A stretch of 64,000 bases of DNA from Aureliella helgolandensis. Lineage in GTDB: Bacteria > Planctomycetota > Planctomycetia > Pirellulales > Pirellulaceae. The stretch is from assembly GCF_007752135.1 (NCBI RefSeq), contig NZ_CP036298.1:496001-560000 (forward strand). Direction: 5' to 3'. Position numbers and translations under genes: made by a program. Positions within the stretch are counted from its first letter, which is position 1. The number at the start of each line of letters is the position of its first letter. This document shows, piece after piece, positions 1-64,000 of this stretch. The notes beneath the pieces were generated by a model that made no database searches, was not told where the DNA came from, and saw nothing but the letters and a program-made list of their open reading frames with translations.

Positions 1-546
1 GCGGTGGTGGCCATGCACGAACGCCCCACGGCGAACCAGTGGTGTGGAATGCTGCTGATCTTGATTGCGTTTATTGCATTTTCAAGAGTCGGCAAACGGG
101 AAGGAATTCACTTTCGCAGCGATCGGGGAGTCCTCTTAATGGTGTTGGCCACCTTGCTTGGAGCCGCAAGTGCGCTGTATGACAAGTACTTATTGCAGCA
201 AGTGGGCTTGCCCCCGGCGGTCGTCCAAGCTTGGTTTTCCTTCTACTTGGTCCCGGTCATGCTGCCATTGTCCGTCCATTGGTGGCTCCGCGAGCGGCGC
301 CAGCATCCATTTCAGTGGCGGTGGTCCATTCCGATGATAGCCGTTTTTCTCCTGATCGCTGATTTCAGCTATTTTACTGCCGTGGCCGACACCGAGGCAC
401 TGATTTCGGTAATCTCCCCTCTCCGGAGAACCTCCATTCTGGTGCCGTTTCTGTTTGGGATCTTGCACCTTGGAGAGAAGAACTGGAAAGGCAAATTGGC
501 GTGTATCTGTGGCATTTTGCTGGGAGTGGTATGGTTAAGTCAGTAA
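1..546 (+). CDS. EamA/DMT-family transporter, C-terminal part (5' end outside window)
   Basis: The reading frame is open from the first base, so the start codon and the N-terminal half lie upstream. The visible 181 codons encode about five to six hydrophobic helices separated by short charged loops. A roughly 140-residue second half (from about residue 40 to the end) has the look of an EamA repeat: an alanine-glycine-rich helix with a YDKYLL segment, and a late PFLFGILHLGEK-type segment followed by a final helix ending in GILLGVVWLSQ. DMT exporters of this family have ten helices in two repeats, so roughly half the protein is present. Substrate cannot be told from the sequence. Family call is fairly sure; function is only 'inner-membrane metabolite or drug transporter'. 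Confidence 0.75.
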   Translation, partial: AVVAMHERPTANQWCGMLLILIAFIAFSRVGKREGIHFRSDRGVLLMVLATLLGAASALYDKYLLQQVGLPPAVVQAWFSFYLVPVMLPLSVHWWLRERRQHPFQWRWSIPMIAVFLLIADFSYFTAVADTEALISVISPLRRTSILVPFLFGILHLGEKNWKGKLACICGILLGVVWLSQ

Positions 547-735
547 TTACTAGAATTTAACCGTCCTGGAGTTTTTCCCAAAATGCACCGATGTAAACAG
601 TGGATTTGTAGGCTAGAATTCGTAGGTTATTCGGCTCTGCGCGACCTTGATGCGTCGAGTATTAGCGAAAGTGCGCCCTGCAACGGTTAGAGGGCGTAGG
701 CTTTTCATAAAATTATTCTAAATTTGATACTGGAT

Positions 736-963
736 ATGGTGATGAAAAACGGGATCTTGATCGGACGCCGTGGTGGCGGTTTTAGTGGGATTATTGGATG
801 GTTTATCCGCATTGTGATCTATGATATCTGCATCACTGGGATCTCTGATATCCTGGGAGTGTCTCGGATGGTAGCCCTCTTTATCTTCCTGGGTATCCTC
901 GCAGTGATTTCCTTTGGTGGTTATATCTTGAAGCAGCGTGTTGCACCTGGGATCGAGGATTAA
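736..963 (+). CDS. Small hypothetical membrane protein
   Basis: A 75-residue protein if started at the ATG at 736; an in-frame TTG at 724 and an ATG at 742 are alternatives and no clear ribosome site decides between them. It has a glycine-rich N-terminus (IGRRGGGFSG), then two strongly hydrophobic segments at about residues 16-35 and 43-65, and a short charged tail. Composition and the absence of rare-codon runs suggest it is real, but I do not recognise a family. It stands alone between the EamA transporter and the AIM24 gene, both on the same strand. Confidence 0.45.
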   Translation: MVMKNGILIGRRGGGFSGIIGWFIRIVIYDICITGISDILGVSRMVALFIFLGILAVISFGGYILKQRVAPGIED

Positions 964-1109
964 AGGGCACAGCACACCGGAATGCGAGCGCCGTGAGAGT
1001 CGGAATTCAACAGATCACTCCTGTCGAATCGGCTTACCTCCGATTCTGATTGAATGTTCCCTGAGGAACCTTGGATGTTTCCCGCTCGCCTTTCGAATGG
1101 ATTTTGAGA

Positions 1110-1793
1110 ATGGAATATCGGATTAATCACAACCCGATGTTTTCGATATTGGAGATTGATTTAGACCAAGCCGAAACGGTGGTCGCTCAGCCCGATAGTA
1201 TGTTGTCGATGACCGGTAGCATTCAGTTGAAGGCAGCCATGGGGCGGCGTGGAGCCGGCAAGCTGAGTGGCTTTAAGAGCATGCTGGGTGGTGAGAATTT
1301 TTTTACGGCCGAGTTCTCTGCCAAGAAGCCTGGGCAGACCCTGACACTTGCCCCCGACACCTACGGTGATATTCTGCCCCTGCCGCTCGATCATCAGGAG
1401 TCGTTCTATCTAACGCGAGGATCGTATCTGGCCAACATTGGTGAATGCGATCTGCAGATTAAGTATGGCGGCATCAAAGGGGTCATGAGTAAAAAGGGGC
1501 TGTTTCTACTGCATGCCTCGGGCACCGGAACCGTCTTCTGCCAAAGCTATGGTGCGCTGATCCAACGCGATTTGGTCGCAGGGGAAAAGTTCTATGTCGA
1601 CAATCGCTTTGTCGTCGCCTTTACCGATACCATTGAGTATCAATTGGTGAAAGCCACCGATACGCTCAAGGATTCGCTGTTCTCGGGTGAAGGCTTGGTG
1701 AATCGCTACACTGGGCCGGGCCGATTGTTCTACCAAACGCGCGCTAAGCCGAGTGGTGGCTGGCTGACTCAACTATTCCAGGCAGCGTTTTAG
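1110..1793 (+). CDS. AIM24 / TIGR00266 family protein
   Basis: A 227-residue protein of the AIM24 (DUF124) family, a beta-rich tryptophan-attenuation-protein-like fold found in many bacteria and in yeast mitochondria; its biochemical role is not settled. Family hallmarks are the opening MFSILEIDL strand, the VAQPDSMLSM segment, the GGENFFTAEF segment around residues 65-75, and the later GLFLLHASGTGTVF and VDNRFVVAF strands. The frame is open back to 1071, but the ATG at 1110 gives the usual family N-terminus (MEYRINHNPMF), so that start was chosen. The M48 protease gene follows 38 bases downstream on the same strand, and the pair may be cotranscribed. Confidence 0.85.
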   Translation: MEYRINHNPMFSILEIDLDQAETVVAQPDSMLSMTGSIQLKAAMGRRGAGKLSGFKSMLGGENFFTAEFSAKKPGQTLTLAPDTYGDILPLPLDHQESFYLTRGSYLANIGECDLQIKYGGIKGVMSKKGLFLLHASGTGTVFCQSYGALIQRDLVAGEKFYVDNRFVVAFTDTIEYQLVKATDTLKDSLFSGEGLVNRYTGPGRLFYQTRAKPSGGWLTQLFQAAF

Positions 1794-1831
1794 TCAGCTG
1801 CCAGTCGATGGGGCTTTCGTTCGAGGAAGAT

Positions 1832-3163
1832 ATGGCAGCAGGTGAATATGTTCCAGGGTTCGCCATTGAGCAGCCCACCCAGGCTCCACGTCGCTCCGAT
1901 TTGCTTTCCAAGCTGGAGAGTGCCAATCGCTCAGCTTGGCTATGGGTGACCGCCCAGATGGTCGCAGTGGCCGGGGCCGCGTTCTTGATCGACTGGCAGC
2001 GAATCATCAATGAGCCGTTGTTGTCGGCCGTGGCTATCGGCTTGATGGTCGGACCGCCGACCATGGAGCTGATGAAGCTCTGGGCACAGAATAAGAAGGA
2101 AATCGATGACCTGAAGGAGGACACTCGATTTGGCGAGTTCGACAAGCATCTTTTGCGACGACTCCAACGCGATACGTTGCGACAACTCGGCTTGCCCGAT
2201 GAACGCGTACCGGTCTATATCACGGCCGATAAATCGCTCAATGCCAGTGCCGTTCGCTTGGGGCTGGGCGCGTTTTTCAAATCGCTCAACGGAATCTATC
2301 TCAATCGACAAATTCTGCACCGCCTCGATCCCCAGGAGGTGCAGGATATCATGGGACATGAATTGGGGCACTACTACAAATACTATCTCGTCAACAGTCG
2401 CTTCCTAGCACTGACATTTTTGCTGGGCGGTATGGTCGGGTTGATCGTGGCCCAGTGGACGGGTATGTCCAGCTTTTTTAGTGTGATCATCTCTTTCGCT
2501 TGTGCATCGGGTTTCTGGAAGATCACCGGCTTGCTATGGTCCAAGCATGGCGAAACGATCGAGTACCTGTGTGACGATCTCGGCGCGCATGTGCATGGAG
2601 TGCATGTGTCGATCAACGGTTTGCTGAAGATCGGCATCGATGCCGAGACGCAGATGGAAATTCACCATCAGGCATTGCAGGCGACGCAGCATGGAAGTAT
2701 GAGTGCCCGGTCAGTGGTGGAAGCCGTTCAAGCCGCGATTCCATACGGAAATCCATCTCGCGAAGAGCTGGAGAAAGCGGTGGAACGCTCGCTGAAACTA
2801 CACGCTCGCAAGGAGAGTGGAATTTCGCTAGGCGGCTTCTACCGCTACTTGCGAGACAGTGAATCGGAGCAAAATGTCGAAGATCAACTCGCCGAGCAGC
2901 GGCAGATGTTTGAAGCTTTGCAGACCTTGCCACGACTCCCCTGGGAATCTCTGCTGCGTGATCCCCAGCAGATTCATTTTTCGGAAAATGAATTGCACCG
3001 ATTGATTGACTTGCTCGAATCGCGACCAACGGAATTGTTGTTTCGCTTGCCAGAGGAGGCGGCCAGGACCGGTGATGTCCATCCACCCCTACGGAACCGA
3101 ATCTTGTATCTCTGGTACAATCGTGGTGAGATAGAACAGAGTATACGACGCTCATTAGCCTAG
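1832..3163 (+). CDS. M48-family integral-membrane zinc metalloprotease
   Basis: The 443-residue protein carries the zinc-protease motif HELGH (residues 176-180) with the catalytic Glu between the two metal-binding His residues. It is followed by two strong transmembrane helices (about 193-235) and then an EYLCD segment that supplies the third zinc ligand, as in HtpX/Ste24-type M48 peptidases. One or two further hydrophobic stretches lie before the catalytic motif (about 40-75). The C-terminal 150 residues are charged, helical and presumably cytosolic. Start choice: an in-frame ATG at 1808 exists, but the ATG at 1832 has a GAGGAA purine run just upstream. Such proteases act in membrane-protein quality control; the substrate here is unknown. 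Confidence 0.82.
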   Translation: MAAGEYVPGFAIEQPTQAPRRSDLLSKLESANRSAWLWVTAQMVAVAGAAFLIDWQRIINEPLLSAVAIGLMVGPPTMELMKLWAQNKKEIDDLKEDTRFGEFDKHLLRRLQRDTLRQLGLPDERVPVYITADKSLNASAVRLGLGAFFKSLNGIYLNRQILHRLDPQEVQDIMGHELGHYYKYYLVNSRFLALTFLLGGMVGLIVAQWTGMSSFFSVIISFACASGFWKITGLLWSKHGETIEYLCDDLGAHVHGVHVSINGLLKIGIDAETQMEIHHQALQATQHGSMSARSVVEAVQAAIPYGNPSREELEKAVERSLKLHARKESGISLGGFYRYLRDSESEQNVEDQLAEQRQMFEALQTLPRLPWESLLRDPQQIHFSENELHRLIDLLESRPTELLFRLPEEAARTGDVHPPLRNRILYLWYNRGEIEQSIRRSLA

Positions 3164-3221
3164 CTTCTGCACTAGGGGCCCGGCTGGGTGTGAGGGGAGA
3201 CCTTCTCAGCAAGGGGGAGCG

Positions 3222-4118
3222 ATGGGAGAATCTTTTGAGTATCAAATTGGCGCAGGAAAATTTCGAAGCCAGCAGGAGCAGATCCTCGCACATTTGGTTG
3301 ACAAGCAACTATTTGCGATTAATTCGATTAAGGGACCGTACGACGCCTGCTTGGTCGACTTTGTCCGCCAACTTGTACTAGATCACTTAAAAATTGGCTC
3401 GCATCAATGGAGTGACGTATTTCTGCTTGGGACAAAGCCAAGCTTTCCCAGAACGTTGTATACGCAACTTGGTGGTGAACCAATTTCTGGCGGAGGTGCC
3501 ATTGGACGGAACGGTGAACCCCTGCCTCTTATCGCGCAGTTAGATTTTCGTTTTTCCAGAGATATTTGCAAGTTTGTTGAAACAGATATTCTTCAAGTTT
3601 TTGGCGAACCAGAATCGGGTGAAGAGTTAGTTTGTCGGTGGGTAAAACTTGACGAAAAACACCCGGTGAATACCAGTACTGAATTCCACGCAACATCGTT
3701 GAAGCCCTGCCTGTACGCATGGTACCGCTGGCGAACGCCAACTTTTCCTTCGTGGTCCGCAAAAGATGGTTCCGAAATAAGTAGCGTTAATCTTCCAAGC
3801 GGTAAATTTGTAGTTGACCTGGACTTCTTCTTGCAACCGTTGGCTCTACAAATCGGAATGTTTCCCATAGATCCACCAGGAGGTTTGGGTGAGCTTCTTA
3901 CGGAAGACGAATGTATTATTGCTACGATCCCAACTATTTACGCCCAGAGTGAGCAAGTTTGGGAATTTGCAGACCAGAGCAGCCCAATTGCAGAAGATGA
4001 GGCAGAGCGTTTGTCTTTCGTTTTAGGTGGAAGGGAACTCGGCTACGCACCCTTGGGAGTGATTTATGTCATTGGATCAGAAAGCTGCGGAATTCGCGCG
4101 GAGTTTATTGAATTTTAG
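3222..4118 (+). CDS. DUF1963 (YwqG-like) hypothetical protein
   Basis: A 298-residue soluble protein with no signal peptide or membrane segment. The middle part has the pattern of DUF1963/YwqG proteins: an LGGEP turn at about residue 87, then a proline-rich PLPLIAQLDF strand at about 102 and a DILQVFGEP segment near 123. Molecular function of that family is unknown. A GGGGGAGC purine run directly precedes the ATG at 3222, which supports this start. The gene is visibly richer in A and T and in codons such as ATT, TTT and AAA than its neighbours, and it sits right beside a tandem-repeat block, so it may be a recent arrival. The family call is tentative; that it is a real gene is likely. Confidence 0.6.
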   Translation: MGESFEYQIGAGKFRSQQEQILAHLVDKQLFAINSIKGPYDACLVDFVRQLVLDHLKIGSHQWSDVFLLGTKPSFPRTLYTQLGGEPISGGGAIGRNGEPLPLIAQLDFRFSRDICKFVETDILQVFGEPESGEELVCRWVKLDEKHPVNTSTEFHATSLKPCLYAWYRWRTPTFPSWSAKDGSEISSVNLPSGKFVVDLDFFLQPLALQIGMFPIDPPGGLGELLTEDECIIATIPTIYAQSEQVWEFADQSSPIAEDEAERLSFVLGGRELGYAPLGVIYVIGSESCGIRAEFIEF

Positions 4119-4420
4119 GTTTTTTGTTGAGTTAGTTGGATAGCCGATCAACCTTAGAAGCGAATCTGCTAGCCAGTGTTTTTTGTCACGGTCACAACAT
4201 CTTGACAAAGATTTCGCCCCCTCTGCTCCGGTGGAGGATGCTGCTGCGGGGTTTCTTCTCGAATCGCCTTTTACTTGCGGTTTTTCCTAAGCCGGCTAGT
4301 CGAGGTGTTGAGACTGCGACTGATGACGAACAGGCCTCTGCATAGCGAGTGGGGCTGGGATGTGCGGTTTGGCACGAGGTAAAACGTGGGGTGGGACAAG
4401 CCAGGGATATCGTTTTCTGC

Positions 4421-6145
4421 TTCAATGCAGTAAGGGCGCTTGCTCCGCCGGGGCAAGCCCGTAACGGAGGCCGGTTGGCCGCGTGTGGGGCGCTCACTGG
4501 TAGCCACCAGTTGTGCGCTCCGGTCCGGGGCAAGCCCGGCGGAAGCTGAAGAGGGACGTCGCTACTTGCGTGTGGGCAAGGTTGACTCTATCGCTTCCGT
4601 CCGGCTTGCCCGGGCGGGGTAACAACTGGCGGCTACCACTCTCCACGGTCCTTACCATCGGATCTCCGTTTCGGGCTCGTCCCGGCGGAATCAACGACTG
4701 TTAACTTTGCTGAAAAACGACCAATGCCATCTTGGGGCAGCGATCCTAGAGGGTTCGATGTATCTGCACCGGTGGAATGTGGTGATGCGGGTTTTCTTCG
4801 CTGGTACCTTTTCTTCACTCGCTATTGCAGGATTACAGTACGTGTAGGCTTATGTAAGATAAGCAATTGAAAAAGGTAAAGTGGAAATTGTAAAAGTGAG
4901 GGTAAGTTGAAGCGAACTCAACCAATTTTACTTTTCAACTTGCAATTTCACAATCGGCTTTCTCCGTCGGAGTGTGAAGGTGTTTGGCGGGGGATTTCGG
5001 TCTTAGAACTCAGCTGGGTGCGTCCTCCGCTGTAGTGCATGGTAACATGGACGAAACCGAAAACGCTTCAGCATCGCAACAATGAGTCCTGGTGCCTTTT
5101 CTTCAATGCAGTAAGGACGCTTGCTCCGCCGGGGCGAGCCCGTAACGGAGGCCGGTTGGCCGCGTGTGGGGCGCTCACTGGTAGCCACCAGTTGTGCGCT
5201 CCGGTCCGGGGCAAGCCCGGCGGAAGCTGAAGAGGGACGTCGCTACTTGTGTGTGGGCAAGGTTGACTCTATCGCTTCCGTCCGGCTTGTCCGGGCGGGG
5301 TAACAACTGACGGCTACCACTCTCCACGGTCCTTACCATCGGCTCTCCGTTTCGAGCTCGTCCTGGCGGAATCAACGACTGTTAACTTTGCTGAAGAACG
5401 ACCAACGCCATCTTGGGGCAGCGATCCTAGAGAGTTCGATGTATCTGCACCGGTGGAATGTGGTGATGCGGGTTTTCTTCGCTGGTACCTTTTCTTCACT
5501 CGCTATTGCAGGATTACAGTACGTGTAGGCTTATGTAAGATAAGCAATTGAAAAAGGTAAAGTGGAAATTGTAAAAGTGAGGGTAAGTTGAAGCGAACTC
5601 AACCAATTTTACTTTTCAACTTGCAATTTCACAATCGGCTTTCTCCGTCGGAGTGTGAAGGTGTTTGGCGGGGGATTTCGGTCTTAGAACTCAGCTGGGT
5701 GCGTCCTCCGCTGTAGTGCATGGTAACATGGACGAAACCGAAAACGCTTCAGCATCGCAACAATGAGTCCTGGTGCCTTTTCTTCAATGCAGTAAGGACG
5801 CTTGCTCCGCCGGGGCGAGCCCGTAACGGAGGCCGGTTGGCCGCGTGTGGGGCGCTCACTGGTAGCCACCAGTTGTGCGCTCCGGTCCGGGGCAAGCCCG
5901 GCGGAAGCTGAAGAGGGACGTCGCTACTTGTGTGTGGGCAAGGTTGACTCTATCGCTTCCGTCCGGCTTGTCCGGGCAGGGTAACAACTGACGGCTACCA
6001 CTCTCCACGGTCCTTACCATCGGCTCTCCGTTTCGGGCTCGTCCTGGCGGAATCAACGACTGTTAACTTTGCTGAAGAACGACCAACGCCATCTTGGGGC
6101 AGCGATCCTAGAGAGTTCGATGTATCTCCACCGGTGGAATGTGGT
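4421..6145. repeat. 681-bp tandem repeat array, about 2.5 copies
   Basis: The unit starting at about 4421 recurs at about 5102 and 5783, an exact period of 681 bases, with few substitutions between copies. The third copy ends at about 6145, after which the sequence diverges. A decayed piece of the unit (the CAGCATCGCAACAATGAGTCC stretch region) reappears at about 6240-6295. Each unit has a GC-rich first third with four inverted-type motifs and an AT-rich centre (about 4845-4970 in copy 1) with an imperfect hairpin. Short ORFs in all frames repeat with the same period and show no protein-like features, so I regard the block as non-coding. No transposase or terminal repeat is visible. Confidence 0.9.
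4442..4690. repeat. Four GC-rich REP-like motifs within the repeat unit
   Basis: Within one unit the motif CCGGGGCAAGCCCGGCGG or its reverse complement recurs in degenerate form at about 4442-4461, 4518-4543, 4593-4620 (inverted) and 4672-4690. The third faces the others, so pairs could fold into long hairpins. The same four sites repeat 681 and 1362 bases later. They resemble REP/BIME-type extragenic palindromes in size and base composition; no REP-associated transposase is present in the window. Confidence 0.6.
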
Positions 6146-6325
6146 GATTCGTTTTCTCCGAGGGAGGGAAGTTGTCACGATTCTGTACGGGTGATTTCGG
6201 TGTTGGTACGTGTGCTGGACACATGCACCGCTGTCGTGCATGTTGACATGGCCGCCAGCAAAACCGCCTCAGCATCGCAACAATGAGTCCTGACAGCTTT
6301 CTCCAAAGGGGGCTGTCGCTGCGGT

Positions 6326-6613
6326 TTACTGCGAGCCGTCCATGAGCTTTCTAAGCTGCGCGCGGACCGTCTTGAAACGCTCGACTCCGATCGCTCCTAG
6401 AGCCACTCCGACCACCAACAGGCACACGCTTAGAATCTGCATGTGGAGCTGATTTGGGAAGAGTTGGAGGAGCGTGCAGCCACCTGCGATGAGCCCGAGG
6501 GCGGTGCGTAGGTAGGCCAGCATAGTTCTCTCTCCTGCCAATCGCGTTCGTTCGCAGGCGAGGTGATCGCTGAGGCTTAGTTCGCTTGTTTGGCGTTGTT
6601 CGTTGGCAGGCAT
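6326..6613 (-). CDS. DUF202 (YidH-type) small membrane protein
   Basis: A 95-residue protein with the DUF202 signature near the N-terminus (LACERTRLAGERTMLAYLRTAL, residues about 18-39), followed by two hydrophobic helices (about 36-52 and 58-77) and a basic C-terminus. Family members are small inner-membrane proteins of unknown role. The start codon lies 37 bases inside the upstream glycosyltransferase gene, and no later Met would keep the signature, so the overlap seems genuine and implies translational coupling. The gene ends next to the 681-bp repeat array. Confidence 0.82.
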   Translation of the reverse strand: MPANEQRQTSELSLSDHLACERTRLAGERTMLAYLRTALGLIAGGCTLLQLFPNQLHMQILSVCLLVVGVALGAIGVERFKTVRAQLRKLMDGSQ

Positions 6614-7488
6614 GAGGGGCTTCGTAGGGCTGATAGTAATTGCCTTGGGAATTGGGACATCCGCCGAAATGTGCGAGTGTTCTTATAGAGCAGGCCCTGC
6701 CAGTAGATAGGGTTTCTCCACCGATAGACGAGTTTTGCTGGAGGCGTTTCCCAGTTCTTGTTCGCGATTCGCTGGTTCATCACTTGCGGATGTGTTCCCT
6801 GAAACGCTTCGCAGGTTCGCAGATTCCAAGCATACTCCCGCGCTTCGCTGGCTTCGCCGGGAGTCACCATGCGACCATCGTATAGGCTTTGGAAATAGTT
6901 GTTCTTCGCAGCCATGTTTTGTGGCGGTTTGACGTAGCCATAGTGATAGATCCAGGCTCCGCAGGATACGGATTTCAGCTTGTGGTCGCCGCGCCCGAAC
7001 CCGCAAGCGTCGCCGACCGATTGGATTCCACGTTGGGGGCGAACGATGCGAACTTGACGGCGGTACGGGAGTGGGTCGCGAATTCCATAATCTGCCCGGA
7101 AATGGTGGTAGCGAAAGCTGATCGCGTCCACCGATGGGCTATGTTCGTACCTGCGCATGGTGGCCTGGATTCGAGCTAAGTCCTGTTCATGCACGACTTC
7201 ATCGGCCTGGATGTAAAAGCACCAATCGCCAGTGCACTCGGCCAAAGCTAGATTCGTTTGCTGCGCCAGCACGGTACCACCGCGCCGCTGAGCATCGTCC
7301 CACACCGTGTCGATGATGCGTATCTTGGGGCTTCCGATTGACTCGATCAATTCCCGCGTTGCGTCGCAGCTATTGCCTACCGCAACGATCATTTCGTCGA
7401 CCGCTGGCAATATCGAGCGAATGCTTTCGACGACCGGATAGTCGTACTGCACAGCATTGCGCACAATCGTGAATCCAGATACAAACAT
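6577..7488 (-). CDS. Family 2 glycosyltransferase
   Basis: A 303-residue cytosolic enzyme with a GT-A style N-terminus: FTIVRNA at residues 6-12, then DEMIVAVGNSCDATRELI (about 31-48), and an acidic metal/nucleotide-sugar site FYIQADEVVHE at about residue 91. This type of GT2 protein transfers a sugar from a nucleotide donor onto a glycan, probably surface polysaccharide. The C-terminal third (about 200-303) is basic and rich in aromatic residues and may contact the acceptor or membrane. It is transcribed with the overlapping DUF202 gene and lies downstream of a GT9 heptosyltransferase-like gene on the same strand, separated by a long inverted repeat. Donor and acceptor cannot be deduced. Confidence 0.82.
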   Translation of the reverse strand: MFVSGFTIVRNAVQYDYPVVESIRSILPAVDEMIVAVGNSCDATRELIESIGSPKIRIIDTVWDDAQRRGGTVLAQQTNLALAECTGDWCFYIQADEVVHEQDLARIQATMRRYEHSPSVDAISFRYHHFRADYGIRDPLPYRRQVRIVRPQRGIQSVGDACGFGRGDHKLKSVSCGAWIYHYGYVKPPQNMAAKNNYFQSLYDGRMVTPGEASEAREYAWNLRTCEAFQGTHPQVMNQRIANKNWETPPAKLVYRWRNPIYWQGLLYKNTRTFRRMSQFPRQLLSALRSPSCLPTNNAKQAN

Positions 7489-7574
7489 CTTCGTCGCCTG
7501 TGGGGTGAATGGAGATCGTGGCCGCGCACGCGAAGCTAGTGCATTGTCAAATGCTTAATTTACGGGTTGCCCGG

Positions 7575-7647
7575 AAAAAGGTGTCCGACACCAAAAGTGC
7601 AAAGCACCCAAAGGGCCGCTCCGGCTTTTGGTGTCGGACACCTTTTT
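7575..7647 (-). terminator. Perfect 23-bp inverted repeat with T-run; terminator or REP-like element
   Basis: Positions 7575-7597 and 7625-7647 are exact reverse complements (23 bp), with a 27-base loop. Each arm holds the near-palindrome GGTGTCSGACACC. Reading from the GT9 gene (which ends at 7690), the hairpin finishes in a T-run, so it could terminate that transcript. The internal near-palindromes also make it look like a mobile extragenic palindrome. Confidence 0.7.
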
Positions 7648-7689
7648 TCGAACGCTCGCTAAACCCTAATTCTTAGTGTTGACGATGCA

Positions 7690-8793
7690 CTAGGCTGCGG
7701 TTTTCAGTCGTTGTGAGGTGCGTTGAATTTCCCCAAAAACACGTGCGACACCCAGGTGATGGATCCGAGGGGTGAGCGTGTCCGAGGAGGGAACGTCGGG
7801 TGCCACAATTTCAATTTCGGGCACATTGTAAGTTCGTGTCCAATCGGGAGTGGTGGTCCCATAGAGTGTGAGCACGGTGCGTCCCATCGCGGTAGCGATA
7901 TGGCGTGGCCCGCTGTCGGTGGTGACGACCATGTGTGCTCTACGCATCACTGCTTTGGTGAGTCCGAGGGGAAGGTCGTCGACGGCCCCCATGCTGCCAA
8001 TCCGCGGGTGGTTGGCTCGCATGGCAATGTCATTGGCTACCTGCCGTTCACCGCGCCCGCAATGCAGGAGGACTTGCCAGCCCAGTTGTTCGGCCACGGT
8101 TTGAGAGAGTTCCAGAACTCGAGATGCTGGCCACACGCGCCCGTCGTCGGTGGCGGCATTGCTGTTGATGACGAGGGTCGGATGGCCAATGTCGAAGTCG
8201 AGCAAGTGCCATAGCGAGTCGGCCGAGCGCTCGTCTGCGGGCGAGATGCCGAGGCGCATCTGCCGATCGCTCCCTTCACAGCCCAGTCTCTGGACGAGTT
8301 CGAGGTAGCAGTCTACCGGAGAGGAGCGGACGTAGCCGTGGGTATCCCGGGCTGCCGGGACTGGCTCGCTGAGCAGCCAGCCTCGACCGTCGCGTGCGTA
8401 GCCCACCGTACGACGGGCGCCGGATAGTTTAGCTAGCATTGCGGACCAGAAGGAATTGGTGAGCAGTACGAAGGTATCGAGTCGCGCCTGGCGGACCAGC
8501 GGCACGAGGCCCCAGCGGGTAGCCAGTCCCGGACGGCTTTTCTTTTCGAACAGAATCTGTTGATCGAAGGGAGTGGGGCCGTCGGCCAGCATTTCAGCGA
8601 TGACGGGACGCATCAAACCGACCAATTCCGCATCTGGAAAGGTTTGCCGGAGTGCATGCAGAGCGGGCGTTGCCATGCATGCGTCGCCAATCCAGGAGGG
8701 CATGAGCACGCCGATCTTGGATTGAGGCGAAGTGCTCTTGGCGGTTGCTTGCTCCTTGGCCGAGTTGCTCGGCAGTCCAGTTGGGGTGGTCAC
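7690..8793 (-). CDS. GT9-family glycosyltransferase (LPS heptosyltransferase II-like)
   Basis: A 367-residue protein of the GT9/ADP-heptose:LPS heptosyltransferase family. After about 25 polar residues the first Rossmann-like domain opens with IGVLMPSWIGDACMATPALHAL (split here only for description: strand about 27-31, helix from 35). The C-terminal domain has the family donor-site signature VVTTDSGPRHIATAMG at about residue 290, followed by LYGTTTPDWTRTY. These enzymes add a heptose or related sugar to the LPS inner core, which fits the Kdo genes near 57 kb. The ATG at 8793 gives a slightly long N-terminus, and a start a few codons later is possible. No waaC partner is next to it. Confidence 0.82.
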   Translation of the reverse strand: MTTPTGLPSNSAKEQATAKSTSPQSKIGVLMPSWIGDACMATPALHALRQTFPDAELVGLMRPVIAEMLADGPTPFDQQILFEKKSRPGLATRWGLVPLVRQARLDTFVLLTNSFWSAMLAKLSGARRTVGYARDGRGWLLSEPVPAARDTHGYVRSSPVDCYLELVQRLGCEGSDRQMRLGISPADERSADSLWHLLDFDIGHPTLVINSNAATDDGRVWPASRVLELSQTVAEQLGWQVLLHCGRGERQVANDIAMRANHPRIGSMGAVDDLPLGLTKAVMRRAHMVVTTDSGPRHIATAMGRTVLTLYGTTTPDWTRTYNVPEIEIVAPDVPSSDTLTPRIHHLGVARVFGEIQRTSQRLKTAA

Positions 8794-9434
8794 GCAGTGT
8801 CTCCATGCGTCGAGGCCGCGTGGTGCGGGCCTGGAACTCCATATTCAGTTGCTTGAAAAGCGCACCTTGTCAGCAAATCCTCAGAGGAATGCGGTATTGG
8901 CGCGCTGTGGAGACTATAGACATTCTTCCAGAGCGGTCGCAAGACTGTTTCTGTCGTTCGAAGCGGTCGCTGCCCGTTGGGGATCGAGGGCCGTCATGCA
9001 GCGGACCGGTTCGCCTAAGGGTGGAGAATTTGTCATGAAACTAACGATTTTCTGCGACATCGTCTGAACCGCCTGCCGACAATAAACGTCTCAGCGGTTA
9101 TAAACTCAGGCAGTCAATCGGTCTGCCTCGATCGAGCGTGAGGCAGGATGGGGCCGGATTGGGAACAGCCCGGCCGGTGGCCGATGCCGTCTGTTTTCCT
9201 CAAGCGACAAGCTCGCGAACGTGAAAATCGCTCACGGGGGGATTGGCTGCTACCGCTAGACACGACGCCAATCCGCTCACTTGTGGCTGGGGATTTGCCG
9301 ATTTGCCGATTCGGTGGGGCGGACTGATGAATATGGCTACCTTTTGTTGGGGTAGCGCGGTTCCGTACTGGGAGCCGTTAAATCTTAAACACTTGCGAGA
9401 TCTTTTGTACGGATCTCCCCTTCCTTTGCAGGAG
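8794..9434. other. Intergenic region upstream of thrS with two hairpins
   Basis: This divergent region between the GT9 gene and thrS must hold both promoters. Two adjacent stem-loops can be drawn: 9123-9129 with 9140-9146 (CTGCCTC/GAGGCAG), and 9152-9157 with 9170-9175 (GGCCGG/CCGGCC). Neither is followed by a T-run, and the conserved T-box sequence is not visible. The thrS frame is open back to 9243, but that stretch does not look like protein. Confidence 0.4.
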
Positions 9435-11636
9435 ATGCTACCTGTGCTTCAAGTTCAATTGCCTGATGGTTCGATCGTCGAGCACCCCGAGACTGCGACC
9501 GCGCTGGATGTGGCCGAGAAGATTGGTTCGCGTTTGGCGAAAGCAGTCGTGGCGGCCAAGATCGGTGACCGTGTCGTGGACGCCATGCGACCGCTCAAGG
9601 ACATTACCGACGAATCTCCCGTTCCACTCAAACTGCTGACCGAGCGGGATCCTGAGGCGCTCGATGTGCTGCGGCATTCCTCGGCGCACATTATGGCCCG
9701 AGCGGTAATGCGACTCTATGATGGCGTTTCGCTCGCCTTCGGCCCTACCATCAACAATGGCTTCTATTATGATTTCGAGCTGAAGCAGAAGATCAGCGAA
9801 GATGACTTCGAGGCCATCGAGCAAGAGATGGCAAAGATCATTGCAGAGGCTGAGCCGTTTGAGCAGTTTTTGCTCAATCGCGAAGAGGCGGTGAAACTCT
9901 GCGCCGACTTGAAACAGTCGCTCAAAGTCGAGCATATTGAGACCGGACTTGCGGATCACGAGGAACTCGGATTCTACCGCCAGGGTGAGTTCGTCGACCT
10001 GTGCCGTGGCCCGCACATTCCCAATGCGAGCAAGGTCAAAGCGTTCAAGCTGTTGTCGGTCGCCGGCGCGTATTGGAAGGGCGATGCCAAGGGGAAGCAA
10101 CTGCAGCGGTTGTATGGCACGAGCTGGTTCAACCCCAAGGATCAACAGAAGTATCTCGATCAATTGACCGAAGCGCGTCGACGTGATCACCGTGTACTCG
10201 GCAAAAAACTAGGATTGTTTCAAATCAATCCAGAGGTCGGGCAAGGCCTCTGCTTGTGGCTTCCCAAGGGGGCTCGCGTTCGTGTTCTGCTCGAAGATTT
10301 TCTTCGTAACGAATTGCTGCAGCGTGGTTACGATCCCGTGTTCAGTCCCCATATCGGACGCGTCGAACTCTACGAAACCAGCGGACACTTTCCCTACTAC
10401 CGTGACAGCCAGTTTCCTCCGTTGTTCGTCGAGCAAGCAGGCTCGCTGATCGACGCTTGGATCGACCGCCTGCAATCCCCCGAAGGTCTGACGATCGAGG
10501 CGGAACGACAACTCAGCGAGGCGGCTGAAGTGCTGGGGGCTGAACTCCCGAACTACAAGCCCGAATCGGAGGTGGCGGATCGAGTCGCCGTCTTGCAGAC
10601 TTGGCAGCGCGCTCACGAACGCTACCTGATCAAGCCGATGAACTGTCCCCACCATGCTCAGATCTTCAAGGCGCAGCCGCGGTCGTACAAGCAACTACCG
10701 CTGAGGTTCATGGAATTTGGTTCCGTTTATCGCTACGAGCAAACGGGAGAGCTGAATGGCATGCTCCGAGTGCGGGGACTGACGCAAGACGATGCGCACA
10801 TCTTCTGCACTCAAGATCAGGTGGAAGAAGAGTTCCGGAGGACTATTGAGCTGACTCGCTTTGTCCTCGAAAGCGTGGGACTGTCCGACTATCGCGTCCA
10901 GCTGTCGTTGCGCGACCCCAAGAGTGACAAGTATGTGGGGAGTGACGAGAATTGGAACAAGGCCGAGGCGGCGCTCCGCCGGGTGCTGGAAGAGAGTGGG
11001 CTGGAATTCAGCGCCGCCGAAGGGGAAGCTGCGTTTTACGGTCCCAAAGCGGACTTTATGGTTCGGGACTGCATCGGTCGCCAATGGCAGCTCGGTACCG
11101 TACAGCTTGACTATAATCTGCCGGAGCGGTTTAAGCTGGAGTATGTGGGATCGGACAACGGCGTGCATCGACCGGTCATGATCCACCGTGCACCGTTTGG
11201 CTCGTTGGAGCGTTTTGTGGGGATGCTGATCGAGCATTTCGCAGGAGCCTTTCCCATGTGGCTGGCGCCGGAGCAAGTCCGCCTGTGTCCATTGAGCGAG
11301 AAGACCAATGACTACGCACTCGAGTTGGAACGCAAGATGACCGCTGCCGGATTGCGCGTAACTACCGATGTTCGCGGGGCGAAGGTTCAGGCCAAGATTC
11401 GCGACGCGCAGCTTGAATTGATCCCTTACATGGCCGTGGTCGGCCCCAAGGAAGCCGAGGCGGGGGCCATTGCCTTGCGCGATCGCATCGATGGCGATTT
11501 GGGGGCCATGCCGTTCGATGCCGCCTTGGAAAAGTTGCTCGAAGAGGTGCGAAACCGTACGATTCGGCAAGTTGCCAAGCAGGAAGAGCAAACCGAACTG
11601 CCTGAAACTGCCGAAACCGGCGGCCACGAGTATTGA
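9435..11636 (+). CDS. thrS: Threonine--tRNA ligase
   Basis: Cytosolic class II aminoacyl-tRNA synthetase that charges tRNA-Thr. With the ATG at 9435 the protein has 733 residues and opens with the TGS domain (residues about 1-65). The editing domain follows with its HSSAH metal motif. The catalytic core has [24 protein letters not shown] (zinc-binding Cys) and [13 protein letters not shown], and an anticodon-binding domain closes the protein. Family members are usually about 640 residues; the excess is mainly an insertion of about 60 residues between the FPP strand and the KPMNCPHH motif (around 10425-10620). An upstream in-frame start at 9243 would add 64 residues without family resemblance and was rejected. 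dusB begins four bases after the stop. Confidence 0.95.
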
Positions 11637-11640
11637 AGCT

Positions 11641-12795
11641 ATGGTGAATCGATCCACTTTGAACATCTCCAGGGAATCCTCCCCAGTGCGCTCCGACCTG
11701 GAGCGCGCTGCTGCCGAGGCAGAGTCAGTGACCCAGCCGTTGGTCGTTCCGCCGCTGCGCATTGGGCCGTTGGTGATTGATCCACCCATCCTCCAAGCAC
11801 CCATGGCTGGGTTTACCAATTATGCGTACCGCCAAGTGGTCCGCGAATACGGCGGAGTGGGTTTACAGGCCACGGAAATGGTCAACGCGCGCGGTTTCGT
11901 GTGGCTCGATGAACACGAGGCAGAGCATCCAGATCGTCTATGGGGAGTGCGCGAGGAAGCGCGCCCCCTAGCGGTGCAAATCTGGGACAACGATCCTGAG
12001 ACGATGGCCAAGGTGGGGCGGCGTTTGGCGGAAGAGTATCAAGTCAGCGTGGTGGACATCAATTTTGGCTGTCCGGTCAAACAGGTGACCCAGCGGGCGC
12101 ATAGCGGATCGTATCTATTGCGCGATCCGCAGCGGATGCACGAGATCATCAGCCAGTTGGTGCGCGCCTGTGCACCCACACCGGTCACTGCCAAGATTCG
12201 CTTGGGCTGCACCCGCAAATCGGCCAATGCGAAGGAGATCGCCAAGGTTGTGGAGGAGGCAGGTGCGTCCGCCCTAACCGTTCATGGACGTACTGCCGAG
12301 GACTATTTCAAGGGGAGTGCGGATTGGGAGCAGATTGCTGAAATCAAACAGCATTTGGTCCACATACCACTGATCGGGAACGGGGACTTGGATAGTGCCG
12401 AGAAAGTGGTCTTCGCCTTTCGCAATTACCAAGTGGATGGGGTGATGATTGCCCGTGCGGCACTGGGCCGCCCGTGGTTGTTCGCGCAATCCGCCGCAGC
12501 CCTGCGAGGTGAGCCCATTCCGCCGGAACCGACGTTGGCCGAACAGAAGGAATGCATGTTGCGGCACTTCAAATTGGTAGTCGAGCGGTTCGGAGTGCAG
12601 CAGGGGACGCATCTCATGCGCAAGTTCGCTTGCTGTTATGCTCAGGGACGCAGGGGCGCGCGTATGTTCCGCACCAAAGTTGCCCATGTTGAGTCGCCCG
12701 AAGCCTTCTACGAAGCTGTCGAAACGGCGTTTCCGACCGACGATGAGCCGCCCAAGCAAGAGTCAAATGCAGTTGAACCAGGCGCGTCTTCCTAG
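11641..12795 (+). CDS. dusB: tRNA-dihydrouridine synthase (DusB-like)
   Basis: Flavoenzyme that reduces specific uridines in tRNA to dihydrouridine. The 384-residue product has the Dus TIM-barrel signatures: the FMN-binding opening LQAPMAGFTNYAYR (about residues 49-62), the INFGCPV segment with the catalytic-site Cys and downstream HSGSYLL, the TAKIRLG strand, the VHGRTAEDYFKG substrate/FMN loop, and LIGNGDL near residue 245. The start at 11641 lies four bases beyond the thrS stop, so the two genes form a tRNA-centred operon. The open frame back to 11470 is only the shadow of thrS. About 45 residues precede the barrel and about 25 polar residues trail it. Confidence 0.9.
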   Translation: MVNRSTLNISRESSPVRSDLERAAAEAESVTQPLVVPPLRIGPLVIDPPILQAPMAGFTNYAYRQVVREYGGVGLQATEMVNARGFVWLDEHEAEHPDRLWGVREEARPLAVQIWDNDPETMAKVGRRLAEEYQVSVVDINFGCPVKQVTQRAHSGSYLLRDPQRMHEIISQLVRACAPTPVTAKIRLGCTRKSANAKEIAKVVEEAGASALTVHGRTAEDYFKGSADWEQIAEIKQHLVHIPLIGNGDLDSAEKVVFAFRNYQVDGVMIARAALGRPWLFAQSAAALRGEPIPPEPTLAEQKECMLRHFKLVVERFGVQQGTHLMRKFACCYAQGRRGARMFRTKVAHVESPEAFYEAVETAFPTDDEPPKQESNAVEPGASS

Positions 12796-12823
12796 CGCTG
12801 TTCAATCCTTAGCTGCGACGCGT

Positions 12824-14422
12824 CTAGGGCGCAAAGGGAGGCAAGTCAAAAGTGCTTCCATCCCAGAGGACTCGTGGGTCCCCCGTCTCTGCGAGCGTTG
12901 TCAGTAGCCGCTCTGAAAGCTGTTGCTTGACTTCCTGGAATTCAGGCTCGCTGGCAAGATTGTGGAGGTGATCGGGATCGCGGCGGATGTCGAACAACTC
13001 TTCGCGGGGCCGGAGCCCCAGGGTGAGGTCTACTTGAGCGGCAATGGCGGGGGTAGCGAGATGCGTGAGCATCCAGGCCTTGGTAGGGCTGGCGTCCAGG
13101 TCTGCAAATGCATCAAAGGTTTTTTCGCGCATCGATACGTAGGAGGGGAAGTCGCCAGCCGGAAGCCCAAAGCCTGGGGCGGTACCCATCGGAAAACGAT
13201 CGGGTTTGAAATTCAGGATATAAAGGTACTGGTCGGTACGGATAGCGCGCTGTGGGTAGGGCAAATTACCAGGGCGAGCCTTGGCCACGTGACGCTCACG
13301 TCCCACAATGACATGGTCGCGAGTTGGGTCGACTTGGCCTGATTTCTCGGACGCCAGGATCGGTAGGAGACTGCGGCCGGTCATGACGCCGGGGATGGTG
13401 ACGCCGGCGGATTCCAGAAAGGTGGGAGCCAGATCGGGAAGGCAAACAAAGTCATCGACGACTCTGCCCGCTTTCCCGCCGAAAGTGGCCGGCATTCGAA
13501 TAGCCAGCGGGACTCGCGTTCCCAGGTCGTAGAGATTGCATTTGCCGCGGGGAATGCCGGGAATACCGTGATCCCCACTAACCACGACGATTGTGTTGTC
13601 GTCGAGCCCCTGTTGCTGGAGTTCGTCGAGCAGCACACCGAGGCCGGCATCAAAGGCCTGGACTTCCCCCAAGTAGTCGCAGAAATCTTCACGGACTTCG
13701 GCAACATCGGGCAGATAGCTCGGTAGTTTGCCTTTCAGGGATTCTGGGGCGAGCCCCCAATGCTTTTCACCGGATCCCTGGATCCACTTGCGGTGGCAGT
13801 TGGTCGGGCCGAACCAGTAGCAGAAGGGCCGTTCTTCGGGGCGCGCGTCGAGGAAGGATTGGAAGTTTTTCCGGACCTCATCGAGCAATGCCGACTTGGC
13901 AGCCGTTGCATCGGTTTGTTTGGCGACAAATTGAGAAAATTGGTTGAACTTGCGACCAGCCGAGTGAAAGCCGGTTCTCTTGCCACCGTAGGGTTGGTTG
14001 GCTGGAGAGCCGGGGGACCAGACCTTGTGGGTGTAGCCGATCGAGTAGCCTGAGGACTCGAGCAGGAGTGGATAGGTTGGGGTGTTGTCGTCCCAGATGG
14101 CGCCTTGCAGGATCGCCCCCAGGCCGGTCCGCCAAAAGTACTGGCCACTTAACAGGGAGCTGCGGCAAGGGGTGCATGACGGAGCGTTTACGTACGCCTG
14201 TGTGAAGAGTACGCCGTCGCGGGCAACGGCGTCAAAATTGGGCGTGCTGACGATATCGCCAGGGCCTCCCGGTTCGAGTTCTGCATAGGCACTCGCGTAG
14301 CGTCCCCAATCATCGGCAAAGGCAAAGACGATGTTGGGACGCTCCGCCGCGCGACTTGCCGGCGACAGTGGGCTGGCGAGCAGCATGCACAGCGTGACTA
14401 GAGGGCGTAGTAGACAGCGCAT
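12824..14422 (-). CDS. Exported sulfatase (arylsulfatase family)
   Basis: A 532-residue type I sulfatase with a cleavable signal peptide (residues 1 to about 26, ending SRAAE). It opens the alkaline-phosphatase fold with [13 protein letters not shown], whose paired Asp residues bind calcium. The formylglycine signature is CTPCR at residues 83-87, so Cys83 is expected to be converted to formylglycine. The fourth position is Cys instead of the more common Ser, which still fits the CxPxR rule. A later GDHGIPG segment supplies further metal ligands. It would release sulfate from a polysaccharide or other ester outside the cytoplasm; the substrate is not predictable. The gene converges on dusB with a 28-base gap. 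No maturation enzyme is nearby. Confidence 0.9.
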
Positions 14423-14472
14423 TGAGTCGCCTCATTTCGTTGAAGAAAAGGGGGAGGAGTGTTTGGCGGACG

Positions 14473-15543
14473 CTACTTCCACCGGCTCTTTCCACTACCG
14501 GCTTGGGCCCGACCGATGGTCCAGGCCTTGAGCCCTAGGGACTGCGCAATTTCAAGGATGGTGTTGGCGTAGTAGGGGTTGACCATCAGAGTAAGCCCGA
14601 TCCCCATGTTGAAAATGTGAGCCATTTCCTCATCGGCAATTTGGCCGAGTTGTTGCACCCAATTGAACATGGGGGGAATCTCCCATGAGTTCCGCTCGAA
14701 GACGAGGTCGACGTTGGGGGGCAGGATGCGTTCGGTGTTCTCCAGCAGTCCCCCGCCGGTAATGTGCCCAATGCCATGGACGACATGTTTGACTTTGTAA
14801 TGTCGGAGGATTTTTTGCGTGAGGTTGGAATAGATAATCGTGGGGGTCATCAGTGCTTCCCCCACGGTTTGGCCAAGTTCCTTCACCGGATCATCGACGC
14901 TCAGGCCCGCTTTCTCGAAGACCGCCTTGCGAATCAAGCTGTAACCGTTGGAGTGGAATCCAGAGGATTGGATCCCGATGACCACATCGTCGGGGGCGAT
15001 CTGCTTGCCGGAGATCAATTGTTTTTTCTCGACGACTCCGACGCAGAAGCCAGCCAGATCGTAATCGTCGCCATTGTAGAGGTCGGGCATGATGGCCGTT
15101 TCGCCACCCAGCAGGGAGCAATCTCCCTGAATACATCCCTGGCTAATGCCAGCCACGATTTGCTCCAGCAGTGGCGGGTTGTCGCGACTCATGGCGACAT
15201 AGTCGAGGAAGAAGAGCGGTTCGGCCCCGCAGCACAGGATATCGTTGACGCACATAGCGACTAGATCGATTCCTACCGTGTCGTGTCGTCCGAGGAGCTG
15301 GGCGACTTTGAGTTTGGTGCCCACCCCATCGGTGCCCGAGACCAAGATCGGTTCTTCGTACTTGCGGGAAAACAGGGCATTGTTGAAGTCGAGCTGGAAG
15401 AGTCCTGCGAAGCCACCATCGTTTTTCATTACCCGAGGGCTGAAGGTGCGATGCATCAGCTTGGGCAGTCGCTGCATCGACTGTTCGTAAAGCTCGAGGT
15501 CGACACCGCTGTCCTTGTAGGTAATTGGGCTCATCAGCTTCAA
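14473..15543 (-). CDS. purM: Phosphoribosylformylglycinamidine cyclo-ligase
   Basis: AIR synthetase of purine biosynthesis: closes the imidazole ring of FGAM with ATP to give AIR. The 356-residue length is normal. Recognisable parts are the N-terminal [12 protein letters not shown], the ATP-binding region [15 protein letters not shown] (about residues 66-80), [25 protein letters not shown], the [13 protein letters not shown] segment and the C-terminal [13 protein letters not shown] loop. The start at 15543 gives the family N-terminus; Met4 is the only close alternative. It is divergent from hemW, and the sulfatase gene lies 50 bases downstream on the same strand. No other pur gene is in the window. 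Confidence 0.95.
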
Positions 15544-15803
15544 ATCATTCCGTATAGTTGTATGCAGTCACAAAGTTGGCGGAGGCTGCGCGAAGCGACG
15601 CGCATCCCACTGGAAGGGGTGGGCTGGGGCGGTGGCAGGCATCCGCCGCATATTATGGCCGTTTTCGCGGCAAATGCCCACTCCCTGTCGCACAAGGAAG
15701 CCATGGAACGGGCACCTCAGTACTGAACTTACGTCCCGGCGCCCCTCTCCGCTGGCTGCGCGACCCATTACGCTTCGTTTACCCCCATGCTGAGTGCACT
15801 CCC

Positions 15804-17027
15804 ATGCCGCCTCGCAGTGCCTACATTCACGTTCCATTTTGCCGCCATCGTTGTGGCTACTGCAATTTTACGCTGATAACCGGCCGGGATGACTTGGTCG
15901 ACAGCTATCTGGACGCCCTTGAGCTGGAGATGAGTTCACAATTGGAGTCACCGCAGGAGGTCGACACGCTCTTCCTCGGTGGAGGGACTCCCAGCTATCT
16001 GACGGGAGAGGCGCTGCAAAGGTTGTTTGCAATGATTCAGTACTGGCTGCCGCTGGCTCCCGGTGGAGAATTCTCTAGTGAAATGAATCCGCTCGATTGC
16101 GTTGCTGAGCAATTGGAGGAATTTCGCGCTGCTGGAGTCAATCGTGCCAGTGTGGGGGGGCAATCGTTTGCGGCCGACAAGTTGAAGATTTTGGAACGGG
16201 ACCACTCGGGCGAGGATTTGGAAGCTGCTTTGGCACGCTGTGCCAAGTTTTTTCCGAGCGTTTCGCTCGACCTGATCTTCGCCTCGCCAGGGGAAACGGT
16301 CGCGCAGTGGCGATCCGATTTGCAGCTGGCCATGAAGTCGCCCATCCAGCACTTGTCGACCTACGGTTTGACGATTGAGCGGGGAGCCGCTTTTTACAGT
16401 CGCGTGGCGCGTCAGGAATTGACCGAGATCGATGCCGATGAGCAGCTTGAAATGTACTCGCACGTGATGGATGCGTTGGTGGCCGCGGGTTGGGAGCACT
16501 ACGAGGTTTCCAACTTTTCACTCCCCGGTTTCCGCTGCCGACACAATGAAGCGTATTGGCTGGGGCGGCCCTGGTGGGCATTCGGTCCCGGTGCCGCTAG
16601 CTATCTGGAGGCCTCCCTCGCTGGAGAGCTGACGGATGAGCGGAAGGTGGAGCCAAGTGATCGCATCGCCGGGAATGCGACCTTGAACGCATCTTCCAAC
16701 ATGGTGCGGCGAGTCAATCATCGTAGTACGACGACCTACATTCGCCGTGTGCTGGCCGGACAGTCGTCCGTTGCTGAACGGGAGGTTTTGTCGCCGGAGC
16801 AGCAGGTGCGGGAGCGTTTGGTTTTCGGCTTGCGGCGGTTGGAGGGAGTCTGCTGGGGCGGGTTGGAGCAGTGGTGGAAGGCGCCCCTCGAACCTCTCTT
16901 TCAGCCCTACCTGTCACGATATTTGGAACAGGGCTGGCTGGAGTGGAGCGGCGAGCACTTGCGTCTGACCCGGGCTGGCTTGGTCATTAGTGATGCTCTG
17001 TGGCCCGACCTGTTGTGCGCGGACTAA
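15804..17027 (+). CDS. hemW: HemW-like radical SAM protein (coproporphyrinogen III oxidase-like)
   Basis: A 407-residue radical SAM protein. The cluster motif CRHRCGYC lies at residues 13-20 and has the CxxxCxxC spacing. It is preceded by YIHVPF and followed by a TLFLGGGTPSYL segment and an SVGGQSF motif, all typical of HemW/HemN-like proteins. The C-terminal HemN-type domain contains HYEVSNFSLPG and FGPGAASYL. HemW is regarded as a haem chaperone, whereas HemN is the oxidase; the CxxxCxxC motif lacking a fourth downstream Cys favours HemW. The frame is open back to 15558, but that 82-codon extension carries no family sequence and was rejected. The gene is divergent from purM. Confidence 0.88.
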   Translation: MPPRSAYIHVPFCRHRCGYCNFTLITGRDDLVDSYLDALELEMSSQLESPQEVDTLFLGGGTPSYLTGEALQRLFAMIQYWLPLAPGGEFSSEMNPLDCVAEQLEEFRAAGVNRASVGGQSFAADKLKILERDHSGEDLEAALARCAKFFPSVSLDLIFASPGETVAQWRSDLQLAMKSPIQHLSTYGLTIERGAAFYSRVARQELTEIDADEQLEMYSHVMDALVAAGWEHYEVSNFSLPGFRCRHNEAYWLGRPWWAFGPGAASYLEASLAGELTDERKVEPSDRIAGNATLNASSNMVRRVNHRSTTTYIRRVLAGQSSVAEREVLSPEQQVRERLVFGLRRLEGVCWGGLEQWWKAPLEPLFQPYLSRYLEQGWLEWSGEHLRLTRAGLVISDALWPDLLCAD

Positions 17028-17392
17028 CGGGGCAAATCGTCCCTGAACGGGGGCTTCGTTGGCGGGCGGGATTGCGGTGGTGCTCGCAGGGTACCGGCCT
17101 CTTGCCCGCATAGCCAGCCTACCCAAGCGGTATGCTCCACGGCAGTGGGGGCCGGCTGGACAGGGATCGCCAGAAGCACAATCGCGAAGGAAGGAAACAG
17201 AGGGATTGAGGGGCATTCAGGAGTTGGAAACGTTTGGATAGCCACTTGGATTGGAGCGGAGCACGTCGTCGTGAGTGGTCGCGGGAAACCGCCAATTAGA
17301 GGATGATGGAGCCTGCTCGGGGAGCGCGGCGTTTCCCAATTGCAGCTTGAGCTAGCAGTCGATGGTCGTTTCACGAACGAGAGGTGAGGTCA
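17028..17392. other. Intergenic region between hemW and the globin gene
   Basis: 365 bases in which I see no convincing gene. A minus-strand open frame of 116 codons crosses most of it, but it is proline-rich, low in hydrophobic core residues and has no recognisable domain. No hairpin with a T-run follows hemW. Confidence 0.4.
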
Positions 17393-17824
17393 ATGTCGGA
17401 AAGGGAGAATCGCGAGCCACGTGTCGAGAATATTGCCACAGGGGGACGCCCATTGACGGAAGCGGAGGTCTATGCGGCGATTGGTGATGAAGGATTTGCA
17501 ACCTTGTGCGCAGCGTTTTATCGTCGCGTTCCGGAGGATGCCATTTTGGGGCCGATGTACCCGGCGGATGACTGGCAGGGAGCGGAACAGCGATTGCGGG
17601 ATTTTTTGATTTACCGCTTTGGGGGGCCAGCAACTTACATCGAACAGCGTGGGCACCCACGGTTGAGAATGCGTCACGCTCCTTTCAAAATCGATGTGGA
17701 TGCACGCAATCGGTGGGTTGAGTTAATGGACGCCGCGCTTCAAGAGGCCGAATTGCCACCTGCGGCCACTGCCGCGCTGTCCAACTTTTTCGACCACATG
17801 GCCACTTTTATGATAAATCGCTAG
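17393..17824 (+). CDS. Group II truncated haemoglobin
   Basis: A 143-residue protein with the 2-on-2 globin pattern. AFYRRV near residue 45 supplies the distal Tyr (B10), and the FGGPATYIEQRGHPRLRMRHAPF segment (about 82-104, described by its ends) contains the proximal His in RHAPF. A following RWVELMDAAL supplies the Trp typical of group II (trHbO). These proteins bind oxygen or nitric oxide and are thought to act in redox or NO protection; the actual role here is unknown. The ATG at 17393 has a GAGGT site five bases upstream and is preferred over the in-frame GTG at 17384. About 30 residues precede the globin fold. The gene stands alone. Confidence 0.88.
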   Translation: MSERENREPRVENIATGGRPLTEAEVYAAIGDEGFATLCAAFYRRVPEDAILGPMYPADDWQGAEQRLRDFLIYRFGGPATYIEQRGHPRLRMRHAPFKIDVDARNRWVELMDAALQEAELPPAATAALSNFFDHMATFMINR

Positions 17825-18109
17825 CCCCGAACGCTAGGAAAACGTTGCCAGCCGGGAGTAACTGTGTCCGGAGAGCTGGCACGGGCTGGGTTGTAGCGGA
17901 GATTTCCGCTAAATTCTAACTTGACAAGACCAGCGGCAGGGACGAATTTTCCAGCCCTTTCCTGTCCTCGGCTGGCACTTCTCGCCATGAGGGGCCGCAC
18001 GGAGGCGGTGGGCATCGGTCGCTTATCTGCAATGGCAAGCTTCGGTTTTTAGGCGGCCGGCGATTGCTCTGTTCAATTCACTCAGTTAGAGGATGGGAGT
18101 CTCTCCAAC

Positions 18110-19630
18110 GTGTATAGATCTATAACGAACCGTTTGGCCGTCTGGGCATTGCTCGCAACCTTGCTGGTCAATTTCAATTCCCAGAACGCCAGTGGGCAAG
18201 CTCCTGGTGGTGAACTGCCGCCGGTCGCTGCACAGCTTGATTCGCTGGAGGGGCAATCGGGAGAGGGAGTTGGGAACAGTCCAGGGAGTATTGAGGCGGG
18301 CACGCATCCCGACCTTCTCGAGGCTGAGACGGACGAATATTTAAAGAGCCCCAATTCCGCTCCGCACAACGCCTGGATGCTGGTTTGCTGTGCACTCGTC
18401 TTGTTCATGACGGCACCCGGCTTGGCGATGTTCTACGGCGGCTTGGTTCGCAAGAAAAATGTGCTAAGCGTCCTCATGCAGTGTATTTTCCTGATGGGGA
18501 TGATGAGCGTGGTGTGGGCTCTCTACGGCTATTCGTTAGCGTTTGGTAGCGGCGGGCCCTACATTGGCAATCTCGACTATGCACTCATGCACGGTGTGGC
18601 TCGGCAGTGGAGTGAAACCCTCCATCATCCGGTCACCCCGATGTTTGATGAGGCTCTGCCGCGACTGACCCACATGATGTTTCAAGGGATGTTTTTCATT
18701 ATCACTCCCGCGCTCATCTGCGGTGCATTCGCCGAACGCATGAAGTTTGGAGCGATGGTCTTGTTCTCCCTGGTATGGGGAACCGTTGTCTATTGCCCAC
18801 TGGCACACTGGGTCTGGGGCGGTGGAATTCTGGCCTTCGGAGGGGAGTCCTCGATCGCCGGTGGCGCACTCGATTTCGCGGGCGGCACCGTTGTGCATAT
18901 CAGCTCCGGAGTTACCGCGCTCGTCGCAGCGATCGTGATCGGTCCGAGAATTGGGCATGGACGGGAGCCGATGCCACCACACAATCTGACCTACACCGCC
19001 TTGGGGGCGGCTATGCTGTGGGTGGGGTGGTTTGGCTTTAACGCTGGCAGCGCACTGCGGATCGATGGCATCGCTGCCAGTGCCTTTGCCGTTACCCACT
19101 TCTCAGCCGCCGCCGGAGCGGTTACCTGGGCGTTGATCGAATGGCTTCGCAGTGGAAAACCGACGGTGTTGGGCGCCAGCTCAGGTGCAGTCGCTGGCCT
19201 AGTGTGCATTACACCAGCTGCTGGGCATGTGGGACCGATGGCCTCCCTGATTATGGGAGCACTCGGCGGCGTGGTTTGCTACCTCTCCTGTTCCAAGCTC
19301 AAGTCGAAATTCCGCTACGATGATTCGCTCGATGCATTCGGTATCCACGGCATGGGCGGTGCACTGGGCGCTGTTTTGACCGGAGTGTTTGCGACGCGAG
19401 CGGTATTGGATATCTCTGGCGGAGAGCCGGTGGGCATGATCGAGGGCAATTACAGTACAATCCTTGGACAGTTGGCTGCAACGGGGATTACGATTGCCTA
19501 TGCTGCGATTGTGAGTTTTGGACTCTTGAAGTTGCTTGATTTGACGATCGGTCTGCGAGTTTCCGCGACATCCGAACGCCAAGGCCTCGATATTACCGAG
19601 CATGGGGAAGAGGGGCACATCTTCCTGTAA
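18110..19630 (+). CDS. amt: Ammonium transporter (Amt family) with cleavable presequence
   Basis: A 506-residue Amt/Rh-family channel that admits ammonium across the inner membrane. The eleven-helix core begins at about residue 85 (APHNAWMLVCCALVLFMTAP) and contains family marks such as MFYGGLVRKKNVL, the FAGGTVVHISSG segment, and the late FGIHGMGGALGAVLTGVF helix with the pore His region. Ahead of the core lie a signal-peptide-like hydrophobic segment (about 8-25, followed by ASGQA) and a 50-residue polar spacer. Some Amt proteins have a signal peptide, but the spacer is long. The GTG at 18110 was chosen because it gives the complete presequence. No glnB/glnK gene is next to it, although many bacteria pair the two. 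Confidence 0.92.
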   Translation: MYRSITNRLAVWALLATLLVNFNSQNASGQAPGGELPPVAAQLDSLEGQSGEGVGNSPGSIEAGTHPDLLEAETDEYLKSPNSAPHNAWMLVCCALVLFMTAPGLAMFYGGLVRKKNVLSVLMQCIFLMGMMSVVWALYGYSLAFGSGGPYIGNLDYALMHGVARQWSETLHHPVTPMFDEALPRLTHMMFQGMFFIITPALICGAFAERMKFGAMVLFSLVWGTVVYCPLAHWVWGGGILAFGGESSIAGGALDFAGGTVVHISSGVTALVAAIVIGPRIGHGREPMPPHNLTYTALGAAMLWVGWFGFNAGSALRIDGIAASAFAVTHFSAAAGAVTWALIEWLRSGKPTVLGASSGAVAGLVCITPAAGHVGPMASLIMGALGGVVCYLSCSKLKSKFRYDDSLDAFGIHGMGGALGAVLTGVFATRAVLDISGGEPVGMIEGNYSTILGQLAATGITIAYAAIVSFGLLKLLDLTIGLRVSATSERQGLDITEHGEEGHIFL

Positions 19631-19763
19631 GTCGACTCTGCAGCTCAACTCTGTGACTCAACGGCCGACTCGTTGGCCGCAAGCCCAGGTGACTGGGTGC
19701 GCGGCGCAGGGGGGATTGGGATTGGCCACGTGCGAAGGTTCTTTAACCTGAGGAGAGTGAGCG

Positions 19764-20471
19764 TTGACGGTGGTTGATATCCTGCGAGAGCTGCAGTCCT
19801 TGGGGAGTCCTCAGACGGTCAAGACGTGTCGGCGTCATGGCGCAGAGGGCGAGATGTATGGGGTGAAAATCTCAGATCTCAAAAAGCTAGTGAAACGCGT
19901 CAAGGGAAATCATGCCTTGGTGTTGGAGTTGTGGGATACCCAGAATTCTGATGCGATGTACTTGGCAGCACTAGCTGCAGACGGAAGGGAATTTACGCGC
20001 AAGCAGTTGGATGGTTGGGCTAAAACTGCGTGGTGGTACATGCTCAGCTGCTATGCGGTTCCTTATGTGGCTGCGGAGCATCCCGCTGCCTTTGGCATTG
20101 CTCAAAAATGGATGAAAGCTCGGGCCGAAAGTGTGGCGTCTGCTGGCTGGAATACCTATGCCCTGGCGCTGGCGGTCCGCCCCGACTCGGAGCTGGACTT
20201 TGCGGCGATTCAAGAGCGACTCGATTTTGTGCAAGCGAGCATTGACTCGGCGGCCAACCGCGTCCGTTATTGCATGAATGGATTCGTAATTTCGGTGGGT
20301 TGTTACGTGGAGCCGCTGTTGCGATCTGCGCAAAATACTGCCCAGGCGATTGGCCAAGTCCAGGTCGATCTGGCCGACACGGCTTGCCGTGTTCCGTTGG
20401 CGGTCGACGCTATCGATAAAGTGGTGCAGATGGGTCGCGTGGGGCGGAAACGCAAAAGCACCAAGTGCTAG
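19764..20471 (+). CDS. AlkD-like DNA alkylation repair protein
   Basis: A 235-residue all-helical protein of the AlkD / DNA-alkylation-repair HEAT-like family. Members remove positively charged alkylated bases such as 3- and 7-methylpurines without base flipping. The fit is by pattern: an N-terminal helix, then MYGVKISDLKKLVK (about 32-45), LVLELWDTQNSDAMYLAALAA with the family's WxxxxxExxxLA-like helix, WAKTAWWYMLSCYAV, and a C-terminal ACRVPLAVDAIDKV helix. Some family catalytic positions cannot be verified by eye. It starts with TTG at 19764, with a GAGGAGAG purine run about ten bases ahead. It is monocistronic by position, 133 bases after amt. Confidence 0.75.
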   Translation: MTVVDILRELQSLGSPQTVKTCRRHGAEGEMYGVKISDLKKLVKRVKGNHALVLELWDTQNSDAMYLAALAADGREFTRKQLDGWAKTAWWYMLSCYAVPYVAAEHPAAFGIAQKWMKARAESVASAGWNTYALALAVRPDSELDFAAIQERLDFVQASIDSAANRVRYCMNGFVISVGCYVEPLLRSAQNTAQAIGQVQVDLADTACRVPLAVDAIDKVVQMGRVGRKRKSTKC

Positions 20472-20743
20472 CCGTGGGAGCCCGCGGAGTAACTGACACC
20501 GTTGTTACAAACCGCGCAGGTATAAGGGTGCCTTGCAGCTTCCCCAGACGGAACTTAGCAGGTTTTTCTAAGATTCTAGGAGGCGATGTTCGATACCGAA
20601 CCTGTGACGTCGTCTTTGGACGGCTCTGCAAGTGCGCCGCTTGATGGCTCTTCGGCGCGGTTCGTTTCGTTCATCCGCTCTTCGCATGGAAGTGGCACGG
20701 CGGGTACTAGATTTGGCTGCAATTCAGCCAGATAGACTGTGCC

Positions 20744-21607
20744 ATGACTCAAACTCGTGCAAACCTCGGTCCCCGTGGCTTGGCAATCTTGACGCTTGCT
20801 GGCGGGGCCGCCTTGGCCTTCCCCTTTCTTCGTGCTCCAAGAAAGGGCGTTGATGCCGTGCAGGCTCATCAGTCTCAGCAGTCTCAGCCTCGCGAACATA
20901 GCTTGGCAGAATCGCGTTCTGGGGAGCTCGCGTCACGCGTATCTGCGGCACCCCAAACGATGGGAGTCATCAGCGGCGTTCTGCCGTCTACGCTAGCCCC
21001 GAGCAACCAGCAGGTGGTGCTGCCTGATTGGGCAAAGCGGGAATCGAAGATCGATCGACTTATTGCCGCCGGAGTCGTCGCCTCGCCGGCGTCCCACGAT
21101 GATGGGGATCGCGCCAGAGGCATGAAGAGTCGCTCGGCTGAGGCGGCTCGCATGCAACCCTGGACCGAGCTTCCTACGGACATCTTGCAAGGGGTTGCGG
21201 CCGAACGCTCTCGCGAACCTGAATCGTCGACGTCTCGCGCCTTTGCTCCTCTGGCGAACGCCAGCGAAGAGGTGGCGATGCGCGCTTCCCCCTGGAGGCA
21301 GAATATGGAGGAGAGTCGCATCGGTCCGCAGTCGCTAACGAACGTCGTGTCGCAACCCTCTTCACCTCGAAACAATGTCGTGTCTCAACCTGTCGCGTCG
21401 CCGGGCATTCCCTCGCAAGTGGTCGGTCAACGACGTTATACGGTTGGGGCGGCTCCTCGCGACCCAGCCGATTCGGGGTGGAGCGACCACAGCGCTCCGG
21501 TATCGGTAGCGCGTGGCGCGGCAGATTCCCCCGCGAGTCCACCTGCCACAGTCCAACCACGTCAGCCGCAGTATGTGTTTCAGCCTGGTTTAAGAAATCA
21601 GAGGTGA
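20744..21607 (+). CDS. Hypothetical exported/anchored protein
   Basis: I do not recognise a family. The 287-residue product has a short basic N-terminus, a hydrophobic segment at about residues 11-29 (signal peptide or anchor), and a long tail rich in Ser, Pro, Ala, Arg and Gln, with no obvious secondary-structure core. Short motifs such as NVVSQP recur at about 199 and 210. The composition suggests an intrinsically disordered envelope protein. The ATG at 20744 fits the signal-like N-terminus. Neighbours (AlkD-like, Tat isomerase-like) give no hint of function. Confidence 0.55.
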   Translation: MTQTRANLGPRGLAILTLAGGAALAFPFLRAPRKGVDAVQAHQSQQSQPREHSLAESRSGELASRVSAAPQTMGVISGVLPSTLAPSNQQVVLPDWAKRESKIDRLIAAGVVASPASHDDGDRARGMKSRSAEAARMQPWTELPTDILQGVAAERSREPESSTSRAFAPLANASEEVAMRASPWRQNMEESRIGPQSLTNVVSQPSSPRNNVVSQPVASPGIPSQVVGQRRYTVGAAPRDPADSGWSDHSAPVSVARGAADSPASPPATVQPRQPQYVFQPGLRNQR

Positions 21608-21691
21608 AACCGTGGGGCGTGGAGCAATTCCGCGCTTCAATCTGCTAGCATAAGTCCTCGATGAACGTCATTTGCCTTTGAGGATTTCGCC

Positions 21692-22573
21692 ATGCAATTT
21701 ACTCCGAATCGCCGTAACGTACTCCAGGCAGCTACCGCCGGGCTTGCGACTCTTTCCGTTGGCCGGCTTGGTAAAGCTAGCGCTTTGCCCCCTGAGGTAA
21801 ATCTGCAATTTGGGTTGGTGACCTATCTGTGGGGGAAGGATATGACGCTTCCCGAATTGTTGGCGACCTGCGAGGCAGCGGGAGTTGGCGGCGTGGAATT
21901 GCGTACTGAGCACAAGCATGCCGTGGAGCCCACTCTCAACGCGCACCAGCGCAGTGAGGTGCGAAAGCGGTTCGCCGACAGCCCCGTGGAGTTAGTGGGA
22001 TATGGGGCAAATTGTGAGTTCCATTCAGACGACCCTTCGGCCGTAAAAGCGAATATTGAGCAGGCAAAGGGCTATATTCAGCTGATGCATGACTGCGGCG
22101 GCAGTGGTGTGAAGGTCAAGCCCAATGGGTTCCCCAAAGGCCTTTCACGCCAGCAGACCATTGAGCAAATTGGAACATCGCTCAATGAAGTGGCTGAGTA
22201 TGGGCTTGGGTTCGGGCAGAAGATCCGCGTCGAGGTCCACGGTAAAGGGACCAGTGAGCTACCTGTGATTCGTGATATTTTCGAGGTCGCCGATCACGAG
22301 AACGCTTTTGTGTGTTGGAATTGCAATGGTGAAGATTTGGCCGGTGAGGGATTGGAAGCCAACTTTAAAATGGTGCAGAAACGGATTGGAGACACCACCC
22401 ACATTCGAGAGATGAACCTGGAAGACTACCCCTACCCAGAGCTGATGAAGCTGTTGGTGGACGCGAAGTGTGAGGGGTGGGTGCTGCTCGAGGCTCGCAC
22501 CAATCCGCAAGATAAGGTGGCCGCTTTGATAGAGCAGCGGAAGATTTTTGAACGATTGATCCAGGCGAGTTGA
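21692..22573 (+). CDS. Sugar phosphate isomerase/epimerase-like TIM-barrel protein with Tat signal
   Basis: A 293-residue protein with a twin-arginine type leader (NRRNVLQAATAGLATLSVG, residues 6-24), so it is probably exported folded. The rest resembles the xylose-isomerase-like TIM-barrel family: LQFGLVTYLWGKDMTLPELLA at the first strand/helix, GVGGVELRTEHKHAVEP, the KIRVEVHGKG strand, and a C-terminal GWVLLEARTNPQDK segment. The His and Glu residues on these strands are the expected metal ligands. Planctomycetes carry many such secreted family members, presumably for sugar turnover, but substrates are unknown. No clear operon partner; repeats follow downstream. Confidence 0.8.
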   Translation: MQFTPNRRNVLQAATAGLATLSVGRLGKASALPPEVNLQFGLVTYLWGKDMTLPELLATCEAAGVGGVELRTEHKHAVEPTLNAHQRSEVRKRFADSPVELVGYGANCEFHSDDPSAVKANIEQAKGYIQLMHDCGGSGVKVKPNGFPKGLSRQQTIEQIGTSLNEVAEYGLGFGQKIRVEVHGKGTSELPVIRDIFEVADHENAFVCWNCNGEDLAGEGLEANFKMVQKRIGDTTHIREMNLEDYPYPELMKLLVDAKCEGWVLLEARTNPQDKVAALIEQRKIFERLIQAS

Positions 22574-22775
22574 GTCGCAGTGCCTGGGGCTGCAGACGCT
22601 TGCCACTTTTGCTAGCGTTCAACATCCTTCAATCGGAGAAGGGCTCGCGGATGACGCGAGATGGCGGGCTTGAAAAGGGGGTGTGCATGGAAGCAGGGCA
22701 GGCTTGTTGAACTATCCTCGGATTGTCATGAACGCGGGTTTTCTCGCTCGTCGAGCGCCCGCTTTTGCCAGTGCT

Positions 22776-23130
22776 GCATCCGATAGGTGCCATCCATTCT
22801 TCACAATGCAAGCATTGCAAGGTCTTGCAACGCATTGCCGGAATATCGCAAGCGATAGGTGCCATCCATCGATCGCACCGTCGCAATGCTAGCTTTCAAC
22901 CCCCCGTGCGACTTGATTGCATGCAAAGCAATGAGTGCACTGTCCCCGCAGTGATTGCATCCGATAGGTGCCATCCATTCTTCACAATGCAAGCATTGCA
23001 AGGTCTTGCAACGCATTGCCGGTATATCGCAAGCGAATGGTGCCATCCATCGATCGCACCGTCACAATGCTAGCTTTCAACCCCCGTGCGACTTGATTGC
23101 ATGCAAGGCAATGAGTGCTCTGTACCTGCA
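22776..23130. repeat. 181-bp direct tandem duplication
   Basis: The segment 22776-22956 is repeated at 22957 to about 23130 with only a handful of substitutions and one missing C. Inside each copy the 16-mer GATAGGTGCCATCCAT or a one-to-two-base variant occurs twice (near 22782, 22853, 22963 and 23034). A perfect short hairpin TTGCAAG-GT-CTTGCAA lies near 22815 and 22996. Motifs of the ATTGC type are strongly over-represented. Open frames across the block repeat with the unit and are not protein-like. Decayed pieces continue to about 23260. Confidence 0.85.
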
Positions 23131-23361
23131 GTCGCTGGAAGTGTTTGCTGGCATTGGAGCGGGTGCACTGTCCCCACTGCTGGGTAGCTATGTATTTGCT
23201 TGCAATGGGTTGCTAGCAAATCGCAATTGATGGGTGGTACCTATTGGGCGGGGCGCATGGTGGGGGTTGTAGATGTTAGTATTGCAAGTGCTTGTGGGAT
23301 GGAGTGGCACTTTCTGCCGATAGGATGAGGTGTTTCTTGGCTTGGAAGGTAGGGCGATCGA

Positions 23362-24414
23362 ATGGATTTGCGCAAATGCATACCGTTGTTGGGACTCTGG
23401 ATCGCGTGGAGTTGCGCTAGCGGATACGCGCAAGATCTGATCTGGGAGCTCGGCCCGACAGGCACGAAAGCCAGTCTGCGTGGGTTGCATGCGGTGGATG
23501 ATCAGGTGGTCTGGGTAGCTGGGAGTCAAGGCACCGTCCTGCGTTCGACTGACGGAGGTTCGAGCTGGAGCAATGGTAGCCCGAGCGAGCATTCCGACCT
23601 GGAGTTTCGGTCGATCTATGCTTGGGATGACCGCGAAGCTTGTGTGGCCAGTGCTGGAGTTCCAGCGGTCATTCTCAAAACCCTCGATGGCGGGAAGAGC
23701 TGGAGGAGAGTGTTTGAGCACTCCTCGGCGTCTGCCTTTTGGGATGCGTTGCGATTTTGGGATGCTGAACATGGGATCGCTTTCAGCGATCCGGTCGATG
23801 GGAAATTGTTGATTGTCGAAACCGCCGACCGGGGAGCCAGTTGGCAGCGGGTTGCTGTCGAAAAGCTGCCTGCCGCTTTGCCAGGCGAAGCAGGCTTTGC
23901 TGCCAGCAATTCGGCTATGTGCCTTGGCAGCCATGGAGGCGTGTGGATTGGATTGGGTGGTGCCGTCGGCGAACGCAGTCGCATCCTGTACCGTCCTGCG
24001 TGGGGAGCCGACTGGAAGCTTGCCGCATGTCCCCTTTCCAGTAGCCCTACTCAAGGGGTGTTTTCGATCGCGGGAGACGCACAGAGCAAGTTGGTAGCTG
24101 TCGGAGGGGATTATCGACTTGGGATTTCGGACGCACCGAAAATCACGGCGGCAACAAGCTCGGATGGAGGTGCTACCTGGACGGCAGCTAGCCGACCGCC
24201 GGAAGCCTTTCGTTCCGCCGTCGTCACGGTGCCACGGGGTGGCGCTTGGGAGCAGGCTTGGGTGGCGGTGGGACCGAGCGGTTCCGATTGGTCGTTAGAC
24301 GGTCGCCAGTGGGAGACTTTCTCGAGGGCGGGATTTCATGCATTGGCTGGCGGTGCGTCGGAGGTGTTTGCCTGTGGAGCAGACGGTCGCTTTGCTATCT
24401 TGAGACGGCACTAG
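23362..24414 (+). CDS. Exported YCF48/BNR-like beta-propeller protein
   Basis: A 350-residue protein with a signal peptide (residues 1 to about 23, ending SGYAQ). It is followed by repeated propeller blades with Asp-box turns: STDGGSSWS (about 63-71), TLDGGKSWRR (about 107-116), TADRGASWQR (about 155-164) and SSDGGATWTA (about 270-279). WVAGSQGTVLRSTDGG is characteristic of the photosystem-II-assembly-factor (YCF48/HCF136-like) family, which in non-photosynthetic bacteria has no established role. Some databases call such proteins 'oxidoreductase', but I see no cofactor site. It is downstream of the 181-bp repeat block, whose sequence may contain the promoter. Confidence 0.78.
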   Translation: MDLRKCIPLLGLWIAWSCASGYAQDLIWELGPTGTKASLRGLHAVDDQVVWVAGSQGTVLRSTDGGSSWSNGSPSEHSDLEFRSIYAWDDREACVASAGVPAVILKTLDGGKSWRRVFEHSSASAFWDALRFWDAEHGIAFSDPVDGKLLIVETADRGASWQRVAVEKLPAALPGEAGFAASNSAMCLGSHGGVWIGLGGAVGERSRILYRPAWGADWKLAACPLSSSPTQGVFSIAGDAQSKLVAVGGDYRLGISDAPKITAATSSDGGATWTAASRPPEAFRSAVVTVPRGGAWEQAWVAVGPSGSDWSLDGRQWETFSRAGFHALAGGASEVFACGADGRFAILRRH

Positions 24415-24562
24415 GTGCCGAGCGAACGAAGTTAATCAATTCTGTGCCAGCTTGGTGCCAAACAACCGCTTTCTGTTACACTCTCGAATTCAAGATGTGA
24501 AGAAAAGCTCGCTGGGTTGCACGTTGGGCCAGCATTAGATTATCTACTAGGAAGGCCTCACT

Positions 24563-25765
24563 ATGAAACTCGGAATACTCTCGTGCAGCCCTAATTGCTA
24601 TAGCACGCGTCGCTTGCGTGAGGCGGCAGAGCAGCGAAATCACTCCGTTAAAGTCCTCAATTCCCTGAAGTTTGCAATTGATTTGGAGGAGGGGTCGCCG
24701 GATCTCTTTTACAATCAGAAACATCTGTCGGATTATGATGCGGTACTGCCGCGCATCGGAGCTTCGATCACCTATTTCGGTACTGCTGTTGTGCGGCAGT
24801 TTGAGCAGATGGATGTTTTTTGTGCCAACACATCGGGAGGGATTTCCAACTCCCGCGACAAGCTGCGTTCCTTGCAAATTTTGAGTCGTCACTACATTGG
24901 TATTCCGAAGACGACGTTTGTGCGAGATAAGAAGGATGTTTTGCCCGCGATCGAACGCGTGGGGGGAGCGCCGGTCATCATCAAGTTGATCGAAGGAACT
25001 CAGGGGATTGGCGTCCTTCTGGCGGAGTCGACCAAATCTGCGGAGGCAATCATCGAGCTCTTGCAGAGTCAGAAGCAAAATGTATTGGTGCAGAAGTTTG
25101 TGGCAGAGAGTAAGGGGAAGGATATCCGAGCCTTTGTGGTCGGGGATCAGGTCGTGGGTGCGATGAGACGCGTGGCGCAGGGGCAGGAGTTCCGTAGCAA
25201 TGTTCACCGTGGCGGAGTTACGGAACAAGTGGACCTTGATGAACGCTACAAGGAGACGGCGGTCCGTTCAGCCCAGATTATGGGGCTGCGAATTGCCGGG
25301 GTGGATATGCTGGAGAGCAAGGATGGGCCACAGGTGATGGAGGTGAATTCCTCGCCAGGGTTGGAGGGGATCGAGACCTGCACTCAGCTCGATATTGCCG
25401 GAGCAATCGTGGACTACATCGGAGCCCAGGTTGATTTTCCGGAAATCGATGTGCGGCAGCGTTTGACTGTCAGCCGAGGTTACGGCGTAGCCGAGATCCA
25501 CCTCCCCGAAGGTTCGAGCTACTTGGGGCAAACCGTTGCCGCCTCAGGGCTGAGAGACAACGACGTCAATGTGTTGACGCTCTATCGCGGAACTTCGGTG
25601 ATTCCCAACCCTCGTTCCGATCGAATTTTAGAGGCGGGGGATCGCCTCCTGTGCTTCGGGAAATTGGAGTCGATGAAGGGCTTGATTCCCAAGAAGACCC
25701 GCAAGCGTCGTTCGATGAAGGTGCAGCCACTGCAGGAGTCGGATGTGGCGCATATTGAGTCTTAG
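24563..25765 (+). CDS. RimK-like ATP-grasp amino-acid ligase fused to an RCK_C (TrkA-C) domain
   Basis: Residues 1 to about 290 form a RimK-type ATP-grasp ligase. The pre-ATP-grasp domain starts MKLGILSC; NSRDKLRSLQIL, VIIKLIEGTQGIGV and VLVQKFV mark the ATP site; and MEVNSSPGLEGIE (259-271) carries metal-binding Glu and Asn. RimK adds glutamates to the C-terminus of ribosomal protein S6, and relatives make other peptide bonds; the substrate here is unknown. Residues about 301-370 match an RCK_C domain (VAEIHLPEGSSYLGQTV, then VLTLYRG and DRILEAGDRLLCFGK), a ligand-binding module usual in potassium channels and antiporters. The fusion suggests allosteric control. The gene precedes an AstE-like hydrolase by about 50 bases, so they are probably cotranscribed. 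Confidence 0.88.
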   Translation: MKLGILSCSPNCYSTRRLREAAEQRNHSVKVLNSLKFAIDLEEGSPDLFYNQKHLSDYDAVLPRIGASITYFGTAVVRQFEQMDVFCANTSGGISNSRDKLRSLQILSRHYIGIPKTTFVRDKKDVLPAIERVGGAPVIIKLIEGTQGIGVLLAESTKSAEAIIELLQSQKQNVLVQKFVAESKGKDIRAFVVGDQVVGAMRRVAQGQEFRSNVHRGGVTEQVDLDERYKETAVRSAQIMGLRIAGVDMLESKDGPQVMEVNSSPGLEGIETCTQLDIAGAIVDYIGAQVDFPEIDVRQRLTVSRGYGVAEIHLPEGSSYLGQTVAASGLRDNDVNVLTLYRGTSVIPNPRSDRILEAGDRLLCFGKLESMKGLIPKKTRKRRSMKVQPLQESDVAHIES

Positions 25766-25815
25766 GCCTTGGTTGTGTTCCGCTGCTATCGTTTGTCGAG
25801 AAGGGTTTCGTCCGC

Positions 25816-26937
25816 ATGCCTAGAGCATCCAGGTTTGGCAAGAAGAAAAGTATTGCAACATGGGACGAAGGGGATATCGCTCCTGGCGAAACCCGGAATT
25901 TCCGATTAACGGTTAGTGAGAGCTACAGCGGGATGAATGTCCGCATTCCGATTCAGGTGCGGCGGGCTAAGCGAGAGGGGCCGACGGTTTTTGTGACTGC
26001 GGCCTTGCATGGCGATGAAATCAATGGCACTGGGGTCATCCGACAAATGATTCATGATGGTGCTTTGGATCTCAAGTGTGGCGGCTTGATCCTAGTGCCC
26101 GTCTTGAACCTGCTCGCCTTCGATCGCCATTCACGCTATCTGCCGGACCGCCGCGATCTGAATCGGTGCTTTCCTGGCTCTCTGGGCGGAAGCTTGGCGA
26201 GTCGTATGGCGCGGCGGATTTTCGACGAGATCGTGATGCGCAGTGACTATGGGATCGATTTGCATACCGCTGCGGTGCGGCGCACCAATTACCCCAACAT
26301 TCGAGCTGACATGGGGAATGCAGAAGTGGCTCGCATTGCGCATGCTTTTGGGAGTGAATTGGTGTTGAACGGCAAAGGACCCAAGGGCTCCTTTCGCAGG
26401 GAGGCAACCTCCATCGGTTGCCCCACCATCGTCATGGAGGGCGGAGAGGTGTGGAAGGTAGAGCCTCGCATTGTGGAGTCTGCAATGAAAGGGGTTACCA
26501 ATGTTCTCCGGGAGTTGGGGATGCTGGAAGGGGAAACCGAGATTCCACCTCAGCAAACGGTTTTGGAGAAGACGGTGTGGTTGAGGGCAGAGCGAGGTGG
26601 GTTTCTGCAATTTCATGTTGCCCCAGGGGAGGTTGTGGTGCGAGAGCAAGCCATTGCCACCAATACGAATCTGTTGGGGGTGGAACGCAGCGTTCTCTAC
26701 GCCCCCTTTGATGGAGTGGTGATCGGCATGACAACCTTGCCAGCCGTAACTCCAGGCGAACCCGTATGTCACTTGGGGCGTTTGCCGCGTGGAACGAAAG
26801 CGGCGCAACTCAGTCAGGATCGGTCGGAAGATGAGGGGTTGGAGGAACGCCTCTTTGAAGAGCTCTCGACAAATTTTATGGTCGTTGAGCGATCCGATGA
26901 AACAGAGGGTATGGGCGAAACGGGTGATTCGGAGTAG
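25816..26937 (+). CDS. Succinylglutamate desuccinylase/aspartoacylase (AstE/AspA) family zinc hydrolase
   Basis: A 373-residue M14-like zinc hydrolase. The zinc site is ALHGDEING with His65 and Glu68, plus His150 in GIDLHTAA; RRDLNRCFPG (112-121) provides the substrate-carboxylate Arg region, and IVMEGGEVW the catalytic Glu region. The C-terminal part (about 250-345) is a beta-barrel domain with LRAERGGFLQF and YAPFDGVVIG, and the last 30 residues are acidic. Family members cleave an amide bond next to an acidic amino acid. Next to a RimK-like ligase this looks like the matching remover of added residues, which is inference. A 455-base gap separates it from the ATP-grasp genes that follow. 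Confidence 0.85.
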   Translation: MPRASRFGKKKSIATWDEGDIAPGETRNFRLTVSESYSGMNVRIPIQVRRAKREGPTVFVTAALHGDEINGTGVIRQMIHDGALDLKCGGLILVPVLNLLAFDRHSRYLPDRRDLNRCFPGSLGGSLASRMARRIFDEIVMRSDYGIDLHTAAVRRTNYPNIRADMGNAEVARIAHAFGSELVLNGKGPKGSFRREATSIGCPTIVMEGGEVWKVEPRIVESAMKGVTNVLRELGMLEGETEIPPQQTVLEKTVWLRAERGGFLQFHVAPGEVVVREQAIATNTNLLGVERSVLYAPFDGVVIGMTTLPAVTPGEPVCHLGRLPRGTKAAQLSQDRSEDEGLEERLFEELSTNFMVVERSDETEGMGETGDSE

Positions 26938-27392
26938 CCGGGCTGCCCCTGTCGAGGCGGGGTGTGGGGATCTGTCCGCCCCACAGTGCTCGCCGTCTGG
27001 ACGCTTACCGTCGATTGGGGGGATCTTGCCGCCTTGACCCCATTGTAAGTCGTCGCATGGGGCGGGCTGGAGTGCCTGACACTCGCTCACTGGATTGTTC
27101 ACTGAGGGCCGACCCCCTAGTCGTGCAAAGAGCGGAAGTCGTAGCTTGCTCATGCGTCGAATTGCGTTTTGGGTTTGGAGCGGAAGGCGTACCCACATCG
27201 ACAAGTCGCACGTGCCTGGTCATGGAGCGTGTAAGTTACGTGAAATGTGTGCTCCGAACACCGCAGGACACCTTTAAAATTAAGCCCACTTTGCCTATAG
27301 TGCTGGTAGGGCGGACAGAACGTGTTCAATTTATCAAGCTATGGCTGCGGAAGATTTCTGCGGACTGTCGTTTCTTTTCTGTATGGACGCCC
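26938..27392. other. Intergenic region between the AstE-like gene and the ATP-grasp cluster
   Basis: 455 bases. A 7-bp stem with a 9-base loop can form at 26963-26985 (TGTGGGG/CCCCACA), shortly after the AstE-like stop, but no T-run follows. The frame of the downstream gene stays open through this region without resembling its family, so it is probably untranslated and likely holds the cluster's promoter. Confidence 0.4.
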
Positions 27393-28877
27393 ATGACGAA
27401 TCATCATCACTTCGGCGAGTATCAAACCGAGAATTTCTTTGATGAGATGCTGGACGCCAACGGTGTACCGCGGCAGGGTGCTGAGCCACTGTTGAAGTGC
27501 ATCAACGAGCTTCCGCCCGGGGAATTGGTGACGCGGCAGCAGTCGATCGAACGCGCTCTGATGCGGATGGGAATCACGTTTACGGTTTATGGCGACGAGG
27601 CTGGAACCGAAAAGATTTTTCCATTCGATGTTATTCCGCGCATCGTGCAGGCCTTCGAATGGCGGCATATTGAAGCTGGGCTGAAGCAACGCATTGAAGC
27701 CCTCAATCGCTTCATTGACGACATCTACCACGACCAAGCAATTGTCAAAGACGGGATTCTCCCACGGCACACGCTGGAGAAAGCCAAGTCGTTTCGGAAG
27801 CAATGCATCGGGCTCAAGCCTCCCAAGGGGGTCTGGTGCCATATTACTGGTACCGATTTGGTGCGGCACAGCGATGGCGCGATCTACGTGCTCGAAGACA
27901 ATTTGCGCTGTCCGTCCGGCGTATCGTATGTGCTGCAAAATCGGCTGGTTATGAAACGCAGTTTCCCGCAGATGTTCGCCGATTCGAACGTGCGGCCGGT
28001 GATCAATTATCCTGCGCAGTTGTTTAAGACGTTGTCGAGTATTAGTCCGGACGGAAATCCGGAACCGACGGTGGTTGTGCTAACCCCGGGAATCTTTAAC
28101 TCGGCTTACTACGAGCACTCGTTCCTAGCGCAGCAGATGGGTGTTGAGCTGGTGCAGGGGGAGGACTTGGTAGTTGAGAATGACATCGTCTATATGCTCA
28201 CGACCGACGGGCTTGAGAAAGTAGACGTTATCTACCGACGCATCGACGATGATTTCCTGGACCCCAAGCACTTCCGCAAAGATTCGATGCTTGGTGTGCC
28301 TGGTTTGTTGGACGCCTATCGTCAAGGCAATGTGGCCTTGGCTAATGCGCCAGGAACGGGAGTTGCCGACGACAAAGTCATCTACGCCTATGTGCCGGAG
28401 ATGATCCATTACTACATGGGAGAAGAGCCGGTACTGCCCAATGTGCCGACCTATATTTGTGAGCGGGATGACGATCGCAAGTATGTGCTGGAACATTTGG
28501 ATGAATTGGTTGTTAAGGCGGCCAATGAAGCGGGGGGGTATGGAATGTTAATCGGCACGCAGTCGACTTTGGAGCAACGGCAAGAGTTTGCCAAACGCAT
28601 CGAAGACGATCCCCGCAATTATATTGCCCAGCCCACCTTGGCGTTGTCGCGGGTTCCCACGAACGTTGGCGATCATTTTGAAGGGCGACATGTCGACCTT
28701 CGGCCGTATGTGCTGTATGGCGGGGATTCGGTGTGGGTCCTGCCGGGCGGCTTAACCCGCGTGGCCCTTAAGAAGGGATCGCTCGTCGTGAACTCTTCGC
28801 AAGGTGGTGGAAGTAAGGATACTTGGGTAATCGCAGATCAAGAGCTCGATGCGACTGATTTGAAAGTTACGCTCTAG
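27393..28877 (+). CDS. Circularly permuted ATP-grasp type 2 protein (DUF404/DUF407-like)
   Basis: A 494-residue cytosolic protein of the circularly permuted ATP-grasp family, predicted to activate a carboxylate with ATP and join it to an amine. Family sequence includes YQTENFFDEML near the start, RRQ-like TRQQSIERALMRMGITFTVYGD, GVWCHITGTDLVRHSDGAIYVLEDNLRCPSGVSY (ATP site, here named by its ends), VDVIYRRIDDDFLDP, and ELVVKAANEAGGYGMLIG. The Met at 27393 gives the usual N-terminus; a longer frame back to 26964 lacks family sequence. The alpha-E gene follows 86 bases later. Such pairs recur with transglutaminases in many bacteria, but their product has not been defined, as far as I know. Confidence 0.88.
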   Translation: MTNHHHFGEYQTENFFDEMLDANGVPRQGAEPLLKCINELPPGELVTRQQSIERALMRMGITFTVYGDEAGTEKIFPFDVIPRIVQAFEWRHIEAGLKQRIEALNRFIDDIYHDQAIVKDGILPRHTLEKAKSFRKQCIGLKPPKGVWCHITGTDLVRHSDGAIYVLEDNLRCPSGVSYVLQNRLVMKRSFPQMFADSNVRPVINYPAQLFKTLSSISPDGNPEPTVVVLTPGIFNSAYYEHSFLAQQMGVELVQGEDLVVENDIVYMLTTDGLEKVDVIYRRIDDDFLDPKHFRKDSMLGVPGLLDAYRQGNVALANAPGTGVADDKVIYAYVPEMIHYYMGEEPVLPNVPTYICERDDDRKYVLEHLDELVVKAANEAGGYGMLIGTQSTLEQRQEFAKRIEDDPRNYIAQPTLALSRVPTNVGDHFEGRHVDLRPYVLYGGDSVWVLPGGLTRVALKKGSLVVNSSQGGGSKDTWVIADQELDATDLKVTL

Positions 28878-28963
28878 TGCATTCCGTTGAAAAATAGCAC
28901 ATTTGCTGAATTTCAGCTTCGTTCGCAATATTAATCTACGTAGGTACAGCTTAGGAACTCAGA

Positions 28964-29962
28964 ATGCTAAGTCGAGTTGCAAATTCCATCTATTGGATGA
29001 CGAGGTATATCGAGCGAGCGGAAAACCTGGCGCGTTTTATCGACGTTTCGTCCAATGTGATTCTCGACCAGCCCGAAGCGGCTGCCAAACAGTGGGAGCC
29101 ACTGGTCAGGACCACTTCGGATGAAAAGTACTTCCGCGAGCACTATGGCGAGTTTACGGCGAGCAATGTACGTAATTTCTTGACGTTTGACCGTGAGTAT
29201 TCGAATTCAATTCTTAGTTCCTTGAGTCAAGCTCGTGAGAATGCGCGGACCGTTCGCGAAGCGATCTCATCGGAAGCTTGGGAGGTTCTCAACGAAAATT
29301 ACCTGGCGGTCAAGCATGCGGCCCTGCAAGGCGCTGCAGCGGCAAATTCCGATTTCTACACTGAGGTTAAACGGCAGAGTCACTTGTTTAACGGCGTCTT
29401 TGACAGCACCATGTCCCGCGACAAGGGATGGTACTTTGCGAACATCGGTCGCTTCCTTGAGCGGGCAGACAAGACGAGCCGCATATTGGACGTTAAATAT
29501 TTCACACTCCTCCCCTCCTTTGATGATGTCGATACCACGCTCGATGATCTACTTTGGTCGGCCGTACTGCGCTCGGTCAGCGGGTTTGAAATGTACCGCA
29601 AACGCTATCACTCGTTGACCATTAATCGTGTGGTCGAATTCCTCGTGTTGGATACGAAATTTCCTCGCTCAATTCACTACTGTGTGCGAACTGCGATCGG
29701 TTCTTTAAATCGCGTAGGAGGGCCTGAAGACAATATTGCCCTCAAGCAGGCGGCGGCCATCGAGGCAAAGTTGTGCAATGTTACCGCTAAGGAAGTTATC
29801 AACGGCGGCTTGCATGAATTCATCGATGGGATTCAGAAGGAATTGAATCGTCTGGGGGAAGCCATTCATGAAACCTATTTCGCGCGACGCGATGAACTGC
29901 ACGCAACACCGGTCAAGCTCCTGTCGGCAACGCAGTCGCAATCTCAGAGTCTGACCAACTAG
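28964..29962 (+). CDS. Alpha-E domain protein (DUF403)
   Basis: A 332-residue helical protein. The N-terminal signature MLSRVANSIYWMTRYIERAENLARFID is typical of the alpha-E family, which is named for a conserved Glu-rich helical repeat (ERAEN here, LERADK at about residue 167, and later arginine/glutamate pairs). Biochemical function is not established. It nearly always accompanies circularly permuted ATP-grasp proteins, either as a neighbour or fused. Here it is a stand-alone partner of the gene just upstream, while a fused version lies at 33715-36315. The start is fixed by the first-residue signature. Confidence 0.88.
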   Translation: MLSRVANSIYWMTRYIERAENLARFIDVSSNVILDQPEAAAKQWEPLVRTTSDEKYFREHYGEFTASNVRNFLTFDREYSNSILSSLSQARENARTVREAISSEAWEVLNENYLAVKHAALQGAAAANSDFYTEVKRQSHLFNGVFDSTMSRDKGWYFANIGRFLERADKTSRILDVKYFTLLPSFDDVDTTLDDLLWSAVLRSVSGFEMYRKRYHSLTINRVVEFLVLDTKFPRSIHYCVRTAIGSLNRVGGPEDNIALKQAAAIEAKLCNVTAKEVINGGLHEFIDGIQKELNRLGEAIHETYFARRDELHATPVKLLSATQSQSQSLTN

Positions 29963-30253
29963 CTTGCAGCTTGGGGCACGAATGGCTTGTCGGTTGAGTG
30001 GCCGATCTGTTGAGTTGCTTGAGGGGGGCAGATGGGCTGGCGAAGTGCGAGCATTTTGGCCTTGTCCAGGACGTCGTCTAGGATAAAGGCGATCCGCAAC
30101 CCGTGTGTGGCAGCGTAGAGGGTGAAGTGGTCTGAGGCTGCGATGGCAGCAGCGCCGATGAACTTCACCGAAGTTTGGGATGATGAATGCAAGGCGGGGG
30201 AATTTCGCCCGTCTCTTTTCCTTTTTTGAAGACAACGCCAGTTAGGCTCCAAC

Positions 30254-33200
30254 ATGACGATTCGTGTCGCGCTCAATCATCGTACTACCTATCACTACGA
30301 TCGCCCCACAACGATTCATCCGCAATTGATTCGCCTCCGCCCTGCCCCGCATACGCGGACTCCGGTGCAGAGTTATTCCTTGCGTGTCACGCCTGGCGAG
30401 CACTTTACGAACTGGCAGCAAGATCCACACGGCAATTTTCAAGCCCGTTGTGTTTTCCCAGAGCCGGCGCACGGTTTGGAGATTGAAGTAGATTTGATCG
30501 TGGACATGACGGTCATCAATCCCTTTGATTTCTTTATCGAAGACGCCGCCAAAGAGTTCCCCTTTGTCTATGAAGAATGGTTGGGACGCGAGCTCAAGCC
30601 GTTCCTGGAGGTGTTGCCAGAAACCCCCAATTTTGAAAAGTACCTAGCGCAGGTGCAGCGGGAAATCAAAGCTCGTGGCCCGCAAAATACGGCCGACTTT
30701 CTAGTGGGATTGAATCAAAAAGTTCAATCCGATATCAGCTATACCATTCGGATGGAGCCAGGGGTTCAGACTCCCGAGCAGACGTTGACGCTCCTCAGTG
30801 GCTCCTGCCGCGATTCGAGCTGGTTGCTGGTGCAAGTATTGCGCAGACTGGGCTTAGCCTCGCGGTTTGTCTCCGGATATTTAATTCAACTTGCCCCTGA
30901 TTTGAAACCCCTGGACGGTCCCGAAGGCCCGACAGCCGATTTCACGGATTTGCATGCCTGGGTCGAAGTTTACTTGCCGGGAGCCGGTTGGGTGGGACTG
31001 GACCCCACGAGCGGCTTGCTGGCTGGCGAAGGACATATTCCTCTTGCCTGCACTCCTGACCCGATGACCGCCGCACCAATTTCAGGATCGATTGGCGAAT
31101 GCGAGGTTGAGTTCGATCATGCGATGTCCGTGACGCGCATCCATGAGGATCCGAGGGTAACGAAGCCTTACACGCCTCAGCAGTGGTCGGTGATCGATGC
31201 GCTAGGTCAGCGCGTGGATGAGCAATTGGCGGCGCAGGATGTACGGCTGACGATGGGAGGGGAACCCACCTTCGTTTCCATTGACAACATGGATGGACCC
31301 GAGTGGAATTCCGAGGCGGTAGGGCTTGAGAAGCGGCAGCTCTCGGAGACTTTGATCAAACGATTGCGAGAGCGTTTTGGCCAAGGTGGATTGCTGAGTT
31401 ACGGTCAGGGCAAATGGTATCCTGGAGAATCGCTTCCACGATGGGCATTAGCCTGCTTTTGGCGCAAGGATGGAGTGGCGATTTGGGAGGATCCCGATCT
31501 GATTGCAGACACTTCGGTCGATCAGGGGTTAACCCACGAGGATGCGGGAGTTTTTGCACACGCCTTGGCTGTCACACTGGGTGTCTCGCGTAAGTACATT
31601 CGCCCTGCCTTTGAGGACATTGCTCACTTTTTGGTGAAAGAGCAGCGTTTGCCGGTCAATGTCGATCCGAGCAATCCTCAGTTGGGCAGTCCGGAAGATC
31701 GCGCCCGCTTGGTACGCGTTTTCGAGCAGGGGCTGGGGACGCCAGTTGGATTTGTGCTACCGCTGCGGAGGCAGTGGTGGCAAGCGCAACCACGTTGGAC
31801 GAGCGGCCCTTGGCCGGTGCGAGGGGAGAGTCTTTTTTTGTTGCCTGGCGATTCACCCGTAGGTCTTCGCCTACCACTCGATTCGCTCCCCTACTCCGCT
31901 ACTGGTCCTGCAGAGCCGCTGATTCCCATCGATCCGACCGCACCGGTTCATGAGCTTCCGCAGCCACTGTATTCACGTCAGCAAAATGCGCAGCAGCGAT
32001 CCGACGAATCGTCTGCCAACAACGCTGGTCTACAGATTGAGAGATTGGCCAATGAAGAGAAGACCGAGCGCGGCATCACGGCGAAGCCGCTCAAGGATCC
32101 GCGAGAGTTCAAATTGGGCAACTCGAAATTGAGTGAGGCTGCGGCTAAACTCAAGCTTGAAGAAATCGACGCCGAGTCGGAATCTGTGGCTGCTGATCAA
32201 GTGGTTCCCACGGCCCTGTGTGTCGAGGCGCGCAGCGGTAACTTGCATATCTTTATGCCGCCTACGGAGCGGATCGAAGACTACCTAGACTTGGTGGCCG
32301 CCGTGGAAGCGACGGCGCGGCAATTGAAGGCGCCGGTCGTAGTGGAAGGCTATCCCCCACCTCACGATTCGCGTATCGAAGTCTTGAAAGTCACACCCGA
32401 TCCAGGAGTCATCGAGGTGAACACCCACCCAGCCTCCAATTGGAACGAGCTGGTGGCCATCACCCGTGAACTGCACGCTGAAGCTCGACTGACGCGTTTG
32501 GGGACGGAGAAATTTGACCTGGATGGTCAGCATACGGGAACGGGAGGAGGAAATCACATTGTGTTGGGGGCAGCCCATCCCACGGACAGCCCTTTCTTGC
32601 GGCGTCCCGATTTGCTCAAGAGTTTTATTTCGTATTGGGTAAATCACCCGTCGCTGTCGTACCTGTTTAGCGGGAAATTTATCGGGCCAACGAGTCAGGC
32701 CCCGCGGGTTGATGAGGGACGTCGCGATTCGATGTACGAGCTCGAATTGGCTTGCAGTTTGGTGCCACCTCGTGGGCAGGATTGCCCGCCCTGGTTGGTG
32801 GATCGCTTGTTCCGCAATCTGTTGACCGATTTGACGGGCAACACGCATCGAGCTGAATTTTGCATCGACAAACTCTACTCACCAGATAGCAGTACGGGGC
32901 GGCTCGGCCTGCTCGAGTTCCGTGGTTTTGAAATGCCCCCTCACTATGAGATGAGCCTAACGCAGCAGTTGTTGATTCGCTCGATGGTCTCTGCGTTTTG
33001 GGATACACCCTACGAGGAACCGCTGATTGAGTGGGGAACGACGTTGCATGATCGTTTCATGCTTCCCCATTTTGTGTGGGATGATTTCGGCTATGTCATT
33101 CAAGATCTGAATCGGCGAGGATTCCCAATTCAGAAGGAATGGTTTGCGCCACATTTTGAATTCCGATTTCCGGTCATTGGTGAATTTGCGGTGGATCAGA

Positions 33201-33718
33201 TGCAGGTGGAATTGCGCGACGCAATTGAGCCTTGGTATGTTTTGGGTGAGGAACCGACCGGGGGAGGGACGGCCCGCTATGTCGATTCCTCGGTGGAGCG
33301 TTTGCAGGTCAAAGTGCGTGGGCTGACACACCGCCGGCATGTGTTGAGCTGCAACGGACGGCGTTTACCGCTGCATCCCACCGGCAATGCAGGTGAGTAT
33401 GCGTGCGGGGTTCGCTACCGAGCTTGGCAGCCGCCAAGTTGCCTACATCCGACCATCCCCGTCCATACCCCGCTCACGATCGATATCATCGATACTGAGG
33501 CTCGGCACTCGTTGGGAGGGTGTCGATACCACGTAGCCCATCCAGCCGGACGCAACTACGAGACATTTCCCGTAAATGCGAACGAAGCGGAGGCGCGGCG
33601 AGGTGCGCGGTTCTTTAAAATGGGACACACGCCGGGAACCATTGAGGTGCCGGCAAAGGAGACCAATTCTTCTTTCCCACTGACCCTCGACCTGCGGCGG
33701 ATGCCGAAGCCCGAATGA
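30254..33718 (+). CDS. Large transglutaminase-like protein with DUF2126 domain
   Basis: A 1,154-residue protein. Residues about 1-290 are a bacterial transglutaminase-like module with an N-terminal beta domain (RVALNHRTTYHYDRP) and a papain-like triad: Cys185 in SGSCRDSSW, His234 in TDLHAWVEVY and Asp250 in VGLDPTSG. The remaining 800 residues match DUF2126, including LTMGGEPTFVSIDNMDGPEWN at about 330, VIEVNTHPASNWNEL, TGTGGGNHIVLG and LTGNTHRAEFCIDKLYSPD. Parts of this resemble an amidoligase or ATP-dependent carboxylate-amine ligase fold, but the activity is unproven. No signal peptide is seen. Its stop overlaps the start of the next gene by four bases (ATGA at 33715-33718), so translation is probably coupled. 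Confidence 0.88.
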   Translation: MTIRVALNHRTTYHYDRPTTIHPQLIRLRPAPHTRTPVQSYSLRVTPGEHFTNWQQDPHGNFQARCVFPEPAHGLEIEVDLIVDMTVINPFDFFIEDAAKEFPFVYEEWLGRELKPFLEVLPETPNFEKYLAQVQREIKARGPQNTADFLVGLNQKVQSDISYTIRMEPGVQTPEQTLTLLSGSCRDSSWLLVQVLRRLGLASRFVSGYLIQLAPDLKPLDGPEGPTADFTDLHAWVEVYLPGAGWVGLDPTSGLLAGEGHIPLACTPDPMTAAPISGSIGECEVEFDHAMSVTRIHEDPRVTKPYTPQQWSVIDALGQRVDEQLAAQDVRLTMGGEPTFVSIDNMDGPEWNSEAVGLEKRQLSETLIKRLRERFGQGGLLSYGQGKWYPGESLPRWALACFWRKDGVAIWEDPDLIADTSVDQGLTHEDAGVFAHALAVTLGVSRKYIRPAFEDIAHFLVKEQRLPVNVDPSNPQLGSPEDRARLVRVFEQGLGTPVGFVLPLRRQWWQAQPRWTSGPWPVRGESLFLLPGDSPVGLRLPLDSLPYSATGPAEPLIPIDPTAPVHELPQPLYSRQQNAQQRSDESSANNAGLQIERLANEEKTERGITAKPLKDPREFKLGNSKLSEAAAKLKLEEIDAESESVAADQVVPTALCVEARSGNLHIFMPPTERIEDYLDLVAAVEATARQLKAPVVVEGYPPPHDSRIEVLKVTPDPGVIEVNTHPASNWNELVAITRELHAEARLTRLGTEKFDLDGQHTGTGGGNHIVLGAAHPTDSPFLRRPDLLKSFISYWVNHPSLSYLFSGKFIGPTSQAPRVDEGRRDSMYELELACSLVPPRGQDCPPWLVDRLFRNLLTDLTGNTHRAEFCIDKLYSPDSSTGRLGLLEFRGFEMPPHYEMSLTQQLLIRSMVSAFWDTPYEEPLIEWGTTLHDRFMLPHFVWDDFGYVIQDLNRRGFPIQKEWFAPHFEFRFPVIGEFAVDQMQVELRDAIEPWYVLGEEPTGGGTARYVDSSVERLQVKVRGLTHRRHVLSCNGRRLPLHPTGNAGEYACGVRYRAWQPPSCLHPTIPVHTPLTIDIIDTEARHSLGGCRYHVAHPAGRNYETFPVNANEAEARRGARFFKMGHTPGTIEVPAKETNSSFPLTLDLRRMPKPE

Positions 33719-36315
33719 ATAGACTGAGTAAGGCGGATGCTCAGGTAAAAGTGGTTCCGCTTCCACAAGATGGAAGTGGGGGAGATCTACTTTTACTTGA
33801 AAAGCAGCTATCGAATTATCGTGGATTGAATGGCACCTACGATGAGGCGGTTACCAAAGATGGAACGCTGCGCGATGGTTGGCCGAAATTATTCGAAAAT
33901 CTGGGGACGCTCTCCGTTCGGGAGCTAGAGCGGCGGATTGCGCAGGCACAGCGGCAGATTGACGCCGAAGGTGTCGTCTTCAATCCGCATGATGATGCGA
34001 GCGAGATCTCGCGACCTTGGAAACTGGATCCAGTGCCACTGGTCATCCCGGAAGCCGAGTGGAATGGAGTCGCGGAGGGGTTGGCACAGCGCGCCCAGTT
34101 GATCGACTTGATCATCCTGGACTTTCTCGGGCCTCAAACTCTGCTGCGTGAGAAAGTTGTTCCCCCGGAGTTGCTATTTGCCAACCCGCAGTACTTTCCT
34201 GCGTATCATGGTTTGGTGAATCGGCCCATTCAGCACGTCCAATTGTATGCGGCCGATCTGGCCCGAGATCCTTCGGGGCAATGGTGGGTGACTGCGGATC
34301 GAGCTCGGTCCCCATCCGGGCTGGGATATGTTCTCGAGAACCGTCTGATCGCTTCTCGCATGTTGCCCGTGGCGTTTTCCAATGGCAATGTCCATCGCCT
34401 GGCTTCCTTTTTCATGACCTTTCAGCGTGCGCTGCGCGACTTGGCCAAGCGTTATCGCGACAATCCCAGGATTGCCATTTGGTCGCGTGGCACGAAGAGT
34501 AAGTCGTATTTCGAAGATGCGTTTCTAGCTCGCTATCTGGGGTACACGCTGGTTGAGAGCGACGATTTAGCGGTTCGCAACAACCGAGTCATGCTCAAAA
34601 CGCTGGGCGCTTTGTTGCCCGTGGAAGTTCTGCTGCGGCGGTTAGACGATCATCGATGCGATCCTTCGGAGTTGACCAGCGGTAGTGACGGAATATCGGG
34701 GTTGCTGGAGGTGATCCGCAGCGGCAACGTGGCGGTCGCGAACTCACTCGGTAGCAGCTACGCTGAAGCTCCCATGTTGGCTGCGTTCTTACCCGCCATC
34801 TGTCGGCATCTGATAGGACAGGACTTAAAAATTCCGTCGGTGGCTACGTGGTGGTGTGGACAGCCCCACGGCTTGAAGTATGTCCAGGAAAACTTGGAGC
34901 GAGTCGTCATTCGCTCCGCCTTTCGAGATCGAGATGAAGCACCGTTAGTTCCAGCCATGATGACGGCAGAGCAGCGCGAGGAGCTGTCGGCGAAGATTGC
35001 AGCAACGCCCCAGCTGTTTGTTGGGCAAGAACGCATCACCCGGTCCACGACTCCGGTGTGGGATGCTGGGCAACTGAAGCCCTGGTCCGTGGCGCTGCGG
35101 GCGTTTATGGTTGCCAAGGACGATGGGTATTATCCTCTGCCTGGGGCTTTGGCACGCGTGTCTCCCGATGCCGATGCGCTCCTGCAGGACATGACCAGCG
35201 GAGAGAAGAGCCAAGATGTCTGGATCGTCGCTCGTGAGAGCGTACCAATCGTTTCGCTGTTGAGCGTCGATGGTCAGCAAGCCGAACTCAAACGCGGTGG
35301 CTCGGAGCTGCCTAGCCGCGTGGCGGACAATCTATTTTGGTTTGGACGGAATCTCGAAAGAGCTGAGAAAATTGCCAGGATTCTGCGTATCACGCTGCAG
35401 CAAGCAACTGGAGAGGATGCGACCAGCAGTGGCCTGTCCCGATTGCCTGAGGTGTGTTCGCTCGTTAAACAGTTGGACGGAGACGGGGCTGTCGAGGGAA
35501 TCTCGGTCAAGGATTTAATACAACGGATTGTGCGAGGCGCAATGGATCTCAAGAACCCTGCATCGCTACGCAATGTGGTGAATCTGGCGCATGGTTCGGC
35601 CTCCAAGGTGCGTGATCGAATTGCCATCGATAGCTATCGCATCGTTACGGAATTGAAAGAGCAATTCGAAACGCAAATCGCTGCTGACGAGGACGGCCCC
35701 TACGAATTGTTGTGGTTGTTGGACAACGCCGTGCAAGCCTTGAGTGCGATTAGCGGATTGGCCAGTGAGAGCATGACCCGTACGTTGGGGTGGAGGTTTT
35801 TTGACCTAGGACGGCGAATCGAACGTGGTGCGCAAACGGTCAAGATCCTAACCACGCTATTACCGCTGCAGCCGCAGGGATTGACTCCGGCCCTGGAAGC
35901 GAGTCTTAAGATCTGCGACAGCTACATGACCTATCGTGGTCGTTACCTGGCGCATGTTGATCTGGCAGCTGTGCTTGATCTATTAGTCGTGGATGATAGC
36001 AATCCTCGTTCGCTGGCGTATCAGCTGCGGGCGATCAGCGAGCACATCGATGCCTTGCCACGGTCGGAGACTCAGGCTGGAATATCGGTCGAGCAGCGAT
36101 TGGCGCTATCGACCTACAATTCCGTCCGTTTGTGCAACGTTTACGAGGTTTCCGTGCCAGACAATCGGGGAGAGCTATCGGCCTTGCACAAGGTATTGTC
36201 TTTGACGGCAACCCGGCTCCCCAAGCTGGCTGACGAGGTTTCCAACAAGTTCTTGATTCATGCAGGCTTACAGCGACACTACAGTCGTGGTTTGGGAGCG
36301 GATGGAAATGGATAA
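33715..36315 (+). CDS. Circularly permuted ATP-grasp / alpha-E fusion protein
   Basis: An 866-residue fusion. Residues about 60-500 are a circularly permuted ATP-grasp domain (PWKLDPVPLVIPEAEW, QWWVTADRARSPSGLGYVLENR, EVLLRRLDDHRCDP, VVIRSAFRDRDE). From about 528 an alpha-E domain begins (LPSRVADNLFWFGRNLERAEKIARILR, named by its ends) and runs to about 855. The combination mirrors the two separate genes at 27393-29962. ATP-site residues look less regular than in the stand-alone protein, for example VVIRSAF where the other has LVVKAAN, so the substrate or the activity may differ. It overlaps the upstream DUF2126 gene by four bases and the downstream transglutaminase gene by fourteen, indicating a tightly coupled operon. 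Confidence 0.88.
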   Translation: MNRLSKADAQVKVVPLPQDGSGGDLLLLEKQLSNYRGLNGTYDEAVTKDGTLRDGWPKLFENLGTLSVRELERRIAQAQRQIDAEGVVFNPHDDASEISRPWKLDPVPLVIPEAEWNGVAEGLAQRAQLIDLIILDFLGPQTLLREKVVPPELLFANPQYFPAYHGLVNRPIQHVQLYAADLARDPSGQWWVTADRARSPSGLGYVLENRLIASRMLPVAFSNGNVHRLASFFMTFQRALRDLAKRYRDNPRIAIWSRGTKSKSYFEDAFLARYLGYTLVESDDLAVRNNRVMLKTLGALLPVEVLLRRLDDHRCDPSELTSGSDGISGLLEVIRSGNVAVANSLGSSYAEAPMLAAFLPAICRHLIGQDLKIPSVATWWCGQPHGLKYVQENLERVVIRSAFRDRDEAPLVPAMMTAEQREELSAKIAATPQLFVGQERITRSTTPVWDAGQLKPWSVALRAFMVAKDDGYYPLPGALARVSPDADALLQDMTSGEKSQDVWIVARESVPIVSLLSVDGQQAELKRGGSELPSRVADNLFWFGRNLERAEKIARILRITLQQATGEDATSSGLSRLPEVCSLVKQLDGDGAVEGISVKDLIQRIVRGAMDLKNPASLRNVVNLAHGSASKVRDRIAIDSYRIVTELKEQFETQIAADEDGPYELLWLLDNAVQALSAISGLASESMTRTLGWRFFDLGRRIERGAQTVKILTTLLPLQPQGLTPALEASLKICDSYMTYRGRYLAHVDLAAVLDLLVVDDSNPRSLAYQLRAISEHIDALPRSETQAGISVEQRLALSTYNSVRLCNVYEVSVPDNRGELSALHKVLSLTATRLPKLADEVSNKFLIHAGLQRHYSRGLGADGNG

Positions 36316-37216
36316 GCAAACCGCGGCAGAGACAGCCACCTATCGCGTAAATCACATCACGACTTACAACTACGATACGCCGGTTAGGGTCTCGCACAAT
36401 CTAGTAATGTTAGTCCCACGCGTGGAGTTTGGAGTCGACGTTTCACCTAGCTATAAGTTGACGGTGAAGCCGGTGCCGCTGAGCATTACCCGACGTGAGG
36501 ACTACTTTGGCAATCAGCTGCATGCATTCTCGTTGGAGGAAAATCATCGGCAGTTGGTGGTGACTGCCAGTGGGCAAGTCAAAGTCACACCTGCTCGAAT
36601 TTCGGTGAGCGATCCATCTCCTAGCTGGGAGAGCGTCGTTCAAGGGGTGCGTGAGCAAACCGATCCTCGCTGGATGGATGTCTGTCAGTTTCAATTTCCA
36701 TCAACCCGAATCTTCCTAGAGGAGGCGTATGCCGAATACGCGCGGCAGTGTTTCGTACCGCAGCGTCCCATTCTGGAAGCCGGGTTGGAGCTAACGCAAC
36801 GCATCTACCAAGACTTCGAATACGATTCCAAAGCCACGCACGTGTACACGCCCACACTGGAGGCTTTCGGTATTCGGCGAGGGGTATGTCAAGACTTTGC
36901 GCATGTCCAAATCGCTTGTTTGCGTTCCCTAGGCTTGAGCGCGCGGTATGTCAGCGGCTATCTGAGAACTCATCCGGTACCAGGAAAAGAGCGACTTGTG
37001 GGAGCCGATCAATCTCATGCTTGGGTTTCACTGTATTGTGGTACCGAGCATGGTTGGGTCGATTTGGATCCGACGAACAATCGCATCTGTGATTGCGACC
37101 ATGTCCCCGTGGCGCGTGGTCGCGACTACGATGATGTCGTGCCTGTGCGTGGAGTTTTCCTAGGGGGAGGAAGGCATCGGATTGACGTTTCGGTAGATGT
37201 CTGTCCCGTCGAATAA
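36302..37216 (+). CDS. Transglutaminase-like protein (short form)
   Basis: A 304-residue protein with an N-terminal beta domain (YRVNHITTYNYDTPVRVSHN, residues 14-33) and a transglutaminase core with Cys196 in RRGVCQDFAHV, His239 in DQSHAWVSLY and Asp256 in VDLDPTNN. This is the common family found beside circularly permuted ATP-grasp and alpha-E genes. It is thought to be a thiol protease or amidase of papain fold rather than a cross-linking enzyme, but that is inference. The start at 36302 overlaps the upstream gene by 14 bases and is preceded by GGGAG; an ATG at 36308 is equally possible. It lacks the DUF2126 region of the other transglutaminase in the cluster. Confidence 0.87.
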   Translation: MEMDKQTAAETATYRVNHITTYNYDTPVRVSHNLVMLVPRVEFGVDVSPSYKLTVKPVPLSITRREDYFGNQLHAFSLEENHRQLVVTASGQVKVTPARISVSDPSPSWESVVQGVREQTDPRWMDVCQFQFPSTRIFLEEAYAEYARQCFVPQRPILEAGLELTQRIYQDFEYDSKATHVYTPTLEAFGIRRGVCQDFAHVQIACLRSLGLSARYVSGYLRTHPVPGKERLVGADQSHAWVSLYCGTEHGWVDLDPTNNRICDCDHVPVARGRDYDDVVPVRGVFLGGGRHRIDVSVDVCPVE

Positions 37217-37338
37217 CCGTCTGCTATTGAGTGGACGCCGGCATCGGAGCGACTGGTATCTGAGTGAGGGTATCCGCAAGCTGATGACTTGGAGGGGCCC
37301 GCTGGCGAACCAGTGCTGCTCGACTACTTCGTGCGCGT

Positions 37339-37367
37339 AAAAAAACTGGCTTGGATTCCCAAGCCAG
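37339..37367 (-). terminator. Intrinsic terminator of the PQQ-propeller operon
   Basis: A perfect 9-bp stem (37346-37354 with 37359-37367, CTGGCTTGG/CCAAGCCAG) has a four-base loop and is flanked by seven As on the plus strand. Read from the minus strand it is a hairpin followed by seven Ts, about 100 bases beyond the stop at 37465. A second inverted repeat lies between them at 37406-37414 and 37431-37439 (AACCACGGA/TCCGTGGTT). The short transglutaminase gene on the other strand ends at 37216, before the hairpin. Confidence 0.85.
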
Positions 37368-37464
37368 CTTGTTATGGAAACGCGTCGCTTCGCTGGCAAA
37401 CCTCAAACCACGGACACGGGTGTTCCGCAATCCGTGGTTGAGTTTCGCAGGTGTCGTGCCGAGC

Positions 37465-39117
37465 CTATTCTTCGACGTCGCTCTGAGCGCCCGTTTCCAG
37501 TGCATAGATCCGGTTGCGGTTGGCGATGAAGAGAGAGCTATTGGCAGCCACCGGAGTGGTGTAAACAGCGCTGTTCATGTTGTTTTCTTCCAAGATCTCT
37601 TGCTCGGTCGACATTTTGAAGATCGTGATGTCGCCATCTTCATCGCTAATGTAGACGCGATCTTCGATGATCAGTGGAGATGCCCAGGAGGCGGCAAACA
37701 TGTCGTAGGTCCAGTGAGCCTGGCCGGTCTTGGCGTCCAAGCAGTGAAAGACCCCGCTGAAGTCAGCAACGAACAGGATATCGTCTTTGATAGCCACGGT
37801 TCCGCAAGTGCGGTGCATGGTTTCTTCAAATTCCTCAGGGTCGTTACCAACGTAGTGCCAAACTGCTGCCGAGTTTGGGTTGTCCCGTTCGAAATCCCCG
37901 TCTTTGGCGACCATGGCTTGCAGCCGTTTGTGGTCCACCGGTTTATCGGGATCCGCGGTGTTGTAGACAATGGTTGGGCTCACATCGCCTCGCTTGGTAG
38001 GATCAATGCACCACAGGTGTCCATCACCCTCACCGTGCTCCGGATCTTCACCAACTCCCACATAGACCAGACCGTCGTAAACGACGGGCGTGGCAATGAT
38101 ATGGTTTCGAGTTGCGGAGCCACCGAGAACGTAGAGGGAGGGTTTGGGATTGCAATCGAATTTCCACAACAGCTTCGATTTGCCATTATCGCCGGCTGCA
38201 TCAAAGCTATAGAGCCAGCCATCTCCACCGCCAAAAAGAACTTGTCCAACGCCACCGAGTTCGGCGTAGGCGGGGGACGACCACTGGCCATGCAAGACGT
38301 TGCTTCCTGGGGAGTTATCCGACCACAAGATTTTTCCCGTATTGCGATCGAGGCACAGGAAGCTAGGCGCCGTTTCTGCGGGAATGTTAATATGTCCTTC
38401 ATCGACACCGTTGGAGGTGTTAACGAAGAGCATGTCACCGGAACAGGTTACCGAGCAGCTGCACATGTTGTGCTGCGAGACGCCCAGCTCTTTCATCATG
38501 TTCACGTTCCAGATCACATCGGCCTCGTCCTTGTTCTCGTTGGGCTCGGTTTTAACACCGTCGTTTTCACCATCGTGAAAACCTTGCGTGTCGAGGCAGA
38601 CAATCTCGCCACGGCTGCTGACATACCACAATCGTTCGCCGTCGATCAATGGTGCCGCGCAAATGCCCTGTTCCGGCCAATCATGAACACGTCCGGTAGG
38701 AAGTTTTTCATTGGAATGTTGCCACAGGAATGTGCCATCCTTCTCATCGAAGCATAGCAAAACACCTAGATCAACGTTCGACGGATAGCGGCTTACGTAG
38801 CTGGCACCGTTGTTGGTTCCAACGTACACGTGACCATTGGCAATAACAGGGTTGCCGTAAGTTTCGCTGCCCAGCGGAGCGGTCCAACGCACGTTTTCGC
38901 CAGTCGTTACGTCCCAAGTCGTCGGGACGTTGGGTTGATCGGTGACGTTGTTGCGCAGGTGTGACCCGGCCCATTGGGGCCAGTCGGTTGCGTTGACCTT
39001 CAATTCTGACTTCGCCTTTTTCACTTCGGCTACAGAATCGTAGTCTGCTGCGTTGGTCGGTTGCAACGCCGCGGCGCTGCAGCTCAACGCAATCAGAGGT
39101 ACTAGTAGTTTTTGCAT
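37465..39117 (-). CDS. Exported PQQ-like beta-propeller protein
   Basis: A 550-residue protein with a signal peptide (residues 1 to about 23, ending PTNAAD), then WPQWAGSHLRNN and a series of propeller blades of the PQQ-dependent dehydrogenase/BamB type. Examples are YGNPVIANGHVYVGTNNG, LLCFDEKDGTFLW, FLCLDRNTGKILWSDN, YVGVGEDPEHGEGDGHLWCIDPT and IFKMS. No conserved calcium/PQQ catalytic Asp or Cys-Cys motif is clear, so enzyme activity is doubtful. Proteins like it are abundant in planctomycetes and may be outer-envelope scaffold or binding proteins. It starts 15 bases downstream of the second, longer propeller gene on the same strand, and they share a terminator. Confidence 0.85.
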   Translation of the reverse strand: MQKLLVPLIALSCSAAALQPTNAADYDSVAEVKKAKSELKVNATDWPQWAGSHLRNNVTDQPNVPTTWDVTTGENVRWTAPLGSETYGNPVIANGHVYVGTNNGASYVSRYPSNVDLGVLLCFDEKDGTFLWQHSNEKLPTGRVHDWPEQGICAAPLIDGERLWYVSSRGEIVCLDTQGFHDGENDGVKTEPNENKDEADVIWNVNMMKELGVSQHNMCSCSVTCSGDMLFVNTSNGVDEGHINIPAETAPSFLCLDRNTGKILWSDNSPGSNVLHGQWSSPAYAELGGVGQVLFGGGDGWLYSFDAAGDNGKSKLLWKFDCNPKPSLYVLGGSATRNHIIATPVVYDGLVYVGVGEDPEHGEGDGHLWCIDPTKRGDVSPTIVYNTADPDKPVDHKRLQAMVAKDGDFERDNPNSAAVWHYVGNDPEEFEETMHRTCGTVAIKDDILFVADFSGVFHCLDAKTGQAHWTYDMFAASWASPLIIEDRVYISDEDGDITIFKMSTEQEILEENNMNSAVYTTPVAANSSLFIANRNRIYALETGAQSDVEE

Positions 39118-39132
39118 GTTCTTGGTGCCTTA

Positions 39133-41376
39133 TTATTTGTTGTCGTAGACTTTGACATTGTCGATGTAGAAGGAAGTAATTTGAGCGTTGCCGAACAAGC
39201 CAGGGCTACCGGTCGTGTTGGGAACGTCATCTGTGGCTTCGATGCTCCAGTCGGCTGGCTCTTCGGTACCACGCTTCCAAACTTTACCTCGCAAGGTCGT
39301 TTTCCCATCGTGATTTTCACTTTGGAATTTCATCGTATACCAAGTGTTTTCATCCCATTCGAAAGGGATGGTTTTGGCGAAACGATTTTCCAAACGCGAT
39401 GTCCAAGAGCGAATCTGCAGTTCATTCTTACCCATCAGGTCGAGGGTGTAGCGTTGGTTGATGACACCCATGTCGGCACGTTCACCGGTCGATTCTTGAA
39501 TCGTGGAGTTGAGATCGGCTTGGACGGTGTAATCGCTGAGCGTGGTCCATCCCATCCAACTCTGGCTGCGCGTGCCTAGGGGAATCGTGTTAACTTTAAC
39601 GAGTACCGATTCACCGTCCACATCTTTGGGTTGCTGGCGGTATGCGGCCCCAATCCAAGTCACGGGGACTTGCTTGTCATTGAAGTCGAACGACCAGGGG
39701 AGAGGTGGAATGATGCGGGCCCGTGCGGTGCTGCTGACATCGCCGACCTTGGCGGTCACGAAGATGGGCGTGTGCTCCTGCGTTTCGGGAGCCACATAGG
39801 TTCCATCCGCAGAGATCTCTCCACCACCTTCGACTGAGAATTCCGCGTCGACGACTTTCAGGAATTGTCCCAGTTTGTTGTAGGCTCGCACTTGATAGGG
39901 CGTTGTTTGCCCTGGTGCCAGGATGGCCTCGACGGGGGCAACTTGGATATGTGCGATTTCCTGATCTTCACTCTTGGGAGTTTCCCCTGGCAATTCAGGC
40001 ATCGCATCGGCTTCGGGGACGACGTCTTTTTTGCCTATGCAGTAGATGTGTTCGCTGGTCGTGACGTAGATCTTACCATTGCTGATAATGGGACCGGCCA
40101 GCAATTCTTCTTTGTTGAGTCGGATGCGTTCGAGTTCTTCGACGCCCTCTTCGGTGCGTTCAAAAACCCAGTACATTCCGGTGGCTTCGGTGCAGTAGAT
40201 ACGATTGTCTGCAAAGAGCAGAGTGGCGGGGCGCCGCCCAACCTTCTTTTCTTGGATGATTTCACCCGTCTTGGCATCGACGACCATCAGCTTGCCAAAC
40301 AGGTCGACGACGTAGAGCCGACCATCGATGACCAGTGGCTGGCCCTTCTCGATTTCGCTGCCCGGGATCTTCCACAGCAAATCCTCCTCGCTGATTTCTC
40401 CTTCGGTTCGCCCGTCGAACGCGAAGATTCCGCCGCGAATTCGCGTGTCGGTTGTACTCTGCTCATGGAAACCGCCGTAGACGATATTGTCGACCACAAT
40501 TGGAGAAGTGAAGATGCCGCGATTGGACGGTTTGTACGACCAGATGAGCTTTCCGGTTCGTGGCTGCATGGCGTGAACCTTACCATCACCGGCGCCAAAC
40601 ACGAGAGCGGCTTGTCCGTCAAAGGTGGTCAGGAAAGGGGTGCTGTAGGTCGTGTCTTTGGGCTTAGGTGTCGTGCTGCTAAACCACACGGCAGCTCCGG
40701 TGCGCTTGTCGAAGCCGACATAGCGGTGGGCTGGGACTGCGTTTTCGCCCCATTGGGTCATTACACCACTGACAATTACAAGGTCTTCAAAGACGATGGG
40801 GAAATTGGTGCGTCCACCGTAGGTGCTGAGCATGCCATACTCTTCACTCATCGAGTGGTGCCACAGGACTTCGCCCGTCTCGCCATCGACGCATTCGAAG
40901 GCGCAACCCAGTCCGAGCCAGAAAATGTTGCCTGATTCAGGATCTGCAACGGGACTTGCCCAGCCAACGCGTTCCGCAGGGGCATCGGATAGGAAGACAT
41001 TGTGGGCACGCTCCCACAACAAATCTCCGGTCTCTCCGTCGATGCAGATTAAGCGTTCACCCTCTTCGGTGGTTTCTGGTTTGTAGCGGGTCACCACGTA
41101 CAGCTTGCCATTCATGGCTACCGGTGTGCAACGCGTTCCGTAATCCGCGTTTTTCCAAAGGACATTCTCTCCCTTGGGGGACCAGCTGATGGGAAGGTTT
41201 TTTTCGCGCGATACGCCAGAGCCCTCTGGGCCACGCCATTGGAACCAGTCGGCCGGTTCAGCAGCGGAAGTACCAGGGGCCAGAGGAGCAAGTAGCGCGA
41301 ACGCAATTAAGGCTAGGGTTGTCCTCCGCAGGACGGGATACCCCGGCACGTTGCCGGCGAAGTTTCGAGATTTCAT
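39133..41376 (-). CDS. Exported PQQ-like beta-propeller protein with C-terminal LamG-like domain
   Basis: A 747-residue protein. After a signal peptide (about 18-38, ending TSAAEP) comes the planctomycete-type opening WFQWRGPEGSGVSREKNLPISW, then seven or so blades (CTPVAMNGKLYVV, FECVDGETGEVLWHH, PRTGKLIWSYKP, LMVVDAKTGEIIQEKK) to about residue 455. A region of about 100 residues with a bacterial-Ig-like GQTTPYQVRAYNKLG stretch follows, and the last 190 residues look like a concanavalin-like jelly roll (FDFNDKQVP, YTVQADLNS, WYTMKFQSENHDG, ITSFYIDNVKVYDN). The latter module often binds or cleaves glycans. It is first in a two-gene operon. Confidence 0.83.
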   Translation of the reverse strand: MKSRNFAGNVPGYPVLRRTTLALIAFALLAPLAPGTSAAEPADWFQWRGPEGSGVSREKNLPISWSPKGENVLWKNADYGTRCTPVAMNGKLYVVTRYKPETTEEGERLICIDGETGDLLWERAHNVFLSDAPAERVGWASPVADPESGNIFWLGLGCAFECVDGETGEVLWHHSMSEEYGMLSTYGGRTNFPIVFEDLVIVSGVMTQWGENAVPAHRYVGFDKRTGAAVWFSSTTPKPKDTTYSTPFLTTFDGQAALVFGAGDGKVHAMQPRTGKLIWSYKPSNRGIFTSPIVVDNIVYGGFHEQSTTDTRIRGGIFAFDGRTEGEISEEDLLWKIPGSEIEKGQPLVIDGRLYVVDLFGKLMVVDAKTGEIIQEKKVGRRPATLLFADNRIYCTEATGMYWVFERTEEGVEELERIRLNKEELLAGPIISNGKIYVTTSEHIYCIGKKDVVPEADAMPELPGETPKSEDQEIAHIQVAPVEAILAPGQTTPYQVRAYNKLGQFLKVVDAEFSVEGGGEISADGTYVAPETQEHTPIFVTAKVGDVSSTARARIIPPLPWSFDFNDKQVPVTWIGAAYRQQPKDVDGESVLVKVNTIPLGTRSQSWMGWTTLSDYTVQADLNSTIQESTGERADMGVINQRYTLDLMGKNELQIRSWTSRLENRFAKTIPFEWDENTWYTMKFQSENHDGKTTLRGKVWKRGTEEPADWSIEATDDVPNTTGSPGLFGNAQITSFYIDNVKVYDNK

Positions 41377-41968
41377 GCCTAAAGGCCTCTAGGAGCTAAA
41401 TAGAGTTGAGTATCGAACATAAAGTGGATTGTATGCCCCGGTGGGGCTGAGCGAGCAACCCCAAGCCCGAAGGACTCGCGCCGCTTCCACAAGCGGGAGG
41501 GTGATCACACCCTGGTTTTAGGCGGTCCTGATTAATCCGGGCTGGGTCTTACGACTTGATGGGAATGGTGTTGTACTTGGGCCACCACTAAAGGGTAGCT
41601 TGGGAACGCTTGGTTTGGGCACCAGTGTGGACTAGTAGTCTCGCTCACCGCTTAGTATCCACCGAAGTCAGGACTGAATCCAGTGGCGGAGGCGGTGCAA
41701 TTCCGTTCGGGGCGTCACTTCGGCAGGAATTGGCTGGATTGGCGAGGCTGAATGCTAGGCCGCGTTGCGGCAACCGTGCAAAAATCGGCCGCAGAGCCGC
41801 GTGGGGAATATTGGTTGGCAGGACTAGGTGGGGCGATTGCGTAGGGGGAGAACCCTCATTGTACCAAACACCACATGCATTTTCGAGTTTCGGCAGAATC
41901 TAGGATTCGTGGCTAGCACGATGGCTTGGGCTTCTCCACGCGTCGAAATCGCAGATGGTGCTTAGCGT
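41377..41968. other. Intergenic region upstream of the PQQ operon, downstream of recJ
   Basis: 592 bases between the start of the PQQ-propeller operon and the stop of recJ, both on the minus strand. I find no convincing open frame, RNA gene or terminator in it. A plus-strand frame of 97 codons at 41610 shows no protein-like pattern. The operon promoter should lie near its left edge. Confidence 0.4.
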
Positions 41969-43789
41969 TTATTGGTTGGCTCCCTGCCCACGCCAATCCA
42001 CCATATGGATTTCAACTTTGCGAAATCCACGGAATTCATTGATTACGGGACGAAATGCGAGATCGATGGGCGCTTGAACTTGCTCCAGTTCTGCGAGCCA
42101 CTCGTCGGCGGTTCCAAACGAGACCGCCCGCATTTTTTTGTCGTATTGAACGAGCTGGACACTCAGGTGGCGGCCCGTGGTTCCCAGCGGTTTGGGTGGT
42201 TCGACCAAGGCTACCCCCAGTGCGCAGAAAACCGGTCGGGGATTGCCCATGCCAAAGGGCCCCATCTGCTCAATTTGGCTGACGGTGGCAAGGTCGAGAT
42301 GGCTAAAAGTCGCTTCGGCGTCAAAAGACAGTTCTGGCCGTGCTCCGGCGGCTTCCCCCTGTTCCGATACCGCTTCCAAAAAGGCGGACCGGAACGCCGC
42401 TACATTGGCTTCTTCAATCTTCAATCCCGCCGCCGCTGCATGCCCACCACCGGAGATCAATAGCTCCTGGCACTGTTGCAACGCTTCGTGCAGGTTGACA
42501 CCATTGGGGCTTCGCGCCGAACCCATGGCAGGTTTAACCCCCAAGTTGTCCAAGGCGATGATGACCACCGGTTTGTTGTACTTTTCGGCCAGCCTACCAG
42601 CCACAATCCCAATGATTCCCGGATGCCAGTTGGGAGCGGCCAATACAAAGGCCGGATCGTCTTCGGGAGAGTGGATCTCCTTGAGTTGCTTGGATGCGGC
42701 GAGCTGGATGCTGCGTTGCAACTTATTGCGATTCTCGTTCAGCTCTTCAATGTAGTTGGCCAGCGCTTCGGCTCGCGCCTCATCTTCGGTGATCAGTAAC
42801 TCGACTCCCAATTGAGCTTGCCCCAGACGGCCGGCCGCATTCAGTCGCGGCGCGAGTGTGAAGCCGATGTCCTCGGAGCCGAGCTCTGATTTCTGATCAA
42901 TCTTGGTGACTTGCATCAGCTTCCGCAAACCGACCGATGGGGAATTGTGGATCGTTTTAAGCCCATTGCGAACGATGATCCTGTTTTCATCGAGCAGCGG
43001 GACGACATCGGCCACCGTACCAATCGCTGCCAAGCCGACCGCCTGGAGGAGGAAGTCGCGCAGGTGCTCCGAGACTCGCGGAGAACCAGTATGGCTTTGA
43101 CACAAGGCCCATGCCAACTTGAAGGCTACCCCAGCACCACACAGTCCGGTGAATGGATAGTTCGTGCCGGGCAGGGCCGGGTGGACGATGGCGTCTGCAA
43201 TAGGCAATTCATCGCCGTAACGATGGTGGTCGGTAATCACCAGGGACAGTCCGAGCTCCTTGGCCCGACGTGCTGGCTCCAGACTGGCAATTCCACAATC
43301 GACCGTGATTACCAATTGCTTGCCACGGGCTGCTAGCTTTTCAATGGAATCTACATGCAGGCCGTAACCCTCTTCCATCCGATTGGGAAGATGGTAGGAA
43401 ACTTTAGCTCCCAGCAGTTTTAGGCAGCGGTAGAGTATGGCCGTAGAGGTCATGCCGTCTGCGTCGTAGTCACCGTATACCACGATCTCTTCAGCTTCAT
43501 GGACTGCCCGCATGATGCGTTCTACTGCTGCTGGCAAGCCCGGCAACTCCTCGGGGGGCCGCAGGTCGGTGAGTTTGGAGTGAAGAAAGGCGCGGATCTC
43601 CGCATTCGAGGTGATTCCCCGCTTCAGCAGCAATTGGGCAACGATGGGCGAGACACCGCAGCGCTCCGCCAAAAGGTTGACGGTATCCACATCGTGCGGT
43701 GGAAACTTCCAAATTTTTTCCGAGGGCCGCGCGACGGCAGTCGCTGAGCTCGGGGGGCCGCTCAGCTTCGATTCTGGTTCGACAGTCAT
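41969..43789 (-). CDS. recJ: Single-stranded-DNA-specific exonuclease RecJ
   Basis: A 606-residue 5'-3' exonuclease of recombination and mismatch repair, from the DHH phosphoesterase superfamily. Motif I is VVYGDYDADGMTST (about 103-116) with metal-binding Asp residues, and motif III is ITDHHRYGDELP (about 186). FTLAPRLNAAGRLG (about 315) and SGGGHAAAAGLKI near 463 belong to the core and DHHA1 domains. The C-terminal OB-like domain has GMGNPRPVFCALGV. The length is normal. The start at 43789 gives a polar N-terminus of about 30 residues before the fold. It is a stand-alone minus-strand gene. Confidence 0.94.
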   Translation of the reverse strand: MTVEPESKLSGPPSSATAVARPSEKIWKFPPHDVDTVNLLAERCGVSPIVAQLLLKRGITSNAEIRAFLHSKLTDLRPPEELPGLPAAVERIMRAVHEAEEIVVYGDYDADGMTSTAILYRCLKLLGAKVSYHLPNRMEEGYGLHVDSIEKLAARGKQLVITVDCGIASLEPARRAKELGLSLVITDHHRYGDELPIADAIVHPALPGTNYPFTGLCGAGVAFKLAWALCQSHTGSPRVSEHLRDFLLQAVGLAAIGTVADVVPLLDENRIIVRNGLKTIHNSPSVGLRKLMQVTKIDQKSELGSEDIGFTLAPRLNAAGRLGQAQLGVELLITEDEARAEALANYIEELNENRNKLQRSIQLAASKQLKEIHSPEDDPAFVLAAPNWHPGIIGIVAGRLAEKYNKPVVIIALDNLGVKPAMGSARSPNGVNLHEALQQCQELLISGGGHAAAAGLKIEEANVAAFRSAFLEAVSEQGEAAGARPELSFDAEATFSHLDLATVSQIEQMGPFGMGNPRPVFCALGVALVEPPKPLGTTGRHLSVQLVQYDKKMRAVSFGTADEWLAELEQVQAPIDLAFRPVINEFRGFRKVEIHMVDWRGQGANQ

Positions 43790-44119
43790 CGGGGATCTCC
43801 TTAAGTCTTACGTCAATGCGTTCCACGAGCATCCATGATACCCCTTGGCGGCAGATTGCTGTAGGTCGTCGGATGGGATCCTGAGCTAGCCATCGGCGAG
43901 GCGGCCAGTGCGAACGGCCAGTTCAAAGGCATTTTCAATAGACAGGGGGGAACCCTGCTGGCTTGTGCGCGTCGTGGCGTTGGGACGCCACTTTTCGAAC
44001 CCGAGCTACCGCTGGGGGCGAACTGAAATTGCCTCCACTACTTTTGTTAAGCAAAATGTCTGTTGGGCGCACAGACCACCTTGCCTGGGAACTCGGTGGG
44101 TAGTGCATCTAAGAACTGT
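43790..44119. other. Intergenic region between recJ and the M28 peptidase gene
   Basis: 330 bases with no convincing gene, RNA or terminator. The plus-strand frame at 43908 (80 codons) resembles no protein. The recJ promoter is expected here; I cannot place it with confidence. Confidence 0.35.
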
Positions 44120-45544
44120 CTACCGCTTGCTCGGCGTGACCTCTCCTTGAGCAAGGGGGAGCGAACCGGCAAACAAGCCCCGCATCACTTGGGTCATGTG
44201 CGGTAGGTTCAGTTTTTCCCATTCATCGCTCGGTTGGTGGTAGTCGTCATGCAGTGACCCGGCCGAAAAGCTATGGGCGATAACTCCTTGTTGCACAAAG
44301 GAAAAATTGTCACTTGCGCGATACAGACGCGCGCTGTAGCTCGGGTGCTGGAAGGTTTCGACAGCCAGTCGCCGTGAACCAGCATTCATCAACTCGCCTA
44401 AGTCCGACGCCTCCCAGCCAGTCATCCACATTTTGTTTTCTGCTTCCGCTTCAGGGCGTCCAATCATTTCAATATTGATGTTGGCTATGATTTTATCCAA
44501 GGGCCAAGGAGGTGCTTGAGCAAATTGCTTCGAGCCGAGCAGACCGAGTTCTTCGCCCCAGAAGAGCGTGAAGATCACCGAACGCCGCGGAGCCGTTTCG
44601 AGGCTACCGTAGGCGTCGGCTAAGCCCAGGACGGCGGTTACTCCGGTAGCGTCATCGTCGGCTCCGTTGTAGACGCGATCCTCACCCGACGCGGTTAATC
44701 CCAAGTGGTCGATATGCGCGGTAAACAACACCGCTTCGTCCGCCAAAACGGAGTCGCTGCCGCGGATGATCCCAGCCACGTTGCGCACCGTGGTCGATTC
44801 GACGATGTTCGCTGGAATGCTTAGCTCTAAAAGGTGATTGTCCGTTAGGCTCCCTACTTCCACTACCACGATGGGCAGTGCGTAGCGATCTCGTGAGCGA
44901 TCGACGCGCACCGTCTGTTGCCGCGTGGTGGCCAAGTTCCAAAAGGTGCTGTTGGAGGAGGCTTCGAGCAAGATTGCTGTTGCACCTTGTTGTTGAAGTC
45001 GGTTGGCTTCACGGCGAAGCCAAGGCGTGGGGGGAGGCCAAGTTTGATCCTCTTCGCCGACAGGCAGCAAGACTGGACCCGCATATCGCTGCTGGGCTGC
45101 AGTTTTAGTATTAGCGCGAGGGACTTCCCCTTGGAATTCCAAGGAAGCATCGCGCCCATCGATCAAGCTGCTGCGGAAACCGGCTCCATCCTGGCCGCGC
45201 ACTGTCAGTCCATGGCTCGAGGTGTGCACCACTTCTAGAGAGGACTCCAGATAGAAACTGCCAGCGGGCCCCAGACCTGTCGCACCTGCTGCACGCAATC
45301 GACTGGCTGCATAGGCGGTCGCAATTTTAAGCCCCCGAGAGGGAGTCCCCCTACCCTCAAGTTCATCCGCAGCTAGGAAGGAAATGGTGCCTGCCACCGC
45401 GTTTACCGAGATTCGTTCGAGGGCTGCGTATTCGTTGGGAGATAGGTCGACAAGTTGCGGCGGCGCTTCCGCCCACCCACGTGTGGGGAAGAATAAGGAG
45501 ACACCCAGTAGGTAGACTGGCAGGAGAGAGAGTTTCATCGTCAT
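44120..45544 (-). CDS. Exported M28-family zinc aminopeptidase
   Basis: A 474-residue protein with a signal peptide (residues 1 to about 26, ending RGWAEA). The catalytic domain of M28 peptidases lies in the second half: FTAHIDHLG (metal His and Asp-type region, about 265-273), NGADDDATGVTAVLGL with the bridging Asp, TLFWGEELGLLGSKQFA with the Glu pair, and a late His in GVIAHSF. Residues about 120-240 form an inserted protease-associated-like domain. It should remove N-terminal residues from peptides outside the cytoplasm. No operon partner; the downstream side (lower coordinates) is the recJ gap. Confidence 0.87.
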   Translation of the reverse strand: MTMKLSLLPVYLLGVSLFFPTRGWAEAPPQLVDLSPNEYAALERISVNAVAGTISFLAADELEGRGTPSRGLKIATAYAASRLRAAGATGLGPAGSFYLESSLEVVHTSSHGLTVRGQDGAGFRSSLIDGRDASLEFQGEVPRANTKTAAQQRYAGPVLLPVGEEDQTWPPPTPWLRREANRLQQQGATAILLEASSNSTFWNLATTRQQTVRVDRSRDRYALPIVVVEVGSLTDNHLLELSIPANIVESTTVRNVAGIIRGSDSVLADEAVLFTAHIDHLGLTASGEDRVYNGADDDATGVTAVLGLADAYGSLETAPRRSVIFTLFWGEELGLLGSKQFAQAPPWPLDKIIANINIEMIGRPEAEAENKMWMTGWEASDLGELMNAGSRRLAVETFQHPSYSARLYRASDNFSFVQQGVIAHSFSAGSLHDDYHQPSDEWEKLNLPHMTQVMRGLFAGSLPLAQGEVTPSKR

Positions 45545-46082
45545 CGGTGTGAGCTTTTCGAACGAAAGTTTGTCGAATAGAAAAACGTCGAGAGAACATT
45601 ATCAGGAAGGATCGCACGCTGCGCTTGCGGCAGCACCATCAATAAACGGCTTGTTGATTGAGAAGGGGAGGAATCATGCGGCGAAGGGAACTCCCCAGTT
45701 CATTTTCATTCGAATAGTGCGACGGGTAGCTCGCCTCGTGGAACCGCAATTCGCTTCGCGAAACGCTAGGTTTCAGCGCGCATTCGCTAGCCCCCTTCGG
45801 GCTCATTATGGGCAGGAAGCGATTGGTACGCAAAGACACCCTGGGAAACATCCGAGGAGCAGCGAAGTGGAATCTGCGAGTCTTGTGGTTCAAGGATGTT
45901 GCCCAAGAAATGCCAGAGCAGCACACGGTGGCCGACGTAGGCGTGGTGCCCATCCGCTATCATTGTTCCGGTCCGCACACCGATCGGTCTGTGGAAATCC
46001 AGCGTCCCACTGATTTCGATGGTCCTATTTGTCTGCCTTTTTTCTAAATTGAGGATTTCTCCGAATCCCAGGAGAGCACGAT
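45545..46082. other. Intergenic region with possible gene remnant
   Basis: 538 bases between divergent genes for an M28 peptidase and the FAD-sialidase fusion. A minus-strand frame at 45787-45978 and plus-strand frames at 45549-46013 and 45808-46047 are open, but none resembles a family I know. The minus-strand stretch around 45880-45980 has some protein-like character (IADGHHAYVGHRVLLWHFLG), so it could be a gene fragment or chance. The small hairpin AGCCC-CCTTC-GGGCT at about 45790 is weak. Confidence 0.3.
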
Positions 46083-48872
46083 ATGAAATTTCCTACCCGC
46101 CTGCTGTGCTTGATTTGCTTTTTGCTATTCCAGGAATATGCAGCCGCGCAGTCGAGGATTCTCGAAGCGGATGTTTGTGTTTATGGCGGAACAAGCGGTG
46201 GAGTTGTCGCGGCGGTGCAAGCGGCACGGATGGGCAAATCGGTCGTTATCGCCGAACCAGGACGACACCTTGGCGGCATGACTTCAGGTGGGCTGAGTGC
46301 TGTCGACATCGGTGATCCAAGGTCGGTGGGGGGCATTGCGCGCGAGTATTTTACGAGATTGGCCGCGACGGTTGGGGTCGAATTGGCGTGGGACACTGAA
46401 TTCAAGGGGAAAGGGGGTGGGCCAGCCACTGGCGGAGCTTACGCAATTGAACCCCACAAAGCCGAGAGATTGTTCAACCAAATGGCGGACGAGGCCGGCA
46501 TTCAAGTGCGGTACGAGGCGCGTCTGGCTTCGGTGAACAAGGAGGGCGCGCGCATCACTGAACTCCTCATGGAGGATGGTACGGCAGTGCATGCGAAAAT
46601 GTTTATCGACGCAACCTATGAAGGCGATTTGATGGCGCAGGCGGAGGTTTCCTACACTCTCCAACGCGAAGGAAATGCGAAGTATGGCGAGAAGCTCAAC
46701 GGTATTCACTATGCGGAGAAGTACAAGCCGCGCACCAAACATCTCAAGCCTGGGCCCCATGGACGCGTACCGGGAGGGCAAGGCGTGTGGGACCGAGATT
46801 TCCCGCTTGATCCCTACGTTGTCCCCAAGGATCCAAGCAGTGGCTTGCTGCCATTGGTTCAATTGGGTGCACCAGGGAGTGAGGGGGAGCCAGCTCCAGG
46901 CGTGCAGGCCTATTGCTATCGTCTGTGCCTGACCACGAATCCGGACAATCAAATTCCCATCGCGCCGCCAAGCAGCTATGAACCGCAGCGGTACGAGCTT
47001 GTGGCAAGGTTTATCGAGGCCTGTTTGGCGATCGATGATGACATGGACCTGCGCTGGTTTTCAAAATACGATCCCTTGCCGAACGACAAGTGGGACTTCA
47101 ACACCGCCACCTTTGGCGGCAATCTGCCAGGCGGCAGTCACGCCTGGCCCGAAGCCTCCTATTCCGAAAGGGAGGCAATTGCAAAAGTGCACGAAGATTA
47201 TCACCGGGGCTTGCTCCATTTTCTTCGAACGGATCCAAGAGTGCCAGAGAAGGTTCGCAATGAGGTTAAGCGGTTTGGACTGCCTCGGGATGAGTTCATC
47301 GACAACGGTGGTTGGCCGCACCAGATTTACGTCCGAGAGGGAAGGCGGATGGTGAGCGACTTCGTGATGACGGAACACCATACCTTTGGTCGAAAGGCGG
47401 CACCGAAACCGATTTCTCTGGGCAGTTACGGGACCGACGTGCATGAGATTCGACGGGTCGTCAAAGAGGGGGTGGTTACTCGAGAGGGGAAGATCGCCAG
47501 TGGACGTGGCAATGCGCCACCTTATGCAATTGGCTACGACGCACTGGTGCCGAAGGCCAATGAGTGCACCAACCTGCTGGTGACGTTTGCCTTGAGCGCT
47601 TCCCATACTGCCTTCGCGAGTATTCGCATGGAGCCCGTCTTCATGTGCTCCAGCCAGAGCGCTGCCACCGCGGCATGTCTGGCCATCGAGCGTGAGACCC
47701 AGGTGCAGCAGGTGGACTACCCATCACTACAGTCGCGGCTCTTGATGGATGGGCAAGTACTGGAGTGGCCGGTGCAAGCTCAGGGTCCGCAGGCTGCAAC
47801 AGGGGTGTCGACGATCGATCTCTCTCGGGATACGAAACGGCATGTGATCGTCGCACAGGGGACAGAGGAGGAGTATCAGGGGCATCCGACCACGTTGCTG
47901 TTGCCCAATGGCGAAACGATGCTAGCGACGTGGACAATCGGGCATGGCGGCGTTTGCGGGCCACTAAAACGCAGTGATGATGGAGGGAAAACTTGGAGTG
48001 AGCTCTTGCCTGTCCCGGACAGTTGGCGGCAGGTGAGGAATTGCCCAGCCCTCTACCGCTTGACCGATCCGCAGGGACGCACGCGTCTGTTTGTCTTTGC
48101 TGGGCAAGGGCCAGATGGCAGCATGTATCAGTCGGTCTCGGATGACAACGGGCTGTCGTGGTCTTCAATGACCAGTAATGGTTTGGAGTGCGTGATGCCG
48201 TTCTGTACCATTGTCCCGGTTGAAGACGGTGCGAAGCTGATTGGCCTTACCAATGCGCGGCGACCTGGAGAGACGCAGGATCCCAAGTCCAATGTGATCG
48301 TCCAGAGCGAATCTAGCGACGGCGGTGTGTCGTGGAGTCCATGGCGCATCCTGGTCGATCTGGGGGATCTCAAACCTTGCGAACCCGAAGTCATCCGCTC
48401 ACCCAATGGCCAGCAATTGCTCTGCCTAATGCGCGAGAATGTGCGGACTGAGGCGGGGCACTTTATGACGAGTGACGATGAGGGGCGGACTTGGTCGACT
48501 GTCCGAGATCTTCCCTCGGGGTTGCAGGGAGATCGCCACAAAGCTCGCTACGCACCCGATGGACGGTTGGTGGTCGTGTTCCGTGATATGGGACGCAACA
48601 GCCCCACGAAAAACCATTTTGTAGCCTGGGTGGGACAGTATCAGGATATCTTCGGCGGGCGAGCGGGCGCATACAAAGTCAAACTCTTGCACAGTTATAA
48701 AGGGAGCGACTGCGGATACCCTGGACTCGAATTGCTCCCCAGCGGCGAATTCGTGGCCACGACCTACGTCAAGTATCGTGCTGGCTCGGAGAAAAACTCC
48801 GTGATCAGTACTCGTTTTTCGCTTGCAGAGATTGACGCGATTGCTGGCGGCGCGGGAAGTCGGGCGGAATGA
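46083..48872 (+). CDS. Exported FAD-dependent oxidoreductase fused to a sialidase-like BNR domain
   Basis: A 929-residue protein with a signal peptide (1 to about 22, ending EYAAAQ). Residues about 28-560 are a FAD-dependent oxidoreductase (FAD-binding PF12831 style): VCVYGGTSGGVVAAVQAARMGKSVVIAE is the dinucleotide-binding opening (split: GGTSGG, then the acidic strand end), with RHLGGMTSGG and MFIDATYEGDLMA further on. Residues about 573-929 form a sialidase-type propeller with four Asp boxes: SDDGGKTWS (about 631), SDDNGLSWS (about 690), SSDGGVSWS (about 743) and SDDEGRTWS (about 800). FAD enzymes of this group and sialidases are both frequent singly; the fusion is unusual. It may oxidise and bind or cleave the same sugar. 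It stands alone, divergent from the M28 gene. Confidence 0.82.
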   Translation: MKFPTRLLCLICFLLFQEYAAAQSRILEADVCVYGGTSGGVVAAVQAARMGKSVVIAEPGRHLGGMTSGGLSAVDIGDPRSVGGIAREYFTRLAATVGVELAWDTEFKGKGGGPATGGAYAIEPHKAERLFNQMADEAGIQVRYEARLASVNKEGARITELLMEDGTAVHAKMFIDATYEGDLMAQAEVSYTLQREGNAKYGEKLNGIHYAEKYKPRTKHLKPGPHGRVPGGQGVWDRDFPLDPYVVPKDPSSGLLPLVQLGAPGSEGEPAPGVQAYCYRLCLTTNPDNQIPIAPPSSYEPQRYELVARFIEACLAIDDDMDLRWFSKYDPLPNDKWDFNTATFGGNLPGGSHAWPEASYSEREAIAKVHEDYHRGLLHFLRTDPRVPEKVRNEVKRFGLPRDEFIDNGGWPHQIYVREGRRMVSDFVMTEHHTFGRKAAPKPISLGSYGTDVHEIRRVVKEGVVTREGKIASGRGNAPPYAIGYDALVPKANECTNLLVTFALSASHTAFASIRMEPVFMCSSQSAATAACLAIERETQVQQVDYPSLQSRLLMDGQVLEWPVQAQGPQAATGVSTIDLSRDTKRHVIVAQGTEEEYQGHPTTLLLPNGETMLATWTIGHGGVCGPLKRSDDGGKTWSELLPVPDSWRQVRNCPALYRLTDPQGRTRLFVFAGQGPDGSMYQSVSDDNGLSWSSMTSNGLECVMPFCTIVPVEDGAKLIGLTNARRPGETQDPKSNVIVQSESSDGGVSWSPWRILVDLGDLKPCEPEVIRSPNGQQLLCLMRENVRTEAGHFMTSDDEGRTWSTVRDLPSGLQGDRHKARYAPDGRLVVVFRDMGRNSPTKNHFVAWVGQYQDIFGGRAGAYKVKLLHSYKGSDCGYPGLELLPSGEFVATTYVKYRAGSEKNSVISTRFSLAEIDAIAGGAGSRAE

Positions 48873-48960
48873 CGCGAGGAGTGAGGGAGATGTCATTGCC
48901 CCCTTTCGGTCGCGTGGTGGGGGGCTTAGCATGATCGCTGAGTAGCCGATTCCTTTCTCA

Positions 48961-51198
48961 ATGCATCCGTATTCCATGAACGAAGAGCCGCAAATCAACG
49001 AAACGCTCGTGTTGGAAACCATCGAAGCGTCATTTGCGTTACTTGAGCTAAGCCTGGAAAAACTAGCCGCTATTGCCCCGGTCACTCGACCTGAGCAAAT
49101 CCTTGAGCTGCTCCCATCAGCGGCGTTGCACTCCGCCAAGCTGGTTGTGGTCGAGCTGATCAAATTCGATTTGTCGGCTGCTGCGGAAGCAGGTGAATTG
49201 CGACGACTGGAGTTTTACTGGCCGGTAATGGGGCGTGCTCTACCTCAAGAACAAATACCCTTCGACTTGGTTCTTGAAGAGGTTCAATTGTTGCGTGGGG
49301 CTGGTGAGAATCCGCGTTGGGAGGACTATCGCCAGCGTTTTCCCGACTTGGCTGCCACGATCGGAAAATGGTTGGCGGGAGATCAGCCCGAAGCTTTTCA
49401 AGGCGCTACCAGCGCCGTTCCTGAGTTGCAAATCAATACCCTGGTCGATGACTTTTTCGTGCTCAAGCAGTTGGGGCAAGGTGCGTTCGCACGGGTCTAC
49501 CTGGCGCGACAGGAGTCGATGCAGCGACTCGTTGCGCTGAAGGCCACCAAGCGGGGAAGCGAAGAGCCACAAGCTCTTTCGCAATTGGACCATCCAAACA
49601 TTGTCCGGGTTTACGACCAACGCGAGATTGCCGAGCCGAAAACGATTCTTCTCTACATGCAATACTTGGCGGGAGGCACCCTGGCCGACTGCATCAAACG
49701 CTTGCGCACCACAGACTCCAAGGAAAGAAGTGGGCAGTTGGTTTTGGAGTCAATCGATCAGAATTTGTTGAGTGCTAGTCAGTCGGTACCAGAGCAGTCT
49801 CCGATTCGAACGCAGGTTAGTCAGCTGCCTTGGCCGGAGCTGGTCGCTTGGATTGGAATCCAATTGGCAGATGGCTTGGGATATGCCACCCGGAAAGGGA
49901 TCATCCACCGGGATATCAAACCCGCCAATATCTTGCTCTCGGCAGAGGCCATTCCTAAGCTCGTCGATTTTAACGTTAGTTGCAGTGGTCTCTCTGGACG
50001 GGCTGGGGCAGCTGCCTATTTCGGTGGCTCGCTGGCCTACATGTCACCAGAGCAATTGCAAGTTGCCGATCCGACGGTGCGCAAGCCCGCGACGGAGCTG
50101 GATGGACGCAGTGACCTGTACGCCCTGGGGATTGTCCTGTGGGAACTTTGGCAAGGCAAGCGACCTTGGGCTAGCCAGCAAGTGGCTGGGAGTTGGACCG
50201 AGGCGGTATCGATTCAGCGCAGCGTCCGCAATGAGACCTTTGCAACGGTCACCCCGGCTCTGTCTGCGACGGAACGAGTGCTGGAAAAAGTGCTGCGGCG
50301 GCTGTTGGCGATTGAGCCGGAAGATCGTCCTGGCTCGGGCAGCGAAGTTGCCGGCCGTCTGCGGCTTGCCTTCTATCCCGATTTGGCCCAGCGATTCGAA
50401 CCGGATCCCAGCAGCGTTGCGGGGCGGTTGTTCAACGCGTCTGTGCTGCTTATTGGAGGGGTTCTGATTTTTGGTCCCAACACGGCCGCTTCGGTATTCA
50501 ACTATTTTTACAACCAATCTCGAATGCAAGAGTTGCAGCCCCTGATCCCCAAAATAGCAGAGGACTTCGAATTTGTGGCAGGGCTGGTCAACGGTATTGT
50601 CTTTCCACTGGGCGGCATCCTCTTTTGGATGGTGATGCGGCCTATCGTGCGGATCGTCCACCAAGCACGTAAGGGCTTGCCCGCATCGCCCAAGGATATT
50701 ACCACGCTACTCAATATTGGTAACTTAGCCACCATTGTATGCGGGATCCTGTGGACGGTATCAGGCGTCGTCTTCGCGACGACGTTTGCCTCCATGCATT
50801 CAGAATTTGGTGGTGCGGATGCCTTCCACTTCTTCATTTCGTTGGTGTTGTGTGGAGGCGTTGCTTGGGTCTATCCCTACTTTGGCATGACACTCTTGGC
50901 ACTGTTGATTTACTATCCCCAGGCCATCGCTCCGACGATGAACGATCCCGAGTTTGACCAGCGGTGCCAGCGGATTCGCAATCACAGTCGCTGGTATTTG
51001 TTGTCGGCTGCAGCGATTCCGTTGACTGCCGTTGCATTGCTCGTACTCCGTGCCGAGATACCCCGGCAGACGCTAGTCGCAGGTTGTTGTATCACGGGGG
51101 TTGGCTTGCTGGCTTCGTTCTTCGCCTTCCAGAAACTGGAGCAGACGATGCAACAATTGTCCAAGGTCTTGGGGGACCATAAACGCAGTGTGTGGTGA
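48961..51198 (+). CDS. Membrane Ser/Thr protein kinase with multi-helix C-terminus
   Basis: A 745-residue Hanks-type kinase. A helical N-terminal region (1 to about 155) contains a GENPRWEDYRQRFPD motif often found before planctomycete kinases. The kinase domain has GQGAFARVY (172-180), ATP-binding Lys194 in VALK, HRDIKPAN (316-323) with catalytic Asp318, and DFN (336-338) where DFG is usual, then MSPEQ. From about residue 490 there are roughly five to six hydrophobic segments to the end, so the kinase domain is probably cytosolic and the C-terminus is an integral-membrane sensor or anchor. The DFN motif occurs in active relatives, so activity is probable but unproven. A terminator follows at 51213-51245. 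Confidence 0.87.
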   Translation: MHPYSMNEEPQINETLVLETIEASFALLELSLEKLAAIAPVTRPEQILELLPSAALHSAKLVVVELIKFDLSAAAEAGELRRLEFYWPVMGRALPQEQIPFDLVLEEVQLLRGAGENPRWEDYRQRFPDLAATIGKWLAGDQPEAFQGATSAVPELQINTLVDDFFVLKQLGQGAFARVYLARQESMQRLVALKATKRGSEEPQALSQLDHPNIVRVYDQREIAEPKTILLYMQYLAGGTLADCIKRLRTTDSKERSGQLVLESIDQNLLSASQSVPEQSPIRTQVSQLPWPELVAWIGIQLADGLGYATRKGIIHRDIKPANILLSAEAIPKLVDFNVSCSGLSGRAGAAAYFGGSLAYMSPEQLQVADPTVRKPATELDGRSDLYALGIVLWELWQGKRPWASQQVAGSWTEAVSIQRSVRNETFATVTPALSATERVLEKVLRRLLAIEPEDRPGSGSEVAGRLRLAFYPDLAQRFEPDPSSVAGRLFNASVLLIGGVLIFGPNTAASVFNYFYNQSRMQELQPLIPKIAEDFEFVAGLVNGIVFPLGGILFWMVMRPIVRIVHQARKGLPASPKDITTLLNIGNLATIVCGILWTVSGVVFATTFASMHSEFGGADAFHFFISLVLCGGVAWVYPYFGMTLLALLIYYPQAIAPTMNDPEFDQRCQRIRNHSRWYLLSAAAIPLTAVALLVLRAEIPRQTLVAGCCITGVGLLASFFAFQKLEQTMQQLSKVLGDHKRSVW

Positions 51199-51212
51199 AC
51201 GGAGGAGGAGGA

Positions 51213-51245
51213 GGAGGAGGAGCTGCCTCCTCCCCCGCTCTTTTT
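51213..51245 (+). terminator. Intrinsic terminator after the kinase gene, in a GGA trinucleotide tract
   Basis: A GGA/GAG trinucleotide tract runs from 51201 to 51222. The stem GGAGGAGG (51213-51220) pairs with CCTCCTCC (51226-51233) around a five-base loop, followed shortly by a five-T run (51241-51245). It lies 15 bases past the kinase stop. Confidence 0.6.
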
Positions 51246-51398
51246 CGCATACTCTCAGGTTAGGTCGTTTGCTGCTTACCGCCGCTTCTGTGCCTGCCAA
51301 TGCAGAGGGAACGATTCGAACCTGAGGTTTACCGCGTTCGGCCGGATGTGGCCGAACGCGCGGTTACCTGGTGTGGCGGTCGAATCGGGCCAAGGGGG

Positions 51399-52685
51399 TT
51401 ACTGCCCGAAGCAGTAAAGCATCTCTTGGCGTTCTCCACTATCGCTGAGGTGAGCCACACGGTGGTAAATGCGACTGTCGCAAATCGTGGGAGTTGCAAA
51501 GACCTGTTCGCCCAGTTTGTTCTCTGCTACCTCGAGAAACTCTTCCGGCGAAGCCTGGAAGATAAAGAACTCGCCACCCTCGTTGGTGACAAAGATCTTG
51601 TCACCGACCAGAACGGGGGAGGAGGAAAAAGTGCCGCCGAGTCGCTTCTTCCACATCTCTTCGCCCGTATCAGCCTTCCAACACATGGCGATGCCCGCGT
51701 CGAGGACGCCGTAGAGGTAGCCATCGCGGATGACGAGCGACGGGACGTACAAGCGTGTTTCATTGGACCAAACCACTTCGGTAGATCCGTCGGCGCGGAT
51801 TGCCGACATGTGGTTCTTGGGATAACCACCGCTGGTGTAAATGAGTTGTCCATCCGTTAGGGTCGAGGTGACGCATTCGGTCGTAGCTCCCTCCGTTTCC
51901 CAATTGGTCGCACCGGTGAGTGGATTGTAGCTACAGACTTGGTCGCAGCCGACGAGGATGACTTGGTCTTGGCCGCCAGCGTGCACCAGGATGGGCGATG
52001 GGTAATTCGGCTTTTGGGGGCGTTCGCGGCGCCACACCATTTCACCAGACTTCGAATCGAGAGCGGCAATGGCTCCTCCCGTCTTATTGTCTGAGGTGAC
52101 AATCACCAGGTTTTGATACAAGCAGGGCGAAGCACCATAGCCTTGGTGCACAACATAGTCGGAGATGCGTTCCTGCCAGAGCAGTTCACCGGTGAGGCTC
52201 AGAGCGGAGGTGTAGAGGCCACCGTTATTGGGGAAATTGATGTAGACGCGTTGGCCATCACAGGCAGGGGTGCTCGATGCTGCGGTGGCTTTGTTATTCT
52301 TCTGCATGCCACCCGACGCATGCACTACGGTGCTCCACTGCGGTTCACCAGTTTGGCGATCGAAACAGAGGAGACTTTGTTGCCCATCAATTTGTTCGTT
52401 GGCAGTGGCCACGAAGACTTGTCCGCCAACCACCGTGGGAGAACCATGCCCCCGTCCCGGGATGGGGGCCTTCCAGATTAAATTCTTAGAGGTGCTAAAT
52501 TCGGTGGGAGGTGTTTGTTTGGCTGAGGCAGTGCCATTGCGAAGCGGGCCACGCCACCACGGCCAGTCGGTGGATGCGATTTCCAATTGGTCGTTGGTCG
52601 TCGGGAGTTCGGCAGCATGCGTGGCGTTCTTCGCCGCCAGCGAACTCAACATAATTAGTATTAGGGGGAATATGCAAGTTCGCAT
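51399..52685 (-). CDS. Exported PQQ-like beta-propeller protein
   Basis: A 428-residue protein with a signal peptide (1 to about 24, ending ATHAAE), then DWPWWRGPLRNGTASAKQTPP, the common opening of planctomycete PQQ-type propellers. Blade repeats include GSPTVVGGQVFVATANEQ, LLCFDRQTGEPQWS, IAALDSKSGEMVWRRERP, YTSGGYPKNHMSA, GIAMCWKADTGEEMWKKRLGG and VLVGDKIFVTNEGGEF. A third member of the family in the window, shorter than the two at 37-41 kb. It converges with the kinase gene across the terminator region. No enzymatic motif is obvious. Confidence 0.85.
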   Translation of the reverse strand: MRTCIFPLILIMLSSLAAKNATHAAELPTTNDQLEIASTDWPWWRGPLRNGTASAKQTPPTEFSTSKNLIWKAPIPGRGHGSPTVVGGQVFVATANEQIDGQQSLLCFDRQTGEPQWSTVVHASGGMQKNNKATAASSTPACDGQRVYINFPNNGGLYTSALSLTGELLWQERISDYVVHQGYGASPCLYQNLVIVTSDNKTGGAIAALDSKSGEMVWRRERPQKPNYPSPILVHAGGQDQVILVGCDQVCSYNPLTGATNWETEGATTECVTSTLTDGQLIYTSGGYPKNHMSAIRADGSTEVVWSNETRLYVPSLVIRDGYLYGVLDAGIAMCWKADTGEEMWKKRLGGTFSSSPVLVGDKIFVTNEGGEFFIFQASPEEFLEVAENKLGEQVFATPTICDSRIYHRVAHLSDSGERQEMLYCFGQ

Positions 52686-52912
52686 CGTTGGGCTCCAGGG
52701 TTAAGGGGTGGGAGGAGGGAGGTGGGATCGCGGATAAGCCAGAATTCTCTGGGCAAGCATAGCCTAGTGTATCGTAATGCCTGCGGTGTGAGATTGAAAT
52801 ACAGTGAGAATCCGCTGCTTGCCGGCAGGCATCCGCACCATGCGGTGCCGCTGTCTACTCGCGGTGGCTTCGCGTTTGAGCGAGAACCAGGGGAGAGGGA
52901 GGAGCCCGGTTT

Positions 52913-55900
52913 CTACTGCTTGCCCTGCAGAAAGCCACTTACTGCCGAGCGTGGCTGGGTGGTCGATGGCGAGTTGATTCGACCATTGACGGAGGGGCTA
53001 AGCGTGGAAGGGTTGACCAATGGCGTGGTTTGCCCTGCCGCGGTGAAACCGGGAGATGCACTCTCCATACCGACTCCACCAGCTCCGATTTTGAATTCTT
53101 CGACATCCAGCGTACGCGGGTTGATGGCGGCCAGTTGAACGAAAGCGGTGATCGTGCCCGTCGGTGAATTGCTCTCGGGCACTTTGACGATTTTCGCATC
53201 GCGTTGCGGAGCCCCCTTGAATAGGAGTTGCTCTTTGACTTGGCTGTAGGAGATTTCGCTGGCATTTCCGAAATAGTTTCCTGATTCCGCGCGGCCCTGG
53301 ACGTCTACATTTCCGCTTGCCTGGAATTCCCAGGTGCCGCGGTCCGCACCGCTCTGCAGGAAGCCGTTGGTAGAGCTCAGGCCGCTGGTGTCGTAGACAC
53401 GGAGTTGGTCGCAGCCCATAAGCATTTGGCCGATGGATAGTCCCTGCATCTCATGGAGGTCGATTCGCTGCTCCAGTGAAGCGACCGGGCCTGCAGCAAA
53501 TTCGACTTTGCCTTCGAAGACCACTTCACTGTGATCGAGAAATGCCACCAGATGGTCACGGAAAACCAAGTGGGCACCTTGCCAAGCGGATTCGGCGGTG
53601 GTGGAGGTCGTCGCGGTTGAGGAGTTCGTCGAAGCCATTTGAGCAAGCCCGCTTTTTCCACGATGCCAAGACTGGATGGAACCTGGACCACTGCCAATGA
53701 CTTCGTTGCGAATGGCATGGAAGGTCAGTGCTGGTACATTGAGATGTTCGTTGATCTTGGGGGTGCCGAGTTGATCCACCTGTTTTGCAAAAATGTCCAC
53801 TCCCTGCACTTTGTCTTGCAGCACAATCCGCTCAATCGTTGCTTCGGGGCTGCGAGAGCTGTTGGAGGACTGCAGAGCAATGGGTGCAGTCAAGTGAATG
53901 TGCATTTCGTCGGCATTGCCGTTCAGTAGCCAGATCTCGTTCGGTTTCGACCGTAGGGTTGCATCGAGTTGGACGCTTCCCTTGATGCGGACAACGTTAC
54001 CGTCGAAATACATACCTCCCTGCCACACGCAATGCGGCGCCTTAAGCCACTCGATCGCCGGCCCGGTGCTGGCGGTGGCACCCGGGTTGCCGACGCGGGC
54101 TAGTTGCGTTGGAACGGTGAACTCGCCGGGTTGATCCATCCAGACAAGATTGTTCTTTTGATCGATCCGAATAGTGGGACCTTGGAGTGCGCCGTCGGCG
54201 AACACGACGCGGGCTGGTTGGCCGTTGATGTTCAAGTTCACTTGGCCTGCTGCATCGGAGGTTAGATTGAGCGTATCACCTTCCACGTGCCATCCGGGTA
54301 GTTTGGAATTAGGCAACGGCTCTTTCCAGACCTGTAGGGGACCTGCAATCTCTAGATCGTCAATCCAGGACTGTTTGCCGCTGAGAACGATACGAGAGGT
54401 GAGCGTCTGCCCGTGGATGGTGACGGGATCTCGGTTCGCCAACTGGTTCCCCGAGGCTGCATTCGGGCCCGTCTGATTCGCGGTGGAAACTTGCCTTCCC
54501 AGGGGATTGCCCGAGTTGGGAGGAGGTGGTTGGATCCACTGATACATTGGATTTCCAGCGGAGTCGCTTAGTGCTAAGCCTTCGCTAGCGGTGGAGTCAC
54601 CGTTCATCGATGGGCTGGGCGCGACGAGCACGAGCGTTACATCGAGTCTATCTACCTTGGCTTTGATCTGAGGCGTTTCAATGGCAATGTGACCGGTTGC
54701 GCGGATATGTTCTGGGGCGTATTTCGAGGTGCTGAAAGTGGTGGAGCCTGGTGTTGCAGCAGCGGTGGAGGCGAGGTTCGCGGATGTCGCAGTGGGATTC
54801 TTTTTCAGCCAAATCTCGATCTTGTCACTGGCCATAAAACCATGAAGTCGACTCTCGATCAACGTGCTGCCAAAAATTCCTACCCACTGTTCACCAGGCG
54901 TTTCGGATGGGCTCATTTTGAGTGTATCCTGCCAACGGATCTCGGTCGCACCGGTGGCCGAATCGGCTGGTACGGTCAGCTCACCAGGGCCTTCGGCAAT
55001 GAGGTACCCTAGGTGTCGCGAGGTCTGGCTCGCCGGGCTCGAGTCTGCTTCATAATCGATGCGAGGCGAGCGGAATTCGTACCCCGCGTATTTGAGCCAG
55101 GCAATGGATTGCGTTGCAGTGGGGATGTTGAGCTTGCCGTCAAACTCGATGCGCTTTTGCAAAAAATCGATATCCAAACGCTTGGCGCTGGCGAATGCAT
55201 CAATGGAGGGCGCTTTGAGCTCAACCTTCTTCTCACCGACGAATTCTTCGAGTTGGTCGATGCCCGTTGCTTCGAGCGTAAGAATTTCAAAATCTCCCAA
55301 TCGAGTTGAGGCGGTCTGGGATGGGGGAGGGGAATCCTTGCTCGGTGGGTTGATGGCCACGTTCAGCTGCTGGCAATTAAAGGTGTCGCGGAGTTTATCT
55401 CCGAGCAAGTGCACGATTTGAACGCCATTGGTCAGAGAGGCTGTGGAATCGCGAAAGTCAAAGCTAAAGCGACCTTGGGAGTTGACCTGGAGCCGCGCTG
55501 GGGCAGATGCTAAGTGAGCAAACGGGGCAGCTAGAGGAAGCTTCATGCTTGACCAAAGGCCGCCGGTTGGCAAGCCAACGTCGATCTGCTCGAGGGTGTA
55601 CAGGTCCATTTTGTCGAGCGGACCCCATGGCGAATTGGTTTGATTGCCGCCTGGATTGAACAAATCGCCCTTCATCTCAATCCGCAAATCTCGCCCCCTG
55701 ATGATGCTGTCCGCCCAGCGAATGGTCACGCGATCATTGGTGAAGACTCGGCCGCGTTCAATGAACAGATCGCGGGTCTGGAGGGACCAGGGAACCGCTT
55801 GTGCATCGGGGTGAAGGTTGACGCGGGTAATCGTGATGTTCCCACTCAGCTCTCCCCGTTCGACTGAGGGAAGACGACCATTTCTTAAGTCTAAGGCTTC

Positions 55901-56314
55901 CTTAAAATGAATGACGGCTCCCTCTTCGGCGTTGACCAGCCAAACTTCTTCAGGCAGTGTCGGTTGGCCGTCGTCCAGGGCAACCTCGCTACCCGATTTA
56001 TCAACTTGAGGGATGATAATGGTGAGTGGCCGCAGTTTCAGAGACTTGAGTCCAACCTGCTGATACTCCTGGGAGAGCATAACTCCCTGGTTGTTTTTGT
56101 TTTGCAAGATGCGTGGGGTGTCGAGTTGCCAATCCTGTTGGGCAAAAAGCTCGCGCCACCACTGGTCGGCAACGTCGCTGCTGATGTACTCGGGAAGAGG
56201 TGCCGGATCGCGACCCGGGGGTTCGATGACGGGGAGCAGTAGCAAGTGGTATGCCCCCAGTGCCAACAGCAACCCGGCGAGTGCGGTCATATAACGTTTG
56301 GCGAACAGCAGCAT
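52913..56314 (-). CDS. Giant single-pass OstA/LptC-like envelope protein (candidate LPS transport)
   Basis: A 1,133-residue protein with one membrane helix (about residues 8-28, MTALAGLLLALGAYHLLLLP), then an entirely soluble beta-rich region of low-complexity linkers and repeated strands. The C-terminal part (about 900-1120) has the cadence of OstA/LptA domains, for example HLVFRDHLVAFLDHSEVVFEGKVEF, MLMGCDQLRVYD and NASEISYSQVKEQLLFKGAPQRD. E. coli lptC and lptA lie directly after kdsD and kdsC; here this gene starts three bases past the kdsC stop. I infer an LptC-plus-LptA-like bridge, but homology is not proven by eye. No lptB follows. Alternative: a large AsmA-like or unclassified envelope protein. 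Confidence 0.6.
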   Translation of the reverse strand: MLLFAKRYMTALAGLLLALGAYHLLLLPVIEPPGRDPAPLPEYISSDVADQWWRELFAQQDWQLDTPRILQNKNNQGVMLSQEYQQVGLKSLKLRPLTIIIPQVDKSGSEVALDDGQPTLPEEVWLVNAEEGAVIHFKEALDLRNGRLPSVERGELSGNITITRVNLHPDAQAVPWSLQTRDLFIERGRVFTNDRVTIRWADSIIRGRDLRIEMKGDLFNPGGNQTNSPWGPLDKMDLYTLEQIDVGLPTGGLWSSMKLPLAAPFAHLASAPARLQVNSQGRFSFDFRDSTASLTNGVQIVHLLGDKLRDTFNCQQLNVAINPPSKDSPPPSQTASTRLGDFEILTLEATGIDQLEEFVGEKKVELKAPSIDAFASAKRLDIDFLQKRIEFDGKLNIPTATQSIAWLKYAGYEFRSPRIDYEADSSPASQTSRHLGYLIAEGPGELTVPADSATGATEIRWQDTLKMSPSETPGEQWVGIFGSTLIESRLHGFMASDKIEIWLKKNPTATSANLASTAAATPGSTTFSTSKYAPEHIRATGHIAIETPQIKAKVDRLDVTLVLVAPSPSMNGDSTASEGLALSDSAGNPMYQWIQPPPPNSGNPLGRQVSTANQTGPNAASGNQLANRDPVTIHGQTLTSRIVLSGKQSWIDDLEIAGPLQVWKEPLPNSKLPGWHVEGDTLNLTSDAAGQVNLNINGQPARVVFADGALQGPTIRIDQKNNLVWMDQPGEFTVPTQLARVGNPGATASTGPAIEWLKAPHCVWQGGMYFDGNVVRIKGSVQLDATLRSKPNEIWLLNGNADEMHIHLTAPIALQSSNSSRSPEATIERIVLQDKVQGVDIFAKQVDQLGTPKINEHLNVPALTFHAIRNEVIGSGPGSIQSWHRGKSGLAQMASTNSSTATTSTTAESAWQGAHLVFRDHLVAFLDHSEVVFEGKVEFAAGPVASLEQRIDLHEMQGLSIGQMLMGCDQLRVYDTSGLSSTNGFLQSGADRGTWEFQASGNVDVQGRAESGNYFGNASEISYSQVKEQLLFKGAPQRDAKIVKVPESNSPTGTITAFVQLAAINPRTLDVEEFKIGAGGVGMESASPGFTAAGQTTPLVNPSTLSPSVNGRINSPSTTQPRSAVSGFLQGKQ

Positions 56315-56317
56315 GCG

Positions 56318-56887
56318 TCACTCCGCCCGTTGCGTCGGTAGGGAGTTTTCCCAGCAACCCTTGGCTTTGAGGAGTCGCTCAATCAACTCTCGCACGGCAC
56401 CCCGGCCGCCACGTGACTGCATGGTCCATTTCGCAGCCGCCAAGACCTCGGGTGCTGCATCGAGCACCGTGACCGGCAATCCGACTTCATAGAGGACCGG
56501 CAGATCGGGCAAGTCGTCTCCGATGTAGCAAGTCTCCTCGGCGGAGATTCCCAGCTGGCTGAGGATTTCCAAGGCGGCTGGGAGTTTATCGGAGAACCCT
56601 TGGCGGACGATTTGAATGTCCAACTCTGCGGCCCGCAGCTTGACCACCTGCGAATTCCGCGCGGTTAAGATGCCAAAGATAAACCCCGCCCGCTGCCAGA
56701 GCTTAATCGCTAAACCATCGCGGACGTAGAACGTCTTGCTCTCAATGCCAGCGTTGTCAATGGTAATGGAACCATCGGTTAACACCCCGTCCACGTCTGA
56801 AAGAATTAGACGTATCGGCTTGGCGATCTCAATATCTTTATTGCTGGCCACGGTGGTGTTTGCCTTTAGGGTCGCTGGTGATGCCAT
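56318..56887 (-). CDS. kdsC: 3-deoxy-D-manno-octulosonate 8-phosphate phosphatase KdsC
   Basis: HAD-type phosphatase that removes phosphate from Kdo-8-phosphate. The 189-residue product has the family loop LILSDVDGVLTDGSI with nucleophile Asp31 and Asp33, FGILTARNSQVV with the Thr/Arg loop, QGFSDKLPA with catalytic Lys, and CYIGDDLPDLPVL with the metal-binding Asp pair. No cap domain, as expected for the tetrameric KdsC group. The first 20 residues are a polar extension; the start at 56887 overlaps the kdsD end by 50 bases, so a start nearer 56840 is possible. It is the middle gene of a kdsD-kdsC-OstA-like operon. Confidence 0.92.
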   Translation of the reverse strand: MASPATLKANTTVASNKDIEIAKPIRLILSDVDGVLTDGSITIDNAGIESKTFYVRDGLAIKLWQRAGFIFGILTARNSQVVKLRAAELDIQIVRQGFSDKLPAALEILSQLGISAEETCYIGDDLPDLPVLYEVGLPVTVLDAAPEVLAAAKWTMQSRGGRGAVRELIERLLKAKGCWENSLPTQRAE

Positions 56888-58016
56888 TGGATATTGGCAG
56901 GATGCGAGGTGATTCGGTGGGAGTCGGTGACAGCTCCCGAGTTATGTCCTCGCTTGGGGTGGCGTTTGCGAACTCGGCGAGGAGGTCCGTCACATCGACG
57001 ATTCCCAGGGGAGTTCGGTCGGGGCCCAAGACCGGTAGTTCACTGATCTTTTGGGATGCCAATAGGGCAGCCGCGTCGGCCACGCGGGCATTGGGAGAAA
57101 TGGTCTGCACTTGGCGGGTCATGACATCCTGAATGCATTGCTCCAGCGGGGTGTATCCCGAGCGTTCGAGCAGTTTGGCAAGATCGCTATCGGTAAACAT
57201 GCCGGTCAACTGGCCGTCGTCATTGGTCAGCATGATGGCGCCGGTGCGTCTACCAGGCCGGCTCACCTGAATCATGACTTCGCGGACGGAGAGTGAATCG
57301 AGGGCGAGGCGGCAGTCGCTGAGTGGACGCATGATTTCGTCGATCCGAGCCAGTCGCCGACCCAGGCTTCCAGCCGGATGGAACTTGGCGAATTGATCGC
57401 GTGTGAAGCCGCGTTGCTCGCTGGCAACCAGCGCCAGGGCATCGCCAACCGCCATCATGGAGGTAGTACTGCTGCTCGGGGCTAGGTCCAGTGCACATGC
57501 TTCCCGGTGCTTTCCCAGCAGGATCGGGACATCTACGGCTTGAGCCAGAGTGCTGGATGCATGGGCAGTGATGGCAATTGAACCGGCGGTCAGCTGTCCG
57601 AGCGTAGGTAGGAGACGAGTGATCTCTTCGGTTTCTCCGCTGTAGGACAATAGCAGGGCGACATCGTTGGGCAGGACAGATCCGAGGTCACCGTGCAAGG
57701 CTTCCGCAGGGTGTAAGAAATGGCTGGGGGTACCGGTTGAGGAGAGGGACGCAGCCAGCTTCTGACCGACGAGCCCCGCTTTGCCCATCCCGCACACGAC
57801 AACGGAACCACGGCATGCTAGGATCAGCTCAACGCCGCGGGCGAAGCTATCGTTCAGCCCCTGAGAGACCGACCGTAGTACGGAAATTTCCGATTGCAGG
57901 ATCTGCCGCCCTCGCGCGATGGTTATATTGAAGGGCGATTGTACTTCGATTTCCGGCTGTTTTTGCGCCATGCCCATCATCCCTGATCGGATTTCCGCTA
58001 GATCGGTAGAGGTCAT
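56838..58016 (-). CDS. kdsD: Arabinose-5-phosphate isomerase KdsD/KpsF
   Basis: Converts ribulose-5-phosphate to arabinose-5-phosphate, the first step of Kdo synthesis. The 392-residue product has a SIS domain (about 40-190): VVVCGMGKAGLVGQKLAASLSSTGTPSHFLHPAEALHGDLG (named by its ends), then LLSYSGETEEI and LAPSSSTTSMMAVGDALA. FHPAGSLGRRL (about 217) carries the catalytic His typical of the family, and two CBS repeats follow (about 230-285 and 293-350). About 30 extra residues lie at each end. Kdo genes imply a Gram-negative type LPS outer membrane, consistent with the GT9 gene. Confidence 0.92.
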   Translation of the reverse strand: MTSTDLAEIRSGMMGMAQKQPEIEVQSPFNITIARGRQILQSEISVLRSVSQGLNDSFARGVELILACRGSVVVCGMGKAGLVGQKLAASLSSTGTPSHFLHPAEALHGDLGSVLPNDVALLLSYSGETEEITRLLPTLGQLTAGSIAITAHASSTLAQAVDVPILLGKHREACALDLAPSSSTTSMMAVGDALALVASEQRGFTRDQFAKFHPAGSLGRRLARIDEIMRPLSDCRLALDSLSVREVMIQVSRPGRRTGAIMLTNDDGQLTGMFTDSDLAKLLERSGYTPLEQCIQDVMTRQVQTISPNARVADAAALLASQKISELPVLGPDRTPLGIVDVTDLLAEFANATPSEDITRELSPTPTESPRILPISNGITSDPKGKHHRGQQ

Positions 58017-58611
58017 CCATGCCCCTTCTCCCGCCGATTCTAGTGAACATTCCAGCCGGAATCAATGTAAATCACATCTCGCGCCCAGCGGACCTTTCTC
58101 CCCCATGTGGAATGTTTTGCTTTTCTTTAGCTGGCATTGCCCTTGTCGGAAAGGATGACCCGATGCCCAGTTTGAGAACTCTTCTGGTCCCGATTTGGAA
58201 CTTAATGCGACTGAAAGGGCGAGGGATGGGCGGCAAGTGTCGATGGTATCCTGGAATTCCTCGCACAAAGAGTGGATAAAAAGAATCTAAGTCTGCAGCC
58301 CGTAGTTTTGGTGGGTAGCTAATTTGGGTCACGTTAATAAACTGTGAGGACTTGCAGTGCGCAGGTCCGATATCAGCCACAGAAGAATGAAAGCTTATAC
58401 ACTTTACGGCAGTCTCCCGGCGAGTGTGTCCTGTCGCAGGGGATTGCGTCGAAGCGGATTGAGCAATCCACAAGCCTGCTGACAGCCTTTGCTGGTGGAG
58501 GCTTCACCGATGCGAGAGCGACATTTGGGGTGCCCCAGATGGCTAGCAGAATTTGCAGGGTGCACGTTCAATTTTGATGAAGGCACAGTGACGTTTGGGT
58601 GAGTCAATACC
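58017..58611. other. Intergenic region between kdsD and the DUF2062 gene
   Basis: 595 bases between divergent genes. It must contain the kdsD operon promoter. A minus-strand frame of 133 codons (58072-58473) has no recognisable pattern and mostly lacks hydrophobic core, so I do not call it. No RNA gene or hairpin with T-run was seen. Confidence 0.4.
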
Positions 58612-59220
58612 GTGAAGTTTGTAAGCGATAGATTCCGGCATTATTGGAGGTGCACAAAGGATTTTTGTGTGCTCAAGATACTGCATGCCGACGATCCACC
58701 GCACCACTTAGCGCTGGGGATTGCGATTGGGATGTTTGTCACCTTTTTGCCACTCATTGGCATTCAGATGGCCGTCTCATTTTTTCTGGCATGGATCTTA
58801 GGAGCGAACAAGCTTGTGGGAGTCCCGCTCGTGTGGATTTCCAACCCGTTCACCGTTGTGCCCATTTATTACCCGTGCTACTGGTTGGGTTGCAAGCTCC
58901 TGGGGGGGGGCGACGTGGGAGTCGAATGGGAGCAATTGCGAGGACACTGGCATACGATCAATACCAACCCTACATCGACTTGGGGCGATCGTGCGCAGTT
59001 TTGGTGGAACGGCTTTTTCGATTTTGCCGGACCTTTGGGGCTCGGCTGCTTGATCGTGGGGCTGACTTTTGGAATCGTTTCCTACTACGTCTCCCTGTTG
59101 GCCATTCGTCGATATCGGATGAATCGCTGGGGGCAATTGATGCCCCCTGCCCATACGCTGGCACCACCTGTGCTTGGCGCGGATTCCGATAGCACGCATA
59201 GCGGTGGCCATGCGGCTTAG
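58612..59220 (+). CDS. DUF2062 membrane protein
   Basis: A 202-residue protein of the DUF2062 family. It has an early VLKILHADDPPHHLALGIAIGMFVTFLPLIGIQM stretch (family signature, named by its ends) and an LGANKLVGVPLVWISNP turn between hydrophobic segments at about 35-65 and 70-90. A last helix lies at about 145-170 (GLGCLIVGLTFGIVSYYVSLL). Role is unknown. It uses GTG at 58612, preceded by GGGTGAG at about -12. It converges with the Tad genes after a 16-base gap. Confidence 0.82.
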   Translation: MKFVSDRFRHYWRCTKDFCVLKILHADDPPHHLALGIAIGMFVTFLPLIGIQMAVSFFLAWILGANKLVGVPLVWISNPFTVVPIYYPCYWLGCKLLGGGDVGVEWEQLRGHWHTINTNPTSTWGDRAQFWWNGFFDFAGPLGLGCLIVGLTFGIVSYYVSLLAIRRYRMNRWGQLMPPAHTLAPPVLGADSDSTHSGGHAA

Positions 59221-59236
59221 TTTTTTTCGGCCCGAG

Positions 59237-60202
59237 CTATTTGGAACCGTTCATGGCCGGGAACATCTCACGGGCCATTTGAATCCCCGCAGGTCCGACC
59301 AGGACGACAAAGATGCCTGGGAAGATAAACAGAACGAGCGGGAAGATGAGTTTAACGGCGGTCTTGGCTGCTTTTTCCTCGGCAACTTGGGCCCGTCGCG
59401 TTCTCATCGAATCGCTTTGGACGCGCAGTGCCTTGGCAATACTCGATCCGAATTTATCTGCTTGAATCAGGATGGAAGCAAGGGCTCGAAGGTCATCGAC
59501 GCCTGTCCGGGCTCCTAGGTCGGTAAGTACTTGGTTGCGAGCGCGGCCCATTTGCAAGTGCAGGTTGCACAGGCCAAATTCATCGGCAATGACGCGGTAG
59601 CTCTTCTTCATCTCTTCCGACACGCGACGCATGGCTTGGTCGAGTCCTAGGCCCGCTTCAACGCACACGACCATCAAGTCGAGTGCATCGGGTAGTCCCA
59701 GGAAGATTTTGTTTTTGCGGCGTTTGACCAGGTAGCCCAAGGCCAGGGTTGGCAGGTAGAAGCCAATGGCTCCTACAAAAAACGTGCGAATGGCAGCCGT
59801 GGAGGTAAAGCCGTAGAGGAGGAGCGCCCCTCCGCCACCCATAACGAGGAATGCAAGTGCGCTAGCGGTGCGGACGGCCAAGTAGGTGAGCGGCGCGGTT
59901 TCGCTACGAAAGCCTGCTTCCACCAAGTCCTGGCGAAGCTTACTCATTTCCTTTTCGCTGGTAGGCGTGAGCGGCTTGGCCAGCGTTGGCGAAGCTTTCT
60001 GGAGTACTCGCGCAATGGTCTCCGACTTCTTTTCATTGCGACCACCCTTGCGGCGCGGGTCGCTAAATTCTTGAAGCCGTTGTTCCGCCCGATCATCCTT
60101 ATCCAAGAAGAATCCGAGCGCCATCCAGGCCAAGACTCCAATGGCGATGAAGCTGGCCGCAGGAACGATGAGGGCGTTGAGTGTTGTTACAGCAAGTAAC
60201 AT
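59237..60202 (-). CDS. tadC: Type II secretion F-domain protein (TadC-like)
   Basis: A 321-residue inner-membrane platform protein of a Tad/Flp-type system. It has a start helix (about 9-28), a cytosolic region with RRRKGGRNEKKSE-like basic stretch, two central helices (about 105-150), the F-domain core GLPDALDLMVVCVEAGLGLDQAMRRVSEEM (about 170-200, named by its ends), and a final helix near 295-315 (LIFPLVLFIFPGIFVVLVG). An upstream in-frame Met at 60325 would overlap the TadB gene; the ATG at 60202 begins four bases past the TadB stop and was chosen. It is the last gene of a cpaF-tadB-tadC run. Confidence 0.85.
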   Translation of the reverse strand: MLLAVTTLNALIVPAASFIAIGVLAWMALGFFLDKDDRAEQRLQEFSDPRRKGGRNEKKSETIARVLQKASPTLAKPLTPTSEKEMSKLRQDLVEAGFRSETAPLTYLAVRTASALAFLVMGGGGALLLYGFTSTAAIRTFFVGAIGFYLPTLALGYLVKRRKNKIFLGLPDALDLMVVCVEAGLGLDQAMRRVSEEMKKSYRVIADEFGLCNLHLQMGRARNQVLTDLGARTGVDDLRALASILIQADKFGSSIAKALRVQSDSMRTRRAQVAEEKAAKTAVKLIFPLVLFIFPGIFVVLVGPAGIQMAREMFPAMNGSK

Positions 60203-60206
60203 TGTT

Positions 60207-61172
60207 TTAGACCTTGATGTTAATAATCTTGCGGATAACCAGGGCACCGACAAATTGCAGCAGCAGGGCAGCACCGAGTAGCAGGCGTCCCGTTTCATCG
60301 CGGAACAAAACCATTGCGTAGTCATGGTTCAGATAGAACATGACTACAAACAGCGATGGTGGGAGAGCCAGTAGGACGATCCCCGACAGTCGGCCTTCTC
60401 CCGTCAATGCTTGAATGGCACCCGCCAGCTTGAAGCGTTCACGGACTAAGTGCCCGATCTTGTCGAGAATTTCAGCCAAATCACCACCCGTTTGCTTCTG
60501 CAGCGTGACCGCGGTGGCAAAGAACCGCAAGTCCATGTTGGGCACACGATTCGTCATGTCCTCCAGGGCATCCTCGAGGGTAATTCCCAGGTTTTGCTCT
60601 TCGAAGGCACGTCCAAACTCAGAGCTGATCGGATCCTGCATTTCGCTAGCCACCAAACCCATGCCAGCACCCAAGGAGTGACCGGCTCGCAGCGAGCGAC
60701 TGAGCAACTCCAGGGCTTCGGGCAATTGCCGGTTAAATTTGGCCATCCGCTTGTTGCGTTTCAGCATCAGCCAGACGATGGGAATCCCGCCAGCGACGAG
60801 CGCGAAGACAGGTAGGAGGTATTTGGGGACGGGGGACACGATGCAAATCATCGCCCCGACGGAGGCAGCCAAAGCGCAGATCGACAGGAATTTTGCTCCA
60901 CTCATGTCCACATTGGCTTGGTCCATCAAGTGTTGGATGTTCCCGAGTTTCGACAATACCTCATCCGCAAACGACCGAGTGTCGTCGAGCGTTCCGCTGG
61001 TCAGCAGACTGGAGCCATCCTGCTTGTCGCCCGAGCCTCGTCGAGCGTTGGTGAGCATCGACAGGCGGTTTTCAGCCAAATGATCGTTCGTGGGACGCAG
61101 AAACATCGCCACACTACCAATGAGTGCGGTGACTCCGACACCTACTGAGATAAGTAATACGATAGTTAACAT
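60207..61172 (-). CDS. tadB: Type II secretion F-domain protein (TadB-like)
   Basis: A 321-residue paralogue of the TadC gene product. N-terminal helix at about 5-25, two central helices (about 95-135) and the F-domain core LPEALELLSRSLRAGHSLGAGMGLVASEM (about 154-183, named by its ends), FFATAVTLQKQTGGDLAEILDKI near 215-237, and two C-terminal helices at about 260-318. TadB and TadC normally pair as the membrane platform that the CpaF ATPase drives. Located 79 bases downstream of cpaF; tadC begins four bases after this stop. Confidence 0.88.
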   Translation of the reverse strand: MLTIVLLISVGVGVTALIGSVAMFLRPTNDHLAENRLSMLTNARRGSGDKQDGSSLLTSGTLDDTRSFADEVLSKLGNIQHLMDQANVDMSGAKFLSICALAASVGAMICIVSPVPKYLLPVFALVAGGIPIVWLMLKRNKRMAKFNRQLPEALELLSRSLRAGHSLGAGMGLVASEMQDPISSEFGRAFEEQNLGITLEDALEDMTNRVPNMDLRFFATAVTLQKQTGGDLAEILDKIGHLVRERFKLAGAIQALTGEGRLSGIVLLALPPSLFVVMFYLNHDYAMVLFRDETGRLLLGAALLLQFVGALVIRKIINIKV

Positions 61173-61251
61173 AGTAGGACTCTAACGAAACGATTCAGCG
61201 AAACGGAAAGTGCAGGCGTGTTCACACATACCACTGCAAAGCCACAGTGGA

Positions 61252-62574
61252 CTACGCATCCATGATTCGACGTTGGCGGAACGCGCTAGCCGGTAGGCGA
61301 ACGCCTGATTGTTCAAGGCGTGACATGAAGTTGGGACGGACACCGGTGCATTCGAAGTGACCGAAGGCTTTACCCTCCTCGTCAATTCCATCCTGTACGA
61401 ATTTGTAGATGTCCTGCATCACAACGGTGTCTTGTTCCATCCCGACAATTTCGGTGATGTGCGTCACGCGGCGTGGTCCACCCTGCAGTCGGTTGGCTTG
61501 GATAATCAGATTGACAGCGCTGGAAATCTGTTGGCGAATGGCTTTGATCGGCAGTTCAAAACCGGCCATCATGACCAACGTCTCTAGACGCGCGATACCA
61601 TCTCGTGGATTGTTCGCGTGAATCGTGGTTAACGATCCGTCGTGACCGGTGTTCATCGCCTGCAGCATGTCGAGCGTTTCTCCTCCCCGACATTCCCCAA
61701 TGATCACGCGTTCAGGACGCATCCGCAACGCATTTTTCACAAGGTCCGTTGCCGACACAGCCCCGTTGCCTTCAATGTTCGCGGGACGCGTCTCCAGTCG
61801 CACAACGTGTTCCTGTTGGAGCTGAAGTTCTGCCGCATCCTCAATCGTAATGATCCGCTGATCGTTGGGGATGAAGCTGCTGAGTGTGTTCAGGAGCGTG
61901 GTTTTACCAGAACCGGTACCACCGCAGATGATCATGTTCAAGCGACCTTTGATGCAGCCCTCAAGCAGCATTACCATCTCAGGTGTTAACGCTTTGTAGT
62001 TTAAAAGGTCTTCCAACTTCAGTGGGTTGGAGCCAAATCGACGAATGGAAACTGAAGCACCATCTAGTGCCAGAGGAGGGATGATCGCATTGACCCGCGA
62101 GCCGTCTTCCAACCGTGCATCGACCATGGGGCAGGTCTCATCAACACGCCGGCCAACTCGAGATACGATCCGGTCGATGATTTGCATGAGGTGCGTATTG
62201 TCGCGAAACTCAACGTCGGTCTTCTCCAGACGGCCACGGCGTTCCACAAAGACGGCTTTGGGGCCGTTGATCATGATATCGCTGATCGACGAATCTTTGA
62301 GCAGCAACTCCAAGGGGCCTAGGCCGAAGGTTTCGTCGAGCACTTCATCGACAATGCGATCGCGTTCCGAGCGATTGAGTAGTGTATTTTCTTGATCGCA
62401 CAGGTGTTCCACGACCAGTCTGATTTCTCGTCGGAGCTGCTCACCCTTCATATCGCCAATGCGATTGAGGTCGAGTTTATCGACGAGCTTATTATGAATG
62501 CGACGCTTGACGGCTTCGAATTCTTCAGCTTTGGATTGATCACTGTTACGGTGCGATGGGTTAATAGTCTTCAT
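61252..62574 (-). CDS. cpaF: CpaF/TadA-family secretion ATPase
   Basis: A 440-residue hexameric ATPase that powers Flp pilus or Tad secretion assembly. Walker A is GGTGSGKT (218-225) with Lys224; [23 protein letters not shown] is the Asp-box region (named by its ends), [17 protein letters not shown] is the Walker B segment, and [16 protein letters not shown] the His box. The N-terminal region has [13 protein letters not shown] and [12 protein letters not shown], typical of the family. First of three minus-strand secretion genes, which end near the DUF2062 gene. No pilin, TadZ or secretin gene is in the window, so those may lie elsewhere. Confidence 0.93.
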
Positions 62575-62745
62575 AGAACCAAATCCTGCAAGTCAGAAGC
62601 CAAAGCTACGTCACTGAGTGGTGTAAGTGACATTCCGGTGAGCGCATTCAATGCGACTCCACACGAGTACGCAAAACTCGCTTGGAAAACTTACATTACA
62701 GTTTGCGTCGTGCTTGACGATTAGGTTTGGTTTGTCGAAAACTCC

Positions 62746-63597
62746 CTATTTTGCACCCGGTTGGGGTTTGCTAATTGCATCTGGAAAGCGATCGGCTAGA
62801 TACACGCGGGCCGTATCAGCCATATAACCGTCAATACCGTAAGTGAGGCTCCGTTTGAGGTAGGTTTGGGCTTGTTCGGGGTTGTTTAGCGAATCGTAGT
62901 AGAGCCCGACGTAAAGATCTGCGTAAAACTCAGCTAGCTTGCGCTGCGGCCCTACCGGCGTGGCCTCTTGTGCAGCGGAGAGGACCTGCTCGGGTTCAAG
63001 TTTCCCTTGCAGCATTTGCAGGATACTCATCATTGGCTGCCGCCCGTCGCCGCGACTTGGGATCACCGTTTTTCGGGCGGCCTCCAAACTCTGCGATTTG
63101 GCCACACAGAGGAAGTACCAAGCAGAATTTTCGACATCATCCGGATTAACGTCATGGTGTGTTTTAAACTGCTCAGCTCCCTCCTGAAACTTTCCACTGC
63201 TCCCCAGAGCAATGCCACGTTGCCAATTGTAAGGGGCGCGATCGGGGGCCAATTCTAGGGCGCGGTCAAAAAATTTGAGGCTGTCCTTGGACGCGCCAGC
63301 TCGATAGAGAATCTCTGCACTGAGTTGTTGGACGCGGTAGGCATCGGGGGTCGACATCCCCGCCTGGTCGGCCAACTTAGCGGCTCGTGCATACTCTTGT
63401 TCGGCCAACAATTGCTCGGCTTGTTGCAAGAGCTCCCCGGCGCTGCTCTCCGATTGGGCATCCGCCGTGCGACAGCCCATGCAGAGCAAGCTGAGCAGGA
63501 GGCCCCACGCAACGCCTTTAAGCCGGAGACTGGTGGGTGGGAAGTTGCTACGACAGGTTGCGAAATTGGATGTCTCAGAGTACCGTTGCCTTGTCAT
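62746..63597 (-). CDS. TPR-repeat lipoprotein-like protein (TadD-like)
   Basis: A 283-residue protein. A hydrophobic stretch (about 28-42) ends in LLCMGC, a loose lipobox whose Cys42 could be lipidated. Then come tetratricopeptide repeats from about residue 50: EYARAAKLADQAG, SKDSLKFFDRALELAPDRAPYNWQRGIALG, and EQAQTYLKRSLTYGIDG. TPR lipoproteins of this size (TadD/PilF type) help assemble secretin or pilus in Tad systems, and the gene lies 171 bases upstream of cpaF on the same strand, so a role there is plausible but inferred. It is divergent from the dihydroorotase gene with only 37 bases between starts. Confidence 0.75.
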   Translation of the reverse strand: MTRQRYSETSNFATCRSNFPPTSLRLKGVAWGLLLSLLCMGCRTADAQSESSAGELLQQAEQLLAEQEYARAAKLADQAGMSTPDAYRVQQLSAEILYRAGASKDSLKFFDRALELAPDRAPYNWQRGIALGSSGKFQEGAEQFKTHHDVNPDDVENSAWYFLCVAKSQSLEAARKTVIPSRGDGRQPMMSILQMLQGKLEPEQVLSAAQEATPVGPQRKLAEFYADLYVGLYYDSLNNPEQAQTYLKRSLTYGIDGYMADTARVYLADRFPDAISKPQPGAK

Positions 63598-63634
63598 ACG
63601 CCGTTTACCTCAGCAGGTTCGAAAGCCAATTGAA

Positions 63635-64000
63635 ATGAGTAAGCACCGATTGCTTATCCGCCATGCGGATGTCGTCTTTCCCGACAAAGTGGCCAAGACG
63701 AATGTGTTGATCGAAGAGGGTAAGATTGTCGCAGTCGACGCGGCGGCCGACCAGCCCGCTGACGAGGCGATTGATGCTGCCGGTCTGACGCTTCTGCCCG
63801 GAGTGGTCGATGACCAAGTGCATTTTCGCGATCCAGGGGGCACCCACAAGGAAGATATTGAATCGGGAAGTATCGCTTGCGCCGCTGGTGGGGTAACGAC
63901 GTTCTTAGAGATGCCGAACACCAGTCCACCAGCCATTGCCGCCGAGGCGCTCGCCAAGAAATATCAACGGGGGAGTCAAGTAAGCCGAGTCAACTATGGC
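63635..64000 (+). CDS. pyrC: Dihydroorotase, N-terminal part (3' end outside window)
   Basis: An open frame from the ATG at 63635 to the window's end (122 codons). The sequence has the amidohydrolase opening LIRHADVVFPDK, LIEEGKIVAVD, then LLPGVVDDQVHFRDPGGTHKEDI and GGVTTFLEMPNTSP. Dihydroorotase forms dihydroorotate from carbamoyl aspartate in pyrimidine synthesis, and MPNTSP is characteristic of that family. The first metal His of the HxH motif is Gln (QVHFR), a variant I recall from Bacteroidetes-type dihydroorotases. Family-specific enzymes such as allantoinase or hydantoinase are less likely. The truncated length prevents a full check. Confidence 0.85.
   Translation, partial: MSKHRLLIRHADVVFPDKVAKTNVLIEEGKIVAVDAAADQPADEAIDAAGLTLLPGVVDDQVHFRDPGGTHKEDIESGSIACAAGGVTTFLEMPNTSPPAIAAEALAKKYQRGSQVSRVNYG

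Follow-up and report, generated by a model that had tools for sequence, protein, structure and literature searches.

In a 64-kb stretch of the Aureliella helgolandensis genome (positions 496001-560000 of its one 8.44-Mb contig; this whole stretch is called the window below), seven consecutive genes at window positions 24563-37216 carry domains associated with making or cutting amide bonds, which raises the question of whether they serve one pathway. The initial annotation had listed seven genes of the same orientation with these domains and read them as one enlarged pathway. The list was borne out: seven open reading frames (g1-g7) lie on the + strand, and their stated domains all scored above the Pfam curated cut-offs. 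The arrangement of their homologs in other genomes suggests, with high probability, that g1-g2 and g3-g7 are two modules of known kinds lying side by side and not one pathway, g1-g2 belonging to a separate recurrent set of the protease RimB, RimK and AstE. Splitting the neighbourhood into two testable units in this way guards against mistaking a neighbourhood for a pathway.

The first gene, g1 (24563..25765, 400 aa), encodes a RimK-type alpha-L-glutamate ligase (PF18030, RimK_N; PF08443, RimK) with a C-terminal RCK_C domain (PF02080, TrkA_C), and g2 (25816..26937, 373 aa) encodes an AstE/aspartoacylase-like zinc hydrolase (PF24827, AstE_AspA_cat) that partners g1 in relatives. After a gap of 455 bases (26938..27392), which holds a promoter-like match at 27273-27301, g3 (27393..28877, 494 aa; PF14403/PF04174) encodes a circularly permuted ATP-grasp protein with a solved relative (3n6x), and g4 (28964..29962; PF04168) encodes an alpha-E protein. 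The 1154-aa product of g5 (30254..33718), which starts 291 bases after g4, joins a transglutaminase domain (Bact_transglu_N PF08379, Transglut_core PF01841) to the putative amidoligase DUF2126 (PF09899). In g6 (33715..36315, 866 aa; PF14403, PF04174, PF04168) a degenerate circularly permuted ATP-grasp is fused to alpha-E, and g7 (36260..37216; PF08379, PF01841) encodes a transglutaminase-like cysteine enzyme. To say that all seven are peptide-bond-type enzymes and nothing else, as had been proposed, is too strong: alpha-E is described as a protein of uncharacterised, unknown function in the available part of PMC6376114, and the ATP-grasp half of g6 is without key residues.

Two gene starts were revised by comparison with relatives. 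The longest reading frame of g3 begins at GTG 26964, 26 bases after g2. Since homology in relatives sets in at residues 142-159 of this frame (114 in locus L027 and 136 in L050) and a methionine is aligned with Met144 in four relatives' loci (L031, L033, L035 and L051), the start is most likely ATG 27393, which gives the distance of 455 bases. The statement that the last three genes overlap holds for g5 and g6, which share 4 bases, and holds in a reduced form for g6 and g7. Read as longest frames these two share 56 bases; because homology to g7 mostly begins at residues 19-28 (at 7 and 12-16 in four loci), a start at ATG 36302 or 36308 is likelier, with an overlap of 14 or 8 bases. Promoter-like matches across the region were at chance level (6 found and 6.6 expected), and terminator-like matches (20 found, 13.8 expected, sd 3.3) were uninformative.

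The first pair of genes was recognizable as a unit of its own. The g1 product matched solved RimK structures (7qyr/4iwx) by phmmer and scored 260.3 bits against the NCBIfam family rimK_fam TIGR00768 (cut-off 143.4), just missing the S6-ligase equivalog NF007764 (322.6 against a cut-off of 331). The g2 product scored 127 bits against PF24827 (cut-off 25) and fell short of the thresholds for the AstE, aspartoacylase and DoeB equivalogs. It carries HGDE, DLNRCFPG and DLHT; in the sequences compared, HGDE was found in 16 of 17, [DN][LI]NR.FPG in all 17 and D[LM]HT in 13, and we take these to be the zinc-ligand motifs of the AstE/aspartoacylase family. When 60 relatives and 346 genomes of the order were pooled, leaving out DUF2126 matches that were split, partial or weak and AstE matches weaker than 1e-45, RimK and AstE lay less than 1 kb apart in 41 of the 70 genomes with both, in 40 of these on one strand with RimK first. 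The reading of RimK and AstE as a likely maker and trimmer pair was judged right. Among 40 genomes hand-picked from the RimK carriers, all 40 had a RimB-type gene (PF05618), 30 of them within 2 kb of RimK; the RimB-type gene of the window's genome is not adjacent and lies at 2914295, 2.39 Mb from RimK. NF052261 was the top match of the RimB-type gene at locus L055, yet at 131 bits against a cut-off of 200.

The wider collection of RimK loci gave a similar picture. Among 391 named RimK loci, the 80 best (identity 77-84%, mostly from MAGs and some shared with the compared relatives' genomes) showed no core gene (g3-g7) within flanks of up to 5 kb, 49 of the 80 having at least 4.9 kb on both sides; more distant linkage, such as a DUF2126 gene 12 kb from RimK in the relative G153, escapes this count. 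Where 1.5 kb or more was available on each side, as in 66 of the same 80 loci, AstE was present in 48, RimB in 45, both in 37 and neither in 10.

Whether this pair enlarges the core pathway was then a matter of linkage. Among the matches listed, 32 genomes carried both an adjacent RimK-AstE pair and DUF2126, and only in the window's genome did 30 kb or less separate the pair from DUF2126; many of the 32 were draft assemblies that place pair and DUF2126 on different contigs, where linkage can be hidden. In eight other single-contig genomes the distance between pair and DUF2126 ranged from 93.6 kb (G180) to more than 3 Mb, and nine genomes had the adjacent pair with DUF2126 absent among the matches listed. 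In the congener G155, the two genes upstream of g1 in the window, u2 and u1, directly precede g3, and RimB, RimK and AstE lie together on another contig. We infer from this that the RimK-AstE pair was gained or lost at this position after the window's line and G155 diverged.

These observations make improbable a single seven-gene pathway in which the core would ligate and transfer an acidic peptide provided or trimmed by RimK and AstE. The shared strand of all seven genes speaks for such a pathway, as does the co-occurrence of RimK and DUF2126 at higher taxonomic levels. Across the order, DUF2126 was present in 61 of 77 genomes with RimK and in 74 of 269 without it (p=4e-16), a comparison in which phylogeny and perhaps genome size act as confounders and which had no control gene; counted by genus, the figures were 28 of 34 and 35 of 99 (p=2e-6). 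The association thinned at closer range, to 16 of 22 against 19 of 38 in the 60 closer relatives (p=0.11), 13 of 17 against 9 of 20 for genus plus family (p=0.09) and 16 of 18 against 14 of 24 for the closer relatives with genomes of at least 6 Mb (p=0.04), and within the genus alone there was no co-occurrence (7 of 11 with RimK and 4 of 4 without). Looser linkage was seen in three relatives: G175 has a second RimK that lies beside RimB, lacks a neighbouring AstE and is loosely linked to the core; G153 has AstE beside g5 and RimK 12 kb off; and G438 has AstE 14.7 kb from the core. Together these make four gene-level linkages within 15 kb against 0.54 expected (P about 0.002, or 0.018 for three), an estimate that assumes 7-Mb genomes, ignores contig breaks, takes two of its four linkages from G153 and uses a 15-kb limit chosen after seeing the data. 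Co-occurrence and loose linkage thus raise the probability of a single pathway slightly, against which stand the unique proximity in the window's genome, the separation of at least 93 kb in the eight other single-contig genomes, the 455-base gap between g2 and g3, and the direct junction of u1 and g3 in G155. A pair unlinked to the other five genes in all relatives had been named beforehand as the outcome that would refute the single pathway; this was nearly what we observed, though not literally, given the other, looser arrangements of G175, G153 and G438.

The reading of two adjacent modules also agrees with the recurrence of g3-g7 without the pair. Of the 34 relatives that have DUF2126, 22 had their core loci examined; 21 of these loci were counted, and the partial one of G153 (L029) was left out. 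All five genes followed one another as g3-g4-g5-g6-g7 on a single strand in 15 of the 21 loci, one of the 15 having g7 cut by a contig end; of the other six, two showed no g7, two were rearranged (L047 and L052) and two were split (L033 and L044). Because a free alpha-E gene and DUF2126 were on separate contigs or distant from each other in eight other relatives (G184, G188, G195, G196, G198, G200, G201 and G203), the five-gene order seems to be more typical of the window's family than of the order at large. DUF2126 itself was present in 17 of 149 genomes sampled across the phylum, in 135 of 346 genomes of the order and in 35 of the 60 relatives, the window's own genome included. Outside the phylum, a Caballeronia plasmid carried all five core genes in the same order, with an opposite-strand zinc metallopeptidase gene between g4 and g5, and a second Caballeronia plasmid showed g3, g4, the metallopeptidase and g5 among the genes listed in an incomplete gene table.

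Genes for a circularly permuted ATP-grasp, an alpha-E and a transglutaminase protein occur together in g3-g7, and their recurrence in relatives and in Caballeronia agrees with the view of such genes as conserved neighbours. By its gene content the core is a recurrent set of a known peptide-making or protein-modifying type, with a putative function. No gene flanking the core was conserved in more than 3 of the 25 stretches compared. An ammonium transporter gene lies upstream in the window, as one does upstream of the G155 core, which hints faintly at nitrogen metabolism. None of the seven proteins had a PADLOC match, and anti-phage defence was set aside as a candidate.

We then compared the two circularly permuted ATP-grasp proteins of the core residue by residue. 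Alignment sets were limited to sequences free of stops, with more than 440 aligned residues and at least 55% identity for g3 and more than 780 and at least 30% for g6; the g3 set counts two genomes twice, G155 (L026 and L031) and G161 (L024 and L035). From the 28 g3 sequences, 51 polar positions were selected for conservation in at least 27, so that their conservation in g3 holds by construction. Thirteen of the 51 were kept in none of the 21 g6 sequences, including E311, N313, K471 and D578 (g3 residue numbers run from GTG 26964), and K518 was kept in 5 of 21. The E311-x-N313 of g3 resembles what we take to be the metal-binding E-x-N of ATP-grasp enzymes. The single Caballeronia g6 showed the same loss, so that all 21 sequences, those of the window and Caballeronia included, are degenerate. 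Since residues conserved in g3 are absent from g6, the ATP-grasp half of g6 is probably a pseudo-ligase that has lost ligase activity; as 23 of the 51 positions were kept in at least 18 of the 21 sequences, it has retained the fold. With 50 invariant columns, g6 is by this alignment still under constraint. A lack of ATP-binding residues, named in advance as a finding against the proposed function, was thus seen in one of the three ATP-grasp proteins, g6, and the conserved residues are kept in g3; the membership of both in the core is untouched. Given the degeneracy in 21 of 21 sequences, amide ligation in g5-g6-g7 should fall to DUF2126 or to a partner such as g3.

The transglutaminase domains appeared intact. 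Cys185, His234 and Asp250 of g5 were invariant in all 22 aligned sequences; in a wider set of 45 rows, which may be partial or without the domain, the Cys and His motifs each appeared in 37 and the Asp motif in 35. In g7, the Cys and HAW motifs were present in 20 of 20 sequences and the W..D motif in 17, and Pfam showed only transglutaminase and DUF2126 domains in g5 and g7. The g5 model, of moderate confidence (pLDDT 68), gave five Foldseek matches at E<=0.001, all transglutaminase-like. Glutamine synthetases and GmaS followed at E 0.05-0.14 among the 50 matches listed for this model, mixed with transglutaminases and a few other folds; these weak matches agree with, and do not prove, the Pfam description of DUF2126 as a putative amidoligase. 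The g4 model was all-helical (pLDDT 85) and had no PDB fold match at E<=0.001.

The gene order, module boundaries and residue conservation and loss described above were established here, and for the chemistry we drew on family knowledge for each reaction step, the step order and the roles of RCK_C, AstE, alpha-E and g6, so that the following scheme is offered tentatively. In the first module, RimK (g1), whose activity is probably controlled through a small ligand at the RCK_C domain, would add glutamates in an ATP-driven reaction to a C-terminal carboxylate, yielding free poly-alpha-glutamate or a protein tail, and RimB and the AstE-like zinc hydrolase (g2) would trim the product. The ribosomal protein S6 of the window's genome ends in GNEEAN, so a substrate other than S6 is possible. 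The second module would be a self-contained amidoligase/transglutaminase set. In it, g3 and the DUF2126 part of g5, which is perhaps glutamine-synthetase-like, would use ATP to activate a carboxylate and would form amide bonds; g4 (alpha-E) and g6, the dead fusion of ATP-grasp and alpha-E, would serve as scaffold or substrate carrier; and the Cys-His-Asp transglutaminase domains at the g5 N-terminus and in g7 would either cleave the product or pass it on to a protein. A bolder version strikes us as rather unlikely: the dead fusion, found in Planctomycetota and a betaproteobacterium, would present substrates to the glutamine-synthetase-fold ligase and the transglutaminases, and a RimB-RimK-AstE glutamate-tail cycle with an RCK_C sensor would have spread between phyla and at times been drawn beside the core as a supplier of acidic peptides to it.

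The product of the core may also be conceived differently. It could be a free small peptide or storage metabolite made without modification of any protein, a prospect that we regard as quite possible while leaning against it: the core has two plausible amide-forming enzymes, and the upstream ammonium transporter would fit, but two transglutaminase domains with intact triads would be superfluous for simple ligation and the transporter link rests on one congener. We consider it very improbable that the core tags proteins for degradation by the proteasome-like Anbu. As far as the available portions of PMC5666114 and PMC6376114 go, ATP-grasp, alpha-E and transglutaminase proteins are the operon partners of Anbu, and in three relatives (G187, G190 and G200) weaker matches to the proteasome-fold family PF00227 lay no more than 2 kb from the free alpha-E gene. 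The only PF00227 match of the window's genome, however, lies 4 Mb away from the core, at 4536252, and is taken as HslV, its match length being that seen in most relatives; with no Anbu seen in this genome, an Anbu-type operon was rejected.

For the two-module reading, both modules can be set beside described systems. Neighbourhoods of amidoligase, alpha-E and transglutaminase genes were reportedly described by Iyer et al. 2009. Neighbourhoods of this type are also treated in the accessible parts of PMC5666114, PMC6376114 and PMC3597751; the core resembles them in bringing circularly permuted ATP-grasp, alpha-E and transglutaminase-like proteins together and differs in that Anbu was not found in the window's genome. 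Phosphate release from ATP by the ATP-grasp protein of an Anbu operon has been published, according to the portion of PMC6376114 at hand. The Pseudomonas Rlo operon, as presented in part of PMC12239564, likewise has ATP-grasp, retropepsin and transglutaminase-like components, but its transglutaminase is membrane-bound and inactive and its protease secreted, whereas the triads of g5 and g7 are intact. In Pseudomonas, RimB removes glutamates and stimulates RimK, as stated in the available text of PMC11957791. The first module shares with the Rim system of PMC11957791 and PMC10092738, in the parts available, a RimK and, in the 30 of 40 relatives noted above, a nearby RimB-type gene; it differs in the RCK_C tail of RimK, the AstE partner, and, in the window's genome, the unlinked RimB-type gene and an S6 ending in EEAN, not Glu. 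Neither paper uses the term 'aspartoacylase' or 'desuccinylase' in its main text, so far as this was available.

Both modules are thus of known kinds, and modest interest attaches to two features, the ATP-grasp degeneracy in g6 and the trio of RimB, RimK and AstE; no description of the trio or of a g6-type pseudo-ligase was found among the papers listed in the literature searches, and we do not claim their absence from print. The trio extends beyond Planctomycetota. On three Vibrio or Salinivibrio plasmids, rimK, AstE-family and PF05618 genes lie side by side, and no core gene was listed in the 10.9 kb viewed around them; Pfam confirmed the PF05618 assignment on each plasmid and the AstE-family assignment on two. 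One haloarchaeal plasmid viewed carried AstE without rimK, and another, from Halolamina, encoded a fusion of RimK and PF05618 beside AstE. The recurrence of the trio in Planctomycetota, in other bacteria and, with this fusion, in one haloarchaeon suggests that AstE may be an additional trimming enzyme of Rim systems.

The RimK with an RCK_C domain encoded by the first gene of the island was 77–84% identical to the RimK with RCK_C of the best 80 named loci (L075–L154), which, by labels taken from record titles and mostly belonging to MAGs, came from Planctomycetota, Desulfobacterota, Gammaproteobacteria, Gemmatimonadetes and others. This level of sequence identity across several phyla suggests that RimK with RCK_C has spread horizontally. 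On a Halolamina plasmid (L071), a single protein encoded on the minus strand at 3567–4889 combined RimK and RimB-type (PF05618) domains, and an AstE-family gene was divergent from this fusion gene.

On two Caballeronia plasmids, a zinc metallopeptidase gene was located on the opposite strand between the alpha-E and transglutaminase-DUF2126 genes (L073, 8814–9875; L074, 8809–9870). Contig C12 of the relative G175 contained another two full or near-full DUF2126 matches in tandem and one fragmentary match at a separate place. In three relatives, a weaker proteasome-fold match, perhaps the proteasome-like protein Anbu, was within 2 kb of a free alpha-E (G187:C76, G190:C2 and G200:C13).

Elsewhere in the window, an ORF of 1133 residues on the minus strand (52913–56314) had no match in Pfam or NCBIfam. 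An ammonium transporter gene (PF00909) was found upstream of the island at 18110–19630, and a homologue in the congener G155 was likewise upstream of the core (L031, 17902–19329).
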